A stretch of DNA of 64,000 nt, taken from assembly GCA_017303415.1 (NCBI GenBank), contig JAFLBJ010000001.1, positions 1-64,000 of the forward strand. Direction: 5' to 3'. This document shows, in pieces, positions 1 through 64,000 of this stretch (its first letter is position 1; every line of letters begins with the position of its first letter). Under the pieces are notes generated by a model. It did not search any database, was not told the DNA's origin, and saw only the letters and a program-made list of their open reading frames with translations. Both the position numbers and the translations under genes were made by a program. Origin of the DNA: Chitinophagales bacterium. GTDB lineage: Bacteria > Bacteroidota > Bacteroidia > Chitinophagales > Chitinophagaceae.

Positions 1-544
1 TAAATTGTGAGTTCATCATCTGCACTCCTTTAAATGCAAGCATTACAAGACTAATGATTCCAGTAATGCTGATTACTGCATACACCAAAGCCAGCAGCAA
101 AATATCATCCCACCCGTAGGCGCCTGCTGCCAGAAAAAGGCTTTCCACTTCCAGGCAGGGAGATAAAAACATGGTAGCTGCAAAAATCAACACCCACTTG
201 GTTTTCGATTTTTTATATTGCTGTACATCCTTATTGGCAGCATGATGATGGTGCGGCAGGTTTATAGTAAAATAGATTAATCCGAATATTATCAATAGCA
301 CCGGTGCAATTACATGCACATATCCTTCATATTGATGTGCCAGTTTTGAACCAACCATTCCCAATGCAAAACCAAGAATAACAGTGCCCAGCACATGTGC
401 AGATGCTGTGATAGATGCTACCAGCATCAATTCATACTTTTCCCATTTCTCCGACCTGGCAATAGCCACCAATGGCAACCAGTGGTTTGGAATAAGTGCA
501 TGAGTAATGCCTAATAATATAGTGCCTGTTATAATGCTGTACAT
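1..544 (-). CDS. Partial polytopic membrane protein, NicO/UreH-like
   Basis: The gene reads leftward off the window edge, so its C terminus is missing. I translated 181 open codons from the ATG at 542-544 (MYSIITGTILLG). Hydrophobic segments alternate with short loops. The first segment carries ITHALIPNHWLPL, a four-His cluster sits at about residues 98-101 in a loop, and a later segment has FLSPCLEVESLFLAAG. A His-rich loop between membrane helices together with an N-terminal H-x-x-x-P-x-H pattern recalls nickel/cobalt efflux (NicO/RcnA) and UreH-type membrane proteins. A metal-transport role is inferred from this resemblance and from the metal-resistance neighbourhood. The substrate is unknown. 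Confidence 0.6.
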   Translation of the reverse strand, partial: MYSIITGTILLGITHALIPNHWLPLVAIARSEKWEKYELMLVASITASAHVLGTVILGFALGMVGSKLAHQYEGYVHVIAPVLLIIFGLIYFTINLPHHHHAANKDVQQYKKSKTKWVLIFAATMFLSPCLEVESLFLAAGAYGWDDILLLALVYAVISITGIISLVMLAFKGVQMMNSQF

Positions 545-582
545 TTTCCGATACTGTTATTATACAATTTTGCTTTAAAAAA

Positions 583-1053
583 TTAATCAGTGTTATCTTT
601 TTCGTTGTGTTTATTTATCATTTTCTTTTTCCATTTTACATACCAATGCTGGTGATGCAACGAAAGCAGGAAATACAAAGCTATTGCCCCTACAATTGCA
701 ATAATGAACATGTTGAGCCCTACTGCCACACCAACTGCTGCGGTACACCAAACAGTGGCTGCTGTTGTTAACCCATGCGATGTTCCGGCACTGCTGTTGC
801 GATAGATAATGCCAGCCCCAAGAAAACCCACACCTGTAACAATATTAGCTATCACTCTTGACGCAGCAGCAACATCGCTTACAAGATGAGCTGCAACAGC
901 AGTAAATAAAGTAGCACCAATAGAAACGGCAGCATAGGTTCTTATGCCGGCATCCCGGCCATGCTTTTCCCTGTCAAGCCCTATAAAAGCTCCAAGCAGG
1001 AATGAGACAATAAGCTTGGCAACAATAATTAATTCAATATTTATATCCATCAT
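583..1053 (-). CDS. MgtC/SapB family membrane protein
   Basis: A 156-aa protein with about four to five hydrophobic helices. The N-terminal block LLGAFIGLDREKHGRDAGIR, followed by TYAAVSIGATLF, is the signature of the MgtC/SapB N-terminal domain, including the conserved R/D residues in the first loop. A second conserved helix (GVGFLGAGIIYR) follows. The protein lacks the C-terminal ACT-like extension of long MgtC proteins, so it is the short form common in Bacteroidota. Family members act in the inner membrane and are linked to magnesium limitation or acid stress, but a transport activity is not established. It starts with two consecutive Met codons, so the exact start is uncertain by one residue. 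The 38-bp gap to the next gene downstream suggests separate or loosely coupled transcription. Confidence 0.85.
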   Translation of the reverse strand: MMDINIELIIVAKLIVSFLLGAFIGLDREKHGRDAGIRTYAAVSIGATLFTAVAAHLVSDVAAASRVIANIVTGVGFLGAGIIYRNSSAGTSHGLTTAATVWCTAAVGVAVGLNMFIIAIVGAIALYFLLSLHHQHWYVKWKKKMINKHNEKDNTD

Positions 1054-1078
1054 TAAAATTCTATGCTAAAGTTCAAAC

Positions 1079-1483
1079 TCATTTTAATGTTTCTAAGCTC
1101 TCTTCCTCCGTCATTATCCATTGAAGAGCTTTTCCCTTTTCTGTCATACCGAAATACACTATCCTCGCTTTTGTAAAGGGCTTCATAATGGAATACATCA
1201 GTGTCAGATACTTTTGTTCTCCTACGATGGCAATTTTATCTATATCATCGGCATGTGTGAAATCCGCTTTGCTATCTTTTATTTCGAGAAAACCATTCTC
1301 CCAAAAACCACCAGAGCTTTCCGATGTATTGCCCTCCATTTCAAAATACCAACGAACCTTTTTACCTGTCCGGATAATATTGTGAATCAGAGGATGAATT
1401 TTTTCGTAATCATTTATGCCTAATATATCATTGGCTCTTGTAGCAATGATATTCTTTTGAGTGATATCAAGTATTTGTAACAT
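1079..1483 (-). CDS. SpoIIAA-like (STAS/SEC14-type) protein
   Basis: A 134-aa soluble protein with no signal peptide or membrane segment. The pattern is typical of SpoIIAA-like proteins: a short N-terminal strand, DYEKIHPLIHNIIRTGKKVR, a strand (VRWYFEME), then KIAIVGEQKYLTLMYSIMKPFTKARIVYF near the C terminus. The KIAIVG...F block before the last helix is the most recognisable element. Members are small cytoplasmic proteins thought to bind hydrophobic ligands, and no enzymatic activity is known. It sits in a same-strand group between the YpfJ-like peptidase and MgtC with 25 to 30 bp spacing. Confidence 0.7.
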   Translation of the reverse strand: MLQILDITQKNIIATRANDILGINDYEKIHPLIHNIIRTGKKVRWYFEMEGNTSESSGGFWENGFLEIKDSKADFTHADDIDKIAIVGEQKYLTLMYSIMKPFTKARIVYFGMTEKGKALQWIMTEEESLETLK

Positions 1484-1512
1484 GCCTTATACCTTTTTAA
1501 TTTTACAAAGAG

Positions 1513-2373
1513 TTATAAGTCCTTTGCGTTAAATGTATCCCCTTGCTTGATATCGCCTGTTTGATAGCCCTTTTTAAACCAGTACATCCTTTGCGCAGAA
1601 GTGCCATGCGTAAAAGCATCGGGCATTACCTGCCCCGTTGACTGCTTCTGCAACCTGTCATCTCCAATAGCACTGGCTGCATTCAATGCTTCATCAATAT
1701 CATCTGCATCCAGAATATTTTTCATCTTCTGTGTGTGATGCGCCCATATACCGGCATAAAAATCTGCCTGCAGTTCCATCATCACCGAATACTTGTTGAA
1801 TTCAGTTTCGCTTAGCTGCTGGCGCAGCCGGTTCACTTTATCTGCCGTACCCATCAGGTTTTGAATATGGTGCCCCACTTCATGTGCTACTACATAGGCC
1901 ATCGGGAAATCGCCGGGTGCATTCAATTTGTATTGCAAGTCCTGGTAAAAAGAAAGATCTATGTACAGTTTATTATCACCGGGGCAGTAGAACGGCCCTG
2001 ATGCAGAACTTGCATTACCACAGGCAGATTCTACCACACCACGAAACAATACCAGTGTTGGTTCTGAATACTGTTGCCCTTTTTCGGTAAAAATTTTATT
2101 CCATACATCTTCTGTTTCTGCCAATACTACTTTTACAAAGGCAGCCCTTTCGTCATCGGCCTTTTGCTCTTCAGGAGTTAATTGCGACGACTGGTTTGTT
2201 TGTTCAGAAAGTTGCTGTTGAATTTGTGACGGGTCAATATTATTACCGCTTAGTAAAGTATAAAGCAGGTAAATAACAATGCCGGCCACACCACCGCCTG
2301 CGGCAATTTTTCCACCAGATAGCCCCCGGCGGTCATCTACATTGGAGCTTTCTCTTCTTCCAATCCATTTCAT
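1513..2373 (-). CDS. ypfJ: YpfJ-type neutral zinc metallopeptidase
   Basis: A 286-aa protein. The N terminus (MKWIGRRESSNVDDRRG) followed by a Gly-rich turn and one transmembrane helix (about residues 22-42) is characteristic of the YpfJ/Zn_peptidase family. The zinc site is visible as HEVGHH at residues 164-169, and a probable third ligand lies in MELQADFYAGIWA about 30 residues later. A Cys pair (C118, C130) lies ahead of the active site. The length matches the family. It is a single-pass membrane-anchored peptidase of unknown physiological substrate. Family assignment is firm; no substrate can be inferred. Confidence 0.9.
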   Translation of the reverse strand: MKWIGRRESSNVDDRRGLSGGKIAAGGGVAGIVIYLLYTLLSGNNIDPSQIQQQLSEQTNQSSQLTPEEQKADDERAAFVKVVLAETEDVWNKIFTEKGQQYSEPTLVLFRGVVESACGNASSASGPFYCPGDNKLYIDLSFYQDLQYKLNAPGDFPMAYVVAHEVGHHIQNLMGTADKVNRLRQQLSETEFNKYSVMMELQADFYAGIWAHHTQKMKNILDADDIDEALNAASAIGDDRLQKQSTGQVMPDAFTHGTSAQRMYWFKKGYQTGDIKQGDTFNAKDL

Positions 2374-2408
2374 GATTTCCTGATTTAAAATTTTAGAGAT
2401 GATAAATA

Positions 2409-2825
2409 TTAGTGATGGCCTCCATGATGACCTCCACCATGGTGTCCGCCATAACTGTGATGCCCTACATTAATGTGCCGCCCTAAGTCAATATGCGGCG
2501 TAATGATAGGATACAGAAATGGCCTGTTGTATCCCCTTCGATACCGCCTGTAATAATTTTGATTTGCCACATTTTGGTTGGCAGATGACTGTGTGGTAAA
2601 AACATCTTTAGCACCATTGGCATAAACTATCTGCACCACATCCGATTTGTTGGCCACATAAACAGGTCCTTCAGCATTATCAGCTTTGTAATACCGGATT
2701 TCTGTTGTGCCCACTTCGGCTACTTTACCATTGATAGTTTCGCCGTTGCGCAGGGTGATTACATCCTGAGCAAACAGCATTGATGCTGACAACAGCATCA
2801 CAAGAACTGCAAATAACTGTTTCAT
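2409..2825 (-). CDS. Secreted hypothetical protein with His/Gly-rich tail
   Basis: A 138-aa protein with a clear signal peptide (MKQLFAVLVMLLSASMLFAQ, cleavage probably after FAQ). The mature N-terminal half (ITLRNGETINGKVAEVGTTEI, then VYVANKSDVVQIVYANG) is a small beta-rich domain common in Bacteroidota secreted proteins. The C-terminal 30 residues are a low-complexity His/Gly tail containing repeated GGHH units, which could bind divalent metals. That is an inference from composition and from the nearby copper-resistance genes. No enzyme motif is seen. Confidence 0.65.
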   Translation of the reverse strand: MKQLFAVLVMLLSASMLFAQDVITLRNGETINGKVAEVGTTEIRYYKADNAEGPVYVANKSDVVQIVYANGAKDVFTTQSSANQNVANQNYYRRYRRGYNRPFLYPIITPHIDLGRHINVGHHSYGGHHGGGHHGGHH

Positions 2826-2848
2826 AATTTTAAGTTTTAAATGATGAT

Positions 2849-3037
2849 TTATTTTTTCTTTGAATCCAATTCATTGCCGCCCATCTTCATACCCAGGGTA
2901 TCTGTTTCTTTTCGTTCTTTGTGAGTGGAATCATGTTTTTCTGATTGTATCTCTTTTCTTTTTTCTTCGCCAGCATTGGTACAACTACTACCAACAGTTA
3001 TAACTATGATAGTGATTAGGAATAATATCTTTTGCAT
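2849..3037 (-). CDS. Small charged lipoprotein
   Basis: I start this at the ATG at 3035-3037 (MQKILFLITIIVITVGSSC) because it gives a proper lipoprotein signal: Lys, a hydrophobic core, then the lipobox GSSC. The longer reading from 3085 adds 16 residues in front of the signal and is unlikely. The mature protein of about 45 residues is almost entirely charged (KRKEIQSEKHDSTHKERKE) and ends DSKKK. No domain is recognised. It is probably an envelope-tethered small protein. Confidence 0.5.
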   Translation of the reverse strand: MQKILFLITIIVITVGSSCTNAGEEKRKEIQSEKHDSTHKERKETDTLGMKMGGNELDSKKK

Positions 3038-3151
3038 GTTAAAATGTTTTTTTATTTGGGTGGGTACGGAAACCCTGCCGCTCAAGGTTTTCCATTTTTA
3101 AAACGGGACAAACAAAGCAGGGCTCCGACCCATGTATTTCTCTTTAATCTG

Positions 3152-3811
3152 TTAAAGTTTTGAATAAACATTTCTGTCATTATTTATAAGCCGGTTCATC
3201 AAATCCTCTTTCCCCTTAAATTCTCTTGGAATTAACTCAAGCCCTAACAAATGATTTATTATTTTCACAATACTTCTTTTAGTACTCGTCACCCAAAAAG
3301 TAACAGCTTCGTAAGTTTGAGCACTGTCCTGAAATATTAATGAATTATAATCGATATTATTACCGCTAATCGCATACGAAATATTCTTATCATAAATCTT
3401 TATGCCCAAAGTGTCTTTGATTAAACGCCATAGCATATTGTCAAAATATTTCAATCTGACAAGTGTTATTGATTGATGAATATTTCCAATTGTAATGCGA
3501 CTCAGGAAAGTATCAGAATAAGCGTATTCGAAAGTTCCCTTTTCGTTGTTGAGTTGAACAGATTTTTCAGTGATTGATAGCTGCCCCTGAAATATTGTAT
3601 CTTTATAAATAAAGTTTCCTGACCCCACAATTTCAAATCTTTTAGCATCTTTTTTCTTTTTACCAGAATTTAACAATTGAAAAAAGGAATATGAGTTACT
3701 TCTTTGAGAATATGAATCCGAAATAGTAAATAATAAAATGAACACTATGAGTAGTAAACGCAGTAACCCATAATATGATAATTCTATTTTCTTTTTATAA
3801 ATTGCTTTCAT
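3152..3811 (-). CDS. Secreted or membrane-anchored hypothetical protein
   Basis: A 219-aa protein with a basic N terminus, a hydrophobic core at about residues 14-33 and a possible cleavage after SYSQ. The rest alternates short strands and polar stretches (GSGNFIYKDTIFQGQLSITEK, ISYAISGNNIDYNSLIF), suggesting an extracytoplasmic beta-rich domain. No known family is recognised. It and the next upstream gene (3870-4691) are noticeably AT-richer than the copper genes beyond them, consistent with a separate origin. Confidence 0.5.
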   Translation of the reverse strand: MKAIYKKKIELSYYGLLRLLLIVFILLFTISDSYSQRSNSYSFFQLLNSGKKKKDAKRFEIVGSGNFIYKDTIFQGQLSITEKSVQLNNEKGTFEYAYSDTFLSRITIGNIHQSITLVRLKYFDNMLWRLIKDTLGIKIYDKNISYAISGNNIDYNSLIFQDSAQTYEAVTFWVTSTKRSIVKIINHLLGLELIPREFKGKEDLMNRLINNDRNVYSKL

Positions 3812-3869
3812 ATACCTAATATTTTAATAGGTCGCCTTATAATAAGGCAACCTATTACTTAAAATTTGA

Positions 3870-4691
3870 TTAGTCATCCACAAGTGTAGCAGCTCCTGAA
3901 CTTGCTCCTGCTGCTCCTGCAACAACACCTGCGACTGTGCCAACAACGGTCGGGCCTGTAGTTATCCCCCCAGCTATTCCACCTGCTACGTCAGAAATTC
4001 CAATAATAAGCCACTGCCACCATTTTCTTTTTTTGGAAGAAATACTTTCCCCGCCATTTAGCTTACTTTGGAAAGTATTATTCCAATAAAAAAGAGAGAA
4101 CCGACCAACAGATGTAACTCTTAGTATTTCATCTTTTTCGCTTTGAGATAGATTTGAATCATTAGGAACATTATTCTCCAATTCAACTATTTTTGATTTT
4201 ATATAACAATAATTGAAAGAATTGTCATCTGTGGTATCTTTCATTATAGAGATTAAATTTTTCAAGTAAGTTTTTACGTTTCTTGAATATCGGCTACTAT
4301 CTATTGTATTATTAAAATATGTAGAGGTGTCAGATAATAAGATTTCTACAGATGATACTGAAAATAATTTGGAAGAGATATCTGACACTCGTCCACCGAA
4401 AGTATTTTTAATAAATTGATTAGAATATCCCACATAATTTGTTATTGTTTTTGGCTGACCTACTGCTTCCTGTATTACATATTCTAATGCCTGATTGTGG
4501 TAAATTCCAACAGAATCCCATATATTATCTGAATTATTCGGAACATTACAATCGGTTCCTTTCCCCACTAAATATGAACTTGTAGAAACCTGTGAGACCT
4601 CCACTTCTTTAGTTTTCAGATTTTGTTTTGTACAAGAAACCATAATAATTGCTGTAGTTACCAAGAAGATTAGGCTTTTTTTCTTTTGCAT
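3870..4691 (-). CDS. Lipoprotein with Gly/Ala-rich hydrophobic C terminus
   Basis: A 273-aa protein. The N terminus MQKKKSLIFLVTTAIIMVSC is a lipoprotein signal with the lipobox MVSC. The middle is polar and Asn/Ser-rich with no recognised domain. The last 45 residues switch abruptly to KKRKWWQWLIIGISDVAG followed by a long Gly/Ala/Val segment (about residues 228-270). That is a basic-aromatic patch plus a GxxxG-rich hydrophobic helix, like class II bacteriocin-type or membrane-inserting tails. The function is unknown. A membrane-active or surface role is speculative. Confidence 0.5.
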   Translation of the reverse strand: MQKKKSLIFLVTTAIIMVSCTKQNLKTKEVEVSQVSTSSYLVGKGTDCNVPNNSDNIWDSVGIYHNQALEYVIQEAVGQPKTITNYVGYSNQFIKNTFGGRVSDISSKLFSVSSVEILLSDTSTYFNNTIDSSRYSRNVKTYLKNLISIMKDTTDDNSFNYCYIKSKIVELENNVPNDSNLSQSEKDEILRVTSVGRFSLFYWNNTFQSKLNGGESISSKKRKWWQWLIIGISDVAGGIAGGITTGPTVVGTVAGVVAGAAGASSGAATLVDD

Positions 4692-4798
4692 AGTTTTATA
4701 TTTTAAGGTTTAAAAAAATGCTATTGAATTTTATCATCTGTATTCTCAACCTCTCAAAAGTGAAAGCGAACAAGATGTCATTACTTCAAAATTTTTAT

Positions 4799-6013
4799 TT
4801 ACTCTTCCTCTTCCACATTATTCATCTTCGACAATAAATCATAAGCTCCATTAATCACCACTTTGCTGTTCCTGTCAAAGCCTTCCGGTAAAATCACTTC
4901 GGTATAACCATTTTCCGAAACACCTGTTGTTACTTCAATTCTTTTAAAAGGAATATGCTTTTCAGTAGCCTCATCCTTTTTCCCATCAGCAGGTTTGGTT
5001 TCTTCTTTTGTTTCATCTGCCGCAATAAAAATGTATGACTTGCCTGCTGATTGTACTATTGCCTTATCAGGCAATGCAGTGGTGGCTGCAACACCAGTTT
5101 CCACTATTGCTTTCAAATACATGCCCGGCAACAGATTTTTATCTTCCTGCAACAGATGTCCATGCACCCGAACTGTTCTTTCGGCACTGATTTCACGGCC
5201 AATTAAATGCACTTCTGCAAAACGTTCCTTTGTTTCATTATTCAATACAAAACGTATTTTCTGACCGATTTTTAATTTCGGAACATCTTTTTCAAAAATG
5301 ATAAGTTCTGCATGAAGATGGCGGGTATCTACAATTTCAAATAGCTCCTGGTTAGCGTTTACAAACTTTCCTATGTTCACCAATACCTTAGTAACATAAC
5401 CGGATATAGGGGCATAAATAATTGCCTTGCCGGAGATGTTTCCCGGATTAATTTTCTCAGGATTAATGTTGATGAGTTGCAGTTTTGACTTTAAACCCTG
5501 CACCCTTGCCGTCATACTATTGTACTCACTGCTGGCTTTTTGCAATGTTTTTTTTGCATTTACATTTTCTTTTGCCAGTTCCTGTTGCCGTTCTAATTCT
5601 TCTTTCAGATATACCAACTGGCTCTTATAATCCAGATAATCCTGCTGAAGCTGGATAAATTCTGGGTTTTCGAGTACTGCTATTACTTCGCCTTTTACTA
5701 CCGGTTTACCTTGCAACAAGTCGGTACTTTTTAATGTACCTCCATAGGGTGAAGAAACTGTTAATAGCTGCTGTGGAGGGACATCCAGTACTCCCGATGC
5801 CCTGATAACGCTGCTGAGATTTTTATCTTCTATAGTGCCATACTGAATATTGACGGTTTTGAACTGGTCTTCCGACAAATCCACCATGTCCGCCTCTTCG
5901 GTTTTAGTTTCTTCAGCCTGGGCAGTTTCAGCACTTCCTTTGGAAGAGCAGGATGAAAGCCATATAATGGCCGCAGTGAGTATAACAAGTGAACTTAAAA
6001 ATTTCTGTTTCAT
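4799..6013 (-). CDS. RND efflux periplasmic adaptor (CusB/CzcB-type), lipoprotein
   Basis: A 404-aa membrane-fusion protein. MKQKFLSSLVILTAAIIWLSSC is a lipoprotein signal (LSSC). The mature part shows the adaptor order: a lipoyl-like half (VSSPYGGTLKSTDLLQGKPV), a long alpha-hairpin coiled coil (about residues 125-180, rich in Q/E/K), the second lipoyl half (AIIYAPISGYVTKVLV), a beta-barrel domain (IRFVLNNETKERFAEVHLIG) and a membrane-proximal domain. It links an inner-membrane RND pump to the outer-membrane channel. It lies 26 bp downstream of the fused pump-channel gene 6040-10413, which is its likely partner. Unlike the two other adaptors in the window it has no N-terminal heavy-metal-binding domain, so its metal specificity is less clear (Cu, Ag, Co, Zn or Cd). 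Confidence 0.88.
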   Translation of the reverse strand: MKQKFLSSLVILTAAIIWLSSCSSKGSAETAQAEETKTEEADMVDLSEDQFKTVNIQYGTIEDKNLSSVIRASGVLDVPPQQLLTVSSPYGGTLKSTDLLQGKPVVKGEVIAVLENPEFIQLQQDYLDYKSQLVYLKEELERQQELAKENVNAKKTLQKASSEYNSMTARVQGLKSKLQLININPEKINPGNISGKAIIYAPISGYVTKVLVNIGKFVNANQELFEIVDTRHLHAELIIFEKDVPKLKIGQKIRFVLNNETKERFAEVHLIGREISAERTVRVHGHLLQEDKNLLPGMYLKAIVETGVAATTALPDKAIVQSAGKSYIFIAADETKEETKPADGKKDEATEKHIPFKRIEVTTGVSENGYTEVILPEGFDRNSKVVINGAYDLLSKMNNVEEEE

Positions 6014-6039
6014 ATTAATTTTATTTTAGCCCGTTCTGA

Positions 6040-9000
6040 TTAATTGATGCCGCCGATAAATTCGATAGCAATGACGGTTTGATTGTATTGGTTTAAAAGT
6101 TTAGTGTATTCCTGTTTTACAACAACAGCATTGTTGAGTGATTGCGTCAGTTCATAATAACCGATTTCTCCGGCAGTAAAAGCTTTTTGCGCCTGGGTAA
6201 TAATGAGATTCGCCTGCGGTAACGCTGTATTACGGTAGTAGTTGATTTGAACTCTTTGTTTTTGCAATTCGCCAAACAGCCTTGTTAATTCTGCCTGCAG
6301 GTTGTATTGATAATTTGTCAGTTCCGCTTCACGGCGCACCCGGTTTACTTCTGCCGCTTTTACTTTTTCTTTTTGTGCCCTGGCAAATATGGGAATACTG
6401 ATACCCAGATTAACACCCTGGAAACGGCGGCCAACTCCATAATATTTATCAGCTCCATTCACAGTTTGATAACCTACTAAAGACTGGTTGAAATAGCCTG
6501 CCGAGAAATCAGGTTTTAATCTTGACTGCTCAACAGCTTTTTCTCTGTTAGCAATATCAATCTGCTGTTTAATAAATGCAAGTGTAGGGTTAGAAGCAAT
6601 TGCAGCAGTATCAAAATTTACCTGTATCTGTTTTTCAACAAGTGAAGTGTCGGTAATACCCGTAACAGAAGAATCTGCAGTAAACACTTTCAGCCGGTTT
6701 AATTCAATACGGTAATCTTCTTCTGCATTTCTCAATTGCGCTTTTATCTCATTCACTTTGCTTTGAGCATTATAATTTTCCAATGCATTTGTTTCACCCG
6801 TTTTGTATCGCAACGCAGATGCCTTCAATACATTTTCGTAAATAGCGAGCAACTCTTTTAATAATCTTATTTCCTCTATCCAAAAACTTAACTGGTAGTA
6901 GGATGTTTTAGTATTTGCCGCCAGTTCAGTTTGATAAATTTTCAGTTGCAACTCACTGCTTTTAATATTAGATTCGGATAGCCTTATGAGACTTTTGAAG
7001 TAAGCAGGGTTGGGTATGCCTTGATTAATATTGAAATTATTATCATAAGCAATACGACTGTTGTACTGACCAAAGGTGAGACCGACATTTGTTTTACCAT
7101 AATCCTTTACTGTTTTTTTCAACTGCTGCTGGTAACTTATATCCAGCGTTCCTACTTTTACCAAGGGATTATTCTTCATTGCCGATGCAACTGCATCATT
7201 AAGATTTATGACGGTCTTTGATTGCTGAGCATTTGCAGCAAATGACGAAGCTAAAAACAGGATGAGCAATGAGGCCAAGCCTTTAGCAGGGGATGATTTT
7301 TTAGCTTTCGGTTTTATCTTTTCAAACCAAGTGTATAACACCGGCAAAACTACCAACGTAAGAAATGTGGCAGTAATCAATCCGCCTATTACAACAGTCG
7401 CTAAAGGTTTTTGAACTTCCGCTCCCGAACCTTTGGATAATGCCATCGGTAAAAAACCTAATGATGCAACCATTGCAGTCATTAACACAGGCCTCAACCT
7501 GACCGACGTTCCTTTTAAAACAATATCATTTATATCTGTCATGCCTTCTTTTTTTAAACGATTGAACTCGCTGATAAGGACGATGCCATTTAATACCGCC
7601 ACCCCAAACAGCGCAATAAAACCAACACCGGCTGAAATGCTGAATGGCATACCCCTGAACCATAAGGCAAATACGCCGCCAATAGCACTCATGGGGATAG
7701 CGGTAAAAATGAGTAAGGAATATTTGATAGAACCAAACGTAAAGAAAAGTAGCAAGAGGATTAATGCCAATGCAACCGGAACAGCAACAGATAGCCTTTT
7801 GTTGGCTTCTTCGAGGTTTTTAAATTGCCCGCCATAAGTGATAAAATAACCGGGTGGCATTTTAACCTGTTTCTCAATTTTTTCCCGCATTTCTTTTACA
7901 ACAGATGAGATGTCCCTGCCTCTTGTATTAAAGCCGACAATAATTCTTCTCTTTGCATCTTCACGTTGTATCTGGTTAGGCCCTAACTGCAAATTGACAT
8001 CCGCTACCTGTTCCAATGGAATCTGGTTACCATCAGGTGCCGCAACAAATAAACCTTTAACATCATCAATATTCTGGCGGCCTGTCTTTTCTAACCGCAC
8101 TACCATATCAAACCGTTTCTCGCCTTCATAAACAATACCGGCAGCTTCCCCGGCAAATGCAGCGCTGATTGTACGATTTACATCTTCTACATTTAAACCA
8201 AACTGTGCAATCTTATCCCTGTTTAGTTTAACCACAATCTGCGGTAGCCCGGTTACCTGTTCTATATATAAATCTTCTGCACCTTTTACCGTAGGTACAA
8301 TCACACCGATTTTTTTTGCCAGGTCTGCCAACACATCAAGGTCTTCCCCAAATATTTTAATCCCTACATCCTGGCGCACACCCGAAATCAATTCATTAAA
8401 ACGAAGCTGGATGGGTTGAGATAACCCATAGGAAACACCGGGAATTTTTTCCAGTTCCTTTTGCATCATTTCAGCCAACTCTTCCCGGTTATGTGCACTG
8501 GTCCATTCCTTTTTATCTTTTAAAAGAATGGTAATGTCACATGCTTCTATGGGCATAGGGTCGGTTGGTATTTCAGAAGCGCCAATCTTTCCAATTACTT
8601 CTTTTACTTCAGGGAACTTCTTCATCAGTAAATCGGAAGCCTGCGTTATTTTATCAATTGTCTGGCTTAATGAGCTACCTGTTAACAACCTTGTTTCCAC
8701 CGCAAAATCTCCTTCTTCCAATGTTGGAATAAATTCGCCGCCTAATGTTCTAAAAATAAGCAGGCTGATTATAAATACACCAACGGCGATACTCACTACC
8801 AGTAGTTTCATCTTCAGTGCGCCACGTATTAATGGCGTATAAAGCCGCTGGAAAAACTTCATCATCTTATCAGAAAGATTTTCTTTGTGGCTTATTTTCT
8901 TACTTAGAACAAGGGCACTCATCATGGGCACATAAGTAAGTGAAAGCAGGAATGCGCCGAGTATGGCGAATGAAACAGTTTGCGCCATCGGGCCAAACAT

Positions 9001-10413
9001 TTTTCCTTCAATGCCGACCAGTGCAAGAATAGGCAGGTACACAATTAAAATAATGATTTGACCAAATGCAGCAGAATTCATCATTTTGCCTGCTGACTTG
9101 TATACTTCATCATCCAATTGGTCTTGTGTCAGCCTTCCGGGTTTTCGATGGCCTAACTGGTGCATGGTTGCTTCCACAATAATCACTGCTCCGTCCACAA
9201 TCAAACCAAAGTCAATAGCGCCTAAACTCATCAGGTTTCCAGATACACCAAACAAGTTCATCAATGAAATAGCAAAAAGCATGGCAAGTGGAATTACGGA
9301 AGCCACTATCAACCCTGAACGGAAATTGCCAAGAAAAACCACCAATACAAAAATCACAATCAAAGCCCCTTCAATAAGGTTCGTTTTTACAGTTCCAATC
9401 GCCCTGCTAACTAAAGCACTTCTGTCAAGAAAGGGTTCAATAACTACACCTTCAGGCAAGCTTTTCTGAATTTGGATTATTTTATCTTTTACACTGTTAA
9501 TTACAATGCTGGAATTTGCTCCCTTGAGCATTAATACAATGCCACCAACTACTTCTCCTTCTGCATTACGGGTTAATGCCCCGTATTGCGTAGCATGACC
9601 CAACTGTACCGTTGCAATATCCCTGACAAGTACAGGCGAACCGCCGGACGTTCTTGTAACTACAATTTTTTCAATGTCAGTGGTTGTTTTAATAAATCCT
9701 TCGCTGCGGATAAAGTAGGCATTAGGTTTTTTGTCGATATAGGCCCCACCTGTATTTTGATTATTTTTTTCAAGGGCATTAAATACATCTGCTATAGATA
9801 GATTATAGCTACGAAGCTTATCTGTATTCAATGCAATTTCATATTGCTTTAAAAGACCCCCAAAGCTGCTTACATCAGCAATGCCGGGTGTGCCAAGCAA
9901 CTGACGACGGACTATCCAGTCCTGTATAGTACGGAGCGACATGGCATCATACTTATCTTCATACCCTTTTTTGGCATGTAAAACATATTGATAAATTTCA
10001 CCTAATCCTGTTGAGATAGGAGCCATTTCCGGGTTGCCGATATTATTGGGTATCTGGTTACGGGCTTCTATCAGCCGTTCACCTACTTGCTGACGGGCCC
10101 AATAAATATTGGCATCATCATGAAATACAACAGTAACTACGGATAATCCAAACCTGGATATGGAACGGATTTCCTGCACTTCCGGAATGGTCGCCATTGT
10201 TTGCTCCACCGGGAAGGAAATTAGCTGTTCTACTTCCTGTGCTGCTAATGATGGGCTCAGCGTAATTACCTGTACCTGGTTATTGGTGATATCAGGCACG
10301 GCATCAATCGGCAATTTATTTGCCGAATAAACGCCCCATATTATTAGAGCCAGTGTAAAAAGGCCAATGACCAATTTATTTTTTATGGAGAATTGAATGA
10401 TTTTATTGAGCAT
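6040..10413 (-). CDS. Fused CusA/CzcA-type RND pump and TolC-type channel
   Basis: A 1457-aa fusion. Residues 1 to about 1040 are a complete HME-RND permease. TM1 starts at MLNKIIQFSIKNKL. The TM4 proton-relay block reads DFGLIVDGAVIIVEA. Two large periplasmic loops are present, and TM8-12 end at VVLPVLYTWFEKI. After a Lys/Pro linker comes an internal signal-peptide-like segment (LASLLILFLASSFAANAQQ, cut site near residue 1062). It is followed by a TolC/CusC-type outer-membrane-factor domain of about 395 residues (NLNDAVASAMKNN, long coiled coils, C-terminal LNQYNQTVIAIEF). The product would have to be processed at the internal signal to give separate inner- and outer-membrane proteins. Such CusA-CusC fusions are known in Bacteroidota. 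It forms an operon with the adaptor 4799-6013. Confidence 0.9.
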   Translation of the reverse strand: MLNKIIQFSIKNKLVIGLFTLALIIWGVYSANKLPIDAVPDITNNQVQVITLSPSLAAQEVEQLISFPVEQTMATIPEVQEIRSISRFGLSVVTVVFHDDANIYWARQQVGERLIEARNQIPNNIGNPEMAPISTGLGEIYQYVLHAKKGYEDKYDAMSLRTIQDWIVRRQLLGTPGIADVSSFGGLLKQYEIALNTDKLRSYNLSIADVFNALEKNNQNTGGAYIDKKPNAYFIRSEGFIKTTTDIEKIVVTRTSGGSPVLVRDIATVQLGHATQYGALTRNAEGEVVGGIVLMLKGANSSIVINSVKDKIIQIQKSLPEGVVIEPFLDRSALVSRAIGTVKTNLIEGALIVIFVLVVFLGNFRSGLIVASVIPLAMLFAISLMNLFGVSGNLMSLGAIDFGLIVDGAVIIVEATMHQLGHRKPGRLTQDQLDDEVYKSAGKMMNSAAFGQIIILIVYLPILALVGIEGKMFGPMAQTVSFAILGAFLLSLTYVPMMSALVLSKKISHKENLSDKMMKFFQRLYTPLIRGALKMKLLVVSIAVGVFIISLLIFRTLGGEFIPTLEEGDFAVETRLLTGSSLSQTIDKITQASDLLMKKFPEVKEVIGKIGASEIPTDPMPIEACDITILLKDKKEWTSAHNREELAEMMQKELEKIPGVSYGLSQPIQLRFNELISGVRQDVGIKIFGEDLDVLADLAKKIGVIVPTVKGAEDLYIEQVTGLPQIVVKLNRDKIAQFGLNVEDVNRTISAAFAGEAAGIVYEGEKRFDMVVRLEKTGRQNIDDVKGLFVAAPDGNQIPLEQVADVNLQLGPNQIQREDAKRRIIVGFNTRGRDISSVVKEMREKIEKQVKMPPGYFITYGGQFKNLEEANKRLSVAVPVALALILLLLFFTFGSIKYSLLIFTAIPMSAIGGVFALWFRGMPFSISAGVGFIALFGVAVLNGIVLISEFNRLKKEGMTDINDIVLKGTSVRLRPVLMTAMVASLGFLPMALSKGSGAEVQKPLATVVIGGLITATFLTLVVLPVLYTWFEKIKPKAKKSSPAKGLASLLILFLASSFAANAQQSKTVINLNDAVASAMKNNPLVKVGTLDISYQQQLKKTVKDYGKTNVGLTFGQYNSRIAYDNNFNINQGIPNPAYFKSLIRLSESNIKSSELQLKIYQTELAANTKTSYYQLSFWIEEIRLLKELLAIYENVLKASALRYKTGETNALENYNAQSKVNEIKAQLRNAEEDYRIELNRLKVFTADSSVTGITDTSLVEKQIQVNFDTAAIASNPTLAFIKQQIDIANREKAVEQSRLKPDFSAGYFNQSLVGYQTVNGADKYYGVGRRFQGVNLGISIPIFARAQKEKVKAAEVNRVRREAELTNYQYNLQAELTRLFGELQKQRVQINYYRNTALPQANLIITQAQKAFTAGEIGYYELTQSLNNAVVVKQEYTKLLNQYNQTVIAIEFIGGIN

Positions 10414-10430
10414 ATCTTAATTCTGTTTGG

Positions 10431-10583
10431 TTATGTATGATACTTAAAGAAATGAATTGCTCTTGCCACCATTGCGGCAATAAGAATGGCGCAGGCAATT
10501 CCAATAAGAATGATTTTAATGATTCTTACTGCTAAAGGCTTTTTTCTTTTCTTGCCTTTTGTAATTTTTTTGGCTGTGGCCAT
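10431..10583 (-). CDS. 50-aa single-pass membrane microprotein
   Basis: A 50-codon frame from ATG 10581-10583 to TAA 10431-10433, ending 17 bp before the start of the fused RND gene. It has a strongly basic N terminus (MATAKKITKGKKRKKPLAVR) followed by one hydrophobic helix (IIKIILIGIACAILIAAMVA) and a short polar tail (RAIHFFKYHT). The topology predicted from charge is N-in. It has the same length and layout as the frame at 11151-11303. No homology could be tested. The coding call rests on its tight placement, its membrane-protein composition and its look-alike nearby. Confidence 0.5.
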   Translation of the reverse strand: MATAKKITKGKKRKKPLAVRIIKIILIGIACAILIAAMVARAIHFFKYHT

Positions 10584-10663
10584 TGCCAGCAATGGAAAAT
10601 GAATGATATAATAGCTGAATAAGCCATTATATGACTTACAGCAAATTCAATAAAGAGGTGAGA

Positions 10664-10990
10664 TCAAGATAATTTGGGAGGTTGCCAGATACTGTTATGA
10701 GCTTCTGTGCTGAACGATACATTGTAGAGAGCATAGCTCTCCGATTGAAATTCTATTTTGTTTACCTGGGCCTTAGAGAAAGGAGAATAAAATGCCGATG
10801 CTGCACAACAGGAACATGAGCAGAATGGAGAACAGGCTTCTGTATTATGTTTATGCTGCTGGTGGTTATTATTATTATTAGATGCTGAAAATTTTGCTTC
10901 TGTCCTGACATCACATTCTTTCTTGTCGCCGCAAGGGAGACAGGAAATGTAAAGCATTGCCAGAGACAATATTGAGAACAAAATTTTCAT
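10664..10990 (-). CDS. Small Cys/His-rich secreted protein (DUF6660-like)
   Basis: I choose the ATG at 10988-10990 (MKILFSILSLAMLYISCLPC), which starts a signal peptide, over the longer reading from 11053. The 108-aa product has a Cys-rich N-terminal region (CLPCGDKKEC), an Asn/His run (NNNNNHQQHKHN) and a second Cys cluster (CSPFCSCSCC), then a more ordinary C-terminal segment ending WQPPKLS. Cys and His clusters downstream of a signal sequence suggest copper or zinc binding in the envelope. It resembles the small proteins often found upstream of CusA genes in Bacteroidota. A good TAnnTTTG promoter element lies 7 bp upstream. Confidence 0.65.
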   Translation of the reverse strand: MKILFSILSLAMLYISCLPCGDKKECDVRTEAKFSASNNNNNHQQHKHNTEACSPFCSCSCCAASAFYSPFSKAQVNKIEFQSESYALYNVSFSTEAHNSIWQPPKLS

Positions 10991-10996
10991 TGGTTG

Positions 10997-11004
10997 CAAA
11001 AATA
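10997..11004 (-). promoter_or_regulatory. Bacteroidota -7 promoter element
   Basis: On the minus strand this reads TATTTTTG, an exact match to TAnnTTTG, ending 6 bp before the ATG at 10990. The expected upstream TTTG lies only 13 bp away instead of 17 to 19, so the -33 element is imperfect. It would drive the Cys-rich protein and possibly the pump genes downstream. Confidence 0.4.
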
Positions 11005-11150
11005 GGATGTTTTGTTGCAAATAACACACACTTGGGCATGTATTATTTAGCAATATTGTTGCAAATCAGGATTTTAAGCTACCTTAACCCACAGTTTGCA
11101 GACAATTTCTCGAGAACCAAAAATACATACATCTTAAATAAGGCCAGCCT

Positions 11151-11303
11151 TTATTGTTTTTCAATATGTATGTTCTGCAGAAGCATGACAAGGGCAAAGA
11201 TTGCAAGTATAAGAAGAGCAAGAATAATCCAAAGCGCATATTTCAGAACCTTTGGAAATGACCTTTTATTCTTAGCACTTTGTTTCTTAATATCCTTCTT
11301 CAT
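11151..11303 (-). CDS. 50-aa single-pass membrane microprotein (second of a pair)
   Basis: A 50-codon frame from ATG 11301-11303 to TAA 11151-11153, located 46 bp downstream of the PepSY gene. It has the same layout as 10431-10583: a Lys-rich N terminus (MKKDIKKQSAKNKRSFPK), one hydrophobic helix (YALWIILALLILAIFALVML) and a short tail (LQNIHIEKQ). Both are exactly 50 residues, with the Lys block immediately before the helix. The sequences are not closely similar, so they are topological look-alikes rather than proven paralogs. Confidence 0.45.
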   Translation of the reverse strand: MKKDIKKQSAKNKRSFPKVLKYALWIILALLILAIFALVMLLQNIHIEKQ

Positions 11304-11349
11304 TTTTAAATTGCAATAAAAGTTTACAACAAAAGTCCGGATATTGATA

Positions 11350-12135
11350 CTAATTCAGAGTTGGGAAATGTGTAGTTTTTTTCTTCTTGCGTTTGGTACT
11401 CACAAAGAATAATGCAAATCCACTTAACACTGTAACCAATCCAAAAATTGAAAAGAATCGAAGCAGATTATTCCCAAAATTGTCCCTGTCTTCATAATCC
11501 ATCGTGTGCATCATCCACAGAAAATCAAATATTCTCCATTTGTTGTTCCTGAATTTTTGAATAGTTCCTAATTCACTGGCAACGTAAACGGTCGTTTTTG
11601 AAGGATGCTCAAATGTAATGGCATAGGCAGGCAAAGGGCTTTCCCTATATTCATGATGACCATTTGTACCCGTTAAGTATTCAACTGATTTTACTTTTGG
11701 TTCACCGTTAAATCTCATTTTGGCTACATCAACTGCTTCTTCTTTTGTAAGTGGGCCACGAAGTTGCCCAGTTACTGCATCTGCCAGGTGATTCATGGAT
11801 TGGATGTCATGCTGATGATTTGCCTCGTTGTGAATTGCACTGATACAACGAACCTGGTAAAAAGGTTTACCCAATATTTCAATCAATTGAATGGATACAA
11901 TTGAATCAATCTGATGAACTTTCCTGATAGTATCCAGCACCATTGTTGGGCTTACTAATGAAATATCAGATGATAAGAGTGGCGCATTTTTCTTTTGGAA
12001 GTCTCCATGTACTTCATCCATATTACTCCAACTGAAATAAAGACCGCCAATTGTCCATAATAAAAACTGGATGCCTAAAATAACACCCAGCCAGCGGTGG
12101 GTTTTTCGGATGTAATAGTGTTTGCTTTTTGCCAT
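11350..12135 (-). CDS. PepSY-domain membrane protein
   Basis: I start at ATG 12133-12135 (MAKSKHYYIRKTHRWLGV), which leaves 11 bp after the preceding gene. The longer reading from 12156 would overlap that gene and adds only seven residues. The 261-aa product has an N-terminal helix (VILGIQFLLWTIGGLYFSW) preceded by the H-R-W-L-G motif of PepSY_TM proteins, a periplasmic region containing a PepSY-like segment (LTKEEAVDVAKMRFNGE), and a C-terminal helix (LLRFFSIFGLVTVLSGFALFF) preceded by WMMHTMDYEDRDNFG. These proteins are inner-membrane and often accompany metal uptake or reduction. A role in copper handling is inferred from context. Confidence 0.8.
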   Translation of the reverse strand: MAKSKHYYIRKTHRWLGVILGIQFLLWTIGGLYFSWSNMDEVHGDFQKKNAPLLSSDISLVSPTMVLDTIRKVHQIDSIVSIQLIEILGKPFYQVRCISAIHNEANHQHDIQSMNHLADAVTGQLRGPLTKEEAVDVAKMRFNGEPKVKSVEYLTGTNGHHEYRESPLPAYAITFEHPSKTTVYVASELGTIQKFRNNKWRIFDFLWMMHTMDYEDRDNFGNNLLRFFSIFGLVTVLSGFALFFVSTKRKKKKTTHFPTLN

Positions 12136-12146
12136 AAACAATAATA

Positions 12147-12476
12147 TTAGGTACAATTATGAGTAATAAAAATACAATCAACATAGTCTGTAGCCATGTG
12201 CATTAATAATCCGATTGATATGATACGGAACTTTGGAAATAAAAGCAGCAAAGCATATATCATTATTGCGATATAACTGTGCAACGGATGAAAGCCAATA
12301 CTGCAACGGCAAGGATGAAAAAACGGAGTTGACAATAAATGGTCGGCATCTATCAACATTGTTAACAATAATATCAGGTAAGTTTGTTTCCATCTTTCTC
12401 TGAAAAAGATAAAAGCTATTCCTAATGGAAAAACAAAGTGAAGAAAATAATGAATAACCTTCTGAATAATTTCCAT
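12147..12476 (-). CDS. DUF6122-like small membrane protein
   Basis: A 109-aa polytopic protein with about four helices. Conserved-looking polar residues lie within or next to helices: HYFLHFVFP, MLIDADHLLSTPFFHPCRC, GFHPLHSYIA and LLMHMATDYVDC. The D-x-D-H-L and H-P-x-H-S patterns in a small membrane protein match the DUF6122 family of Bacteroidota. In-membrane His/Asp residues suggest metal coordination or a hydrolase-like site, but no activity is known. It sits 18 bp downstream of the P-type ATPase stop, in the same transcription direction. Confidence 0.7.
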   Translation of the reverse strand: MEIIQKVIHYFLHFVFPLGIAFIFFRERWKQTYLILLLTMLIDADHLLSTPFFHPCRCSIGFHPLHSYIAIMIYALLLLFPKFRIISIGLLMHMATDYVDCIFITHNCT

Positions 12477-12494
12477 TCTTTTTTTTCGCTAACG

Positions 12495-14774
12495 CTATTT
12501 TACTTTCAGCATACTTGCATTAATAGCTACCACAACGGTACTTACACTCATTAAAACGGCACCGGCAGCAGGGCTTAACAATATTCCCATTTTGTATAGC
12601 ACACCAGCCGCCAATGGTAAAGCCACTACATTATAACCTGTAGCCCACACTAAATTCTGAATCATCTTTCTGTAAGTGGCCTTACCAAACTGAATCAATG
12701 AAACAACATCTTTGGGATTGCTGTTAACCAGTACAATCCCGGCTGTTTCGGCGGCAATATCAGAACCTGAACCAACTGCTATGCCTACATTGGCCTGTGC
12801 TAAAGCAGGAGCGTCGTTTACTCCATCACCTGTCATGGCAACATATTCACCTTTGTCCTGCAGTTCTTTTATTTTTTCTAATTTCTGATGTGGTAATACT
12901 TCCGCAAAAAAACTATCCATGCCTAAACGGTCGCTTACCCCTTTAGCCACTGTTGCATTATCACCAGTCAATAAAATTGATTTAATATTATTCTGACGCA
13001 GTGTTTTTATTGCCTCAAAAGATTCAGGTCTTATCTCATCAGCCAATGCAATGGAGCCAGCAATATCATCATCAATTAATACAAATACAAGAGTCTCTTC
13101 CGCCTTAACCATATCTTCCTTTGTAAGAAATGAAAACTTTTCTTTCAAATAGCCGGGGCTAACCACCATTACATCTTTTCTGTCAATTATTCCAGTTATA
13201 CCTTTTCCCGTGATAGCTTCAAAACCTATAACGGCAGGAAGTACAAGATTCAGCTCTTTTGCTTTGGCTGTTATGCCAGTTGCAATGGGATGTTCCGAAT
13301 TCTGTTCGAGTGCCGCTGCGTATTGGAGTACCTGTTCCTGGGTATATTTATCATTATGCGTTACATAACGTACCACCTGAAATTTTCCAACTGTTAGGGT
13401 TCCTGTTTTATCAAACACCAGCGTAGTTATCTTTCTTGCATTTTCAAAGGCAGTTCTGTTCTTTATCAGTAAACCATGTTTTGCTGATAGTGCTGTCGAT
13501 TTTGCCACAACCAATGGAACTGCCAATCCTAAAGCATGGGGGCAGCAAATAACAATTACCGTTACCATTCTCTCAATGGAAAACGCCAAATCTTTTCCGG
13601 ATAAATACCATACAAGGAATGTAGTGATACCTGCTACAATGGCAATAAGTGTAAGCCATCTTGCCGCAGTATCTGCAATCAATTGAGTTTTGGATTTTGA
13701 TTTTTGTGCATCCTGTACCAGTTTTATAACCTGCGATAAGTAAGAGTCTTTTGCTCCATGTGATACAGAAACTTTTATGGCCCCGTTACCATTGATAGAA
13801 CCAGCAATAACTTTATCCCCTTTTGTTTTTTCAACAGGTTTTGATTCGCCTGTAAGCATGGATTCATTGAGATAACTTTCACCATCCGCTATAACACCAT
13901 CTGCAGCAACCTTCTCACCGGGCTTTATAAGTATTACATCATTCTCTATCAGCGATTCTGTTTTTACATCTGTTATCTTATCACCATTTACCAAATGTGC
14001 ATCGTCAGGCATCAACTGCACCAATAACTCTAACTCTCTTGATGCACCTGCAACAGATTTCATTTCAATCCAATGACCTAATAACATGATAAGAATTAGC
14101 GTAGCCAGTTCCCAAAAGAAATCCATTCCCTTTAATCCAAACACAGTTGCCACACTGTAGATATATGCTACTGATATGGCAAAGGCAACCAATGTCATCA
14201 TGCCGGGATTTTTTGCCCGCATTTCTCCAACCAATCCTTTTAGAAAAGGCCAGCCGCCATAAAAAAATACAACAGAAGATAAAATAAGCAATACATATTT
14301 TGAACCGGGGAAGCTGATATGAATATTTAACCAATGCTGAATCATTTCTGATAGCAGCATGATGGGAATGGTTAGAATCAAAACAACATAAAATCGTTTT
14401 TTAAAATCGGCTATGCCTGATGAATGGGAAGAATGTGTTGCTCCATCTTTTGGTTTGGAAAGGGGGACTAAAGTCATACCACACAAGGGGCATTTGCCCG
14501 GCGCATCCTGAACAATTTGCGGATGCATTGGGCAGGTATATTTTTGAAATCCTGTTGCCTTTATAATGGTTACACCAGGGGCAGTGTGTTGCTCATGTCC
14601 AGAATGCTTTTCTGTTTCTTCTTCTTTGTGCTGGTGCTGCGGATGTTCTTCACCCGCCTTCGCATTAACCGGAACGAGCTTCATTCCGCATTTAGGACAA
14701 TTGCCCGGTTTGTCCTGAATAATTTCAGGATGCATCGGACAGGTATATTTTTGAGTATAATACTGATTTTCCAT
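12495..14774 (-). CDS. CPH-type P1B copper/silver-translocating ATPase (CopB-like)
   Basis: A 759-aa heavy-metal P-type ATPase. Residues 8-35 and 78-105 are two heavy-metal-binding domains of the YTCPMHP...CPxCGM type, followed by a His-rich linker. The transporter core has the TGE actuator motif (308-310), the metal-site motif CPH (411-413, within ICCPHALG), the phosphorylation Asp455 in DKTGTLT, and GDGVNDAP in the hinge. CPH rather than CPC places it in subgroup P1B-3, typified by CopB, which exports Cu and Ag from the cytoplasm to the periplasm. No N-terminal GMxCxxC domain is present. It lies between the NTF2-like gene and DUF6122 in the copper region, and is probably cotranscribed with DUF6122. 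Confidence 0.92.
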   Translation of the reverse strand: MENQYYTQKYTCPMHPEIIQDKPGNCPKCGMKLVPVNAKAGEEHPQHQHKEEETEKHSGHEQHTAPGVTIIKATGFQKYTCPMHPQIVQDAPGKCPLCGMTLVPLSKPKDGATHSSHSSGIADFKKRFYVVLILTIPIMLLSEMIQHWLNIHISFPGSKYVLLILSSVVFFYGGWPFLKGLVGEMRAKNPGMMTLVAFAISVAYIYSVATVFGLKGMDFFWELATLILIMLLGHWIEMKSVAGASRELELLVQLMPDDAHLVNGDKITDVKTESLIENDVILIKPGEKVAADGVIADGESYLNESMLTGESKPVEKTKGDKVIAGSINGNGAIKVSVSHGAKDSYLSQVIKLVQDAQKSKSKTQLIADTAARWLTLIAIVAGITTFLVWYLSGKDLAFSIERMVTVIVICCPHALGLAVPLVVAKSTALSAKHGLLIKNRTAFENARKITTLVFDKTGTLTVGKFQVVRYVTHNDKYTQEQVLQYAAALEQNSEHPIATGITAKAKELNLVLPAVIGFEAITGKGITGIIDRKDVMVVSPGYLKEKFSFLTKEDMVKAEETLVFVLIDDDIAGSIALADEIRPESFEAIKTLRQNNIKSILLTGDNATVAKGVSDRLGMDSFFAEVLPHQKLEKIKELQDKGEYVAMTGDGVNDAPALAQANVGIAVGSGSDIAAETAGIVLVNSNPKDVVSLIQFGKATYRKMIQNLVWATGYNVVALPLAAGVLYKMGILLSPAAGAVLMSVSTVVVAINASMLKVK

Positions 14775-14784
14775 GACAATGATT

Positions 14785-15312
14785 TTATACCGGTTTTCGT
14801 GAAGAATTGTGACTAATCATAATCAGCCATTGGCCTTTCACCTTCTTTAAGACCGATGTGGTAAGTCCTTTGCGCTTTACTTCAGAATTGTCTTTAGCAA
14901 TAACAATGCTATAATTGTAAGATTCAGTAGTAAAAGCATAATTTCCATCAATCAGTACATCCACCTGATAATCGCTGAAACTAAAAGATTTAAACTCCTT
15001 TAATTCAGGTGCAAGATGATGTTCCTGGTAATGAGCATAACTTCCTTCATTATTGCCTGATTCGCAAATTTTAGAATCGGCAGTAAAGAACCTTTCCGTA
15101 CCCGTTACATCCAGGGATTCTATAGCACTGTTATATCTTTTCAATGCTTTTTTTACTGCATCAATGTTTTTGCTTTCAATAAGGTTGGGCATGGTGTCCC
15201 TGTTATTCATGAATTGTTTTATTGCCTCTCTGTCAGTACCAGCATCTTTGTTTTGTGCAAACGATATTGCGGTGAGACAGAACAAGCATATTGCTATGAA
15301 TATGTTTTTCAT
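14785..15312 (-). CDS. Secreted NTF2-like (DUF4440-type) protein
   Basis: A 175-aa protein with a signal peptide (MKNIFIAICLFCLTAISFAQ). The mature part has the NTF2-like cone-fold pattern: a helix (VKKALKRYNSAIESLDV), FFTADSKICESGNNEGSYAHYQEHHLAPELKEF, and strands ending in GLTTSVLKKVKGQWLIMISHNSS. That last block (RKGLTTSVLKK..QWLI..H.SSR) is the typical C-terminal strand pair. Catalytic activity is unknown, and the domain usually binds a small molecule or acts as a scaffold. It is 10 bp upstream of the P1B ATPase gene, so it is likely cotranscribed and envelope-located in copper resistance. Confidence 0.75.
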   Translation of the reverse strand: MKNIFIAICLFCLTAISFAQNKDAGTDREAIKQFMNNRDTMPNLIESKNIDAVKKALKRYNSAIESLDVTGTERFFTADSKICESGNNEGSYAHYQEHHLAPELKEFKSFSFSDYQVDVLIDGNYAFTTESYNYSIVIAKDNSEVKRKGLTTSVLKKVKGQWLIMISHNSSRKPV

Positions 15313-15341
15313 TTTTTATTAAATATTTTAAAAAACAATTT

Positions 15342-16595
15342 TTAATTGCCTTTTACAGTTTTTGAAATCTTTTCCATTATTGAACTGTCTGAGCCAAATT
15401 TGCAAATGGCATCACAGTTCTTTCTTAGCTCTGAAAACAAGATGTATTTAATATTGATTGCTGAATTTTTTATTGCTGGTCTTGACAATTGCAGTACCAC
15501 ATCCTTTTCCCTGCTGTCGGGTATTATCAGGTAGAACACCTCATCCCCATCGGCTATGCTGTAATGCAAATCGGTAATCCTGAGTATGCCCGAATAAATA
15601 CTGGTACTTTTCTCTACCTCAAAAGCCCCGATAACATTATTAGTGCCTTTTTGAAACCATAATACGTCAATGAGGCGGATAGTATTCTGTGTATCCTTAT
15701 CAGTGTTTAGTTCGGGACATTGTGCAAGGGAAAGAAAAGAGAAATTATTACCACAATGGTTTTTGCTTTTATCGTTACTTGCGGGCACCACATCATATCC
15801 TAACGAAGAGCCTATTTTCAGCAGGTGATACTGCATTTCGGTATGCAGGTTTTCTTCCTGCTTTTCCTCCTGAATTTCCTTTTGTCTCTTCTCAACAGAC
15901 TTTTCAAACTTTATTCTTTCATCTTCACTTAAATACTCATCACTTCCAATCATCATTTTTTGAGTTCCAATTTCAAAACATAGTCCGGCAATAGCACCTA
16001 AATCGTTTGAAAGGTCTGCTTTATGTTTTGTATTGGTCTCAATTAGTATTTCTCTGATTTTTAAATATTCGCTCCAACTACCCAACTTCTTCCTATCATT
16101 AAACAAAACATTAAAGCCATTTACTATAGCAGTATTGAATGGAGGGAATAAAGAAGGATGCAGGTAATACAGGATGCTGGCTACTGCCGGGCCAAGACCT
16201 TTAATTTTCAAACTATCAAGGTGCACAATCTCCTTTATTATTTGCTCCTGACTTTTGGCGTTGATACAATTTTCAAGAAACTGGCCAAAAGCTGTTTTGT
16301 TATTCTGGTTCTCGTAAATATCTGGTATTCGTAATTTCGGCTTCCAGTAAAATGGATGTGCCACACCAACAAAAATCTGCTTTTGTTCTGCAATGCAATT
16401 CAATACAAATTCAAGGCTGCTGTTTTTAAAATCATTAGGAAACGATTTATTCTTAATGTCTTCAATAACCTGCAACACACCTCGGCGTATAGTCCGAAAA
16501 GCCTTTAACCGCTGGTCGTTATCAACAAACCATGTATTGTAAACACTTTGTGTGTCGCACTTGTACTGCTGAATGATTTGAGTAAGATTAGTCAT
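15342..16595 (-). CDS. Predicted PD-(D/E)XK nuclease with HhH-like N-terminal domain
   Basis: A 417-aa cytoplasmic protein. The N-terminal half contains a helix-hairpin-helix-like segment (LKIKGLGPAVASILYYLHP, about residues 130-150). A Lys/Glu-rich helical linker (about residues 225-255) leads to a C-terminal domain with LIDVLWFQKG followed by IGAFEVEKSTSIYSGILR. The D...E-x-E order fits a PD-(D/E)XK restriction-endonuclease-like core. A separate family of predicted nucleases carries this same IDVLW...AFE(I/V)E.STSIYSG pattern. It does not belong functionally with copper genes, and 96 bp separate it from the DUF2911 gene. It may be an orphan restriction-like or DNA-processing enzyme. No methylase is next to it. 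Confidence 0.6.
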   Translation of the reverse strand: MTNLTQIIQQYKCDTQSVYNTWFVDNDQRLKAFRTIRRGVLQVIEDIKNKSFPNDFKNSSLEFVLNCIAEQKQIFVGVAHPFYWKPKLRIPDIYENQNNKTAFGQFLENCINAKSQEQIIKEIVHLDSLKIKGLGPAVASILYYLHPSLFPPFNTAIVNGFNVLFNDRKKLGSWSEYLKIREILIETNTKHKADLSNDLGAIAGLCFEIGTQKMMIGSDEYLSEDERIKFEKSVEKRQKEIQEEKQEENLHTEMQYHLLKIGSSLGYDVVPASNDKSKNHCGNNFSFLSLAQCPELNTDKDTQNTIRLIDVLWFQKGTNNVIGAFEVEKSTSIYSGILRITDLHYSIADGDEVFYLIIPDSREKDVVLQLSRPAIKNSAINIKYILFSELRKNCDAICKFGSDSSIMEKISKTVKGN

Positions 16596-16692
16596 CGTTT
16601 CGTTTTAAGATTCGTAAACTGTACACTAAGAAACAAACTAAATTACATGATACTCTTTGGGTATATAGAACCGGTTGCTTAATTCTATAATA

Positions 16693-17262
16693 TCATTTTA
16701 GGCCAAATAAAATCTCAACTTTTAATTTTTCCCATGCTACTGCAATCTTTCCATTTTTGTCAGTTGCTGATTCAATGAAATACTGCAATCGTTCAGTATG
16801 CTCATTTTTCTTAGGCTTCACTTTCACCCTTACTATATCATCTTTTTCATCATACTCCGACGCAAGATGCTGCTCCCAGTTTTTATTGATAATTACTGTC
16901 CACTCTTTTTTACCGGGGATAGTAAAGAAGGCATACTTACCTGCCGGTATTTCTTTACCATTTACAACAAATGCTTTTGGGACTTCCAATGTAGTTGCAT
17001 CATGTGCGCCGGTCACCCACACTTCATCATAGGGAACAAGGCCGCCCCAAATAATTCTTTTGCGAACTCCGGGTGAATGATAGTTGATTTTTATACTATC
17101 TACTCCTACTATAGAATAAGCCATTGACTTGATACTTTTCTTAGTCGTATCTTTTATGATATTCGGATTATAACAAACTGCTTCTGTTTTCTGAGCTGAA
17201 GCAGAATGAAACATCAGAAAGAGGATGGCTGATAAAATTGTTGTTACATAATACTTCTTCAT
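16693..17262 (-). CDS. DUF2911-family secreted protein
   Basis: A 189-aa protein with a signal peptide (MKKYYVTTILSAILFLMFHSASAQ). The body matches the DUF2911 pattern: SPGVRKRIIWGGLVPYDEVW, then TGAHDATTLEVPKAFVVNG, IPAGKYAFFTIPGKKEWTVI and NWEQHLASEYDEKDDIVRV. Such proteins are secreted, widespread in Bacteroidota and of unknown function. It starts 6 bp after the stop of the methyltransferase gene, so the two are almost certainly cotranscribed at the end of the copper operon. Confidence 0.85.
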   Translation of the reverse strand: MKKYYVTTILSAILFLMFHSASAQKTEAVCYNPNIIKDTTKKSIKSMAYSIVGVDSIKINYHSPGVRKRIIWGGLVPYDEVWVTGAHDATTLEVPKAFVVNGKEIPAGKYAFFTIPGKKEWTVIINKNWEQHLASEYDEKDDIVRVKVKPKKNEHTERLQYFIESATDKNGKIAVAWEKLKVEILFGLK

Positions 17263-17268
17263 ATAGCG

Positions 17269-17919
17269 TTATTGTTTTATTGCTTTGAATATTTGAACTT
17301 CTCCAAAAACTGTTTTGAATTTTTTCTTAATAACCGGGTTTATAAATCCTGCACCTGCAATTAACGAAGGTATCAATCCCTTTGCATTGGCGCTGGTAGG
17401 TTTAAAACCGTCCAAACCACGAATCATGTTAAAAAGGAGTCGCTGATACCAGGACTCAGACCTGCCAAAGTCCGCAATGAAAAGCTGCCCATTGTTTTTA
17501 GTTACTCTGAATATTTCTGCAAGAACCTTTTGCTTCACCGGAGTTTCTAAATGATGAAACACAAGGCAGGATATAATACGGTCAAAACTGTTATCTTCAA
17601 ATGGAAGCCTTTCACCATTGTAGTCAGTTAGTTTTATATCCAGCCCTTTCTGAATAATTTTTTCTTCCGCTTTATTCAATATTGTTTTATCAATATCAAT
17701 CCCGGTTATATTAATTGCAGGACGATGTTCTTTGGCCATAATAGTAAGAGTAGCTGTACCACACCCAAAATCCAAAACAGCAGCCCCATCAGTTAAATAA
17801 GCAATATTTATCAATGATTGCTTTATACTTACTTCTGGCATTGTGGCTCCCACAAAAAAATCATATAATGGGGTAAGCCATTTGAAACGTAATGCAGATA
17901 CAAATTTTGCTTCTGACAT
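17269..17919 (-). CDS. Class I SAM-dependent methyltransferase
   Basis: A 216-aa protein with the Rossmann methyltransferase motifs: motif I VLDFGCGTATLT (about residues 48-59), the acidic end of beta-2 (GIDIDKTI), PFEDNSFDRIISCLVFHHL (motifs II and III) and the post-motif GQLFIADFG. It resembles the UbiE/COQ5-like group. The substrate cannot be read from sequence. It lies 14 bp downstream of a CusB-type adaptor and 6 bp upstream of DUF2911, so it appears to be part of the copper operon. Why a methyltransferase travels there is unclear. Confidence 0.85.
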   Translation of the reverse strand: MSEAKFVSALRFKWLTPLYDFFVGATMPEVSIKQSLINIAYLTDGAAVLDFGCGTATLTIMAKEHRPAINITGIDIDKTILNKAEEKIIQKGLDIKLTDYNGERLPFEDNSFDRIISCLVFHHLETPVKQKVLAEIFRVTKNNGQLFIADFGRSESWYQRLLFNMIRGLDGFKPTSANAKGLIPSLIAGAGFINPVIKKKFKTVFGEVQIFKAIKQ

Positions 17920-17933
17920 GATTCAATTACTGT

Positions 17934-19130
17934 TTAATGATTATGCCCCGACATCGGGTCGGCGCCCTTTTTAAAAACATATTCGCTGTGCAACAGGTAT
18001 GCACCGGTTAATACAACTATATCACCTGTTTTTAATCCTGATTTTATTTCGATACGGTCATCGCTTTCCAAACCGGTTTTCACCATTACGCTTTTAAAAG
18101 TGTTGCTACCTGTCTGTATCCAGACAGTTGCACCCTTGCCATCTCGTATGACTGCATCTATAGGTAATGTGAGTGATTGCCGCTGCGGACTTTTTAATAA
18201 CACATAAGCAGGCATACCAGGCTTTAACTGATTGCCTGGATTAGGAATAGATACACGGATAAGATTGATTCTTGTATCAGGATTGATTTCAGGATTCACA
18301 AATTCAATTCTTCCTTTGATTTCTTTGTTGTCAAAATCAGGAAGCTGAACAGTAGCAACACTGTTGCTGTTTAGTTCAGCCAGTTGCGAAGTGTAAACCT
18401 GTGCTTCTGCCCACAAAGAAGAAAGGTCAGCCAGCTTTACGATTGTGCCACCCTCCATTACATAATTTCCATCCCTGATGTCAAGCTGGGTAATATATCC
18501 ACCGGCAGTGCTATAAAAAGTAGTTGCAGGTGCTGCTTTCTTTGTTGTCGCCAGTTCATCCACCTGCGCATCCGTTAATCCCCAAAGCAACAATTTGCTT
18601 TTTGCACTTTGTATCAACTGGTCAAAGTCAATAACTGTTTCATTGGTGAATGCTTTTTTCTTATCCAAAGCCAGCAGGTATTCCTGTTTAGCATTATTCA
18701 GTTCCTCACTGTACAAATCATATAGCGCCGAACCCTTCTTCACATAATCTCCCAAATTTTTATAATATAATCTTTCAACCCTGCCCATTACTCTTGAACT
18801 AACCGAGGTTGTTTTCATCTGGTCAAAGTTCAATGTGGCAGTTAATACTAATTGGTCGCCGATTGTTCCGTTGCGAATAGTATCTGTTTGTATGTTCCCC
18901 AACTGAATTTGCTGTTCGCTTAATTGCAATTCATCTTTATTCTCCCCGTTCTTTTTCTTTACAGGAGTTAAATCCATTTTGCAAATGGGACATTTGCCAG
19001 GTTTGTATTCCACCACCTGCGGATCCATAGAACAGGTATAATAAGTGTCGGGGTCTGCTGCTATTTTATTTTTATTCTTGCAGGATGCCAGAACAAATAA
19101 TAGAAATGTGATAATAGTGATATACCGCAT
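17934..19130 (-). CDS. CusB-type RND adaptor with one heavy-metal-binding domain
   Basis: A 398-aa lipoprotein (MRYITIITFLLFVLASC lipobox). Just after the anchor is one heavy-metal-binding domain (YTCSMDPQVVEYKPGKCPIC, then KMDLTPV) in which the usual CGM is CKM. Then come the CusB domains: VSSRVMGRVERLYYKNLGDYVKKG, a helical hairpin, TAGGYITQLDIRDGNYVMEGG, a beta-barrel and a C-terminal membrane-proximal domain ending in a short His tail (SGHNH). CusB proteins pass periplasmic Cu(I)/Ag(I) to the CusA pump. It starts 2 bp after the stop of the other CusB-type gene, implying translational coupling. Confidence 0.88.
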   Translation of the reverse strand: MRYITIITFLLFVLASCKNKNKIAADPDTYYTCSMDPQVVEYKPGKCPICKMDLTPVKKKNGENKDELQLSEQQIQLGNIQTDTIRNGTIGDQLVLTATLNFDQMKTTSVSSRVMGRVERLYYKNLGDYVKKGSALYDLYSEELNNAKQEYLLALDKKKAFTNETVIDFDQLIQSAKSKLLLWGLTDAQVDELATTKKAAPATTFYSTAGGYITQLDIRDGNYVMEGGTIVKLADLSSLWAEAQVYTSQLAELNSNSVATVQLPDFDNKEIKGRIEFVNPEINPDTRINLIRVSIPNPGNQLKPGMPAYVLLKSPQRQSLTLPIDAVIRDGKGATVWIQTGSNTFKSVMVKTGLESDDRIEIKSGLKTGDIVVLTGAYLLHSEYVFKKGADPMSGHNH

Positions 19131-19132
19131 AA

Positions 19133-20497
19133 TCAGTTTTTAACTTTGATAAAACTTTCGCTATCCATAAGAAATTGTGCATTTAACGCCACAGAATCCT
19201 TCGCTGTTAATCCGCTAAGCACCTGTATATGCTTTTCATGAATGATGCCGGTACTGATCTTCTTCGCTCTAAAGCCTCCGTCTGATTGTTGAAATACCAC
19301 TTTATCCATGCCTAATGAAAGCACAGCATCTTTTGGTAACCAATAAGCTTCTTTGGTATTTCCGAAAACGGTTGCTTTGACCTGGCTTCCCACCGGAATT
19401 TTCAAACCACTATTATTGAAATATACTCTGGCTGTCAGCGTTTTGCTTTCTTTACGGTAAAAGGGTTCTATGAAATCAATACTTGCCCGGAAATCTTTCC
19501 CCGGTGCAGTTTCCGGTACAATCCGTACCGTGTTCCCTGTTTTTACCATCGATTGATTTTCGCCATATATATTTATTATAGCCCAGGCCCTGTCCGGATT
19601 GAAAACAGTAAAAACAGACTGCCCCTTCTGCACATACATTCCTTCCTTCAAAGTCAGTTCTTCAGTAATCAGAGAAATATCTCTCATATTACCAGGTTCT
19701 TTATTCATGCCGCCATCGTTGGCTGCTTCATGTATATGTCCACTGTAATTACTGTACACAGCAATTGTTAATGATGGCTGACCGGCTTTTATTACCTGCC
19801 CCAACTGTTCATTACTCATACCTAATAACAATAGTTTTTCCTTTGCAGCCTGAATAAATGTGATGTTATCTGCATCATTCTTTAACAGGAACAAAAGATT
19901 CTGCTGTGCAGTAAGTAATTCAGGGCTGTATATATCCAATATCTTTTGGCCTTTGGCAATTTTCTGATAACGATAGCGGACATATAACTTCTCAATTCTG
20001 CCTGACACTCTTGCTGAGATACTTCCCACCTGCCTCGTGTCATAAGCAATATTGCCCAGGGCTTCAATCTCAATCTGTTCTCCCCGTTGCTCAATGGTGG
20101 TAACAGGAATGGATGACACTACAAATTCGTTGGTTGGCCTTAGCAATGATCCCATTTCAATATCACCCGGATTATTGTTGGCAGATTCCTTCTTCACCAA
20201 GTCCATTCCGCAGATTGGGCAAGCACCGGGTTTGTCTCTTATTACTTCGGGGTGCATGGAGCAGGTGTATTCTGCTTTCTCCTTTTCCTGATTATGATCC
20301 TCCATTTTCACCAAGTCCATTCCGCACTTTGGACATGTGCCGGGTTTATCACTGAAGATTGAATCTTCCGGCATGGGGCAGGTGTACATTTCTTTAGCCC
20401 CGTCTGACCGATGGCCTTTATGGGAATCCTTATCACTGTTACAGGCTACAAGTGCAACAATTAAAGCAAGGAGGCTGAATAAAAGTAATTTCTTCAT
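19133..20497 (-). CDS. CusB-type RND adaptor with two heavy-metal-binding domains
   Basis: A 454-aa lipoprotein (MKKLLLFSLLALIVALVAC). Two heavy-metal-binding domains follow the anchor: YTCPMPEDSIFSDKPGTCPK and YTCSMHPEVIRDKPGACPIC, each ending CGMDLVK (about residues 37-105). The adaptor part then shows SARVSGRIEKLYVRYRYQKIAKGQ, an alpha-hairpin, the second lipoyl half, a beta-barrel (VRIVPETAPGKDFRASIDFI) and the terminal domain. It is the likely partner of the split CusA-like pump 23263-26480, with the TolC gene and the multicopper oxidase between them. Having two successive adaptors with different numbers of metal domains suggests a hetero-adaptor complex or staged metal transfer. Confidence 0.88.
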   Translation of the reverse strand: MKKLLLFSLLALIVALVACNSDKDSHKGHRSDGAKEMYTCPMPEDSIFSDKPGTCPKCGMDLVKMEDHNQEKEKAEYTCSMHPEVIRDKPGACPICGMDLVKKESANNNPGDIEMGSLLRPTNEFVVSSIPVTTIEQRGEQIEIEALGNIAYDTRQVGSISARVSGRIEKLYVRYRYQKIAKGQKILDIYSPELLTAQQNLLFLLKNDADNITFIQAAKEKLLLLGMSNEQLGQVIKAGQPSLTIAVYSNYSGHIHEAANDGGMNKEPGNMRDISLITEELTLKEGMYVQKGQSVFTVFNPDRAWAIINIYGENQSMVKTGNTVRIVPETAPGKDFRASIDFIEPFYRKESKTLTARVYFNNSGLKIPVGSQVKATVFGNTKEAYWLPKDAVLSLGMDKVVFQQSDGGFRAKKISTGIIHEKHIQVLSGLTAKDSVALNAQFLMDSESFIKVKN

Positions 20498-20508
20498 TTT
20501 ATGTCCGG

Positions 20509-22011
20509 TTAACTCAATTGATATTGTAACATCATGCCATCGTCTTCGTGTTCCAGGTTATGACAATGGAATACAAACTTTCCGGTATTGCTTTCAAATG
20601 GAACAAGTACTCTTACTGTTTCACCCGGCATTACCAGTACCGTATCCTTCCATCCGCTTTCTGAAGCTATCCTGGTTCCCCTGCCACCCGTTCGGTCAAG
20701 CACCTGGAAAAATACCCCATGTAGGTGCATAGGGTGTGGTTCATCTCCTTTGCTGTTGTCAAAAACCCAAATTTCATTAGTATTGGCAGCAACATTCTCG
20801 TCAATACGGTTGCTGTCAAATAATTTGCCGTTGATACGGTGCCGCATCTGCATGCCGTCATTCATGGGATATCCATGATGCTCCATTGCATTTGAAATAT
20901 CAAATGTTCTTGTCTTTACTGCTGATGAAACCTGGATATTACTAATTACACTCAGGTTAGCAGGAACTGTAAATGGATCGGTAACTGTGGATGTTACTTT
21001 AAACTTCATTATTCTGAAAGATTGCTTACCCTGTGCAGCGCCACCCTGTACAAATTCTTTACTCATTAAAAATAGTTCAGTACCGACTGTTACTCCGCTA
21101 AAGTTGACCAATACGTCCAATCTTTCACCAGGCGCAATCAAAATTTCTTTTATAGTAACCGGATTTTTCAATAGGCCTCCATCATTACCGATTACTATTA
21201 TGTCGGCATTATTGCTGAGAGCAAGGTTGTACACCCTTGCATTAGAACCATTCAATAAGCGAAGGCGGTAATACCGGGTGGATACATCTGTATAAGGTGA
21301 GTAAATGCCATTGACTACAATTGAGTCACCCATATAGCCAGCCATTACTTCTTCCATAGAAGGATTATAAGTTATTCCGCTATTAGTGATGCGTTTATCC
21401 TGTATCACCAATGGGATTTCGTATTGACCAGATGGGAGGTTCAGCGCAGATTCCTCTGCGTCATTAATAATGAATAAACCAGCTAATCCCTGGAATACCT
21501 GCTTACCGGTTTTTTCATGAGGATGCGGATGATACCAGCTTAAACCAGCTCGTTGATTTACCGTGAACTGATATCGGAAATTGCTGCCTGCATCGGCCAA
21601 CTGGTCAGGATGGCCATCCATCAACGCCGGAATTTTTAAGCCATGCCAATGTATATTGGTATGTTCCGATAAATTATTCTGTAAAAGAATATTCACTGCA
21701 TCCCCTTTATTTACTTTGAAAGTAGGGCCGAGCAGGCTGTTAGGTTGGTAACCTAATACTGGTATAGTCGTACCCTTTAAATTGGCAGTTGTGGCCTGGG
21801 CCGTAAGCGTTTGATTCAATCCAGCCTGAGCGGGAAATGAAAGGAGTGTTGAAAAATCACCTTCGGTTACCATTACAGGTTCCGTCATTAAACCCATATG
21901 ATGTTCCTTTTTACAGCCACTGCAACTGACCAGAAATCCGGCTAATGAACCACCTGTTACTACCGTACCGGCACTAAGGCCTGATATTTTCAAAAAGTTT
22001 CTTCTTTGCAT
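20509..22011 (-). CDS. Multicopper oxidase, CueO/CopA-like (Tat signal)
   Basis: A 500-aa protein. The N terminus MQRRNFLKISGLSAGTVVTG is a twin-arginine signal (RRNFLK) followed by SC, so it may also be lipidated. All four copper motifs are present: HWHG (121-124), HPHPH (161-165), HPMHLHG (about 425-432) and HCHNLEHEDDGMM (482-494), with M493 or M494 as the axial type-1 ligand. A short Met/His-bearing segment (MQRR...GMQMRH near 400) is reminiscent of Cu(I)-substrate sites. The expected role is periplasmic oxidation of Cu(I) to the less toxic Cu(II). It is 11 bp from both neighbours (TolC-type and CusB-type genes), so it is an operon member. Confidence 0.92.
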   Translation of the reverse strand: MQRRNFLKISGLSAGTVVTGGSLAGFLVSCSGCKKEHHMGLMTEPVMVTEGDFSTLLSFPAQAGLNQTLTAQATTANLKGTTIPVLGYQPNSLLGPTFKVNKGDAVNILLQNNLSEHTNIHWHGLKIPALMDGHPDQLADAGSNFRYQFTVNQRAGLSWYHPHPHEKTGKQVFQGLAGLFIINDAEESALNLPSGQYEIPLVIQDKRITNSGITYNPSMEEVMAGYMGDSIVVNGIYSPYTDVSTRYYRLRLLNGSNARVYNLALSNNADIIVIGNDGGLLKNPVTIKEILIAPGERLDVLVNFSGVTVGTELFLMSKEFVQGGAAQGKQSFRIMKFKVTSTVTDPFTVPANLSVISNIQVSSAVKTRTFDISNAMEHHGYPMNDGMQMRHRINGKLFDSNRIDENVAANTNEIWVFDNSKGDEPHPMHLHGVFFQVLDRTGGRGTRIASESGWKDTVLVMPGETVRVLVPFESNTGKFVFHCHNLEHEDDGMMLQYQLS

Positions 22012-22022
22012 ACAGCGGTGTT

Positions 22023-23279
22023 TTAATTTTTTTCAATAATTCTTTCAATCGTTACCTGGAGTTTCAATGCCTGGTTGAGCAGATCCACATATTCCAGTTG
22101 TTTCATATTCAACGTTTCCCATGCATCATAAAGCATAAATAACTCTTCTGTGTTCTGCTCATAACCCAGTTGCATGGTCTTGTAATTATTCCGCAGAGCA
22201 GGAATAATATTTTCTTCGTACAGTTTTATTTGCTTTTTCTTTAAATCAAGTTCATTTCTCATGCCATAGGCCATGCCGCTGTATTCATTCACCATCATTT
22301 CCTTTTGTGATTGTATGGCATAGGTTTTCCATTTCAGGCTTTCAATATTAGCCTTGTTCATTTTAGATGACCATTTTGCCATCGGAATCCGCACCATGCC
22401 CATGATGGTGTACTGCATAGGCTGACCGCCAAAGCCAATCATATTATCGTAGCGTATACCAAACTGGGGCTTGAGTGCAGCTTTTTCTGTTTCCTGTTTC
22501 AGCAATGTGAGGTTGATTTCCTTGTTTAGAGATTTCAGGTCACTCCGGTTAGTGTAGAATAATGTGCTGTCAAAAACAAGCGCTGAATAATCGCTTAATA
22601 AATAGGTGGTATCAATATCAAATTCTATCATGGCATTTCTGCCCATCAATGAATTAAGGCGGATGCGTTTTTCCCTGATGTCGGCTTCAAACATAAGTTG
22701 CATATTCTTTACATCACCCAATGCTGCTTTTGCTTTGTAATAGGCGCTTATTTTTTCCAACCCGTTTCTATATCGTATCTCCGCATTTTTAATCATGAAT
22801 TCCAGAATCCTTTCGTTTTCACTCAGTATCACGAGTTTCTTTTTCAGGATAATCCATTCGTAAAAAAACTGCTTTGCATCATTGATCAATTCATTGAGTG
22901 TGGCATTCTTTCTTTCCTTTTCCACGGATGACATAGCTTTCATATACCTTTCATCTGCGTCCAGCTTTTTTCGGTTGGGGAACATCTGTTCGCCGGATAC
23001 CATCACAGAACCCATACCCGGTATATCGCCTTCCCGATGCCAAAGCCGCACATCATAGGGTGTCATAAACTGGCCGATGCCTACCTGCGGCGGCATCCAG
23101 CTTCTTGCACCCATAGCCGCTTCATCCATGGAACGTATTTCATTATCATACATTTTAACCACAGGATGCGATGATTTGATGCTGTCAATAACAGCATCCA
23201 GTTTTAAGATTTGCGAATGGCTGCTGCTAGCAACCACAGATGCAAACAATGCCAGGATTAGTTTATTCTTTAACATCAA
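22023..23279 (-). CDS. TolC-family outer-membrane channel (CusC-like)
   Basis: A 418-aa protein with a signal sequence (MLKNKLILALFASVVASSSHSQ, possibly from the second Met at 23276). The body is mostly amphipathic coiled coil: LDAVIDSIKSSHPVVKMYDNE at the start and AWETLNMKQLEYVDLLNQ near the end, a pattern repeated in two halves as in outer-membrane factors. Its start codon overlaps the end of the pump ORF 23263-25188 by 17 bp, so it is translationally coupled. It would be the outer-membrane exit duct for the split CusA-like pump. Confidence 0.88.
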   Translation of the reverse strand: MMLKNKLILALFASVVASSSHSQILKLDAVIDSIKSSHPVVKMYDNEIRSMDEAAMGARSWMPPQVGIGQFMTPYDVRLWHREGDIPGMGSVMVSGEQMFPNRKKLDADERYMKAMSSVEKERKNATLNELINDAKQFFYEWIILKKKLVILSENERILEFMIKNAEIRYRNGLEKISAYYKAKAALGDVKNMQLMFEADIREKRIRLNSLMGRNAMIEFDIDTTYLLSDYSALVFDSTLFYTNRSDLKSLNKEINLTLLKQETEKAALKPQFGIRYDNMIGFGGQPMQYTIMGMVRIPMAKWSSKMNKANIESLKWKTYAIQSQKEMMVNEYSGMAYGMRNELDLKKKQIKLYEENIIPALRNNYKTMQLGYEQNTEELFMLYDAWETLNMKQLEYVDLLNQALKLQVTIERIIEKN

Positions 23280-25188
23280 TTAATTCAATTTTACCTTTAC
23301 GTTTTAATTCTCTTTCCTTAATCATTTCAAATATGACAGGGGTAATCAGTAGTACATAAATGGTAGATGAAAGTGTACCGCCAATTAAGGGGATGGTGAT
23401 GGGACGCATTATATCGCTGCCCACACCCGTAGCCCAGAGAATGGGTATCAAACCAAATAGCCCAACTGATACGGTCATTAGTTTTGGCCTTAATCTCTTT
23501 GCTGAACCTTCTATTACAAATTCACGAATGATAGCTGGTGTTAAAGTTGCTTTGGAGTTGCCGTGTTTTGCCACCATATTATTCATGGCCTCATTCAGGT
23601 AGATTGTCATGAGCATAGCAGTTTCAATAGCCATCCCGAACAAGGCGATAAAACCTACTGCCACCGCAACGGATAAATTAATGCCATAAAAATAAACCAT
23701 GAAAACCCCACCGATCAATGCAAACGGAACTGTTATCATCGTAATAGCAGCTTCTTTAAAAGAATGATAAGTGAAATACAATACCATGAAAATGATGATT
23801 ATCACTATGGGCAAAATCATTTTCAATGTACGATTAGCCCTTATCTGGTTTTCCCACTGGCCGCTCCATTCCAGGAAATATCCTTTAGGAAGTTTAGTTA
23901 TCATCTGGTTTAATCTGTCCTGTGCCTCTTTTACGGTGCTTCCCAAATCTCTTTCTCTTACATTGAAAAGAACGGTGCCCCTGAGCATGGCATTTTCTGA
24001 ATTAATCATTGGCGGTCCATCGCTGAGTTTTATTTCTGCGACGGCCTCTAAGGGAATCGGACCGAAATTCATCGTCTGAACCTGTAACCTCTTTAATGAT
24101 TCCAGGTTATTACGGAAATCCTGACCGTACCGAGCATTTACTGAAAAGCGCTGGCGGCCTTCAATCGTCGTAGTAAGCTTCATCCCTCCCAATGCACTTT
24201 CAATGACCGTATTAACATCATCCACACTCAGTCCATACCGGCCAATTTCCTCCCGTTTCACTGCAATGTCAACATACTTACCGCCGGTGATGGGTTCCAC
24301 ATACAAATCTTTTATGCCTTCAATACCTTCCAATTGCTTTTTGATAGTTTGGGCAAAGGCATAAATACTGTCTAAGTTTTGTCCATACACTTTCAACCCA
24401 ACATCGGTCCGAATACCTGTTGAAAGCATATTAATACGGTTAATAATAGGTTGTGTCCATCCATTGGTAACACCCGGTATCTGCATTTTGGAATTTAGCT
24501 CATTGATGATACCATCTTTCGTCATTCCCTTTCTCCATTCGCTTTTTGGCTTCAGCAGAATAATGGTTTCTATCATACTGATAGGTGAATTATCCGTTGC
24601 CGTATTTGCCCGGCCTGCCTTGCCCAGTACATGTGAAACTTCAGGAACAGTGCTGATGATTTTATCCTGCACCTGCAGCAGTCGTTTAGCTTCTGAATTG
24701 GAAACATCGGGTAATGTAACAGGCATAAAGAGCAAGGAACCTTCATCCAGCGGCGGCATAAATTCAGAGCCGAGCCTTGTCATCATTATGATGCCGGTTG
24801 CCAGGGCAATAATATTTACCGCAATGGTGGTTTTACGCCACTTCAAACACCACTTCAGGATTGGGGTATAGATTCTTTCCAGCGTTCTTGTAATAGGATT
24901 GGCACTTTCAGGCTTTAATCTGCCTTTGAGAAAAAATGAAATCAGTACAGGAGTTAAAGTGATAGCAAGAAAAGCATCGATCAGCAGGATGAACGTTTTT
25001 GTCCATGCCAGCGGATGAAAGAGCTTGCCTTCCATACCCGTAAGCAGAAATACCGGAAGAAAAGAAGTAACCACGATGATGGTAGAATAAAATACACCTG
25101 GGCCCACCTGCTTGGATGACTTCTCAATAATTTCACTCCGTTCTTCAGGTGTCAGCGGGTCTTTATTTCTTTTGAGCAATTTTGCCAT
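23263..25188 (-). CDS. CusA-type RND pump, C-terminal part (split gene)
   Basis: A 641-aa protein corresponding to the part of CusA from the cytoplasmic loop after TM4 to the C terminus: VGPGVFYSTIIVVTSFLPVF (TM5), GMEGKLFHPLAWTKTF, second periplasmic domain, TM8-12 ending at GGTLSSTIYVLLITPVIFEM. It starts with MAKLLKRNKDPLTPEE, 2 bp after the stop of the N-terminal part and in a different frame. Together the two ORFs total 1070 residues, the normal length of one CusA. Met-rich copper sites cannot be mapped with certainty. Both halves look intact, so the pump may work as two polypeptides. Alternatively, this is a recent frameshift or a sequencing error. Confidence 0.88.
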   Translation of the reverse strand: MAKLLKRNKDPLTPEERSEIIEKSSKQVGPGVFYSTIIVVTSFLPVFLLTGMEGKLFHPLAWTKTFILLIDAFLAITLTPVLISFFLKGRLKPESANPITRTLERIYTPILKWCLKWRKTTIAVNIIALATGIIMMTRLGSEFMPPLDEGSLLFMPVTLPDVSNSEAKRLLQVQDKIISTVPEVSHVLGKAGRANTATDNSPISMIETIILLKPKSEWRKGMTKDGIINELNSKMQIPGVTNGWTQPIINRINMLSTGIRTDVGLKVYGQNLDSIYAFAQTIKKQLEGIEGIKDLYVEPITGGKYVDIAVKREEIGRYGLSVDDVNTVIESALGGMKLTTTIEGRQRFSVNARYGQDFRNNLESLKRLQVQTMNFGPIPLEAVAEIKLSDGPPMINSENAMLRGTVLFNVRERDLGSTVKEAQDRLNQMITKLPKGYFLEWSGQWENQIRANRTLKMILPIVIIIIFMVLYFTYHSFKEAAITMITVPFALIGGVFMVYFYGINLSVAVAVGFIALFGMAIETAMLMTIYLNEAMNNMVAKHGNSKATLTPAIIREFVIEGSAKRLRPKLMTVSVGLFGLIPILWATGVGSDIMRPITIPLIGGTLSSTIYVLLITPVIFEMIKERELKRKGKIELIDVKE

Positions 25189-25190
25189 AT

Positions 25191-26480
25191 TTATGCTTTG
25201 TCGGATGAGTTAATTTTTGCTGTTTGCGCTTCACTGATATGCCGGTAAGCATTCTCCACCATAACAATACCATCATCTACCACCACGCCAATAGCCAGTG
25301 CAATACCTGTTAATGACATAATGTTGGATGAAATACCAAACATTTCCAGGAATATAAAACCGGCCGCTACAGAAATAGGTAATTGAATAAGGATAATTAC
25401 AGCACTTCTCCAGTGAAATAAAAAAATAAGAACAATAAGAGATACAGCAATCATCTCTTCAATCAGTGTTCCTTTTACCGAATCAATAGCTTCCTGTATC
25501 AAAGTGCTGCGATCATAGGAGGTTTTAAATGTCACCCCTTCGGGCAATCCTTTTTCTACTTCCTTCATTTTCGCTTTTACAGCTTCAATTACTTTATTGG
25601 CATTCTCATTATACCGCATCACTACAATGCCGCCCACCACCTCACCTTTCCCATCCATATCAAAGATGCCGAGACGTAAATCACCACCCATTTGTACTGT
25701 GCCGATGTCTTTTACTCTAACCGGGATACCATTATAGTTTGCGAGTGCAATGTTTTCAACATCCTCCTTACTTTTTATATAGCCGAGGCCCCGAATGATA
25801 TAGGCCATATCTGCCATTTCAAACTTTCTGCCGCCTACATCATTGTTATTCGCTTTTACTTTATTCATTACATCCATCAGCGAGATGTTGTAAAACTGCA
25901 GTTTTACCGGGTCAACCACCAACTGGTATTGCTTTTCAAATCCGCCAAATGAAGCTACTTCTGCAACACCCGGCACTGTTTGCAAGGCAAACTTGATATA
26001 CCAGTCCTGCAAGGCTCTTTGCTCACCCAGATCCAATTTCGGCGCATCTAAATGGTACCAGTAAACATGACCTACACCCGTGCCATCAGGCCCTAATGTG
26101 GGTGTTACACCCTGCGGTAATAACCGCTGTGCAAAATTCAGTCGTTCCAGTACTCTTGTTCTTGCCCAATAGATGTCCACATTGTCTTCAAAAATCACAT
26201 ATACAAAACTCATCCCGAACATAGATGTGCCCCGGATGTTCTTAATCTTTGGGATACCCTGCAGATTACTAACCAAAGGATAGGTTACCTGGTCTTCCAT
26301 TACCTGCGGACTTCGACCCATCCATTCGGTAAAGACGATAACCTGATTTTCACTCAAATCCGGAATGGCATCAATCGGGTTTTGCTTAACAGAATAAATA
26401 CCATACGCAAACAGGCCGCCTGCAAGGAGCAGCACAATCAGCCTGTTGCGTAAAGCCAGTTCAATCAGTTTCTGAACCAT
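25191..26480 (-). CDS. CusA-type RND pump, N-terminal part (split gene)
   Basis: A 429-aa protein covering TM1 (LIELALRNRLIVLLLAGGLF), the first periplasmic (porter) region, and TM2-TM4 including the conserved acidic relay in LAIGVVVDDGIVMVENAYR. It ends soon after TM4 with HISEAQTAKINSSDKA and a TAA at 25191-25193. That is within the cytoplasmic loop that in ordinary CusA connects to TM5. The start codon of the second half follows after 2 bp in the -1 (equivalently +2) frame, with an in-frame TAA 24 bp upstream of its ATG. This arrangement favours termination-reinitiation over read-through. Substrates are probably Cu(I)/Ag(I). Confidence 0.88.
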   Translation of the reverse strand: MVQKLIELALRNRLIVLLLAGGLFAYGIYSVKQNPIDAIPDLSENQVIVFTEWMGRSPQVMEDQVTYPLVSNLQGIPKIKNIRGTSMFGMSFVYVIFEDNVDIYWARTRVLERLNFAQRLLPQGVTPTLGPDGTGVGHVYWYHLDAPKLDLGEQRALQDWYIKFALQTVPGVAEVASFGGFEKQYQLVVDPVKLQFYNISLMDVMNKVKANNNDVGGRKFEMADMAYIIRGLGYIKSKEDVENIALANYNGIPVRVKDIGTVQMGGDLRLGIFDMDGKGEVVGGIVVMRYNENANKVIEAVKAKMKEVEKGLPEGVTFKTSYDRSTLIQEAIDSVKGTLIEEMIAVSLIVLIFLFHWRSAVIILIQLPISVAAGFIFLEMFGISSNIMSLTGIALAIGVVVDDGIVMVENAYRHISEAQTAKINSSDKA

Positions 26481-26496
26481 GATGTTTGATTAATCA

Positions 26497-27129
26497 TTAT
26501 TGAATTACTTCCTCTACTCTGCCGCACTTGAACATTCCGGAACCGAAATACGGGTTTTTAATTTCCTTTACTTCGCTAATCCACATGGCACCCTGGTTGT
26601 CCCTTGCCATTGGACAATGGTCATGATAAAGAGGGCGGCCAGCACCGAAGTTTTTCACCAGGTCATAAACTACTTCACTCATCATTACAAAATGTGACCG
26701 CTGATGCTTAATATTATCCCCGTTCTTAGCTATATGTTCTGCATGTTCTTTCATTTCTGCTTCGTTGGCATCGTAGGCTGTTTTTTGTTCTGCCGTCAAT
26801 AATGATTTATCCAGTTTGCCAATAGCATTTTCCATTGCTTTTGCTCCAATCGCTGCTTCACCGGCATTATCACCGGCCAGGGCATTTTTGATATGCAGGT
26901 AATGGTCCGCAATTTCTTTTATGGATGCTGCTGCTTTGGCATCTACATTCGTAAAAACAACAGAAACTGCCTTTACATCCTTATCATCTGTTGCAGATAC
27001 ATGCTGTGTTGTGTCGGTACTCGTTTTGCTCATATCGTGCCCCTCATGTTCATTTTTAGGGCTGCTGTTGCTGCAGGCTGAAAAAACAAGTGCAGATACA
27101 ATTGCAATTGCTGAAATTATCTTGTTCAT
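26497..27129 (-). CDS. DUF3347-domain copper-associated lipoprotein
   Basis: A 210-aa lipoprotein (MNKIISAIAIVSALVFSAC) with a His-containing spacer (NEHEGHDMSK). The DUF3347 pattern follows: IKEIADHYLHIKNALAGDN, a helix pair, RSHFVMMSEVVYDLVKNFG, then YHDHCPMARDNQGAMWISE and IKNPYFGSGMFKCG. The YHDHCPMA...G.WlSe...NPYFG..M..CG block is the same one found at the C terminus of some CusB proteins. A periplasmic copper-binding or copper-delivery role is therefore likely. It lies 16 bp upstream of the split pump and 18 bp after the triple-HMBD gene. Confidence 0.88.
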   Translation of the reverse strand: MNKIISAIAIVSALVFSACSNSSPKNEHEGHDMSKTSTDTTQHVSATDDKDVKAVSVVFTNVDAKAAASIKEIADHYLHIKNALAGDNAGEAAIGAKAMENAIGKLDKSLLTAEQKTAYDANEAEMKEHAEHIAKNGDNIKHQRSHFVMMSEVVYDLVKNFGAGRPLYHDHCPMARDNQGAMWISEVKEIKNPYFGSGMFKCGRVEEVIQ

Positions 27130-27147
27130 AGTTATTTATGATTTTGA

Positions 27148-27606
27148 TTAATGTTGATGATTGCTGTGATCTTCTTTCTTTTCTTTTAAATCCATGCCGC
27201 ATTTAGGGCATTTACCGGCTTTGTCGTATGTTTTATCGCCTTCACATTTCATTGGACATGCATAGGCTTTTACTACTTCCATTTTCATTTTTTCTTTTGG
27301 TGAAAGGTTTAAATCCATTCCACATTTGGTGCATTTTCCCGGTTTATTACTTACCACATCGGCGTGCATCGGGCAGGAGTAGTTTTTTACAACTTCAGCT
27401 TTCATTTGCTCTTTTGGTGAACGTTCCAGTTTCATACCGCAAACCGGGCAGTTACCGGGCTTTTTCATAGCTATGCTGTCATGCATTGAACAGGTATAAA
27501 GTTTTGTGTGCTTCAACGTGTCTCTTTTGCCTGCTTTTTCCTGAGCAAATACAGAAACAGACATGATGGTCAAAGCCGCCATCATCAGCATTTTTACTGA
27601 TTTCAT
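27148..27606 (-). CDS. Secreted protein with three heavy-metal-binding domains
   Basis: A 152-aa protein with a signal peptide (MKSVKMLMMAALTIMSVSVFAQ). The mature chain is three tandem heavy-metal-binding domains at about residues 35-62, 73-101 and 110-143: YTCSMH...CPVCGMKL, YSCPMH...CTKCGMDL and YACPMK...CPKCGMDL. They are separated by near-identical linkers (SPKEQMKAEVVK and SPKEKMKMEVVK). The tail is HSNHQH. The repeated linkers indicate internal duplication. It probably acts as a periplasmic copper sponge or chaperone that loads the CusB adaptors, which carry the same domain. Confidence 0.88.
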   Translation of the reverse strand: MKSVKMLMMAALTIMSVSVFAQEKAGKRDTLKHTKLYTCSMHDSIAMKKPGNCPVCGMKLERSPKEQMKAEVVKNYSCPMHADVVSNKPGKCTKCGMDLNLSPKEKMKMEVVKAYACPMKCEGDKTYDKAGKCPKCGMDLKEKKEDHSNHQH

Positions 27607-27705
27607 TTTTTATTATTTTACTATGTTGGAAAACGAATTACAACGGCATATAGAAATGCCAATAGCCCGGTGTAGGAACACCTGGCTCATCAATGAGTAT
27701 AATCT

Positions 27706-28104
27706 CTAAATAAGGAAAGTACAATTGCGGATGTACACCGCAACGCCGCTACTTCGGGGTGGAGCGTGACTTACAGGATGTTTTTCGGTAACAGAAGAAA
27801 CCAGGATTTCTGAACTGGTAAAACATTCAACCGGTATGTCAATAACCTGTAATGCAAAATTAGTAACGAATGACTCAGCAGTTTTCTGGTCATTGTCATT
27901 CTTCACAAACTTATGTTCATCCTTGCAGCAGCCATTATCTTTTTCTTCAGACTTCTCCATGCCGCAGTTCCCGCAAGTTTTGGATTTATTGTGCCCCAAA
28001 CCCCAATCAGCCAGTTTGCCCATGCAATAGTGCATGTGCACCGTTGCCCCGGTTGAAGTACCGAGGTATAAAACGGCTAATATGGCTACGATGAACTTTT
28101 TCAT
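27706..28104 (-). CDS. HYC_CC_PP-family protein
   Basis: A 132-aa secreted protein (signal MKKFIVAILAVLYLGTSTGA). The three name-giving motifs are visible: H-Y-C in VHMHYCMGKLADWGL, C-C in NGCCKDEHKFVK, and P-P in HAPPRSSGVAVYIRNCTF near the C terminus. The central CGNCGM adds a third Cys pair. The family is found next to copper-resistance genes in Bacteroidota, and a Cu-binding role is inferred. It is the first gene of the leftward copper operon and has a promoter element 12 bp upstream. Confidence 0.85.
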   Translation of the reverse strand: MKKFIVAILAVLYLGTSTGATVHMHYCMGKLADWGLGHNKSKTCGNCGMEKSEEKDNGCCKDEHKFVKNDNDQKTAESFVTNFALQVIDIPVECFTSSEILVSSVTEKHPVSHAPPRSSGVAVYIRNCTFLI

Positions 28105-28115
28105 GAAATACGAAA

Positions 28116-28123
28116 CAAAAGTA
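28116..28123 (-). promoter_or_regulatory. -7 promoter element of the copper operon
   Basis: Minus strand TACTTTTG matches TAnnTTTG and ends 11 bp before the ATG at 28102-28104. A TTTG at the usual 17 to 19 bp upstream is not present, so only the -7 half is good. It is the only promoter-like site before the run of tightly spaced genes 28104 to 16693. Confidence 0.4.
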
Positions 28124-28252
28124 TAGCTATTTTTTTAGAATAGAGCCCTAAATGTTTATAAAATAAATTTTAATACATGATTATGAATTACTTACAACAA
28201 TTCTTCTTGGGTAGAAAAACTGCTTTCAGCAAACGACTTAGAAATTTACCGA

Positions 28253-28357
28253 ATGACTTTAACAGGTTCATTTTATATCTTATTTGCCAGCATTATGCCA
28301 CTAATGGCTATTATCAGCGCTTCTTTAATGATGGATATTGAATCTACAGGAGGTTAA
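28253..28357 (+). pseudogene. Possible membrane-protein tail fragment or microprotein
   Basis: A 34-codon frame with one hydrophobic helix (FYILFASIMPLMAIISASLM) and tail DIESTGG, then TAA. The same frame upstream is open for about 24 more codons and reads SSWVEKLLSANDLEIYR, which looks protein-like, but there is no start codon before a TGA. It could be the 3' remnant of a gene or a real 34-aa microprotein. Low confidence. Confidence 0.25.
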
Positions 28358-28772
28358 ACAGATTTCCAGTCAAACTAATATACATATGACTCTACCGGGG
28401 TATCAATTATCGAAAATATAATATTAAAAATTCAATTAAGTATTTACAATATTAATCTGTACTAACATTTGAGCAAATTAATATTAATTATCCACTACTA
28501 GACCCGAAGTTTTTTTTCCTGATTTTCCAAGTTCAATTCTGATTCTCATAATTCTGATCTTTATCTGTTCCTGGATACTATTACTTCTACATAATTACAT
28601 TTGCAAAACCAGTCTTGACAACAGTCCCTTTAAGTTGAATAAGGGGAATTAGTTTCACCCGGCCCATTGAAACAGATTAATAACCTGTGGGCCTATTCTG
28701 TCCAAATTTTCTATCCCAGAAATTCAGACACTACAACGACCCGCTTTTGAAAATTCGTATTATTACATCGCG

Positions 28773-29321
28773 ATGGAATTCAGTATTACCTATTACAAGA
28801 ATATTTTTTTACAGAAGTTCAATGAACTGGAAAGATACCATCTTGAATCTTCTAATTATTCCCTGATTCAGGCAAGTAATCCTGTTCGTTTTCTCTTATA
28901 CGATACACAGCCATTAGTGGATATGCTTAATAAGGACAAACAATTGCCAATTACTTATTGCGTGAATGGTGATGAGTGGCATGAGAAGGAATCCGGTCTG
29001 CTACCGGTTATTGAATGGAAAGAGGTTAATCCGGGTCTATCAGGTAATCCGGTGGAGTTAAAGAAAGATGCTTTTCTTAGATTCAAATGCCTGTACTTTT
29101 TGGAGAACCCCTATACCGTTCAGGATATTCTTAAATTTTATGCATATGTACGGGGCGGTATACATCTGGATAAGGGAGAAGAAAAATACCAGCCGCTTCG
29201 TGAAGCATTTTATGCCTTTCAGTTAAATGGTCTGTCATCGATGGATCACAGCATGAGAGGTATTGTACAGGTAATCTATACTACACTCAGTAAATATAAA
29301 GAAGCATTGTTGGCTGATTGA
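28773..29321 (+). CDS. Hypothetical protein (mobile-element module)
   Basis: A 182-aa soluble protein with no signal, membrane segment or motif I recognise. Notable blocks are ERYHLESSNYSLIQASNPVRF, YTVQDILKFYAYVRGGIHL and RGIVQVIYTTLSKYKEALLAD. It is rich in Tyr, Phe and charged residues, and probably mixed alpha/beta. It is the first plus-strand gene of the module that continues with ssb, DUF932 and the mobilization genes. A weak -7-like element is at 28596. Confidence 0.55.
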   Translation: MEFSITYYKNIFLQKFNELERYHLESSNYSLIQASNPVRFLLYDTQPLVDMLNKDKQLPITYCVNGDEWHEKESGLLPVIEWKEVNPGLSGNPVELKKDAFLRFKCLYFLENPYTVQDILKFYAYVRGGIHLDKGEEKYQPLREAFYAFQLNGLSSMDHSMRGIVQVIYTTLSKYKEALLAD

Positions 29322-29532
29322 TCTTTTTTCTGTTTTCTTTCCGGCTATTGTTTTTCATAGCATCTTTTCTTGCGACGCTCCGTTCATCTTTTTGCTCAGC
29401 TATCAACTGGCAGATGACCGGCATACTATCCTCATCCTTCGGATACAATGCCTTCAGGGTATATTGGCTGTTCACGCCTCATGCTTCGGCGTCAACAGCA
29501 GGATTACACAACTGAAGGTAGTTGATTGGCGA

Positions 29533-29558
29533 GGTCCTGTTTTGTAAGAAACGGGACC
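29533..29558 (+). other. Hairpin in the ssb leader
   Basis: Ten-base arms GGTCCTGTTT and AAACGGGACC with loop TGTAAG. No T-run follows on the plus strand, so it is not a clear terminator. It may be a structured leader or an mRNA stabiliser. Confidence 0.4.
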
Positions 29559-29615
29559 CCATGCGAAAGCGAAGTTATGCGGCTTTGCGAATCTTAAAAA
29601 GCTGCAAAAAGACTA

Positions 29616-29657
29616 CGGCATAAACACCCACCCATCCCACACCCTTCCTTTATTCCG
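29616..29657 (+). promoter_or_regulatory. Shared leader motif, copy 1 (upstream of ssb)
   Basis: CGGCATAAACAC, 21 bp spacer, TTTATTCCG. The same two blocks in the same order, with a 22-bp spacer, occur at 32362-32404 upstream of the RadC-like gene. Both precede a plus-strand mobile-element gene by about 75 to 100 bp, which suggests a common promoter or operator. Confidence 0.45.
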
Positions 29658-29755
29658 TTTCCTTTTTGCCGGCAGGACAGCCGCATTCTTCCAAAGCTTT
29701 CTTTTTTCCCTTTTTCTTTTACAAAACAATTTTTTTTCATCAAAAATTAAATGTT

Positions 29756-30127
29756 ATGGAACTAACAGGAAGAATCACAGCAAACGCAACGGTCAACACC
29801 GTGAAGGGTGACCGTAAAGTGGTACGGTTCAGTATCGCCATTAATGACAGTTACAAACCCAAAGATTCGCAGGAGGTGAAAAAGCTCACCACCTATGTGA
29901 ACTGTTCCTACTGGATGCGGGAGGGTATCGCAAAGTATCTCACCAAAGGAACGCTGGTGGAAGTGCAGGGGCGTATCTCGGTCAGTGCATGGATGAACAA
30001 AGACGGAGAGCCAAAGGGCTCACTGGATTTTCATGTGAACGGTATCAAACTGCATGGTAAGGGTACTACTGAAACCTTACCCGCACCGGCCGATATTACT
30101 GAACCGGTGGAGGATTTACCATTCTGA
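29756..30127 (+). CDS. ssb: Single-stranded DNA-binding protein
   Basis: I start at ATG 29756 (MELTGRITANATVNTVKGD). The 30 extra codons upstream encode a low-complexity Phe-rich stretch and are untranslated leader. The 123-aa protein is one OB fold: RKVVRFSIAINDSYKP, LTTYVNCSYWMREGIAKYLTKG, TLVEVQGRISVSAWM. It has a short acidic tail ending EDLPF, the typical SSB interaction tip. It is shorter than chromosomal SSB and matches the SSB variants carried by Bacteroidota conjugative or mobilizable elements, where it would protect transferred single strands. The DUF932 gene follows 67 bp downstream. Confidence 0.9.
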   Translation: MELTGRITANATVNTVKGDRKVVRFSIAINDSYKPKDSQEVKKLTTYVNCSYWMREGIAKYLTKGTLVEVQGRISVSAWMNKDGEPKGSLDFHVNGIKLHGKGTTETLPAPADITEPVEDLPF

Positions 30128-30194
30128 TTTATTTATTCTCATTAAACCGCAGCAGTACCGCCTGCGGGATATAAATTATGCTGGGTAATCAATT

Positions 30195-31220
30195 ATGGCG
30201 CATAACATCAATTTCAACGAACAGACAGGACAACACAGTTTTTTCTCCGTGAAAGAAAAAGCCTGGCACGGGCTCGGCCAGGTTGTACAGGACTATCCGA
30301 CCAGTGCCGAAGCCATCCGGTTTGCCGGGTTGGATTATGAAGTGGTAAAGCAGGATATTTATACTACCTGTTACAATGCAGACGGTCAGCCGATGGATTT
30401 TACCAAGCGGATTAAAACCCATTTGGCCACCATGCGGCCCGATACCGGGGAAGTACTCGGAGTAGTGGGCAAGGATTATGAAATCATCCAGAACCGGGAT
30501 GCTTTCAGTTTCTTTGATTCTATTGTCGGGGGCGATGGTATCCAGTATGAAACAGCCGGGGCACTCGGAAAAGGTGAGCGGATTTTTATCACCGCCAAAC
30601 TCCCCGGTTATATCAAAGTAGGCCGGGAGGACTTAATCGAGCAGTATTTATTTCTGACCACTTCCCACGATGGTTTTGGAAGTATTACCGCCGCCTTTAC
30701 ACCCGTCCGTATTGTTTGTAATAATACCCTCAATGCAGCCCTTCGCAATCATTCCAACAGTATCAAAATAAGGCATACCGCCAATGCAAAAGAAAGACTG
30801 GAACAGGCGCATAAAGTAATGGGTATTTCTAACCAGCTTTCCCTGCAACTGGATAGCATCTTTAACCGCTGGACAAAAGTAAAAGTAACCGACCCGGAAC
30901 TCCTGCGATTGATTCAACTGGCGATGGTGCCAAATAAAGAGGTGCTGGACAATATCGAAAAAGGCCAGTATGATGAACTGTCCACCTGCTTTAACAACAT
31001 GTGCAATTCCGTTTTTGAATATGCCATGAGCAGCCCCACCCAGCAAACAGAAACCACCCGGGGCACTTTGTTCGGGGCTTATAATGCCGTGACCGGGTAT
31101 TTTCAGAATGTACGTAATTACAAAGACGACGAAAGCAAACTGAAATCCCTTTTATACGGAGGTACGGCACAACTGCGGACACAGAAGGCCTTTAACCTTT
31201 GTATGGATTTTATGAACTAA
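30195..31220 (+). CDS. DUF932-domain phage/plasmid-like protein
   Basis: A 341-aa protein. The start MAHNINFNEQTGQHSFFSV leads into the DUF932 signature: EKAWHGLGQVVQDYPTSAEA, RPDTGEVLGVVGKDYEIIQN, FITAKLPGYIKVG, LTTSHDGFGSITAAFTPVRI, VCNNTLNAAL, KIRHTANAKERLEQA, and a C-terminal YNAVTGYFQNVRN. Members are found almost only on plasmids, phages and integrative elements. The biochemical role is unknown. It supports calling the 28.7-46.9 kb stretch a mobile-element backbone. An intrinsic terminator follows 9 bp after the stop. Confidence 0.9.
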   Translation: MAHNINFNEQTGQHSFFSVKEKAWHGLGQVVQDYPTSAEAIRFAGLDYEVVKQDIYTTCYNADGQPMDFTKRIKTHLATMRPDTGEVLGVVGKDYEIIQNRDAFSFFDSIVGGDGIQYETAGALGKGERIFITAKLPGYIKVGREDLIEQYLFLTTSHDGFGSITAAFTPVRIVCNNTLNAALRNHSNSIKIRHTANAKERLEQAHKVMGISNQLSLQLDSIFNRWTKVKVTDPELLRLIQLAMVPNKEVLDNIEKGQYDELSTCFNNMCNSVFEYAMSSPTQQTETTRGTLFGAYNAVTGYFQNVRNYKDDESKLKSLLYGGTAQLRTQKAFNLCMDFMN

Positions 31221-31229
31221 AACAACACA

Positions 31230-31256
31230 GGCAGCCCGGCGACGGGCTGCCCTTTT
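31230..31256 (+). terminator. Intrinsic terminator of DUF932 gene
   Basis: A perfect 9-bp stem, GGCAGCCCG with CGGGCTGCC, loop GCGA, followed by CTTTT. It sits 9 bp after the stop codon of the DUF932 gene. Confidence 0.85.
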
Positions 31257-31261
31257 AAAAG

Positions 31262-31317
31262 GTAAAAAAGCTGCCCCGCTATATAGTGGCAGATTTCAGT
31301 ATCGGGCGGGGCAGCTT
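31262..31317 (-). terminator. Intrinsic terminator of the HEPN-motif gene
   Basis: A perfect 12-bp stem: AAGCTGCCCCGC (31268-31279) pairs with GCGGGGCAGCTT (31306-31317). On the minus strand the second arm is followed by TTTTTT. It lies 46 bp beyond the stop of the minus-strand gene 31364-32317 and back to back with the terminator of the opposing gene. Confidence 0.75.
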
Positions 31318-31363
31318 GGGTTATTGTTATTGGCTGAATAAACTTTTTGCTTCTTTTTCTCAA

Positions 31364-32317
31364 CTATATCTTATGAAACTCTCTAAGGTGCATCAGGAAT
31401 GTATCCGTAATCCTGGTATGGGTGAATAAATAATCTCCTGTAGGCTGATTAAACTTTTCATATTCCTGCCGCCATCTCCGGAATTCCTCCAATTCATGCT
31501 GTTCTGTAATAGCTCCGATCATTAATTCATCGCCACTTTCATCTTTTAATAACAGATGGTCCTGATTTATTGTATAGCTAGTGGCTTTAAAATACACCGT
31601 TGGAGAAAGCCCCCATTGGTTAGTTGTTAAATCCTCTTTGGGAATCTCGTACCAGGGCTTATAATAAAAATGAAGGATCTCTTTACAGCCTTTGTTGTTC
31701 AAGAATCCCGGCCAGGCACGATGGGCGAGATAAGTATTGTCTTTCCCATATACTTTAATCTCCTCCTTGAATCCTTCCAGGAGGGATATTATACTCATAG
31801 TTGTAACCATTCTTTGTTTGCACAATTCCGGATCTTCGTAAAGTCCATTCACCAGGTCTATAACATGCTGAATTAAATATGAGGAGTGGGGTCCGCTGTA
31901 TGTATGTTCATAGGGGTGCGCCATCACGTTTCTGATGGTTCGCAGGGATTTTAAATATTCCGGGTTATAGACTTCAAAGTAATTACGATCCTCAAACCAC
32001 TTAATAAGTTGGACCAATTTTTTTCCTTCTCCCCATTTTTCATTATTGATCTCCTGGTACCTGAGTTTAAGCGCCATCTCCATCGTGAACATGGTTTTTA
32101 AGGCCCCCAGATCATAGAACTTATATTCAAAATAGCTATGCTCCAGCAGTTTCCGGATGAGCCGGAAATTCTCTCTCGTGTCACTGTGGACTTCAGGACG
32201 CAAATAAATCTCCGGTACGAATTTCTTAATGAACTCCCCCCTGTCCGTTGATACATTATCAAAGACAGTCCAGGTTTCATCCATGGTTAATAAAGGGGCG
32301 GTTGACTCATTTATCAT
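31364..32317 (-). CDS. HEPN-motif hypothetical protein
   Basis: I start at ATG 32315-32317 (MINESTAPLLTMDETW); the frame is open nine codons further upstream. The 317-aa protein has an N-terminal helical half with DLGALKTMFTMEMALKLRYQ and WFEDRNYFEVYNPEYLKSL. It then has RTIRNVMAHPYEHTYSG, in which R129-N130-x-x-x-H134 is the RNxxxH catalytic signature of HEPN ribonucleases. The C-terminal half (LSPTVYFKATSYTINQDHLLL, HELEEFRRWRQEYEKF) is not recognised. HEPN proteins with this motif are usually RNases in toxin-antitoxin or abortive-infection systems. No small antitoxin-like partner is adjacent. It stands alone between two mobile-element genes on the opposite strand, with its own terminator. 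Confidence 0.6.
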   Translation of the reverse strand: MINESTAPLLTMDETWTVFDNVSTDRGEFIKKFVPEIYLRPEVHSDTRENFRLIRKLLEHSYFEYKFYDLGALKTMFTMEMALKLRYQEINNEKWGEGKKLVQLIKWFEDRNYFEVYNPEYLKSLRTIRNVMAHPYEHTYSGPHSSYLIQHVIDLVNGLYEDPELCKQRMVTTMSIISLLEGFKEEIKVYGKDNTYLAHRAWPGFLNNKGCKEILHFYYKPWYEIPKEDLTTNQWGLSPTVYFKATSYTINQDHLLLKDESGDELMIGAITEQHELEEFRRWRQEYEKFNQPTGDYLFTHTRITDTFLMHLREFHKI

Positions 32318-32361
32318 TACACAAAGTTCGGTTTTCGCCTGCAATATGCTGGCAAGGAGTT

Positions 32362-32404
32362 CGGCATAAACACAGGGCTTAGCGCATGGCTGTCATTTAT
32401 TCCG
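32362..32404 (+). promoter_or_regulatory. Shared leader motif, copy 2 (upstream of RadC-like gene)
   Basis: CGGCATAAACAC (32362-32373), 22 bp spacer, TTTATTCCG (32396-32404), 76 bp before the RadC-like start. It matches the arrangement upstream of ssb, and the flanking GCTG..CAA sequence is partly conserved too. Confidence 0.45.
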
Positions 32405-32479
32405 CTCCTCCTTGCGCAAATTCGGCTGCAACCGGTGAAGGTTTCATAATCAATTTTTCAAACATTAAAAACATGGATT

Positions 32480-32956
32480 ATGGAAAACAAACTAAGCCTG
32501 GAAATGCTGAACAATGTATCAGAAATCGAAGTGGTGTATAAAAGAAAAGTCACCGTTAAAGTATCTGAACGTCCGCTGATCAGGACCTCAAAAGATTGTT
32601 ACGACATCTTAAAAAACTACTGGAATGAAGAAAAGATTGAACTGGTGGAAGAGTTCAAAGTCTTATTTCTGAACCGATCCAACAGGGTTCTTCAACTGAT
32701 GACGGTCTCCAGTGGCGGGATAACCGGTACTGTGGCTGATCCCCGGATCATACTTGCTACAGCCTTAAGGCTGGGTTCCTGCTCCCTTGTCCTCAGCCAT
32801 AACCATCCTTCAGGCAGTCTTAAACCTTCCAGGGCAGACGAAGAACTAACCCAAAAAATCAAATATGCGGCACAGTTTCATGATATAACAGTGCTGGATC
32901 ATATTATCCTAACAAGCGAGGGATATCTCAGCTTCGCTGATGAAGGGCGGCTTTAA
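32480..32956 (+). CDS. RadC-like JAB-domain protein
   Basis: A 158-aa protein of the short RadC/JAB type. The metal-site motif is complete: H107-N-H109-P-S-G...SRAD120 (SHNHPSGSLKPSRADEEL). It is preceded by EEFKVLFLNRSNRVLQLM and followed by VLDHIILTSEGYLSFADEG. It lacks the N-terminal helix-hairpin-helix domain of chromosomal RadC, so it is the short form typical of plasmids, phages and integrative elements. A role in DNA processing or in countering host defences is often proposed but not established. It lies between a divergent HEPN-type gene and the 1343-aa gene. Confidence 0.9.
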   Translation: MENKLSLEMLNNVSEIEVVYKRKVTVKVSERPLIRTSKDCYDILKNYWNEEKIELVEEFKVLFLNRSNRVLQLMTVSSGGITGTVADPRIILATALRLGSCSLVLSHNHPSGSLKPSRADEELTQKIKYAAQFHDITVLDHIILTSEGYLSFADEGRL

Positions 32957-33045
32957 GCCCTTTTTAACTCTATAACTGGCATTGGTCTGCCCACCCTGTC
33001 TGGTATATTGTAGTATTTTTATAGTCCATTACTAAAAACAGTATA

Positions 33046-36000
33046 ATGCAGGAACTTGTAAGCGCTTTAAACGAAATTATCAGCGAGGCCAAAACCGAAA
33101 AACATCCATATCCAAAAGATGAAGGAGCTTGCGATGCCGATCTTGCTTGGGAGGCCTCCCGGTTCTTTGCTACGCTAATACATAAGGCCGAACCGCTCGG
33201 CTTATACAAATCTTTTGAGCAGTACGAAGACTTTAAAGAACGGTATCAAAATTCAAATAATATTCTGATAGATGATGCCACCCTTTTCCAACAATGCTGG
33301 CTGAGAAACATTCTTGGATTTGTGGAAGTCACAGGTGGGGTTAGTTCTCTTTGCTTCCGGTTCAATGAAATTAGTGAATATAAAAATGAAATCCTGTTTT
33401 GGCTGGAATTTCAGCAAAATCATGAAAAAAGCGGGAAAAGAACAGTTGAAAAAAATCATATCGAATCAGCAGTAGAGTTATATGAGCGCCAATATCATAT
33501 GCAGCTGGACCGGAAAGGTGTTTTTTTCAATAAATGGACTTCGACAAAAGAGGGGCTGATTGAATATGCCGACTTTCAGGTTTACTTTAAACAGTACATT
33601 GACCACTGGGATGATTTTGCATTTATCTCCGCCTATGAACAGTTTAAAGAAAACATTGACGTAAAAACATTAATGGTAAAAAGAGAAGATTTAGATGAAC
33701 TGCATAAGTCATTCAAATTATTATTTCCCCAAATACCATCAATTAGGGCATTTATTGAGCAAAAAGTCATCACGGAAACTGATGTACATTATCAAATTGG
33801 CTTTTACAATACTGAACCAGGGTACTGGAGTGCACTGAAAGATAAGATCGGCGGCTTACTATGGGAACTAATAATCAGCGATGATACATATGCAGATGAT
33901 ACACAGAGATTAAAAACCTGGCTGACGAAACTCCTTTATTGGCCGATGTGGCCGGATCCCTTTTTATACATGACCGGGAATTCAGCAACCAGGTTTCTCA
34001 ATACGGCATTTGATTTGGTCATGACGGACACTGACATAAAAGGATCGAAAGATGAGTTTAGAAAAGTTTGTCTTGATAGCCGGTTGAGATATGATTCCCT
34101 ATTACCCCTAGAAAGGGCCATCAACTCCGGGGAATTCACATTAAATACCACAGATCATTATGAATTACTGACCAGCTTTAACAGATGGGAAAAAAAAGCC
34201 TCTATAACCTACTTATACGGACAGGATTCAAGGAATTTACTCACATACCTGATAAAATCCATTGTCAAATACGATGATGAGTATAGCCAGAAATCACAGC
34301 CCGATTCAGCCCCTGATACTAAAATAAATTATCACAGGGTCATTCGTTTGCTGGAATCAGGTCTTCAAAAACCTTTTCTGTTATGGGAAACTACACGGTT
34401 TATAATTAAAGATCGTCCGGTGATTATTCCTTACCTGATAATGGAAAAAGGATTGGAAAGCGTTGCTTTTCTACTGCTGGATGATTTGGATTTTTTTGCT
34501 TCTCAGAAGCAAATGATGAATATAGAACTCTGGAAACAATCAACCGCTCTCTTTCTGTTACAACTCCCAAAACAAGATAAATGGCAGGCTGCCAATAAAA
34601 TATTTCAGGTTTATCGCAGCCTGAATAATAATAAGTATGAAATTCCTTACAACCGGAGCAACACCAAACGGGAACAGGAGACACAGGAACAGCATCGTAC
34701 AAAGGAACTACTTGTTCTGGGTTTGCTTGAGGACAGCCGGTTACATCCATACATGACAAACCATAGGCAGTCGGAGTATTTACTTCCTGCATTATACCCG
34801 GAACTGGCAACGATTATCATGGAATATTCAAGCCAACCGTTGTATAATAACGGCACGGTCCAGTTTCCAATTCTCCAGTGGGATGCCATGTGCTGGCTGC
34901 TCAAAATCAGTACTTACTGGAAGTATCATGATCAGAAGGGGCCAATGAGTGAAACTATTGGTCATTTGACAAAGGAATTTCTGAACAGATATTTAAAAAG
35001 TATAGAGGTAACTGAAATTAAAAAGTATAATCATTTTGAAGAAAAAGAAGAGTTGAGAATTCCACTGTGGAGCGAGAAAATCGAGCGCCTTCATTTCATT
35101 GAATGGATCTATCCCATTTACTTTATCCATGCAAACGGTCTTCTTAATCAGTTTTTATCTCCCCGGATTGATATTGAACAGACACCGGACCGTTATCATG
35201 AAAAAAACAAATTCAGCGCCGACAAATTACGTACCCATATTGGAGTACTGCTGCAGGTTCTACGAAATTTATTGCAACCAGTATTGCCATACGGATTTGA
35301 AAAAAATGAGATACATATTATTAAGAAAAAAATTGAGTCCCAGATAATTGATTTCCTGAGAATCCATATCAAAGACGATCCCATAAGGGGCAAAATCGAT
35401 TTATTCGACTTTAACAGAGAATGGAGGTTTCAGGTCTCCGATAAAGAAGCCTTATTTCCGCAAATTGCCCGTGCGATCAACTGGTTTTCTAACCGGGATA
35501 CTATAATTAACACGATCAGCGAAACAGGAGATATTAGTAAACTGCTCACGTTACTTGATTTAGTAAAATCGGAGGGCGTGAAACAGAAATTAATAAAAAA
35601 AATTCAGGGACTTAATATTCAAACCTTTTTAGAGAACTACAATTGGATACCGGAAATTCAGCATGCTGTTACTAACCTATCCAGTCATCCTGAGTTATTA
35701 CCTCAGATAGAAAAGGCTATCGAATTCTGGAGACAGGAAGTCATGACCAGAAGGGATAAAAAAGAGTATCAATTGGTTCTTTACAAAGCGGAATTACTGG
35801 CAGCCTATTTTAAAAATTCGGAGACTCAGCTTGATGCGATTTCCGAGCCAGTTCTAAATTATCAAAGCCCTAGCGAACTGCGTCCCGCCGATTACAAGCA
35901 ATTCTATAAAGGGTTGCTATGTATACAAACGGGCCCCGCAAAGTCACACACAATTTTTAATGCACTCGTCAAACAGTATCCCGAATACCCCTCCTTTGCC

Positions 36001-37077
36001 CTGAACAGAATGGTAGCAAAGATTAATCTGGCGATGACAACAAATGAAATAACTCTTTATCAGGAAGCATTGGAAGAATGGAAAGAAGTTGAATCTGATA
36101 TAACAGACAACACACTGGACTATCTGGAGCCAGAACTTTCAGAAAACGTCATGACAGTCTTGAGCAAAACAGGCGACTATGATCAACTTGATACCCGTTA
36201 TAAAAGCCTGGACCTCCCGAACCGGATGAAACCCGCAGTACTTGAGATCATGGTGCAAAGCCTGATTGATCAGAAAAAATTTGCCCAGGCTCTTCAATTG
36301 GTCAGTTCTGCAAAAACCTATCATCAGTTCAGTGATATAACGGACATCCGATTTATAGAAGACTTTGAAAAAAGAATCAGCCAGGTTGACGATATAGATG
36401 AACTAAAGAATCATTATGCCAGAATATTCAACACTGAACCAGGAAAGCTAATAAGAATATTTCCTAAAAACTTAAATGGACAGTTAGAGCTGAATCAGTT
36501 TATCGTCAAAGAAATCATCCTTGCGGCTGATAAATTACTGGAAAAAATAAAATCAATTGAAGAAATCAAAGACGAAAATAAGTACAATGATCTCATGGAA
36601 CTACTGCTGGATACACGGATCAATCCATGGGGCTGGCAAGTCGGCGACCAGTCCAGGGGAGCCTATTCAGGTATAGGGGGTAAACAGCCGGGTGAAAGGG
36701 ATTTGCCCATAATGAACCGGTACAAGCGGGTGATGATGGTATGTGAAGCTTTTATTTACCGGAACCCTGCATCCGTCAAGTCGCATCTTGAGAAAATATT
36801 CAATTATCATCATCAGCGTGAAGCGTTCACCCTGTTAGTTTATGACTTGAGCGAAAATCCCGGGGTTTTTGAAAGCAACTGGAAAAAATATAGCGATGAG
36901 ATACTTCCATCAACTACCTATCCCACAGGCTTTGAAATTACAGGTGCGGTTACTGAAATAAGTAATAAACTTGGCTACAGCAAATCTGCAATAAAAGTCT
37001 GCATGTCGGAACATGGTAGTGGAACGATCCTTTATCACATATTTGTAAATCTGCATTACCGGGTTACTGTAAGTTAA
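33046..37077 (+). CDS. Giant helical protein, candidate defence component (novel)
   Basis: A 1343-aa cytoplasmic protein without signal or membrane segments and without a Walker, nuclease or protease motif I can identify. It is mostly alpha-helical. The middle and C-terminal parts alternate helix pairs like a TPR/HEAT-type scaffold (ALEEWKEVESDITDNTLDYL, QKKFAQALQLVSSAKTY). The last 150 residues differ: DTRINPWGWQVGDQSRGAYS, GERDLPIMNRYKRVMMVCEA, FNYHHQREAFTLLVYDLSEN, and GYSKSAIKVCMSEHGSGTI then LYHIFVNLHYRV. This block is rich in Trp, Tyr, His and Gly and looks like a conserved functional domain. The next gene starts 20 bp after its stop. The function is unknown. The pair resembles a sensor/scaffold plus HEPN effector. 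Confidence 0.8.
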   Translation: MQELVSALNEIISEAKTEKHPYPKDEGACDADLAWEASRFFATLIHKAEPLGLYKSFEQYEDFKERYQNSNNILIDDATLFQQCWLRNILGFVEVTGGVSSLCFRFNEISEYKNEILFWLEFQQNHEKSGKRTVEKNHIESAVELYERQYHMQLDRKGVFFNKWTSTKEGLIEYADFQVYFKQYIDHWDDFAFISAYEQFKENIDVKTLMVKREDLDELHKSFKLLFPQIPSIRAFIEQKVITETDVHYQIGFYNTEPGYWSALKDKIGGLLWELIISDDTYADDTQRLKTWLTKLLYWPMWPDPFLYMTGNSATRFLNTAFDLVMTDTDIKGSKDEFRKVCLDSRLRYDSLLPLERAINSGEFTLNTTDHYELLTSFNRWEKKASITYLYGQDSRNLLTYLIKSIVKYDDEYSQKSQPDSAPDTKINYHRVIRLLESGLQKPFLLWETTRFIIKDRPVIIPYLIMEKGLESVAFLLLDDLDFFASQKQMMNIELWKQSTALFLLQLPKQDKWQAANKIFQVYRSLNNNKYEIPYNRSNTKREQETQEQHRTKELLVLGLLEDSRLHPYMTNHRQSEYLLPALYPELATIIMEYSSQPLYNNGTVQFPILQWDAMCWLLKISTYWKYHDQKGPMSETIGHLTKEFLNRYLKSIEVTEIKKYNHFEEKEELRIPLWSEKIERLHFIEWIYPIYFIHANGLLNQFLSPRIDIEQTPDRYHEKNKFSADKLRTHIGVLLQVLRNLLQPVLPYGFEKNEIHIIKKKIESQIIDFLRIHIKDDPIRGKIDLFDFNREWRFQVSDKEALFPQIARAINWFSNRDTIINTISETGDISKLLTLLDLVKSEGVKQKLIKKIQGLNIQTFLENYNWIPEIQHAVTNLSSHPELLPQIEKAIEFWRQEVMTRRDKKEYQLVLYKAELLAAYFKNSETQLDAISEPVLNYQSPSELRPADYKQFYKGLLCIQTGPAKSHTIFNALVKQYPEYPSFALNRMVAKINLAMTTNEITLYQEALEEWKEVESDITDNTLDYLEPELSENVMTVLSKTGDYDQLDTRYKSLDLPNRMKPAVLEIMVQSLIDQKKFAQALQLVSSAKTYHQFSDITDIRFIEDFEKRISQVDDIDELKNHYARIFNTEPGKLIRIFPKNLNGQLELNQFIVKEIILAADKLLEKIKSIEEIKDENKYNDLMELLLDTRINPWGWQVGDQSRGAYSGIGGKQPGERDLPIMNRYKRVMMVCEAFIYRNPASVKSHLEKIFNYHHQREAFTLLVYDLSENPGVFESNWKKYSDEILPSTTYPTGFEITGAVTEISNKLGYSKSAIKVCMSEHGSGTILYHIFVNLHYRVTVS

Positions 37078-37097
37078 ATTTTAAATTTTCTTTACCA

Positions 37098-38897
37098 ATG
37101 AAACTAAATTGGTTGACCAATCCCAATCCGAATCTGCAGGCAAAAATGCGATACTTCGCGGATTATTTTCTTTATTCCAACGAATTCCTGGGCAAGTTGC
37201 CGGACTTACCTTTTGATAATCCGATATCGTATATCAGCAAGATTGTATTTCAGATTGACAACAATATCGAACGTAGCCCCCACTATATTGATAACCATTT
37301 TCAGCAGCTAACCCATTTTTTTGGCAATTTTTTAAAGAAGCACTTTCCATCTTTTGAGGCAGTAAAAATTAGCTACGACCTGTATAACCAGGCTGGCACC
37401 GCCGGTAAGAAGGTGAAATGGTTAAAAGCTAACCAGGGTTTCAAAACAGAATTGGAGGAAGTACAAACTGAACTTGAAACTTCGCTTTTTGGTCTATTAT
37501 TTTCCAATCTCACCAAATTTATTGTATGTCGGCATAGTTTACAAAAGCACCGAAAAGGAATAGAGTTCTATACGCAATTGTTAGTTTCATTGTTCCGGCT
37601 AAACAATCATTCCAAAAAATCAGTAGATAAATATATCGATCGGATTCTGTCATCAAATATGTACGAATTTCCATTTCCCTTGGATATATATGAACATAAT
37701 AAGGATGAATCGTATCAGGATACGGCGCAGGATTATCTTAACAACAGGGATTTTATAAAACAGTTTGAAGGGTTGCAAAATCTCATGATAAATCCCCGGC
37801 ACCGGAAAGGACATTTTGTGTACGTGATCAATCGGACAAATATTGGGAAGGAACTGGAAAATTCTTTTTTCGTAAAGCTGAATAGGGTAACATTTATTTC
37901 TCCTGCTCATCCGCAATTCCGGGAGCTGAAAAAAAGTCTCAGGTTGAAAGACCGTGAACAGCATCGTTTCGCTAAAATGTACCCCCGCTTTTTCGGCAGG
38001 CACAAACTGCTGGCCTATATTGAACTTAATTATGAGAGCAAGAAAACAACAAGCCTGGAGGGTGTGCAATTAGTGGAGGAAGAAATACACTTGTTGAATG
38101 GATACCTGGACACAAATCTTCAGTTGGAACCTGGCAATTTTCTGTTTACTGAAGATTTTAAGGGACGGGGCTGGCATGCCAATATCAGTTGGATGAACGG
38201 GAAAATAGAATGGTTGGATAAATTCAAACATGACAGGTTAGTGAGTTCACCTTTCGTGCGACTTAAAGGTCATGGCCCCAATAACCAGTTACTTCACAAT
38301 GAAAAGGTATTTATTAAAGCTGATACTATAGGGCCAGTTTCTCTTTTCTGGCAATATATCGAGAATTTGTTCTGGTCGCAGAATGTCAGCAACGAAGGCA
38401 TAAGAGCGAGATTTTCCGTTATCCTGTCTAATAAAACCAGTCAGTTCACAGATTGGCTTTTATTACACATCGGGAATTTATTTTTTGGTGCAGCTCACGG
38501 TAAATACTCGGAAGAATTTGGTCCTGATCAATCTACCCTGGAACTGCTTGGTTCAGAATTAGGATATCGGCAGAACCTAAAATTTCCGATCAGGAAATAT
38601 TTGCCGCAGATTAAACATCCGTTTTTGAGACGAATAATACAATATTACTTGACTACGAAAAGTAAGAAAAACCGCGAGAAATGGGATCTATACTTTAAGT
38701 CATTGATCCTGGAATTACAGGAAATCAGGAATGCCGAATTACATAGCGGCTATGTTAATGGTTTTTCAGATATTAAAATGAAAGAATTAGTGCCGTATGT
38801 CATGTACAAGGCCCGATGGGCCATTATTAATTTCTGGGAAGATCATAAAGAACTAAGTTTTGAAGAAGTGATTGCCCATGTCTCAAAACCAGAGTGA
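37098..38897 (+). CDS. ApeA-like HEPN protein paired with the 1343-aa gene
   Basis: A 599-aa soluble protein. The N-terminal 350 residues are not recognised but contain ordered blocks (HRKGHFVYVINRTNIGKEL, RFAKMYPRFFGRHKLLAYIE). The C-terminal part follows the ApeA-type HEPN layout: GPVSLFWQYIENLFWSQNVS (the LFxxWQxIExLF helix), a long helical stretch, then LILELQEIRNAELHSGYVNG, in which R544-N545-x-x-x-H549 is the RNxxxH catalytic motif. ApeA HEPN proteins are abortive-infection RNases. It is 20 bp downstream of the 1343-aa gene, convergent with the STAND gene (12-bp gap), and has no further cistron. I infer an RNase effector, but the target is unknown. Confidence 0.75.
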   Translation: MKLNWLTNPNPNLQAKMRYFADYFLYSNEFLGKLPDLPFDNPISYISKIVFQIDNNIERSPHYIDNHFQQLTHFFGNFLKKHFPSFEAVKISYDLYNQAGTAGKKVKWLKANQGFKTELEEVQTELETSLFGLLFSNLTKFIVCRHSLQKHRKGIEFYTQLLVSLFRLNNHSKKSVDKYIDRILSSNMYEFPFPLDIYEHNKDESYQDTAQDYLNNRDFIKQFEGLQNLMINPRHRKGHFVYVINRTNIGKELENSFFVKLNRVTFISPAHPQFRELKKSLRLKDREQHRFAKMYPRFFGRHKLLAYIELNYESKKTTSLEGVQLVEEEIHLLNGYLDTNLQLEPGNFLFTEDFKGRGWHANISWMNGKIEWLDKFKHDRLVSSPFVRLKGHGPNNQLLHNEKVFIKADTIGPVSLFWQYIENLFWSQNVSNEGIRARFSVILSNKTSQFTDWLLLHIGNLFFGAAHGKYSEEFGPDQSTLELLGSELGYRQNLKFPIRKYLPQIKHPFLRRIIQYYLTTKSKKNREKWDLYFKSLILELQEIRNAELHSGYVNGFSDIKMKELVPYVMYKARWAIINFWEDHKELSFEEVIAHVSKPE

Positions 38898-38909
38898 ACC
38901 ATAAGAATT

Positions 38910-41900
38910 TCAAAGGAGACTATTGCGGAGTATTATATAAATCGTGTTGGCTTTTAGCGGCGCTGCTTTATCATGATATTGTTCCTCCGTCATTACATAA
39001 TTCTCAATAATGGGAATCTGCTTTCTTGTCCCCATCTTCGCAAGTGATCTGCAAATAATAATTAGGCCGGCAAAGCTATTAGCTGATTGGGCAAATTTTG
39101 CTAAACACATAGCGAACTGGTCCCGGTCAATTAAACGGCCAGAAAGCTTTTCCAAATACTGATCAAAGTCAAATGCCTGTTTAGATATTTCCAAATGCCT
39201 TAGTTCCTCCACAATGTCGTCTTGAGTTGGCAATACGTTTTTCTTAGACTCTTTGCTCAGATACGATGCAATCTTTTGTACCCATTCCGGGTAATTCGAT
39301 AGCCGGCACTGCCTGGCGATTTCTGATAAACCGTGATCCTCCATCAGCTCGAAATAAGGTTGTAGACTTTCGAGCCTTGCTAGAGAAATTTGCCGGTTGC
39401 CTGGATCAACCAGATTGCCAAACAGGAAGTGAATATGCCTGAATTCGTCTGCCATAAAACTCGCATTCGTCCTTTCTTCCTGTGTCAGGTTCCACGGCAC
39501 ATCAGGAATAATAAAATAACCCCGCAGCGGCCCCTGGTAATAATCCTTTACCCGGTCCCAATGTCCAAAGCCTAAGCGGTTTATTTCCCCTGCGGCAAGC
39601 TGTCTGGTTTTGGGAGTAGCGATCAGTAAGGCTATGATAAATCCGTGGCTTACCCAACTGATGTTATCCCAAAATTCAAGAAGGATTTCTTCGGCATCTG
39701 CTTGATTGATCTTTCGAAGGACTTCAATAGCTGCCCCTATGCGGACCGGATTTGTTTCCGGGATAGTCTTCGCAAGAAATTTTTTGAAATAGGCTTTAAC
39801 ATCCGGGTTCCAGATTTCATCCGCCTGCAGCATATAATTTAGGTCCTTCTCTGCAAGTTGTAAATATTCCGGAACGACTGTCATATCCCTTAAGCTGCGC
39901 CGCCAATTCAGGGAGAATTCATAAATGGCTGTATCTTCCTTCGGAATTGATTTTAATTCTGCAAGCACGATGGCATCGCTTTCATTACCGCACCAATACC
40001 TGAAAGCACGGTAACGTTCTTTCTCAGGATTGGTCTTGTCCTTCCAATGATTAAATAAAAATGCTCTTGTTGGTTCGGATAGCTTAGATCGTCCTCTTCT
40101 TACATCCCACCGATCATCATCGAAAGCTGCATCTGAGAAAACTTCTTGCTCTATAGGACTGCCCTGATTAGTTAGCCGCTTGATGACAGCTCCAAGTGCA
40201 GCAGGAGAATCCAGGAAATTAATAATAGCAAAAATGAGTTGTGCGTATATAGGATTTTCACTAAGCATCACCAGGTGGTTGATTTGTTCGTCCGTGAACT
40301 CCCACCGGATTCCAGTTAGTTCATGCACCACATCATTTTTAATTCCACGGCTTTGGTACTTTCTGTTAGGGTCCACTTTTAGCGTTGCCCAGTAATCCAA
40401 CGCATCTGTAAGCACTGAAAGATTCTCGCCATTAAAGCAGTTCAAAATTGCCCATAGATAGACGTGCAGTTCATTCTCATTTTTATTGCTATTCCAGTGC
40501 TTCTGTAGCGAAGGCAGCAACGTCGGAGAACGGAGATAACCAGCAAGTAAATACGTAGGAGATCTACCTTTTTCGGTGAGCTTTTGATTTAATAGCGATT
40601 CAACATCATTAAGCGTTTTTTCAAAGTTTAATTGCAGCACATGATCTAGCACTATATCTCGCCAGTAATTGAACGATCTCGGGGGAAACCATTCCTGACA
40701 GGCATAATAACGTATGCCTTCTGTGGTTTCACCATTGCGGAAGCGGGCGAGATAAAGTTCTAAACACTCAGGCAAACCTTTTGTTATTTTCATTACATCC
40801 TTCGTATCAAAACTGAGAAGGGCAAATGCGGCAGACCGGTATACTTCCTGCGTGATATTATTGGTACGAATCTGAGCATTCCATTGGTTGATTTTACCGG
40901 CAATCCGGTCAAAATAATTTTGGTGTTTCTCTCCCTGGAGAAATTTCAAAGAATGAAAAACAGCAGGCGGATTGAGTGATAGCAATTGTTCAATTTGCAA
41001 ATCAGAAAGTTCCTGTCCTGCAATGGCTGCTCCGATCCATTGTGAGTAATAGGGGTCTTCGATGATTGAAGTGTAATTAGCTGCGTTCGGAAGAAGATTT
41101 TGTAAACTTACAATCAGTAAATAATCTCTGATGCGGTCGTGCCTGAAAACGATACTATCATCAGGTTCTGCATGAAACAACTTCCTGTTCACGGCCAGTT
41201 TTTCAAAGCTGTCAAAATCACGGCCTGTATCTCTAAAATATTTTCTTAGCGAAGAATAAGTTGGATGCAGGTCACGATTGCTGAGCATATGATAACCTAT
41301 CGCATCAAGGACCAATACAAAGCGGTTCGTTGTCAGGCTTGCTTTGCTGGATAAATCATTAATATTTTCCTGGACATACCATTCAATGATCTGCTGGCCA
41401 TGATTGGCGATAAAACCACCACTTTTAATGATCCTGTCCAAATACAAAGTCATTAACAACGGGTCTTGCCTGGTCACATTTAATATCTCAATGATCTGCG
41501 AATCCGACAAGGACAATCCCTGCCTGGAAAGCCGCTGCTTAATAAACTCTGCACCCTCTTGCCGGTTGATAGTATTGAGCTTGAGGGTTTGATAAAAATT
41601 TTCTTTTGCGGCGCTATTTTTTATCAACCCGATATTTTGCGGCCAAACGGGACATACCATTTTTAAATTATCCGGTTCAGCGACCTGTGTCCATGAAATT
41701 ATTTTATCCAGTAAAACACCAGGATTATTACTATTGATATCGTCGATGATGATTAATGGCGATCCAGCCAATAACTGTGGTAATAAATCCTTACCAATAA
41801 ATAAGTCCGGGTAATGTCGCTTTAATTGACGCTCAATAGCATCAAATATTCCTGTTGAATCGGCGATTATACCTGGCTCAAGGCGCAAGACTACTTCCTC

Positions 41901-42635
41901 GGCATGATAAGCTTTCATTGCAAGGCTAAGAGAAGCTGCGCTTTTTCCCCCTCCGGAAGGAGCAACCAAAAGAGCCAATTTGGTGGCTAACTTCTCTAAT
42001 TGTTTTGACAACTTTTGAACGGCAGAAGTGTCAACAAGTGAAGACTCCTCGGTGAAAATGGCCTGACTGTAATTGGCAAGATTCTCACGAGAAATTTCTC
42101 TTAGCAAAGACTGTGACAACTGTACAGCCCTGATGCCCAAATGCTTCCATCTGAGGTATTGACCGACAGGATCGTTATCCAGGAAATCTTCGAGATTAGA
42201 AAGCTCGATAGTTTTTACCTCAATAAATTTTTCAGGGACCTTTTCCTGAACTTTATTTTCAAGTTCCACGCTGACCCGTTGGTTGGTCACCAGAAAAATC
42301 TGGAATGCACATTCCGGATTTGTAAGGCGCTTCTGCCGTACTATACGTAAGGCTTTTATCAGGTCGCCATCGTTTCCCGGTTTTTTAGGATCTTCTTTTA
42401 GCCACTTCTTTTCCAGGTTGGAATCATCGGTCGTGTATTCAATGTATCCGTAGAGATCTTTTTTTATCGGAGCAAAGGCATCAACCGGGCTTCGGACGGA
42501 TTCTCCTTTTTCATTTAACCCTGCTTCGATCAAATCCTTTAGCTCAGGATATTTTCTGCGAAGAATATCACTACCAATCTTTTCAAATTTTGACCGGTCG
42601 GTTATTGCCTTAAGGATTTCTGCGGTAGTCATCAA
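38910..42635 (-). CDS. STAND NTPase with N-terminal restriction-like domain (Avs-like)
   Basis: A 1241-aa protein. Residues 1-160 resemble a PD-(D/E)XK/Mrr-type fold: FEKIGSDILRRKYPELKDLI, then PVDAFAP (D52) and LYGYIEYTTDD (E66). The Lys of the canonical ExK is Thr here. Residues 190-450 are a P-loop NTPase: Walker A APSGGGKS (225-232), Walker B LIIIDDI (about 294-300), and sensor-like segments WPQNIGLIK and RHDRIRDYLL. The remaining 700 residues are a helical repeat array, as in the sensor half of STAND/Avs antiphage proteins. This order (nuclease-like effector, STAND, repeat sensor) matches the antiviral ATPases that detect conserved phage proteins. It converges on the HEPN gene pair with a 12-bp gap and lies downstream of a 96-aa gene. 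Confidence 0.75.
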   Translation of the reverse strand: MMTTAEILKAITDRSKFEKIGSDILRRKYPELKDLIEAGLNEKGESVRSPVDAFAPIKKDLYGYIEYTTDDSNLEKKWLKEDPKKPGNDGDLIKALRIVRQKRLTNPECAFQIFLVTNQRVSVELENKVQEKVPEKFIEVKTIELSNLEDFLDNDPVGQYLRWKHLGIRAVQLSQSLLREISRENLANYSQAIFTEESSLVDTSAVQKLSKQLEKLATKLALLVAPSGGGKSAASLSLAMKAYHAEEVVLRLEPGIIADSTGIFDAIERQLKRHYPDLFIGKDLLPQLLAGSPLIIIDDINSNNPGVLLDKIISWTQVAEPDNLKMVCPVWPQNIGLIKNSAAKENFYQTLKLNTINRQEGAEFIKQRLSRQGLSLSDSQIIEILNVTRQDPLLMTLYLDRIIKSGGFIANHGQQIIEWYVQENINDLSSKASLTTNRFVLVLDAIGYHMLSNRDLHPTYSSLRKYFRDTGRDFDSFEKLAVNRKLFHAEPDDSIVFRHDRIRDYLLIVSLQNLLPNAANYTSIIEDPYYSQWIGAAIAGQELSDLQIEQLLSLNPPAVFHSLKFLQGEKHQNYFDRIAGKINQWNAQIRTNNITQEVYRSAAFALLSFDTKDVMKITKGLPECLELYLARFRNGETTEGIRYYACQEWFPPRSFNYWRDIVLDHVLQLNFEKTLNDVESLLNQKLTEKGRSPTYLLAGYLRSPTLLPSLQKHWNSNKNENELHVYLWAILNCFNGENLSVLTDALDYWATLKVDPNRKYQSRGIKNDVVHELTGIRWEFTDEQINHLVMLSENPIYAQLIFAIINFLDSPAALGAVIKRLTNQGSPIEQEVFSDAAFDDDRWDVRRGRSKLSEPTRAFLFNHWKDKTNPEKERYRAFRYWCGNESDAIVLAELKSIPKEDTAIYEFSLNWRRSLRDMTVVPEYLQLAEKDLNYMLQADEIWNPDVKAYFKKFLAKTIPETNPVRIGAAIEVLRKINQADAEEILLEFWDNISWVSHGFIIALLIATPKTRQLAAGEINRLGFGHWDRVKDYYQGPLRGYFIIPDVPWNLTQEERTNASFMADEFRHIHFLFGNLVDPGNRQISLARLESLQPYFELMEDHGLSEIARQCRLSNYPEWVQKIASYLSKESKKNVLPTQDDIVEELRHLEISKQAFDFDQYLEKLSGRLIDRDQFAMCLAKFAQSANSFAGLIIICRSLAKMGTRKQIPIIENYVMTEEQYHDKAAPLKANTIYIILRNSLL

Positions 42636-42712
42636 AACAGGCTGATTTTTAGGAAAAATGCTGTCTCGAAAGATACAGAAAATGGGCTGATCAGGATCGG
42701 CTATCAGCCGGA

Positions 42713-43003
42713 TTATGCCTGGATAGATTTGAGTTTCTCATAAAACTCCGTCAGGTCGGCTTTCTTTAATATCTCGGTATGCATCTCCCTGAGTTCCTCA
42801 CTGACTTCCTTTGGTAAAGCACTTATTATTTCGTCAGTGGGCTCATTTTTGGAAGTCAGTAATCCGGTTTCCAGTAGCCTGCCGAGAAGGATAATATTTT
42901 GACGGCTCATATGCAAAACGATCTTGCATTTTTCAGTCATTCCAGGACTGCTCAAAATGGTTTCAAAAATCTTCGCTTTTTCTTTGTTTACTGCACTGCT
43001 CAT
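42713..43003 (-). CDS. Small helical hypothetical protein
   Basis: A 96-aa, probably all-alpha protein: AVNKEKAKIFETILSSPGMT, IVLHMSRQNIILLGRLLETG, ALPKEVSEELREMHTEILKK. No helix-turn-helix is certain. It is divergent from mobC, across the intergenic region that contains the putative oriT, and 77 bp upstream of the STAND gene on the same strand. It could regulate the mobilization genes or be a small partner of the STAND protein. No family is recognised. Confidence 0.5.
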   Translation of the reverse strand: MSSAVNKEKAKIFETILSSPGMTEKCKIVLHMSRQNIILLGRLLETGLLTSKNEPTDEIISALPKEVSEELREMHTEILKKADLTEFYEKLKSIQA

Positions 43004-43148
43004 AACTCACATTTTTATTTATTAAAAATCGTTCTCAAAACTATTATTTATTCGCTGATAGGAGCTAATCAGAATTTGATCAGGTGTTTATTATCGGAAT
43101 CGGTCAGTTTAACTTTACAAGGTCAAAGGTTGCTGTGTCTGCAACCGG

Positions 43149-43181
43149 CAAGATGTTCAATTGTTGCACAATTGCATCTTG
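43149..43181. other. Candidate oriT inverted repeat upstream of mobC
   Basis: CAAGATG-TT-CAATTG, loop TTGCA, CAATTG-CATCTTG: arms of 7 and 6 bp interrupted by a 2-nt bulge, ending 106 bp before the mobC start. Immediately downstream are GTCCC (43182-43186) and GGGAC spaced around a CTCCGGAG palindrome. An inverted repeat just upstream of mobC/relaxase genes is where a nic region is expected. No nick site can be assigned by eye. Confidence 0.4.
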
Positions 43182-43287
43182 GTCCCTATGCCTCCGGAGT
43201 CGGCGGGACTATGGGAAAAGAAGCTTAAAGGGCATAGCGGCAAAAAACAGTGCTTGTCTTTTGCCGGAGATAATGTGAAAATGAATC

Positions 43288-43677
43288 GTGATGAGTGAGC
43301 AAAAAATACCTTCCTGGATTTCCTTTCGGGTCAAGCCCGCAGAGTACCAGAAAATACATTTATTATTTTCCCAATCCACGCATAGAAAACTAAGCGAGTA
43401 TGCACGCAATGTGCTGCTGCAAAAGCCTGTAACTATTAAAGTCAGAAACGAATCCGCCGATCAGTTTTTACATGAAATGATCGGGCTGAAAAAAGAACTG
43501 AACGCCATCGGGAATAATTACAACCAGGCTGTTAAAAAACTCCACACATTAAATCATATCAGTGAGGTAAAATGGTGGTTAAACCAGCACGAAGCACTAC
43601 ATCAAAACTTTCTGCAATTGACGGGTAAAATATTTCAGAAACTTAATGAAATCCACCAGCAATGGTCGTCCGAATAA
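43288..43677 (+). CDS. mobC: MobC-type relaxosome protein
   Basis: A 129-aa protein. The start MMSEQKIPSWISFRVKPAEY begins a ribbon-helix-helix-like N-terminal half (FSQSTHRKLSEYARNVLLQK). The diagnostic MobC motif follows: KKELNAIGNNYNQAVKKLH (about residues 70-88), and a Trp-containing helix. MobC helps the relaxase melt and nick oriT. Its 3' end overlaps the relaxase gene by 16 bp, a translational coupling usual for this pair. Confidence 0.88.
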   Translation: MMSEQKIPSWISFRVKPAEYQKIHLLFSQSTHRKLSEYARNVLLQKPVTIKVRNESADQFLHEMIGLKKELNAIGNNYNQAVKKLHTLNHISEVKWWLNQHEALHQNFLQLTGKIFQKLNEIHQQWSSE

Positions 43678-44930
43678 CCAGCCCGCATAGTCTGCAAAGG
43701 GCGCTCAATTACAATGAGCAGAAATGCCAGCAAGAAAAGGCTGTTTGCCTTTTCGCAGGGAACTATTTACTGGAGGCGGGCCAGATGAACTTCCACCAGA
43801 AAATGGAACGGATGCAGGACCTGATTGCAAGAAATGAAAGGGCAAAAAAATCCAATACACTCCATATCTCCTTAAACTTCGACCCATCCGAGAAATTTTC
43901 GGGGGGCAAACTCACACAGATCGCAACGGCCTATATGGAAAAAATCGGCTTCGGGTCACAACCTTACCTGGTCTATGAGCACCACGATGCCGGTCATCCA
44001 CATATCCATATCCTGACCACTAGTATCCAGCCGGATGGAAAGCGTATTGATACTTATAATATCGGCCGCAACCAATCCGAGCAGGCAAGAAAAGAACTGG
44101 AGAAAAGTTTTGGTTTGATCCCGGCGCAGGGCAAAAAAACAGGACAGGTTGTGGGGATCCGGCCCGTGGATGTACAGAAAGTACAATACGGTAAATCTGA
44201 AACCCGTCGTTCGATTACCAATGTCCTGGATGCGGTGATCAACCAGTTTAAATACACTTCGCTGGCAGAACTGAACGCCATCCTCCGGCAGTATAACGTG
44301 GAGGCTGATCGTGGCCGGGAGAAAGGGATTGTATACAAGTCAGGTGGACTTTTCTACAGGTTGCTGGATGGAAAGGGTAATAAGGTTGGGGTACCCATTA
44401 AAGCCAGTCTGATTCATAACAAACCCACCCTGAAAAACCTGGAGATAAGATTCGCAGAAAATGAGACCCTCCGGCAGCCCGATAAAAAAAGGTTGAAGAC
44501 CTGCATTGACTGGGTGCTGGCCAAATCTCCGTTAAGCCTGGAGGCTTTGATTATTGCCCTGAAAAAAGAAGGGGTACAAGCCGTCCTGCGCGAGAATAAA
44601 GAGGGGCTGGTATTCGGGATTACTTTTATTGACTACAGGACCAAGGCTGTCTTTAACGGCAGTGATATAGGCAAGACCTACAGTATTGCTGGTATCCGGA
44701 CTTCGATGGAGTCTGGGCAAAATGGCTCGGTAAAAGCCCAAAAAACCGCCCCTGAAACCGCCCAGACAAAGGGATTCGGGGAAAGCAAAGAGCCCTCTCA
44801 AACTACCGGGTCGCAACCCTCCCAGGACGGCCTGCTCAAAGAACTGCTGGAGCATGAAAAGAACCTGAACCGGGTTCCTGGTGAACTGCTGAAGAAAAAG
44901 AAGAAAAAACGCAATCCTAACCCTAAATAA
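43662..44930 (+). CDS. Relaxase/mobilization nuclease (MobA/VirD2-like)
   Basis: A 422-aa relaxase. The probable nicking residue is Tyr17 (ALNYNEQKC). The metal-binding His triad is H112-P-H114-I-H116 in EHHDAGHPHIHILTTSI, preceded by HISLNFDPSEKFSGGKL. The order Tyr motif, LNFDP block, HxHxH is that of Pfam Relaxase. The C-terminal third is a basic, Lys/Ser/Gln-rich tail ending in a Lys run (KKKKKKRNPNPK) that may bind DNA or the coupling protein. It overlaps mobC and is 6 bp from the coupling-protein gene. It identifies the element as mobilizable in trans, since no mating-pair-formation genes are visible here. Confidence 0.92.
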   Translation: MVVRITSPHSLQRALNYNEQKCQQEKAVCLFAGNYLLEAGQMNFHQKMERMQDLIARNERAKKSNTLHISLNFDPSEKFSGGKLTQIATAYMEKIGFGSQPYLVYEHHDAGHPHIHILTTSIQPDGKRIDTYNIGRNQSEQARKELEKSFGLIPAQGKKTGQVVGIRPVDVQKVQYGKSETRRSITNVLDAVINQFKYTSLAELNAILRQYNVEADRGREKGIVYKSGGLFYRLLDGKGNKVGVPIKASLIHNKPTLKNLEIRFAENETLRQPDKKRLKTCIDWVLAKSPLSLEALIIALKKEGVQAVLRENKEGLVFGITFIDYRTKAVFNGSDIGKTYSIAGIRTSMESGQNGSVKAQKTAPETAQTKGFGESKEPSQTTGSQPSQDGLLKELLEHEKNLNRVPGELLKKKKKKRNPNPK

Positions 44931-44936
44931 GTACCT

Positions 44937-46916
44937 ATGTCATCCGGAACCGGCGAAAATGAAGCGGGCCTCAGAAAAATCCTGGACTTTACCCGGTTGG
45001 GGGCCATTTTGGTCCTGCTCCTGCATTGTTATTTTTACTGCTACGGGGCTTTTGAACGCTGGGGGCTCAGTTCCCCCTGGGGCGACCAGTTCCTCCAAAA
45101 TATTGCCCTTACTGGGCTCTATAGCACGCCTCTGAAATCTAAGTTGATTGCCCTCGGGCTGCTGGGGATTTCCTTGCTGGGGGCAAGGGGCAAAAAATCC
45201 GAAAATATCAACCCCCGATCCATCCTGATTTACCTGGTTTTGGGGCTAAGTCTTTACTTTTCCAGTACCCTTATTCTACGCTTTCAGGGCCCTGTGGAGC
45301 AACTGGCAACCGGGTATATGATCCTGACAGGAACAGGGTTCTTATTGGTGCTGGCGGGTGGCAACCTGCTCAGCCGGTATATCAGGGTGAATTTGGGAAA
45401 GGATATTTTCAACGAGTTAAATGAAACATTCCCCCAGGAAGAACGGTTGTTGGAGAATGAATACTCGATCAATCTTCCTGCACAGTATAACCTGAGGGGT
45501 AAGGTCCGAAAAAGCTGGATCAATATCATTAATCCGTTTCGGGGGCTACTCGTTTGCGGCTCACCCGGAGCTGGTAAATCCTACTTTGTGATTCAGCATA
45601 TTATCCGGCAACATATCCGGAAAGGGTTTACCATGCTGGTCTATGATTTTAAATACGACGACCTGACCAAAATCGCCTACAATACGTTGCTGAAGAACAA
45701 GAGCAGTTATAAAGTAGAACCGAAATTCTATACCATCAATTTCGATGATCTTTCCAAGAGTCACCGCTGTAATCCGCTGGATGCTTCCACCATGTTCGAT
45801 ATAACGGATGCAACCGAAGCTTCCCGTTCCATTATGATGGGCCTGAACCGGGACTGGATCACCAAACAAGGGGATTTTTTTGTAGAGTCACCGATCAATT
45901 TTTTGACGGCAATTATCTGGTTCCTGAAAAAATACCAGGGTGGGAAATACCTTACATTGCCGCATGTAATTGAACTGATGCAGGTGGACTATGAAAAACT
46001 ATTTTCGGTTCTTCGCACAGAACCGGAAATAGAAGTTCTTATAAATCCTTTCATATCGGCCTACCAGAACGATGCGATGGAACAATTGGAAGGCCAGGTG
46101 GCCAGTGCCAAGATCGGGATGGCTCGTCTCTCCTCCCCGCAACTTTATTGGGTACTTTCTGCAAACGATTTTACATTGGACATTAATGACCCTGAAAATC
46201 CCAAGATCGTTTGTCTTGCCAACAATCCTCAAAAGCAGCAGATTTACGGGGCAGTTCTTTCTTTATATGTGACCCGTTTAATTAAGCAGGTCAATCAAAA
46301 AAATAAACTGAAGTCAAGTCTGATATTTGATGAGTTTCCCACCATTTTTTTCAATGATATTGATAGTTTAATTGCAACGGCACGTTCCAACAAAGTAGCC
46401 ACTTGCCTGGGAATCCAGGATTTTAGTCAGTTGAAAAAAGATTATGGTGCAGATCAGTCTGCCGTAATAATGAATATCACCGGCAATATCATTAGTGGGC
46501 AGGTAACAGGTGAAACCTCCAAATTCCTTTCTGAGCGATTCGGAAAAATTAATCAGGTCAAAGAGAGTATTTCTATCAATCGAACTGATACTTCAGTAAG
46601 CAAATCCAGCCAGTTGGATTTTGCCATACCTCAGTCAAAGATCGCTGGCCTGTCATCTGGTGAATTTGTCGGCATGGTAGCAGATGATCCCACGAATAAA
46701 ATAAAGCTGAAGACATTTCACTGTGAAATTCTTAATGATCATGCCCAACTAACAGCAGAATCTGACCTATATCGGAAACTACCGGTTACTACACAAATAA
46801 CTGTGCTAATGGTAAATGAGAATTTTCGTAGAGTCAAAGCTGAAGTAGTTGGTATAATTGAAACAGAGATCGAGCGAATTTTGAATACACCAGGCCTGGA
46901 CACGCTAACAAAGTAA
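44937..46916 (+). CDS. Type IV coupling protein (VirD4/TraG family)
   Basis: A 659-aa inner-membrane ATPase. The N-terminal 140 residues contain about four hydrophobic segments (LGAILVLLLHCYFYCYGAF, LGLSLYFSSTLIL, GFLLVLAGGNLL). The cytoplasmic part has Walker A CGSPGAGKS (about residues 207-215), Walker B SSLIFDEFPTIFF (about 462-474), and the TraG/TraD pair IATARSNKVATCLGIQDFSQL and NITGNIISGQV. It recruits the relaxase-DNA complex to the conjugation channel. The ending (about residues 620-659) is not typical of the family. The next gene starts 35 bp after its stop. Confidence 0.9.
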   Translation: MSSGTGENEAGLRKILDFTRLGAILVLLLHCYFYCYGAFERWGLSSPWGDQFLQNIALTGLYSTPLKSKLIALGLLGISLLGARGKKSENINPRSILIYLVLGLSLYFSSTLILRFQGPVEQLATGYMILTGTGFLLVLAGGNLLSRYIRVNLGKDIFNELNETFPQEERLLENEYSINLPAQYNLRGKVRKSWINIINPFRGLLVCGSPGAGKSYFVIQHIIRQHIRKGFTMLVYDFKYDDLTKIAYNTLLKNKSSYKVEPKFYTINFDDLSKSHRCNPLDASTMFDITDATEASRSIMMGLNRDWITKQGDFFVESPINFLTAIIWFLKKYQGGKYLTLPHVIELMQVDYEKLFSVLRTEPEIEVLINPFISAYQNDAMEQLEGQVASAKIGMARLSSPQLYWVLSANDFTLDINDPENPKIVCLANNPQKQQIYGAVLSLYVTRLIKQVNQKNKLKSSLIFDEFPTIFFNDIDSLIATARSNKVATCLGIQDFSQLKKDYGADQSAVIMNITGNIISGQVTGETSKFLSERFGKINQVKESISINRTDTSVSKSSQLDFAIPQSKIAGLSSGEFVGMVADDPTNKIKLKTFHCEILNDHAQLTAESDLYRKLPVTTQITVLMVNENFRRVKAEVVGIIETEIERILNTPGLDTLTK

Positions 46917-46951
46917 TTAGCAACAGAAAACTGTAAATTCACTCAAAAAAA

Positions 46952-48496
46952 ATGGCTGAACAGGGTATGAAATTACCAATAGGAAAAATATCAGGGCAAG
47001 CACTTGATACGCTGTTTAATGAGTCGATCAATTATCATCTCGATATATATGTAAAGGCAATAGCAGAATATGAGATGACTGATCTATTTAGCAACTGGCG
47101 AACCATTATTCGTACAATAGACGAACTGATCAATATTGCCGGAGAACTGAAGAATCCTGAAGAAGCAAGCAAATTTTTAAATCTAAAATTTGATTTTTTA
47201 AAGGATGACAATTTGAAATTATTCAAAAAGGTATTTGAAATATTAGAAACAAGGTTTGAAAACAATGTTTCGACAAGATTTCAGCAGCTCGCCATGATGT
47301 GTTACGCAATTAATGCAACTTATCGAAAGCAGGGCATTTATGAAAAGATGGGTCTGCCGCTATATCTTTCGTCCACTTCGGATAGCATAGATTTTTTTCA
47401 GTCACGCAGGGCCTATTTTGTTACCACTCTGACACTGATCCCACAGATTGCAAAAGGGGAAAAGGTAGTTCGCTACTTGGACACTTTAAATTATCTGCAA
47501 TACACGCTTGATAGTTGCCTAGTAGGGATCACGACTTCCTACTACAACCTGCTCCTAAATCAAAGCTTACCCGACTATGAAATGACTTCGGACGGCCAGA
47601 AGGCCATCGGCAATTTTGAATATCAGCATTTGGAGGGCTTTTTCATGGAACCCGAAAGACTTTCCTTACTGGACCAGATGGAGCTTCGGCCTGAATTAGT
47701 AGAGGATAAACCAATGCTGCCAAAATCAGAAAAGAAGGTTTTTTCATTTAGCGAAGTAGCCAACGCAATGGCTCTATTTGAAGGAGCGTTTAAAAAATAC
47801 AATCTTGCTCAGTGTATAGAATTTATAGAGCTCAATTCTTTCTTCGGCGACATTGCTGTTTACCTGAAAGATGACTTTAACTTGATCATTGATGAAGAAC
47901 AGTTCGATCCTATTGCTCAAAAATACCCTTCTTTAATCCTTACCAATGCCACCGACAATTATTTTAAGGCCTTGAATAGTTTCGTTCCTTTCCAAAAAGT
48001 TCATAATTATTACTTTTCAACGGTTGTCTTCCTGACCAGACTGGTATATCGAACATTGTCGCAGTCGCTGGTTAAAAACAGGTCATTTCAAATAAACTCA
48101 GGATTTGTTTTTGAAGACAAGGTTTCTGCTATTCTCGCAGCCAATGGATTTGCCATAACAGGTATCACAAGGATAAATCATAAGGAATTTGACCTCATCA
48201 CCATTAAGAACGGAAAGGTTTACAATTTTCAGTGTAAGAATAATTTCATAGACATTACCAGAGTTAATCTTGATTATAAAAAAATGGGCCGCCTCAATTT
48301 AAGACTATGCAGTTACTATGTTAAAGCTTTGGAAAAGGAAGCTGGTAGAGAAAGACTAATTATTGGTAAAACGGGAATAGCCAATATCGAGCATTTTGTG
48401 ATATCCAGGTATCCGGTAATTACCAGAAATTCCAATATCATCAATTTTACAGATCTTGAGAAGTGGATTCAAAGTGCTGCCGCTAAAGATAAGTGA
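46952..48496 (+). CDS. PD-(D/E)XK nuclease-fold protein in the mob operon
   Basis: A 514-aa soluble protein. The first 370 residues are helical with no recognised domain (MCYAINATYRKQGIYEKMG, LSLLDQMELRPELVEDKPM). The C-terminal domain has the restriction-endonuclease-like order: E388 in FVFEDKVSAILAANGF, D414 in HKEFDLITIKNGKVYNF, and Q427-x-K429 in NFQCKN. That is E, D and QxK at the spacing seen in PD-(D/E)XK enzymes. It lies 35 bp after the coupling-protein gene and 58 bp before an AbiV-like gene. It may be a nuclease effector or a DNA-processing partner of the relaxosome. I favour cargo, because such proteins are not core conjugation parts. Confidence 0.65.
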   Translation: MAEQGMKLPIGKISGQALDTLFNESINYHLDIYVKAIAEYEMTDLFSNWRTIIRTIDELINIAGELKNPEEASKFLNLKFDFLKDDNLKLFKKVFEILETRFENNVSTRFQQLAMMCYAINATYRKQGIYEKMGLPLYLSSTSDSIDFFQSRRAYFVTTLTLIPQIAKGEKVVRYLDTLNYLQYTLDSCLVGITTSYYNLLLNQSLPDYEMTSDGQKAIGNFEYQHLEGFFMEPERLSLLDQMELRPELVEDKPMLPKSEKKVFSFSEVANAMALFEGAFKKYNLAQCIEFIELNSFFGDIAVYLKDDFNLIIDEEQFDPIAQKYPSLILTNATDNYFKALNSFVPFQKVHNYYFSTVVFLTRLVYRTLSQSLVKNRSFQINSGFVFEDKVSAILAANGFAITGITRINHKEFDLITIKNGKVYNFQCKNNFIDITRVNLDYKKMGRLNLRLCSYYVKALEKEAGRERLIIGKTGIANIEHFVISRYPVITRNSNIINFTDLEKWIQSAAAKDK

Positions 48497-48554
48497 ATAC
48501 AAGTTGATCGGTTAGAGATGTAATCTAATTAAGAAATTATAGTCATTAGTGTAA

Positions 48555-50123
48555 GTGAGCAACAAAGAAAAATATATCCAATTCAATGCTTTCAGACGTC
48601 TCTGTATTAAAAATGCAGAAGATAATTTGAAAGGCGCCCGTGAACTAGCGGGAAAGAATCTAAACCATTTGAGTTTCCATCTCTGTATTTTGACTCTTGA
48701 AGAGATTGGAAAGATTTTTATGGCTTGGATGAAATTAAACCAGGTTGAAAATTGGGACAGAGAAACGATGAATGTGGCCTTAGACGACCACATCAAAAAG
48801 CTCTTTTTCGCCATATGGGGACCATCCATTGGCAAAGACGTAATAACCAAAGACCAATGGAGCGAAAACCAATTCATGGCCAGAAATCTCCATGAACTTC
48901 GGCTACTTTTTCTTTATGGATCGTTGGAAGACCAGGTACCTTCCTCTCAGAAAGTTTCCGACGAGTTACTGAATCGCATTTTATCGTTTACCCAAAGCCG
49001 GTTTGATCTGGCAGCGATAGAAGGCGAAGTGAATGAAGATGATGCTGATATCATTGATCCACTTCGTGAATGGTTTCAAAATTATATGCAGATTGAAAGT
49101 AAAAGTAATTACATAGTATCTGCCACTACACAGGCCAAATTAATTGAACTAGGTGATATTCGCGCCTGGATGCAGTGGTTAAAGGATGAACATGAAAAAG
49201 AAACTGCTACTCTGAATGAACTGAGCGAAAAGGAAATCAATAAACCAATCCCTGAAAACTTTGAGAAGTTTGAAGAAAAATGGGAAATTAATTTTACACT
49301 GATCACCCCGTCTCATTCAATTCGTAAAAAAGAGATTAATGCTTTTAATAAATATCCCAGGCCATTTTCCTTTGCAGCAAGCAAGGATAAGCACACCCTC
49401 AAGGTTAAAGTAATTCTACCGTCGGTTGTTACCGTACATATTCTTTGGCATCAGTCCTGGTACATTTCGAAAACAATAGCAGCCGCCTTAAGTATTGCCA
49501 CCCGTGGAATATTCTATTGGCATGTGCCCATCGACACAGACGTATTTTATGATTCTATTATTGATCTGGAATCGAAACAACGACTTAGGCTATCCGTGCC
49601 AGAACAACTGAAAGCGAATTGGCAAAGCAGGGGGATGGTTTTGCAAGAACAAGAAATGCACCTGGCTGGCATTGTGCATGACTATTTCCTGCATGTTCAT
49701 TTAAAAGCAGATCAACAGGAAGTCGAGGAGTACATGACAGCACTTTCGATGCTCTGCAGAACAGACATTCACCTGCGACTCGATTTCGATGCGTTCAGGA
49801 TTTTCTTCAATACCTTTCGGCAATTGCTTCTTAAACACGAAAAAATAGCAAATAAAGAGCAGGTTTTCGAAGTGGGATATGCGCAGATTCAGGGAATGAT
49901 TAAAGGACGCACGGAGTATGACCGGGTTATTAAACTTGCGTTGGATGTTGAAACAAAAACAGTATTGCATCATTCAATAACAATGACCGAAGTATTAGCA
50001 ATAAAGATTTATTGCGATATATACATATTGACGGTAGCCGTCAGAACTGTGCAGAATAACCCTGAAATAAGATTAGTGGGTTCGATGGAAGATGTACCCC
50101 CCTCTGAAAATTCTACGGAATAA
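48555..50123 (+). CDS. AbiV-like abortive-infection protein (GTG start)
   Basis: A 522-aa protein starting at GTG 48555 (MSNKEKYIQFNAFRRLCIKN). Residues 20-60 follow the AbiV pattern: NAEDNLKGARELAGKN, then FHLCILTLEEIGKIFMAW, with LEEIGK at 48-53. The known AbiV domain is about 150-200 residues, so this one has a long C-terminal extension containing HQSWYISKTIAAALSIATRG and VHDYFLHVHLKADQQEVEEY. AbiV proteins interfere with phage protein synthesis. It follows the nuclease-fold gene by 58 bp in the same operon direction as the mob genes. The extension is not assigned. Confidence 0.65.
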   Translation: MSNKEKYIQFNAFRRLCIKNAEDNLKGARELAGKNLNHLSFHLCILTLEEIGKIFMAWMKLNQVENWDRETMNVALDDHIKKLFFAIWGPSIGKDVITKDQWSENQFMARNLHELRLLFLYGSLEDQVPSSQKVSDELLNRILSFTQSRFDLAAIEGEVNEDDADIIDPLREWFQNYMQIESKSNYIVSATTQAKLIELGDIRAWMQWLKDEHEKETATLNELSEKEINKPIPENFEKFEEKWEINFTLITPSHSIRKKEINAFNKYPRPFSFAASKDKHTLKVKVILPSVVTVHILWHQSWYISKTIAAALSIATRGIFYWHVPIDTDVFYDSIIDLESKQRLRLSVPEQLKANWQSRGMVLQEQEMHLAGIVHDYFLHVHLKADQQEVEEYMTALSMLCRTDIHLRLDFDAFRIFFNTFRQLLLKHEKIANKEQVFEVGYAQIQGMIKGRTEYDRVIKLALDVETKTVLHHSITMTEVLAIKIYCDIYILTVAVRTVQNNPEIRLVGSMEDVPPSENSTE

Positions 50124-50270
50124 TAGCAGTAATATTCCATACCAGATCGAAATAAAAAGGTACCTTTAGCATAGCGTATTTGACACGTAAAACAAGCCTA
50201 AAAATACCAGTTTACGGATTCGTTTACGGTTTTTTTTATATTAATTGATTCTCAATAAATTATTTAGCCC

Positions 50271-50469
50271 TGTCGAGGCTACACTAAAATTTTTAGGATT
50301 TAAGGAATTTAAGGATCGAGATATGACCTTGGATTCCTTATTTTTTTGGGGATCTTTTTTACTTGGCCGTAGTCTATTGCCCTATAATCGGTTCAGGCCT
50401 TAGGTGGTAAGACTACGGCCAGCGTCCTTCTGATTTTTGGAAATATTGAGGAAGACTCGGGAGAGCGGG
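50271..50469 (+). repeat. Dispersed repeat, copy 1 (longest)
   Basis: About 199 bp. It begins TGTCGAGGCTAC, then ATTTAAGGAATTTAAGGATC, a 12-bp inverted repeat (50364-50375 with 50410-50421), and a right end ATTTTTGGAAATATTGAGG ... GAGAGCGGG. Copy 2 at 54321-54442 shares both ends but lacks about 77 bp in the middle. Copy 3 at 56432-56515 shares the left half and the GAAGACT-GGGAGA end. Its right part, read on the minus strand, forms the last codons of the pseudogene 50413-50682. Confidence 0.7.
50364..50421. repeat. 12-bp inverted repeat inside repeat copy 1
   Basis: TGGCCGTAGTCT (50364-50375) and AGACTACGGCCA (50410-50421) are perfect complements with a 34-nt loop. Inside the loop, CCTA and TAGG could pair again. 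The corresponding hairpin in copy 2 carries one change (CGTAG to CATAG). Confidence 0.75.
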
Positions 50470-50682
50470 GTCTGCCCGGTAATGAGCACTTTTGATGTAT
50501 TTGCTGATGTTGTATTCTTCTACCCATTCGCCCCTTTCAATGCTTAACTTTTGAAACTGTTTGGCCGCCTTGTCCAGCGCCTCCTTGGAGAACTGTTCTT
50601 TGGCAGGTAAATCAGATGTTCCAATTAGCTTAGAAATGACAGATTTTAGTTGTTTTATTTCTTAAAGAATTTCTTTTTCCAT
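50413..50682 (-). pseudogene. Truncated gene with internal stop, end formed by repeat
   Basis: A 90-codon minus-strand frame from ATG 50680-50682 to TAG 50413-50415. Codon 7 is TAA (50662-50664), so the start is MEKEIL-stop. Beyond it the frame reads like a real protein: EIKQLKSVISKLIGTS, then LPAKEQFSKEALDKAAKQFQ, KLSIERGEWVEEYNISKYIK, SAHYRAD. The last 17 codons (PALPSLPQYFQKSEGRWP) are encoded by dispersed-repeat copy 1. The parent gene appears to have been cut by recombination at the repeat and then inactivated by the nonsense codon. The parent family is not known to me; the segment looks DNA-binding-like. Confidence 0.55.
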
Positions 50683-50796
50683 AATCACACCAGAGAATCT
50701 TAGGTTAAAAATATTTATATAAACCGCTCTCAAAATATCTAAATAACTCTTCCTATAAAACTATAAAGTAAAAAAATCACAGCATTCAGATCTACT

Positions 50797-53700
50797 TTAA
50801 TTGTTCTGATTATACAAATCCTTTAATTCTAAAGAGCCTTGCTCCGCCAATTGTATGCAAATATTATCTGCCATCTCTTTAAATCCTGAACTGTAAAGTT
50901 TTTGAACCAAAACTTTTAATTCTTTCTCATAGAACGGTGTAACAAGCTTTGCGTCATAAACCTGCTGGACAAGTTTTCCAGCAAATTCAATATTTGAATC
51001 AGCAATTTTGTAAAGATGTCGTAGAAAGGAATAAACCTCTCTTCCATTTTTGGCTTTCGCAATTACTTCACTTGCTAAATCAAACGACTTTTTTTCAATT
51101 TTTGGCAAGCGTTCAAAAAACCAAAGTAATATCGGATAATAATCGGCTAAGGCAGTAGTGCTTTCAAATATTGGCATAAGCCGCTCCCAGAGGTAAATCA
51201 ACTCTTCTTGTGAGAGAAGCCTTCGCTCAAAAACTACTCGAACCAACTGTTTTATTTGTTCTGGATCTTTTTGTTGAAGCACTTCGGCAAGGATGCTGTC
51301 ATTTTCTGGATCACCTTCCCAAACTTTCCATTCCAGCAAAGCATATCCAATTACGGTACTGAGAGCTGCAGATTCGTTCTTTAGATATTTCAAAGCTTTT
51401 TGAAATAAATTGTGCTTTTTGAAGAACTTATAAAAAGCCTCGGATAGCTGAGAAGCTCTATAAAGTGCGGTATGCAAACGGAGGTCAAAGTGCCGAGTAT
51501 TTTGTTCATCAAATATCTCTCCCAAATATTTTTCTACCCAAGCTTGATCCAGATATAGCAGTAATTGAATTTCCATTCCTAAAATGATAGAAAAATCGCT
51601 GTCCTTAATTTCATGACTTCCTACAAGTTGTGTAAAGTGCGTTTTAACGGCGGTGGGCCAACGTACTTGCTGATTTTTGTCTGAAAACACATTGGCCCAA
51701 AGCTTAGTCAATTCTATTAATGCTAGGTACAATCGACCGGGTGTACTATTCAGTACGTTGTTGATATAGTCACTGTTTATGTCATCGCTATTTTGAAAAA
51801 CAGTGTTGTTGATCATTGCTAATACCAAAGAAATCATACGGTTTGCATCTGAAACATCAACGCTAAGCGATTGATGTTGAAATGAAACGGTTTTGACGAA
51901 TTCCCCGATGCTTCCGGCTAACCACCTCTTGTAAAAAAACTGTTTCTCATCTTCTTTGTCAAAACTTGTGTCTGAAAGCTTGGCCTCTGCAAAATCCAGC
52001 ACCAAGGAAAAATCAACTAATTTTTCATCTCGCAATGCTACAGTGAGGCCATCGAGGAGATGGCTCAAGTATAATGAATGAAGCGGAATGAACTCTGTCA
52101 GTGAATATAGATATTTGTCCGGCTCGCTCCTTGCATTGTACTTTAGCAATTCAGCTAAACCTTCTTCAGAAGTATCGTGCGGATACTCTGGTTTGTAAGA
52201 AAGGATAAACTGAATTTGTTCGTGAATTGAAAGCTTCATGAATTCTTCAACTGCCATTGGGTAATCTGGGCCAAAATGGCTCGTACCATAGCTGTCAAAC
52301 TCAGGGTGATCAGTTATCTTTCCTTCGTACCAAGTTCGGTAAAATGCCTCTTTGTCTGTTAACAGCCCTTTGCTTTTCTGAGTTGCCGGTTGTAGTGAGG
52401 TTAACCACCTACGAATACGAGACCCTGCGTAACGCTTTTCTTCAGTACCATCTTCATTTACATCGGGCGGATTCAGCCTCTCTATCCATCCAACAACTTT
52501 TTTAAACTCTTCATCACTAAAAGCCATTGAATGTTCCCTAAGTAACACATATGGTTCATGAATGTATATGTCATCCTCAGCGCCGGTATTGTCCACAAAA
52601 TGCCACCACTTTTCCTTGAGTAAATCAAAGTTCATTCGGATGAAATGAATGCCCAGCCGTTGCAGGACTTGTATTTTTGAGTCAAACAATTTATCTACTA
52701 AAGTACCTAGCTGCTTTGATTCCAACTTTGCACCAAAATCACGAATGAAATAAACAATCTCGTCCTCCCAATCATGGCTATACACTGTTTGGCTTGTTTC
52801 CTCAATCGATTTAGGGTTGCCATGTGACAGGTTGTAAGAACCAGACTTTGTAAGATCTTCTATCTTGCCTATTGCAATTTTTAAAGCATCTATGCCAAGC
52901 AACTCCATAATTTTTTCACCATAGCGGTGCAATAACTCTGTGATGTAATGCTTTTGTACGTTTGGTTTGTTCTGATAATAGGGTTTCGCCTCTTCGCCGA
53001 AAAAACTAATGGCTGGATTTTCATGTATCGTAAACCCGAAAAAATAGCTAAGAAGGTTTTTTAAACCTTCAATATCTTTCTTAGCAACCAGTTTTGCCGC
53101 TAAGCCCTCGGTAAGTCTAGAGTGTACAAGACTCCATGAGTCCCCATAACTATCGTACTTTTCAATGAAAGCACGTTCGTTCTCGGTAAAAGAAAAGTCA
53201 TCAATGTTAATGATGATGTCCAATAAGTCAGAAACTGTGAACGCATGTAATTCTACTCCGCCGATATAAAATTTCATCACATCATTCACAATTTCAATCA
53301 ACGAATTTTTTACGTTGCGCCGTGCTTTTGTAGAAATATTAAGAAGATATTTCACACTGTACCAATAGTCAGGCGCAGCGTTTCCTTCTGCCTTCTTGGG
53401 TATTTCATCGGCGTTGAAAAAACCGTGTTCCTTAAGAGGCTTTAACCAAAGTGTTTTATCCAAACGTGAAAAAAAGTAGTGCGCATGCTTGGGATTGGAA
53501 AGTATGTTTTTCAGCGCTAGCAAGACTTCCCCAGGCGGCTCTTCAAGCTCCAACAAATTATCAAGCCGGTTGGTAATACTCAGAAACGAGCCAATTACAA
53601 TGTCTAGAACTTTTTCATACTCAGCCCATATTGCAATAATTTCGGTGGCATCTACAGATGTGCTGTGAATGTCTTTCCGGTGTGCTATCCGGTGAAAATT

Positions 53701-54027
53701 TTTGGCAACAGCTAACCATCTATTCGCAAATAAATTATTGGGATCATTTTTTCCAACCGCTGCCAAGATGGAAGCAAAATGCCCATCTTTATCTGGGTCA
53801 TAATTTGGCAAGGAGGCGCCCACTTTTTTAATCGCCTTATCTGGTGCAAACACGTCGCGTAAGCCCCCATCAATTTCTCGTGCAGCATGGGCAATCATAT
53901 TAGCCTTCGATGAGATAGTACATTCTGGTGTTGCCATTTTCAGGCCATCCAAGTAAAAGTTAGCTAACGCTTCACCAATATTTTTTAAACCGTCATGTAT
54001 CCGCTGTTGATTCTCTGTAAGCATCAT
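50797..54027 (-). CDS. Large helical protein with HEPN-like N terminus, repeat-flanked
   Basis: A 1076-aa soluble protein. Its first 150 residues resemble HEPN-type helical bundles: NMIAHAAREIDGGLRDVFAP (about 43-62) and AVAKNFHRIAHRKDIHS (about 106-122). The bulk is helical and repeat-like, with blocks such as LKEKWWHFVDNTGAEDDIYI, ITDHPEFDSYGTSHFGPDYP, KQLVRVVFERRLLSQEELIY and GREVYSFLRHLYKIADSNIEF. No catalytic motif is certain. It is bracketed by repeat copies 1 and 2 together with two gene remnants, like a cassette inserted by recombination. A defence role is plausible by size, architecture and neighbours but unproven. Confidence 0.7.
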   Translation of the reverse strand: MMLTENQQRIHDGLKNIGEALANFYLDGLKMATPECTISSKANMIAHAAREIDGGLRDVFAPDKAIKKVGASLPNYDPDKDGHFASILAAVGKNDPNNLFANRWLAVAKNFHRIAHRKDIHSTSVDATEIIAIWAEYEKVLDIVIGSFLSITNRLDNLLELEEPPGEVLLALKNILSNPKHAHYFFSRLDKTLWLKPLKEHGFFNADEIPKKAEGNAAPDYWYSVKYLLNISTKARRNVKNSLIEIVNDVMKFYIGGVELHAFTVSDLLDIIINIDDFSFTENERAFIEKYDSYGDSWSLVHSRLTEGLAAKLVAKKDIEGLKNLLSYFFGFTIHENPAISFFGEEAKPYYQNKPNVQKHYITELLHRYGEKIMELLGIDALKIAIGKIEDLTKSGSYNLSHGNPKSIEETSQTVYSHDWEDEIVYFIRDFGAKLESKQLGTLVDKLFDSKIQVLQRLGIHFIRMNFDLLKEKWWHFVDNTGAEDDIYIHEPYVLLREHSMAFSDEEFKKVVGWIERLNPPDVNEDGTEEKRYAGSRIRRWLTSLQPATQKSKGLLTDKEAFYRTWYEGKITDHPEFDSYGTSHFGPDYPMAVEEFMKLSIHEQIQFILSYKPEYPHDTSEEGLAELLKYNARSEPDKYLYSLTEFIPLHSLYLSHLLDGLTVALRDEKLVDFSLVLDFAEAKLSDTSFDKEDEKQFFYKRWLAGSIGEFVKTVSFQHQSLSVDVSDANRMISLVLAMINNTVFQNSDDINSDYINNVLNSTPGRLYLALIELTKLWANVFSDKNQQVRWPTAVKTHFTQLVGSHEIKDSDFSIILGMEIQLLLYLDQAWVEKYLGEIFDEQNTRHFDLRLHTALYRASQLSEAFYKFFKKHNLFQKALKYLKNESAALSTVIGYALLEWKVWEGDPENDSILAEVLQQKDPEQIKQLVRVVFERRLLSQEELIYLWERLMPIFESTTALADYYPILLWFFERLPKIEKKSFDLASEVIAKAKNGREVYSFLRHLYKIADSNIEFAGKLVQQVYDAKLVTPFYEKELKVLVQKLYSSGFKEMADNICIQLAEQGSLELKDLYNQNN

Positions 54028-54122
54028 ATAGAAAAAGGAATGTAATTTACCAAACCTGTTGTTTAAAATGTTTTTAACCTTATGATTTTCAGTTTGTTAA
54101 TTAAGAAATCGATTTTATGCCC

Positions 54123-54305
54123 TTAAGTACCTTTCATCATTGGAGTAGCTTCTTTGCAGAAAATCATGTCCCTAACATTCTTAAAAATGCTTCTATTTGC
54201 CTCATTCTTTTCAAAAATAAGTTCGACTTCATGCGTCCTGCTTCTACTAATTTAACGACTATTATATTCCGCGTTTACTAAAATACCATCCTTGGTATCT
54301 TTCAT
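54123..54305 (-). pseudogene. Gene remnant with internal stop
   Basis: A 61-codon minus-strand frame from ATG 54303-54305 to TAA 54123-54125. It has a premature TAA at codon 18 (MKDTKDGILVNAEYNSR-stop), after which the frame continues THEVELIFEKNEANRSIF, KNVRDMIFCKEATPMMKGT. The continuation looks like real coding sequence. It lies between the 1076-aa gene and repeat copy 2, mirroring the pseudogene on the other side of the cassette. Family unknown; low confidence. Confidence 0.35.
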
Positions 54306-54320
54306 GCGGAATTCGATTCC

Positions 54321-54442
54321 TGTCGAGGCTACTAACTTGGCCATAGTCTATTGTCCTATAATCGATTCCGCCTACGACAGTAAGACTACGGCCAGCATCC
54401 TTCTGATTTTTGGAAATATCGAGGAAGACTCAGGAGAGCGGG
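54321..54442 (+). repeat. Dispersed repeat, copy 2 (internally shorter)
   Basis: About 122 bp. It shares TGTCGAGGCTAC with the left end of copy 1, then jumps to ACTTGGCC(A/G)TAGTCTATTG, CCTATAATCG and ATTTTTGGAAATATCGAGG ... GAGAGCGGG. About 77 bp of copy 1 are absent. The inverted repeat is TGGCCATAGTCT (54338-54349) with AGACTACGGCCA (54383-54394), one mismatch on the plus strand and a G-U pair in a minus-strand transcript. Confidence 0.7.
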
Positions 54443-54495
54443 CATAAAACATTCTACGCCGCTCTTCTTTATTTGAACCCTTTCGGAACAATAAT

Positions 54496-55512
54496 TTATT
54501 TGTCCAAAGACGGTTTAACAAGAGCCCCGCTACGCGAATCCAGGATACAAAGGGCATCACTTCCCAGGTGGGGGCTGTGCATATCATCTTTGTTTGTGGC
54601 AATGGCTACCATCCCAGCTCTATATACACAGTAAGAAATCCGGGTGCTGAGATTGGATGGAGTTTCCCATAATTTTTTGCCCTGTAAATCAACCCGCGTA
54701 AATACGGCCTCTGATTCGCTGCCAGTTTTCCTCTGGTGAACAATTATATACCCTTCGGGTGTAGAAAGACGAATGACCTGATCCAGATAATTATCTACCG
54801 CTAAACAAGGATCGAAATAAAGGGTTTCACCAAGATTATGCAAGGAGTCATAGATATAGCGATTATACAAACCCATCTTTTCCAGAGAATATTTTGTCGA
54901 ATAAAATTGCATGGGATAGGCGGATCCCTCTAAATCGGTAAAACCAGGCCTGGTATCGGCGGCGGACTCTTTGTTTCTAGCTAATATATAAACACGATTG
55001 TATTGTGTATCGCATCGCGTTCCATAGTCCTCCTTGTGTAGTAGCCTATTGTAATTGATCTTGGAATCAATTGGCGCAGATTCCTTTCCCGAGGCCCAGG
55101 CTTTTTTAAGATCGGTCTCCTCAAGGGATGTGATATCAAAAGCCCTGACGCGATCTATATCCAGCCAAATCGTATTTCCTTCTACCCCTTTACAGGTTAC
55201 GGTCTGGTTATCCAGCCTTCCGGTTTTTAATAATTTTATCCTCTTCAGGAATTTTCCGGTTCGTGTTTCATACTGTTTGAGCCACCAGGTGGTCGTATAT
55301 TCTGTTTTGCGGTAACCTCCATTGACCTGCGAAGTGACGCCGTCGTTCTCGGCAACAAGTACCACCACCAAATTTCCATCCAGACTTACGGCAGGCATGC
55401 CGACTATTCCAAAGTTGGTGCTTGTTTGCTGACAACCTTTTAAAAAATAGAAAATGCCAATCCCGATCGTGATCAGCAGAACAGGAACAAGTACGATGCT
55501 TCGGTGCTTCAT
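54496..55512 (-). CDS. Membrane-anchored PA2928-like protein
   Basis: A 338-aa protein with one N-terminal anchor (HRSIVLVPVLLITIGIGIFYFLKGC, possibly a lipobox at KGC). The outer part has repeated beta-rich blocks, as in propeller-like proteins: MPAVSLDGNLVVVLVAEND, WWLKQYETRTGKFLKRI, RVYILARNKESAADTRPGFT, GYIIVHQRKTGSESEAVFTRV, KKLWETPSNLSTR, and a C-terminal ALCILDSRSGALVK. The overall plan (anchor, KxYETxTGK, LARNKES...) fits PA2928-type proteins, whose role is unknown. Its end lies 53 bp right of repeat copy 2. Confidence 0.65.
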   Translation of the reverse strand: MKHRSIVLVPVLLITIGIGIFYFLKGCQQTSTNFGIVGMPAVSLDGNLVVVLVAENDGVTSQVNGGYRKTEYTTTWWLKQYETRTGKFLKRIKLLKTGRLDNQTVTCKGVEGNTIWLDIDRVRAFDITSLEETDLKKAWASGKESAPIDSKINYNRLLHKEDYGTRCDTQYNRVYILARNKESAADTRPGFTDLEGSAYPMQFYSTKYSLEKMGLYNRYIYDSLHNLGETLYFDPCLAVDNYLDQVIRLSTPEGYIIVHQRKTGSESEAVFTRVDLQGKKLWETPSNLSTRISYCVYRAGMVAIATNKDDMHSPHLGSDALCILDSRSGALVKPSLDK

Positions 55513-55713
55513 AGTGGGAAATTAGGAAATTTAATTTGCCAGTTGTCTTACTCACTCCTAACGACCACAATTAGATTTCACCAGATTACGGCCAATCCAG
55601 AGTAAGTATAAACCAGACAGGCAAAAAAACCATGCCCACCACCTCGCCGGTTTTTAACAGCGAGGGAATGCCCGCCTTTCCATTGTCCCCGTACCTTTAT
55701 AAAAAAACCGGCC

Positions 55714-56427
55714 ATGACAAAATACCTGCTCCTTTTCCTGCTGCTCCCGGCCGTCGGCCTGCCAGCCTGTTCGCAAAAACCTATTGACCATCCAGGCTAT
55801 AGCCAGAGCACTTTTGAATCGGTGCGGTATGGATTGTTCCGTCCGGTGGTGGAAGCGGGGCGGCGCTATCCCTTGCTGGTCTACCTGCATGGCGCCAATG
55901 ATACGGTGTCACGGGATTTGTCGTGGTACAGTGCGGAGCGACAAGCGCAGTTTCCCTGTTTTGTACTGACGCCGAAGTGCACGGTCAGTGACCAGGGCTG
56001 GGGCAATACCTGGGTGGCGGGTCATACGTCTACTACGGCGGCGGTCCTGCGGCTGGTCGATTCGCTGGTGAAGGTCTGCGCAGTGGATACCAGCCGGCTC
56101 TATATCTATGGGATATCGATGGGAGGGTTTGGGGTATTTGCGGTGCTGCAAAAAAATCCGGGTCTGTTTGCCGCTGCCTATAGTGTTTGCGGGGGGTCAG
56201 ACACCAGGGCTGCCGCCGTTTTAACACAAACGCCGCTTTGGATTTTTCATGGTGGGGACGATAATGTTGTACCGGTATCGTTGTCGCGGGACGTTTACCA
56301 AGCCATAAAAGAAGCCGGTGGCACAAAAGTGCGCTACACTGAATACCCTGGCGTCCGCCACGACAGCTGGCTGAATGTGGAGAAGGAAACCGAACTTCCG
56401 GGTTGGCTGTTCAGTCACCGGAAATAA
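55714..56427 (+). CDS. Alpha/beta-hydrolase lipoprotein (carboxylesterase-like)
   Basis: A 237-aa lipoprotein (MTKYLLLFLLLPAVGLPAC; lipobox LPAC). An alpha/beta-hydrolase fold follows: strand PLLVYLHGAND (oxyanion HG), YIYGISMGGFGVF with nucleophile Ser135, IFHGGDDNVVPVS with the catalytic Asp, and YPGVRHDSWLNVE with the catalytic His. It resembles prolyl-oligopeptidase-type and PHB-depolymerase-type esterases secreted by Bacteroidota. The substrate is not inferable. It is markedly GC-richer than the genes to its left, which suggests the boundary back to resident chromosome lies near 55.6 kb. Repeat copy 3 follows 4 bp after its stop. Confidence 0.85.
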   Translation: MTKYLLLFLLLPAVGLPACSQKPIDHPGYSQSTFESVRYGLFRPVVEAGRRYPLLVYLHGANDTVSRDLSWYSAERQAQFPCFVLTPKCTVSDQGWGNTWVAGHTSTTAAVLRLVDSLVKVCAVDTSRLYIYGISMGGFGVFAVLQKNPGLFAAAYSVCGGSDTRAAAVLTQTPLWIFHGGDDNVVPVSLSRDVYQAIKEAGGTKVRYTEYPGVRHDSWLNVEKETELPGWLFSHRK

Positions 56428-56431
56428 TCAT

Positions 56432-56515
56432 CGTCGAGGCTGCAACCCGATTTTTGGGATTTAAGGAATTTGAGGATCGAGATTTGGGAAGGTTGGGGAA
56501 GACTTGGGAGATCGG
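56432..56515 (+). repeat. Dispersed repeat, copy 3 (partial)
   Basis: About 84 bp directly after the esterase stop. It reads CGTCGAGGCTGC, then GGGATTTAAGGAATTTGAGG, ATCGAGAT, and GGGGAAGACTTGGGAGATCGG. It matches the left 52 bp of copy 1 with few changes and also its terminal GAAGACT.GGGAGA, but has no hairpin. Confidence 0.6.
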
Positions 56516-56543
56516 ATTATACAAAACTACTTTGCCAATAAAA

Positions 56544-56954
56544 TTATTTTCTATTGTCTTTCAATTTCTCCTTCTTCGCATTGCTTTTCACCTCGACCAT
56601 TTCACCATCTTGTTCGCCCAAATGCCGTCCCCATTTAGCGATCTCTTCCAGCATGGGAATAAGCGTTTTTCCAAAATCGGTTAAAGAATATTCAACCCGT
56701 GGCGGAACCTCACCATAGATTTTGCGGCCAATAAGACCATCCTGTTCCAGTTGTTTTAATTGTATACTCAGCATTTTTTCTGTAATGCCGGGAATTAACT
56801 TCTTCAGTTCGCTAAATCGTTTCTTGTCTTTGCGCAAATACCATAGTACAACGGTTTTCCATTTGCCGCCAATATAATCCATGGTAATATCCATTGCACA
56901 ATGATATTCCTGCCCGTGTAGTTTAATCCTGATTTCTTTGTCGTTTATGAGCAT
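56544..56954 (-). CDS. HxlR-family transcriptional regulator
   Basis: A 136-aa winged-helix protein. The HxlR signature is complete: YHCAMDITMDYIGGKWKTVV, LWYLRKDKKRFSELKKLIPG, ITEKMLSIQLKQLEQDGLIG, PPRVEYSLTDFGKTLIPML. Cys18, in the HC-A motif before the recognition region, is the redox- or thiol-sensing Cys seen in many members. It is divergent from the F420-type reductase with 163 bp between, so it probably controls that gene in response to electrophiles. Confidence 0.92.
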   Translation of the reverse strand: MLINDKEIRIKLHGQEYHCAMDITMDYIGGKWKTVVLWYLRKDKKRFSELKKLIPGITEKMLSIQLKQLEQDGLIGRKIYGEVPPRVEYSLTDFGKTLIPMLEEIAKWGRHLGEQDGEMVEVKSNAKKEKLKDNRK

Positions 56955-57037
56955 ACATATTTTTTTATACGCTGAAATACCCTGCCATTCACTATTACGT
57001 CAAAAAGGATAGTTGGTTTCAGGATTGACAGGTCTTG

Positions 57038-57066
57038 TTTGGCAACTGCAAATACCTTTATTTTTG
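57038..57066 (+). promoter_or_regulatory. Consensus Bacteroidota promoter of the reductase gene
   Basis: TTTG (57038-57041), 17-bp spacer, TATTTTTG (57059-57066): both elements fit TTTG-N17-19-TAnnTTTG exactly. It lies 51 bp upstream of the reductase start and faces it, in the region shared with the divergent HxlR gene. Confidence 0.75.
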
Positions 57067-57117
57067 CTTCACTATACTTTTTTCAGCTAGTAACAAAAGT
57101 AAATTAAAAAACTAAAA

Positions 57118-57780
57118 ATGAAAATTGCAGTATTAGGAACCGGCTCTGTGGGAGAAACCATCGGTTCGGCATTAATTGCTAAAGGGCATCAGGTAAAAAT
57201 GGGTAGCCGCACCGCCAGCAATGAAAAGGCTGCTGAATGGGTAAAGAAAATTGGCGCCAATGCATTGCAGGGAACCTTTGCTGATGCAGCCGCTTTTGGC
57301 GAAATTATTTTTAATGCTACCAAAGGTGAAAACTCTATTGATGCATTAAAACAGGCTGGTGCAACCAACCTGAAAGGAAAAATACTCATTGATATAGCCA
57401 ACCCGCTGGATTTTTCAAACGGAATACCGCCATCACTTCTTCCCTCATTAAGCAATACAAATTCACTGGGTGAAGAAATTCAGAAAACATTTCCCGATGT
57501 AAAAGTGGTGAAAACACTTAATACCATGTGGTGCGGCATTATGGTTAACCCGGCTATTATTGGCGGCGGCGACCATGTGAACTATCTCTGCGGAAATAAT
57601 GCTGATGCAAAAGCAACGGTAAAAAATTTACTGGTTGACAATTTTGGCTGGAAGGAAGAAAACTTGCTTGACCTGGGAGACATTACCAATGCAAGAGGAA
57701 CAGAAGCAGTATTACCGATCTGGTTAAGAGTATATATGGCTACCCATAACGGAGCATTTAATTTCAAAATTGTGAAGTAA
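57118..57780 (+). CDS. NADPH/F420-type dinucleotide reductase
   Basis: A 220-aa Rossmann protein. It starts MKIAVLGTGSVGETIGSALI (GxGxxG), then MGSRTASNEKAAEWV in place of the NAD ribose-binding acid, suggesting NADPH. FNATKGENSIDALKQAGATN, ILIDIANPLDFSNG, VVKTLNTMWCGIMVNP and LDLGDITNARGTEAVLPIWL follow, matching the NADP-oxidoreductase/F420-dependent family. It is a probable small-molecule redox enzyme under HxlR control. No partner is adjacent except the divergent regulator. Confidence 0.85.
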   Translation: MKIAVLGTGSVGETIGSALIAKGHQVKMGSRTASNEKAAEWVKKIGANALQGTFADAAAFGEIIFNATKGENSIDALKQAGATNLKGKILIDIANPLDFSNGIPPSLLPSLSNTNSLGEEIQKTFPDVKVVKTLNTMWCGIMVNPAIIGGGDHVNYLCGNNADAKATVKNLLVDNFGWKEENLLDLGDITNARGTEAVLPIWLRVYMATHNGAFNFKIVK

Positions 57781-57884
57781 GTACCTTCTTGAGTGAGGTG
57801 GCTGAAGTAACCCCAACTGACCAAAATCATATCCAGGCTCTGGCTATCCATATATCTTTCCGACCTATTACTTGCCTGCTGCTT

Positions 57885-58946
57885 ATGTTTACTTCATCGG
57901 TACAAAGTTTGGGTGCTGGATCACAAAAAGGAATGTCTCCAGCTATGGCCAGATTTTGGCTTTCCCTGCAAATCCTGTTCTGGGCCCTTGGGGCCTTTCT
58001 CTTTTTCAGCCTCCTGTATTTCCCCGACCTGGGATTACTCCTGTTCTGGAATGTGCTGATCCCCGTCGCACCGGCATTGCTGGTTGTGGCAACAGGCTTG
58101 TGGAGAAATGTATGCCCTCTCGCCACCACCACCCTGTTACCCCGTCATCTTGGGCTCTCAGCCAAAAAGATCATGCCTGTGGAATGGCAGGGTAAACTGA
58201 GTTTATTGGCTGTTATCGCCTTATATGTGATAGTACCACTCCGTCACGCCATCTTCAATACCAATGGCCAGGCCACTGCAATCCTGTTATTTCTATGTGC
58301 CTTAATTGGTTTTGGTATGGGGTTGATATTTGACTGGAAAAGCGGGTGGTGTTCTACACTATGTCCGGTAAGCCCGGTAGAAAAACTATATGGGGAAAAT
58401 ACATGGATGTCGATGGCAAATGCCCATTGCAAGGAATGTGTAAACTGTTCCATCCCGTGTCCGGATTCCACACCAAATTTTCACCCGGCGCTTCCCAAAA
58501 AAACGGTCAGTCATCGTCTGTCCAGCCTGCTTCTGGTCGGGGGCCTACCCGGCTTTATATGGGGTTGGTTTCATGTGCCAGATCATGAAGGAATCGACAA
58601 CCTGATGGTTATGCTATCGGTTTACGAATACCCCCTGATTGGTACGCTTGTCACTTTGTTCCTGTTTCTATTGATCAAACCATTTACCCCGGCGCATTGG
58701 GAAAGAAAGTTAGTAGGGACTTTTGCCGCAAGCGCGGTGTCTTGTTATTACTGGTATCGCATACCGGCTCTGTTAGGATTTGGCCGCTTCGCTAAAGACG
58801 GGATGCTGATCGACCTGAGTACCGTTCTGCACCAACAAACCATAACCTGGCTATGTGTGGGGGTAACTGTTTTCTTTTTCTGGTGGCTGGTATGGAGAAC
58901 GCCCAATAAGCGAAGCTGGTCCATCCGACCGGCCTTTAAAACCTGA
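57885..58946 (+). CDS. NosR/NapH-like 4Fe-4S membrane protein
   Basis: The frame is open from a TTG at 57789, but the first 32 codons do not look like a signal or membrane segment. I use ATG 57885, and ATG 57933 (MSPAMARFWLSLQ) is also possible. The 353-aa product has about eight membrane helices. Two Cys-rich segments resemble the polyferredoxin region of NosR/NapH/CcoG: WCSTLCPVSPVEKLYG, and HCKECVNCSIPCPD, with the C-x2-C-x2-C-x3-CP pattern of a 4Fe-4S cluster. It probably moves electrons across the inner membrane. The partner is unknown. A self-complementary ACCTGATCAGGT lies at its stop (58941-58952). Confidence 0.75.
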   Translation: MFTSSVQSLGAGSQKGMSPAMARFWLSLQILFWALGAFLFFSLLYFPDLGLLLFWNVLIPVAPALLVVATGLWRNVCPLATTTLLPRHLGLSAKKIMPVEWQGKLSLLAVIALYVIVPLRHAIFNTNGQATAILLFLCALIGFGMGLIFDWKSGWCSTLCPVSPVEKLYGENTWMSMANAHCKECVNCSIPCPDSTPNFHPALPKKTVSHRLSSLLLVGGLPGFIWGWFHVPDHEGIDNLMVMLSVYEYPLIGTLVTLFLFLLIKPFTPAHWERKLVGTFAASAVSCYYWYRIPALLGFGRFAKDGMLIDLSTVLHQQTITWLCVGVTVFFFWWLVWRTPNKRSWSIRPAFKT

Positions 58947-59195
58947 TCAGGTCCTTTTCCCTTTTCTCCTGAGTGTTCCCCTTTCTGGACCTTTAAAAAT
59001 TTTGTAAGACGCTGCCGAAATTTGCCTGATACCGACTATTTGCAGTAAACCTGTGGCCACCCTCCACTTGATTTTTGTAAAGAGCGAGGTATTTACCCTA
59101 CTATTAGCGGGAATTTATCCTACAGCGATGCTCTGACAATCGTTTGTATTCTAAGTTGTGATAAATTCACAACCGTTTCTTTCAATTTCTTTCCT

Positions 59196-59948
59196 ATGTA
59201 CTTTTGTTACGTTGATGAAAGTGGAGATTGCGGGCTCTTTGACCCGGCAAACCCTGGAAAAACAGGCTCTCCATATTTTATTTTATCCGCACTTATAGTT
59301 CCTGCTGATAAATGGAAATCTTCCTTAGATGTATTAAAAAGTTTTCGAAAACAAATTGCCGCACAGGCCTATTTGCCGTATGATATCGAGTTTCACTGTG
59401 CAGAGATGATAGATCCTCATAAGATTAAAGAATATACACAAATAAGCGTCAAAGACCGCTGGATGCTGATTGAAAAATTTGCTGAAACAATTGGTCAGCA
59501 CAAACCCTTTTCTATAATTACTGTTGTGATTGACAAAACAAAGAGTGACCTTAATCCTCATGAATACCTGACTACAGTTATTACAAAACTTTATCAGGCT
59601 TTCGATCAGTTTTTAAAAAATGAAAATCAAAATGGTATTTTGTTGTTTGATCGGGCGAATGAAAAAGTTATTCATACCCATGTCAGAAGATTGCTTGGGA
59701 CTGGTTCAAGCGGAGTTACAATACCTGGTGTAAGAATAGGATGGATTATTGAAGACCCTATATTCAGGGTTTCTGGCGATTCGATTTTCATACAAGCCGC
59801 AGATGTTATAGCCTATACATTAAAAGAACATGAGTTCCCCCAAGGTTCAAGACGAAAATTCCAAGCCGAAAAAATATTTGCCAGAAAATTAAAGGCTTCT
59901 TGTTTCTTGTCTCAATTTGCAGATGAAGACGGGATAGTGCGGACTTAA
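59196..59948 (+). CDS. DUF3800-domain protein
   Basis: A 250-aa protein beginning MYFCYVDESGDCGLF, the hallmark of DUF3800 (FxDESG). Later blocks fit too: YFILSALIVPADKWK, IEFHCAEMID, IITVVIDKTKSD, NGILLFDRANEK and SIFIQAADVIAYTLKEHE (the Q-x-AD-x-I-AY motif). The fold is RNase H-like with acidic residues D8, E9 and the C-terminal AD. Many members are phage- or mobile-associated, and the activity is unknown. It stands alone. Confidence 0.88.
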   Translation: MYFCYVDESGDCGLFDPANPGKTGSPYFILSALIVPADKWKSSLDVLKSFRKQIAAQAYLPYDIEFHCAEMIDPHKIKEYTQISVKDRWMLIEKFAETIGQHKPFSIITVVIDKTKSDLNPHEYLTTVITKLYQAFDQFLKNENQNGILLFDRANEKVIHTHVRRLLGTGSSGVTIPGVRIGWIIEDPIFRVSGDSIFIQAADVIAYTLKEHEFPQGSRRKFQAEKIFARKLKASCFLSQFADEDGIVRT

Positions 59949-59973
59949 AAAAAACCCCGGTTCAAAACCGAGG
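59947..59973 (-). terminator. Intrinsic terminator (minus strand)
   Basis: CCCCGGTT pairs with AACCGAGG (7 of 8 bp, loop CAA) at 59955-59973. On the minus strand it is followed by eight T, and it starts right at the stop of the plus-strand DUF3800 gene. It would end leftward transcripts coming from the VCBS remnant. Confidence 0.65.
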
Positions 59974-60121
59974 ATTTGGTCCAGGCCATCCGGAGCCGTA
60001 CAGCCCCTTAGGTCTAGAAGAATACAAATTTACGATTTGTTGTGCTAAATCCCTAGGTGTGACAAAATTGAAACTTTATGATTATAATTCGCTAAATATC
60101 AGTCCGATACCCTCGCTCTCC

Positions 60122-60433
60122 TTACCTGTTTATCTGAAAGACCCTCAGATAATCATCATTGATAGCCACCAATACATACTTGGCACCCGCACTTGAAGTG
60201 ATCAGCGCCATATCTTTTACATCCCCCTTTACTAAAAACCCGCTAACCAAAGGAGATTGGGGAAGAAAGGATTTTTGTCCGGTTCCTTTCAGGAAAAGTC
60301 CATAAGAGGCATCCTGTCTTCCGGTCATTACTTCAGTCTGGTACTCATTTCCGGCGAGGAGCAGGTCGACAAACCCATCTGCATCGAGGTCTTCACAAAT
60401 GATCGCGTTGACAGGCGCAAACTGGGCTTCCAC
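60122..60433 (-). pseudogene. VCBS/FG-GAP protein, C-terminal remnant
   Basis: A 103-codon frame (GTG or later start) with the ending typical of large ASPIC/UnbV-VCBS secreted proteins of Bacteroidota: FAPVNAIICEDLDADGFVDL (D-x-D-x-D-G calcium loop), LLLAGNEYQTEVMTGRQDAS, YGLFLKGTGQ, KGDVKDMALITSSAG, and ending LVAINDDYLRVFQINR. The frame is closed by TAG just upstream, and no signal, further repeats or start are found. Full members are several hundred to over a thousand residues, so this is a truncated remnant. It sits divergent from the GH97 gene. Confidence 0.7.
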
Positions 60434-60511
60434 TCCTGAATCTTCACTGTTCTACTGTGGTTACTACTTTCAACCCTGAATCCTACCTTTGGTACAGCAA
60501 AATAATTTCCC

Positions 60512-62491
60512 ATGAGAATCCTTTTCCTGTTTCTTATTTTCTGTTCATACTGCTATTTAGGTTTTTCCCAAAAAACTATTAAACTCAATTCACCTGATGG
60601 ACGGGTTCAATTCCATTTTTCGCTGGAAAAAGGTATAGCGTATTACCGGGTGGATTTTAAAAATAAGCCGTTGGTCACCCCCTCCAGGCTGGAACTGAAA
60701 TTTACGGGTAGTGGCCTGTTAGGTAATATACGGATCGGGGAGAAACCAGTTTTTCGTGAAGGGATTGAGTCCTATGAACTGAAAGTGGGTAAGGCAAAAT
60801 ATGTTTCCGATGCATTCCGTGAAGTCGTTATTCCATTACAGGAAGGTATCGCGCCTTTCCGAAAAGTCAGGCTCATCGTCAGGGCTTTCAATGAAGGCGT
60901 CGCTTTTCGATATGTTTTTCCGGAACAAACAGGTTTGACTAATCTTCAATTGGCAAAGGAATTGACGGAGTTCAGGCTGACCGGCAATCCGCAAACCCTG
61001 GCCCTCCTACTACCTGGCTATACCACCTCTCATGAAGGCACCTACAGTACCCTCCCCCTCAGCGAAATACCAAAGGACACGCTGGTGGATACCCCCGCCC
61101 TGTTTCAATTTCCGGAAAAAACCTATCTCGCCATCACCGAAGCCGCCTTGCTGGACTATGCCGGGATGTACCTGAAAAAAGAAGACAACAGGCTTGTAAC
61201 AAGTCTTTCGCCCTGGCCTGATAATCCGGAAATCGTAGTAAAATCAAACCTGCCGCACCAAAGCCCCTGGCGGGTATTGCTGATCAGTGACCGCCTGGGT
61301 GACCTTTTTGAATCGAATATGATTACCAGCTTGAACGACCCTTCACATATACAAGACGAATCCTGGATCAAACCGGGAAAAACCACATTCCCCTGGTGGA
61401 ATGGCAGCATTATTCCCGATACCATATTTGCCCCGGGCAATAATTTTGAAAACAATAAATATTACATAGATTTCTGTGCCCGCCATGGCATCGAATACCA
61501 TTCCGTGGTCGAAAGCAATGGACATGAATGGTACACGAATGACGGGGAAGGTTATCAACCCGGCCCTGGCGCGGATGTTACCAAACCCGTACCGGGTATT
61601 GACATGAAACAAATCTGTGATTACGCGAAATCACAGGGGGTAGATGTACGGGTGTGGGTGCATTGGAAGGCCCTGTACCCCAAACTGGATACCGCCTTTG
61701 CCCTGTTTGAATATTGGGGCTTAAAAGGGATGATGGTTGATTTCATGGACCGCGATGACCAGGAAATGACCAGGATCAAAGAAGAAATACTGATTAAAGC
61801 AGCCAGGCATAAACTACATATTCAATTCCACGGGGTGGAAAAACCGACGGGTCTTTCCCGGACCTATCCCAACGAACTGACCCGGGAAGGAACCCTGAAT
61901 TATGAAGTTAATAAATGGGAAAAAAGGATCACGCCGGATCATGACCTGAACATTGTCTTTACGCGTATGCTGGCAGGCCCGACCGACTACCACATGGGTG
62001 GTTTCAGGGCTATTCCGGATTCTTTGTTTAAAGTACAATACACCCGCCCTCTGATGCTGGGCACCCGGGGACATATGCTGGCCATGTATGTGGTGCTGGA
62101 AAGCTACCTGGGCATGGTATGCGATTTTCCGGCTGCCTATGAAGGACAACCGGGTTTTGAATTTATTAGAATGGTGCCAACTGTATGGGATCAAACAAAG
62201 GTTATAAATGCGTCAGTCGGCGAGTATATCAGCATAGCGCGCAGGCAGGGAAATGAATGGTATGTGGGTGGCATTACCAATAAAGAAGCCAGGACGCTGG
62301 AACTGGATTTTTCTTTTTTGGAAAAAGGAGAATGGGAAGCTGAAATTTACAAGGATGATCCTGCCCGCCCCAATGAACCCAATGCGCTGATCCGGGAGAC
62401 CGGGATGGTAGATTCCGGAGACAAAATGAATATTCAGCTCAATCCAGGTGGCGGGTTTGCCATTCGATTGAAAAGAAAAGAAAGGGTTTAA
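60512..62491 (+). CDS. Glycoside hydrolase family 97 (alpha-glucosidase/galactosidase)
   Basis: A 659-aa secreted enzyme (signal MRILFLFLIFCSYCYLGFSQ). An N-terminal beta-sandwich (NSPDGRVQFHFSLEKG, VRLIVRAFNEGVAFRYVFP) is followed by the TIM barrel: YYIDFCARHGIEYHSVVES, VDVRVWVHWKALYPKLD, FEYWGLKGMMVDFMDRDDQ and RKLHIQFHGVEKPTGLSRTYPN-like ending segments. In GH97, Asp in the VDFMD segment (D410 or D413 here) is the position of the nucleophile in the retaining alpha-galactosidase branch. Inverting SusB-type enzymes use Glu instead. I therefore lean to the retaining, alpha-galactosidase-like type. Its stop overlaps that of the convergent bcp gene by 3 bp. Confidence 0.88.
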   Translation: MRILFLFLIFCSYCYLGFSQKTIKLNSPDGRVQFHFSLEKGIAYYRVDFKNKPLVTPSRLELKFTGSGLLGNIRIGEKPVFREGIESYELKVGKAKYVSDAFREVVIPLQEGIAPFRKVRLIVRAFNEGVAFRYVFPEQTGLTNLQLAKELTEFRLTGNPQTLALLLPGYTTSHEGTYSTLPLSEIPKDTLVDTPALFQFPEKTYLAITEAALLDYAGMYLKKEDNRLVTSLSPWPDNPEIVVKSNLPHQSPWRVLLISDRLGDLFESNMITSLNDPSHIQDESWIKPGKTTFPWWNGSIIPDTIFAPGNNFENNKYYIDFCARHGIEYHSVVESNGHEWYTNDGEGYQPGPGADVTKPVPGIDMKQICDYAKSQGVDVRVWVHWKALYPKLDTAFALFEYWGLKGMMVDFMDRDDQEMTRIKEEILIKAARHKLHIQFHGVEKPTGLSRTYPNELTREGTLNYEVNKWEKRITPDHDLNIVFTRMLAGPTDYHMGGFRAIPDSLFKVQYTRPLMLGTRGHMLAMYVVLESYLGMVCDFPAAYEGQPGFEFIRMVPTVWDQTKVINASVGEYISIARRQGNEWYVGGITNKEARTLELDFSFLEKGEWEAEIYKDDPARPNEPNALIRETGMVDSGDKMNIQLNPGGGFAIRLKRKERV

Positions 62492-62967
62492 TTTCCATTA
62501 CCACCATTTGCGGCATCCAGTATCTCCCGGGCGTGTTCCTTGTTCTTTGGCCGAAGAAATATCTTTTGTATGAAACCCTTCTCATTAATCAGGAAGGTAG
62601 TGCGGTGAACCCCCATATAGTGGTGACCAAACATCAGCTTTTCGCCCCAAACACCATACTTTTTAAGGATCGTATGCCTGATATCAGCAATCAGCGTAAA
62701 GGGAAGGGAGAATTTTGCTTCAAACTTTTTGTGTTTGGATTCCTCATCCGGACTAATGCCCACCACCTCAAATCCATGTTTTTTCAACAGGCCATAATTG
62801 TCACGCAGGTTACAGGCCTGTATCGTACAGGTTGGTGTATCATCTTCAGGGTAAAAATAGAGGACCAGTTTTTTCCCTTTATAATCGGCGAGGGAAACTT
62901 TTTTTCCATTTTGATCGGTACCTGAAAAGGCGGGGGCTTTTTGGCCTACCTGTAAGGGAGTGGGCAT
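62488..62967 (-). CDS. bcp: Bcp-type thiol peroxidase (peroxiredoxin)
   Basis: A 159-aa peroxiredoxin. MPTPLQVGQKAPAFSGTDQN, KLVLYFYPEDDTPTCTIQAC (peroxidatic Cys47 in PTC, with Cys52 as a possible resolving Cys five residues on, the Bcp-alpha pattern), VVGISPDEESKHKKF and GVHRTTFLINEKGFIQKIF. Length and motif are normal for thioredoxin-dependent Bcp/PrxQ. It reduces hydroperoxides in the cytoplasm. Confidence 0.92.
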   Translation of the reverse strand: MPTPLQVGQKAPAFSGTDQNGKKVSLADYKGKKLVLYFYPEDDTPTCTIQACNLRDNYGLLKKHGFEVVGISPDEESKHKKFEAKFSLPFTLIADIRHTILKKYGVWGEKLMFGHHYMGVHRTTFLINEKGFIQKIFLRPKNKEHAREILDAANGGNGN

Positions 62968-63024
62968 GTAAGAGTTGACTTAAATTAATGCTTTGTAAAT
63001 GAATATGTTGAACGCGGTTTTGCA

Positions 63025-63069
63025 AATTACTCAACGCATTGGGTAAAATTACTCAATGCGTTGAGTAAA
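63025..63069 (-). terminator. Hairpin downstream of TonB-receptor gene
   Basis: A perfect 15-bp inverted repeat: TTACTCAACGCATTG (63027-63041) with CAATGCGTTGAGTAA (63054-63068), loop 12 nt. It lies 1 bp beyond the stop of the receptor gene, and on the minus strand it is followed by TTTG. It probably ends that transcript. The T-run is short, so the call is not certain. Confidence 0.55.
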
Positions 63070-64000
63070 TCAAAAGTTTATCACAATTCCCAAAGAAGGC
63101 AATACGGTACTACTATTCTGGGCGGACACCAATACCAACTGCCTGGGTTGTACAATATCCCCATTGGCATCCCGGTCAAGTCCATACCGGGGCTCCTGGG
63201 GCAGATCGGTACCGAGGATATTCTGGATATCGAGAAACAGATCAAGACTGAATTTTTTAAAACTCCATTTCTTATCGATCCGGAGATCCAACTGGCTTAA
63301 TGGGTCCAGGCGAACGGAACCCAATAAACCATAGTCACGTATGACTGCCGGATAATATAATTCGGTGGCCTGTACATTGACAGGTGCATAGGGTGCTCTT
63401 CCAAGAAACCGGTAACGCCCGCTGATCTCCCAGTTCTTCTTCATTTTATATCCCCCCAACAAGGATACCAATACCTTATTATCCCATACAGCAGGCAGAT
63501 AGGTATCGGGATCAAAACCGGTAAACTCCGACCGATAAAAAGTAAGTGACCCAATAGCGTACCAATGGCCGGTAAATTTTTGTTGAAACAGGATCTCCGC
63601 ACCATAGGTACGGCCCTTCCCAATGGATTGTATCTGCTCATTTCCCAATACTTCAAACCCTCCTCCTTTATTGGCCAGTGAAACCTGATCGATCTGGGAA
63701 ACAGGATAGTCATTATATTTTTTATAAAAACCTTCTAAGGTGATCCGGGCAGAGGGAGAAACCAAATAATCAATACCCGCCACGATGTGATCACTCTGTA
63801 TATATTCACTGTTTCGATTGATCAGATCACCGGAAGACCCCCTATACCCGAGTATGGTATAGGGAGGAATTTTATAATAACGTCCAATAGAGGCATTGAA
63901 GTTCCAGGCGCCTTTGTTATCCAATTGCCAGGACAATCCTGCGCGGGGACTTAAACGTTTGAGGAGTTTATTTCCCGAGCCGGTAAAATTATTTCCATCG
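63070..64000 (-). CDS. TonB-dependent outer-membrane receptor, C-terminal part (partial)
   Basis: The frame is open to the window edge: I read DGNNFTGSGNK, LLKRLSPRAGLSWQLD in frame upstream of 63936, so the gene continues beyond 64000. The visible part of about 310 residues is the last strands of a beta-barrel: ARITLEGFYKKYNDYPVSQI, GRTYGAEILFQQKFTGHWYA, ISGRYRFLGRAPYAP, WSFKKFSLDLFLDIQNILG. It ends with hydrophobic PSLGIVINF, an aromatic C terminus as required for barrel assembly. The ligand is unknown. It is not obviously linked to GH97, which lies beyond bcp. Confidence 0.85.
   Translation of the reverse strand, partial: DGNNFTGSGNKLLKRLSPRAGLSWQLDNKGAWNFNASIGRYYKIPPYTILGYRGSSGDLINRNSEYIQSDHIVAGIDYLVSPSARITLEGFYKKYNDYPVSQIDQVSLANKGGGFEVLGNEQIQSIGKGRTYGAEILFQQKFTGHWYAIGSLTFYRSEFTGFDPDTYLPAVWDNKVLVSLLGGYKMKKNWEISGRYRFLGRAPYAPVNVQATELYYPAVIRDYGLLGSVRLDPLSQLDLRIDKKWSFKKFSLDLFLDIQNILGTDLPQEPRYGLDRDANGDIVQPRQLVLVSAQNSSTVLPSLGIVINF

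Follow-up and report, generated by a model that had tools for sequence, protein, structure and literature searches.

The stretch of DNA analysed here, called the window throughout, comprises the first 64,000 nucleotides of contig C1 (C1:1-64000) of a Chitinophagales bacterium, and genome searches covered 3.72 Mb on three contigs (C1-C3). Its right part carries three direct repeats (Table 1). A first-pass annotation had described copies 1 and 2 as repeats in the same orientation, sharing both ends and bracketing a 1076-aa gene and two dead genes, as insertion or swapping of a cargo cassette would leave them. Alignment of the three copies confirmed that these repeats are real: between copies 1 and 2, a 63-bp block is 95% identical (50407-50469 and 54380-54442) and a 34-bp block 91% identical (50361-50394 and 54335-54368), both in the same orientation, and the overall match is 88% across 109 bp (E 4e-34). 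Copy 1 resembles copy 3 across 54 bp (83% identity; 50272-50325 and 56433-56486; E 9e-11) and across a further 33 bp of the tail (82%). The 1076-aa gene between copies 1 and 2 is indeed an intact ORF. The two disrupted frames exist and contain stops, but they are at most putative dead genes, no homologue having been found in the collections searched.

Table 1. Features of the locus in window coordinates.
Feature	Position	Strand	Remarks
Right part of the 93.9-kb ICE	1..50285	+	Remainder at C3:202364-246094; tra genes, MobB/MobC
MobB-like relaxase and MobC coupling protein	43662..46916	+	NCBIfam NF041325, NF041326
TTTACGG-N5-TTTACGG pair	50211..50229	+	Unique within the window (0.01 expected)
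Copy 1 core, attR of the ICE	50269..50285	+	17/17 to tRNA-Arg 3′ end and two bases beyond
Copy 1 spacer with GGATTTAAGGAATT	50286..50325	+	Common to copy 3, 83% over 54 bp including the core
Copy 1 hairpin-tail	50355..50471	+	
Disrupted frame 1	50467..50682	-	Frame with stops; no homologue in Pfam, plasmids or viral contigs
1076-aa DSR1-like gene without SIR2 domain	50797..54027	-	Intact ORF; PADLOC Dsr1
Disrupted frame 2	54126..54320	-	Frame with stops; no homologue in Pfam
Copy 2 core	54312..54332	+	21/21 to tRNA-Arg 3′ end
Copy 2 hairpin-tail	54329..54446	+	About 50 nt past the stop of the 338-aa gene
338-aa gene, weakly PA2928 family	54496..55512	-	NF041516 E 4e-7, under cut-off
Inverted hairpin copy	55540..55602	-	84.7% to L031; profile E 1.9e-8
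Alpha/beta hydrolase gene, between copies 2 and 3	55714..56427	+	Pfam Hydrolase_4 E 8e-12
Copy 3	56433..56519	+	Eroded core (9 bp), spacer, tail remnant; after HxlR gene

The repeat is a mosaic of four blocks, which from left to right are a core (GTCGAGGCT), a spacer (GGATTTAAGGAATT), a hairpin (GGCCGTAGTC...GACTACGGCC) and a tail (TCTGATTTTTGG...GAAGACTCGGGAGAGCGGG). The core block starts all three copies and occurs exactly three times in the window. Copy 1 contains all four blocks, copy 2 contains core, hairpin and tail, and copy 3 retains a short core, the spacer and a remnant of the tail. Read on the minus strand, sites 1 and 2 both run gene, tail, hairpin, core; site 3, which follows the HxlR gene, shows an eroded form of this order. 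Hairpin elements also bracket the 338-aa gene: the inverted copy lies about 28 nt ahead of its start, and the hairpin-tail of copy 2 comes after its stop. The spacer sequence GGATTTAAGG was considered as an informative marker and set aside, as short lookalikes elsewhere in the genome, with neither core nor tail, give it little meaning alone. What appeared to be a single repeat combines two unrelated, adjacent ones, the end of a tRNA gene and a hairpin-tail element. Hundreds of scattered copies, which the first-pass annotation had named as speaking against a cassette, were not what the genome contained: the exact core occurs at the tRNA and in copy 2, and strong hairpin-tails occur in five places. 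That annotation had missed the tRNA 3′ end at the left, the inverted hairpin and the hairpin-tail copies elsewhere in the genome.

When the copy 2 sequence was compared with the whole genome, 21 of 21 bases matched at C3:202357, within a tRNA-Arg(CCG) gene (C3:202306-202378, ARAGORN). The match to the 3′ end of this intact tRNA is 17 bp in copy 1, 21 bp in copy 2 and 9 bp in copy 3. A genome search found the core in its exact form solely in tRNA-Arg(CCG) itself and in copy 2, and allowing up to three mismatches added a second tRNA-Arg and nothing else. The left ends of the repeats are thus the 3′ end of tRNA-Arg(CCG).

Immediately after the tRNA-Arg gene lies a tyrosine recombinase gene (405 aa) with Arm-DNA-bind_5, SAM-like and catalytic domains. 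C3 ends and C1 begins with an identical 75-base sequence in the same orientation (75/75), and such an end overlap is what assemblers leave at a break. As judged from this contig overlap rather than from reads, the end of C3 joins the start of C1 and the two parts make up one ICE, with a joined distance of 93,926 bp from the tRNA core to copy 1. Between its att sites are, besides the recombinase, a relaxase (MobB, at 285.9 bits for NF041325 under the curated cut-off of 400), a coupling protein (MobC, at 1111 bits for NF041326 over its cut-off) and T4SS genes, the interior encoding TraG, TraJ, TraM and DUF4138 proteins. In the window, the paired TTTACGG motif stands 39 bp to the left of the copy 1 core. 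On C3, a search of C3:190001-210000 gave one such pair (0.01 expected), 115 bp to the right of the tRNA core. These pairs at both ends of the ICE are probably integrase arm sites, at which the integrase would bind. As they resemble arm sites, the ICE ends on its right at copy 1, which leaves the 1076-aa gene outside.

With its TraG, TraJ, TraM, DUF4138 and MobB/MobC genes and its SAM-like tyrosine recombinase, the element shares the features of CTnDOT-type ICEs of Bacteroidota. It differs from them in its target, here the tRNA-Arg(CCG) 3′ end, and in carrying a class II Argonaute and metal-efflux genes, the latter recognized by reading the ORFs. The class II prokaryotic Argonaute gene sits together with a Cas4-like nuclease gene near the integrase (C3:205418-208772), and an AbiV-family abortive-infection gene is located just within the right end (window 48555-50123). 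Three large ORFs of 1343, 599 and 1241 aa (window 33046-42635) had no match in Pfam, PADLOC or NCBIfam; it is possible that they are novel defence genes.

The distance from core 1 to core 2 is 4,048 bp, with a single intact gene of size. Residues 129-1076 of its 1076-aa product matched positions 274-1225 of the PADLOC Dsr1 profile (E 1.1e-113), which makes it similar to the anti-phage protein DSR1 over its C-terminal part. In contrast to DSR1, the protein lacks the N-terminal SIR2 domain, for which there was no match in Pfam even at E 10, and no other Pfam family matched. A structure model of the first 130 residues was poor (mean pLDDT 49) and only its helix content was used; it was all helical, so that in place of a SIR2 domain there is a short, probably helical N-terminus. 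An FHRIAHR motif in this region recalls HEPN domains, which proves nothing. As SIR2 is absent, the effector must differ from that of DSR1. Two relatives of the protein, both distant, were found on plasmids and none in genome contigs, phages or solved structures; a Streptomyces plasmid protein shares the N-terminal part at 28%. Based on the profile match, the gene is a probable anti-phage defence gene.

CIMEs (cis-mobilizable elements) are att-flanked elements without integration or transfer genes of their own that lie beside an ICE with the same target and form by accretion (PMC5704250). The 4,048-bp segment is flanked by attL and attR with full core identity to the tRNA-Arg end (17/17 and 21/21), has the DSR1-like gene as its only intact ORF of size and contains no integration or transfer genes. 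By this anatomy it is a CIME-like relic, presumably mobile, in tandem with the ICE. Like CIMEs in tandem at tRNA genes (PMC5704250), it adjoins an ICE that uses the same tRNA end, whereas here the likeness between copies extends about 110 bp past the att core.

In a congener (G001), the MarC-tRNA-Arg neighbourhood is conserved for about 12 kb leftward. There the tRNA-Arg gene is followed by a terminator-like palindrome and then mscS, and neither a core copy nor the paired repeat was found after it. This congener has an empty tRNA-Arg site with a conserved left flank and a rearranged right flank: mscS, located after the tRNA of the congener, is found in the genome studied here at C1:1087667, so the right-side comparison fails, and synteny of GH97 and mscS did not place the right chromosomal border. 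In another genome of the family (G029), an identical second core of 22 bp lies 471 bp beyond the same tRNA. The 471-bp module between the two tRNA-Arg cores (L080:1500-1993) contains a GIY-YIG-like ORF and is an independent, small att-bracketed module at the same tRNA. No strain lacking the 4-kb segment alone turned up. Of the proposed insertion or swapping, insertion is supported by att cores at a tRNA hot spot beside an ICE and a probable defence gene; for swapping, neither a same-flank genome with other cargo nor a protein closely related to the 1076-aa product was found.

The hairpin-tail half of the repeat has a distribution of its own. A profile search of the fetched loci located it in five places, namely the window, C1:656-661 kb (L031), C1:1865-1875 kb (L032), C1:350-360 kb (L033) and the starts of C2 and C3. 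A covariance model recovered 18 strong copies, or about 25 with weaker ones, and about 20 lie outside the window. L031 and L032 are Rhs loci (TIGR03696). In L031, every short ORF has a plus copy before and a minus copy after it, and the (-)/(+) pairs between ORFs make up 410-bp units that are 88-91% alike and have inverted ends of about 65 bp. Hairpin-tails abut gene ends, and their homology halts abruptly at GCGGG, mean pairwise identity dropping from 86% over the last 20 bp to 27% at 11 bp and more past the tail. Across the 197 family genomes searched, weak relatives were detected in G063, G122 and G188 alone, which keep the tail and have a different hairpin that is still palindromic. Within the genome, hairpin covariation was uninformative (54/500 shuffles were equally high). 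The repeat elements had no convincing match to known RNA families and none in viral contigs, and an exact-pattern scan of genome contigs was discarded, as its two matches both lay within polA coding sequence. Integron attC sites were ruled out, as the genome has no IntI integrase match over the TIGR02249 cut-off.

The same hairpin-tail array is present at the starts of C2 (C2:1-1700) and C3 (C3:1-2200), on opposite strands and 96% identical over 234 bp; it probably broke the assembly here. At L033, hairpin-tails follow the stops of a cluster of unnamed ORFs (C1:351081-359857), one HD/ATPase-like and one NERD-like by eye, with a tyrosine recombinase nearby (C1:348684), about 1.7 kb beyond the stretch read. 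As none of the L033 genes tested was named by PADLOC and the small ORFs where C2 and C3 begin do not correspond to known immunity genes, a firm connection with conflict genes is limited to the Rhs loci and the DSR1-like gene. With short co-oriented ORFs and conserved intergenic repeats, L031 and the C2 and C3 starts resemble rAID orphan-immunity arrays (PMC12247911), although the L031 ORFs are candidate immunity genes at most. A tyrosine recombinase adjoins rAID arrays (PMC12247911); none was seen among the ORFs listed in L031 and L032. Unlike in rAID arrays, the repeat here also occurs beside the DSR1-like gene and in Rhs tandem loci. Overall, the hairpin-tail constitutes a repeat family of its own, marking the ends of genes in Rhs loci and other accessory regions.

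Two accounts of this family are about equally likely, and neither is likely as an explanation of the locus. If the hairpin-tail were the active boundary, acting as the recombination site of a conflict-gene cassette system much as the intergenic repeats of rAID arrays or attC in integrons do, the cores derived from the tRNA would have arrived independently. The five places with strong copies, two of them Rhs loci, the bracketing of L031 ORFs and of the 338-aa gene alike, and the sharp halt at the tail end all speak for such a boundary, which we nevertheless consider unlikely: no dedicated recombinase was seen beside L031 or L032 among the ORFs listed, and the 1076-aa gene lacks the inverted hairpin bracketing of the array ORFs. 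An extension, whereby cutting at the GCGGG tail end would let short toxin, immunity and defence genes come and go as units that would also enter tRNA att sites beside ICEs, seems quite unlikely. Alternatively, hairpin-tail pairs could be the ends of a miniature transposon (REPIN/MITE-like) inserted between genes, with gene bracketing as a by-product. The 410-bp units with their inverted ends would fit this, as would a truncated REP-associated-transposase-like ORF between two inverted hairpin-tails in G188 (L149:9933-10915). However, this ORF matched Y1_Tnp at just E 0.22, single ends without a partner occur in the window and L033, and no RAYT gene was flanked by the same hairpin, all four Y1-transposase genes of the genome lacking a hairpin-tail nearby; we regard a transposon as rather unlikely. 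Beside the truncated ORF of G188, a metallopeptidase-like ORF starts within the tail. Segmental duplication within the locus, instead of integration, would account for a likeness that reaches past the core, over 109 bp in copies 1 and 2 and over 54 bp and the tail in copies 1 and 3. Yet each copy keeps a different subset of blocks, the paired repeats of the ICE stand beside copy 1 alone, and the tRNA match is longest in copy 2, which argues that copy 2 is not a duplicate of copy 1, making such a duplication improbable.

The explanation we consider probable is accretion of elements in tandem at a tRNA gene that is a hot spot of integration. The attachment site would be the tRNA-Arg(CCG) 3′ end, with the CTnDOT-type ICE and its own tyrosine recombinase seated between the tRNA and copy 1. 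The segment between att cores 1 and 2 would be a decayed island of the CIME kind whose surviving cargo is the DSR1-like gene, and copy 3 would be an older, eroded scar. The ICE integrase would recognize cores 1 and 2, so that the segment could leave alone or together with the ICE; the order of insertions is likewise our reconstruction. Directly observed are the core identities with the tRNA, the contig join by its 75/75 overlap, the recombinase after the tRNA, the TTTACGG pairs at both ICE ends, the tra and Mob genes and the integrase-free 4-kb segment, to which we add the DSR1 match, the empty congener site, the second core in G029 and the CIME accretion model (PMC5704250). Against accretion, copies 1 and 2 also share about 110 bp right of the core, the core of copy 3 is just 9 bp and the right chromosomal border was not located. 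Site-specific integration duplicates the core alone.

The mobile-DNA anatomy of the locus, tandem islands at a tRNA, is ordinary; less ordinary are the lack of SIR2 in a DSR1 relative and the sharp bounds of a repeat also found in Rhs arrays. The conservation of the tail between genera, with a hairpin that changes yet stays palindromic, would fit a structure-reading enzyme if the hairpin-tail were indeed a cassette boundary. Together, with tandem accretion as the probable explanation, an unexplained direct repeat becomes a readable history of entries, unit by unit, at one tRNA, with a probable anti-phage gene as the surviving passenger, and the locus yields both a relative of DSR1 whose effector end is different and a family of sharply delimited repeats linked to Rhs loci.
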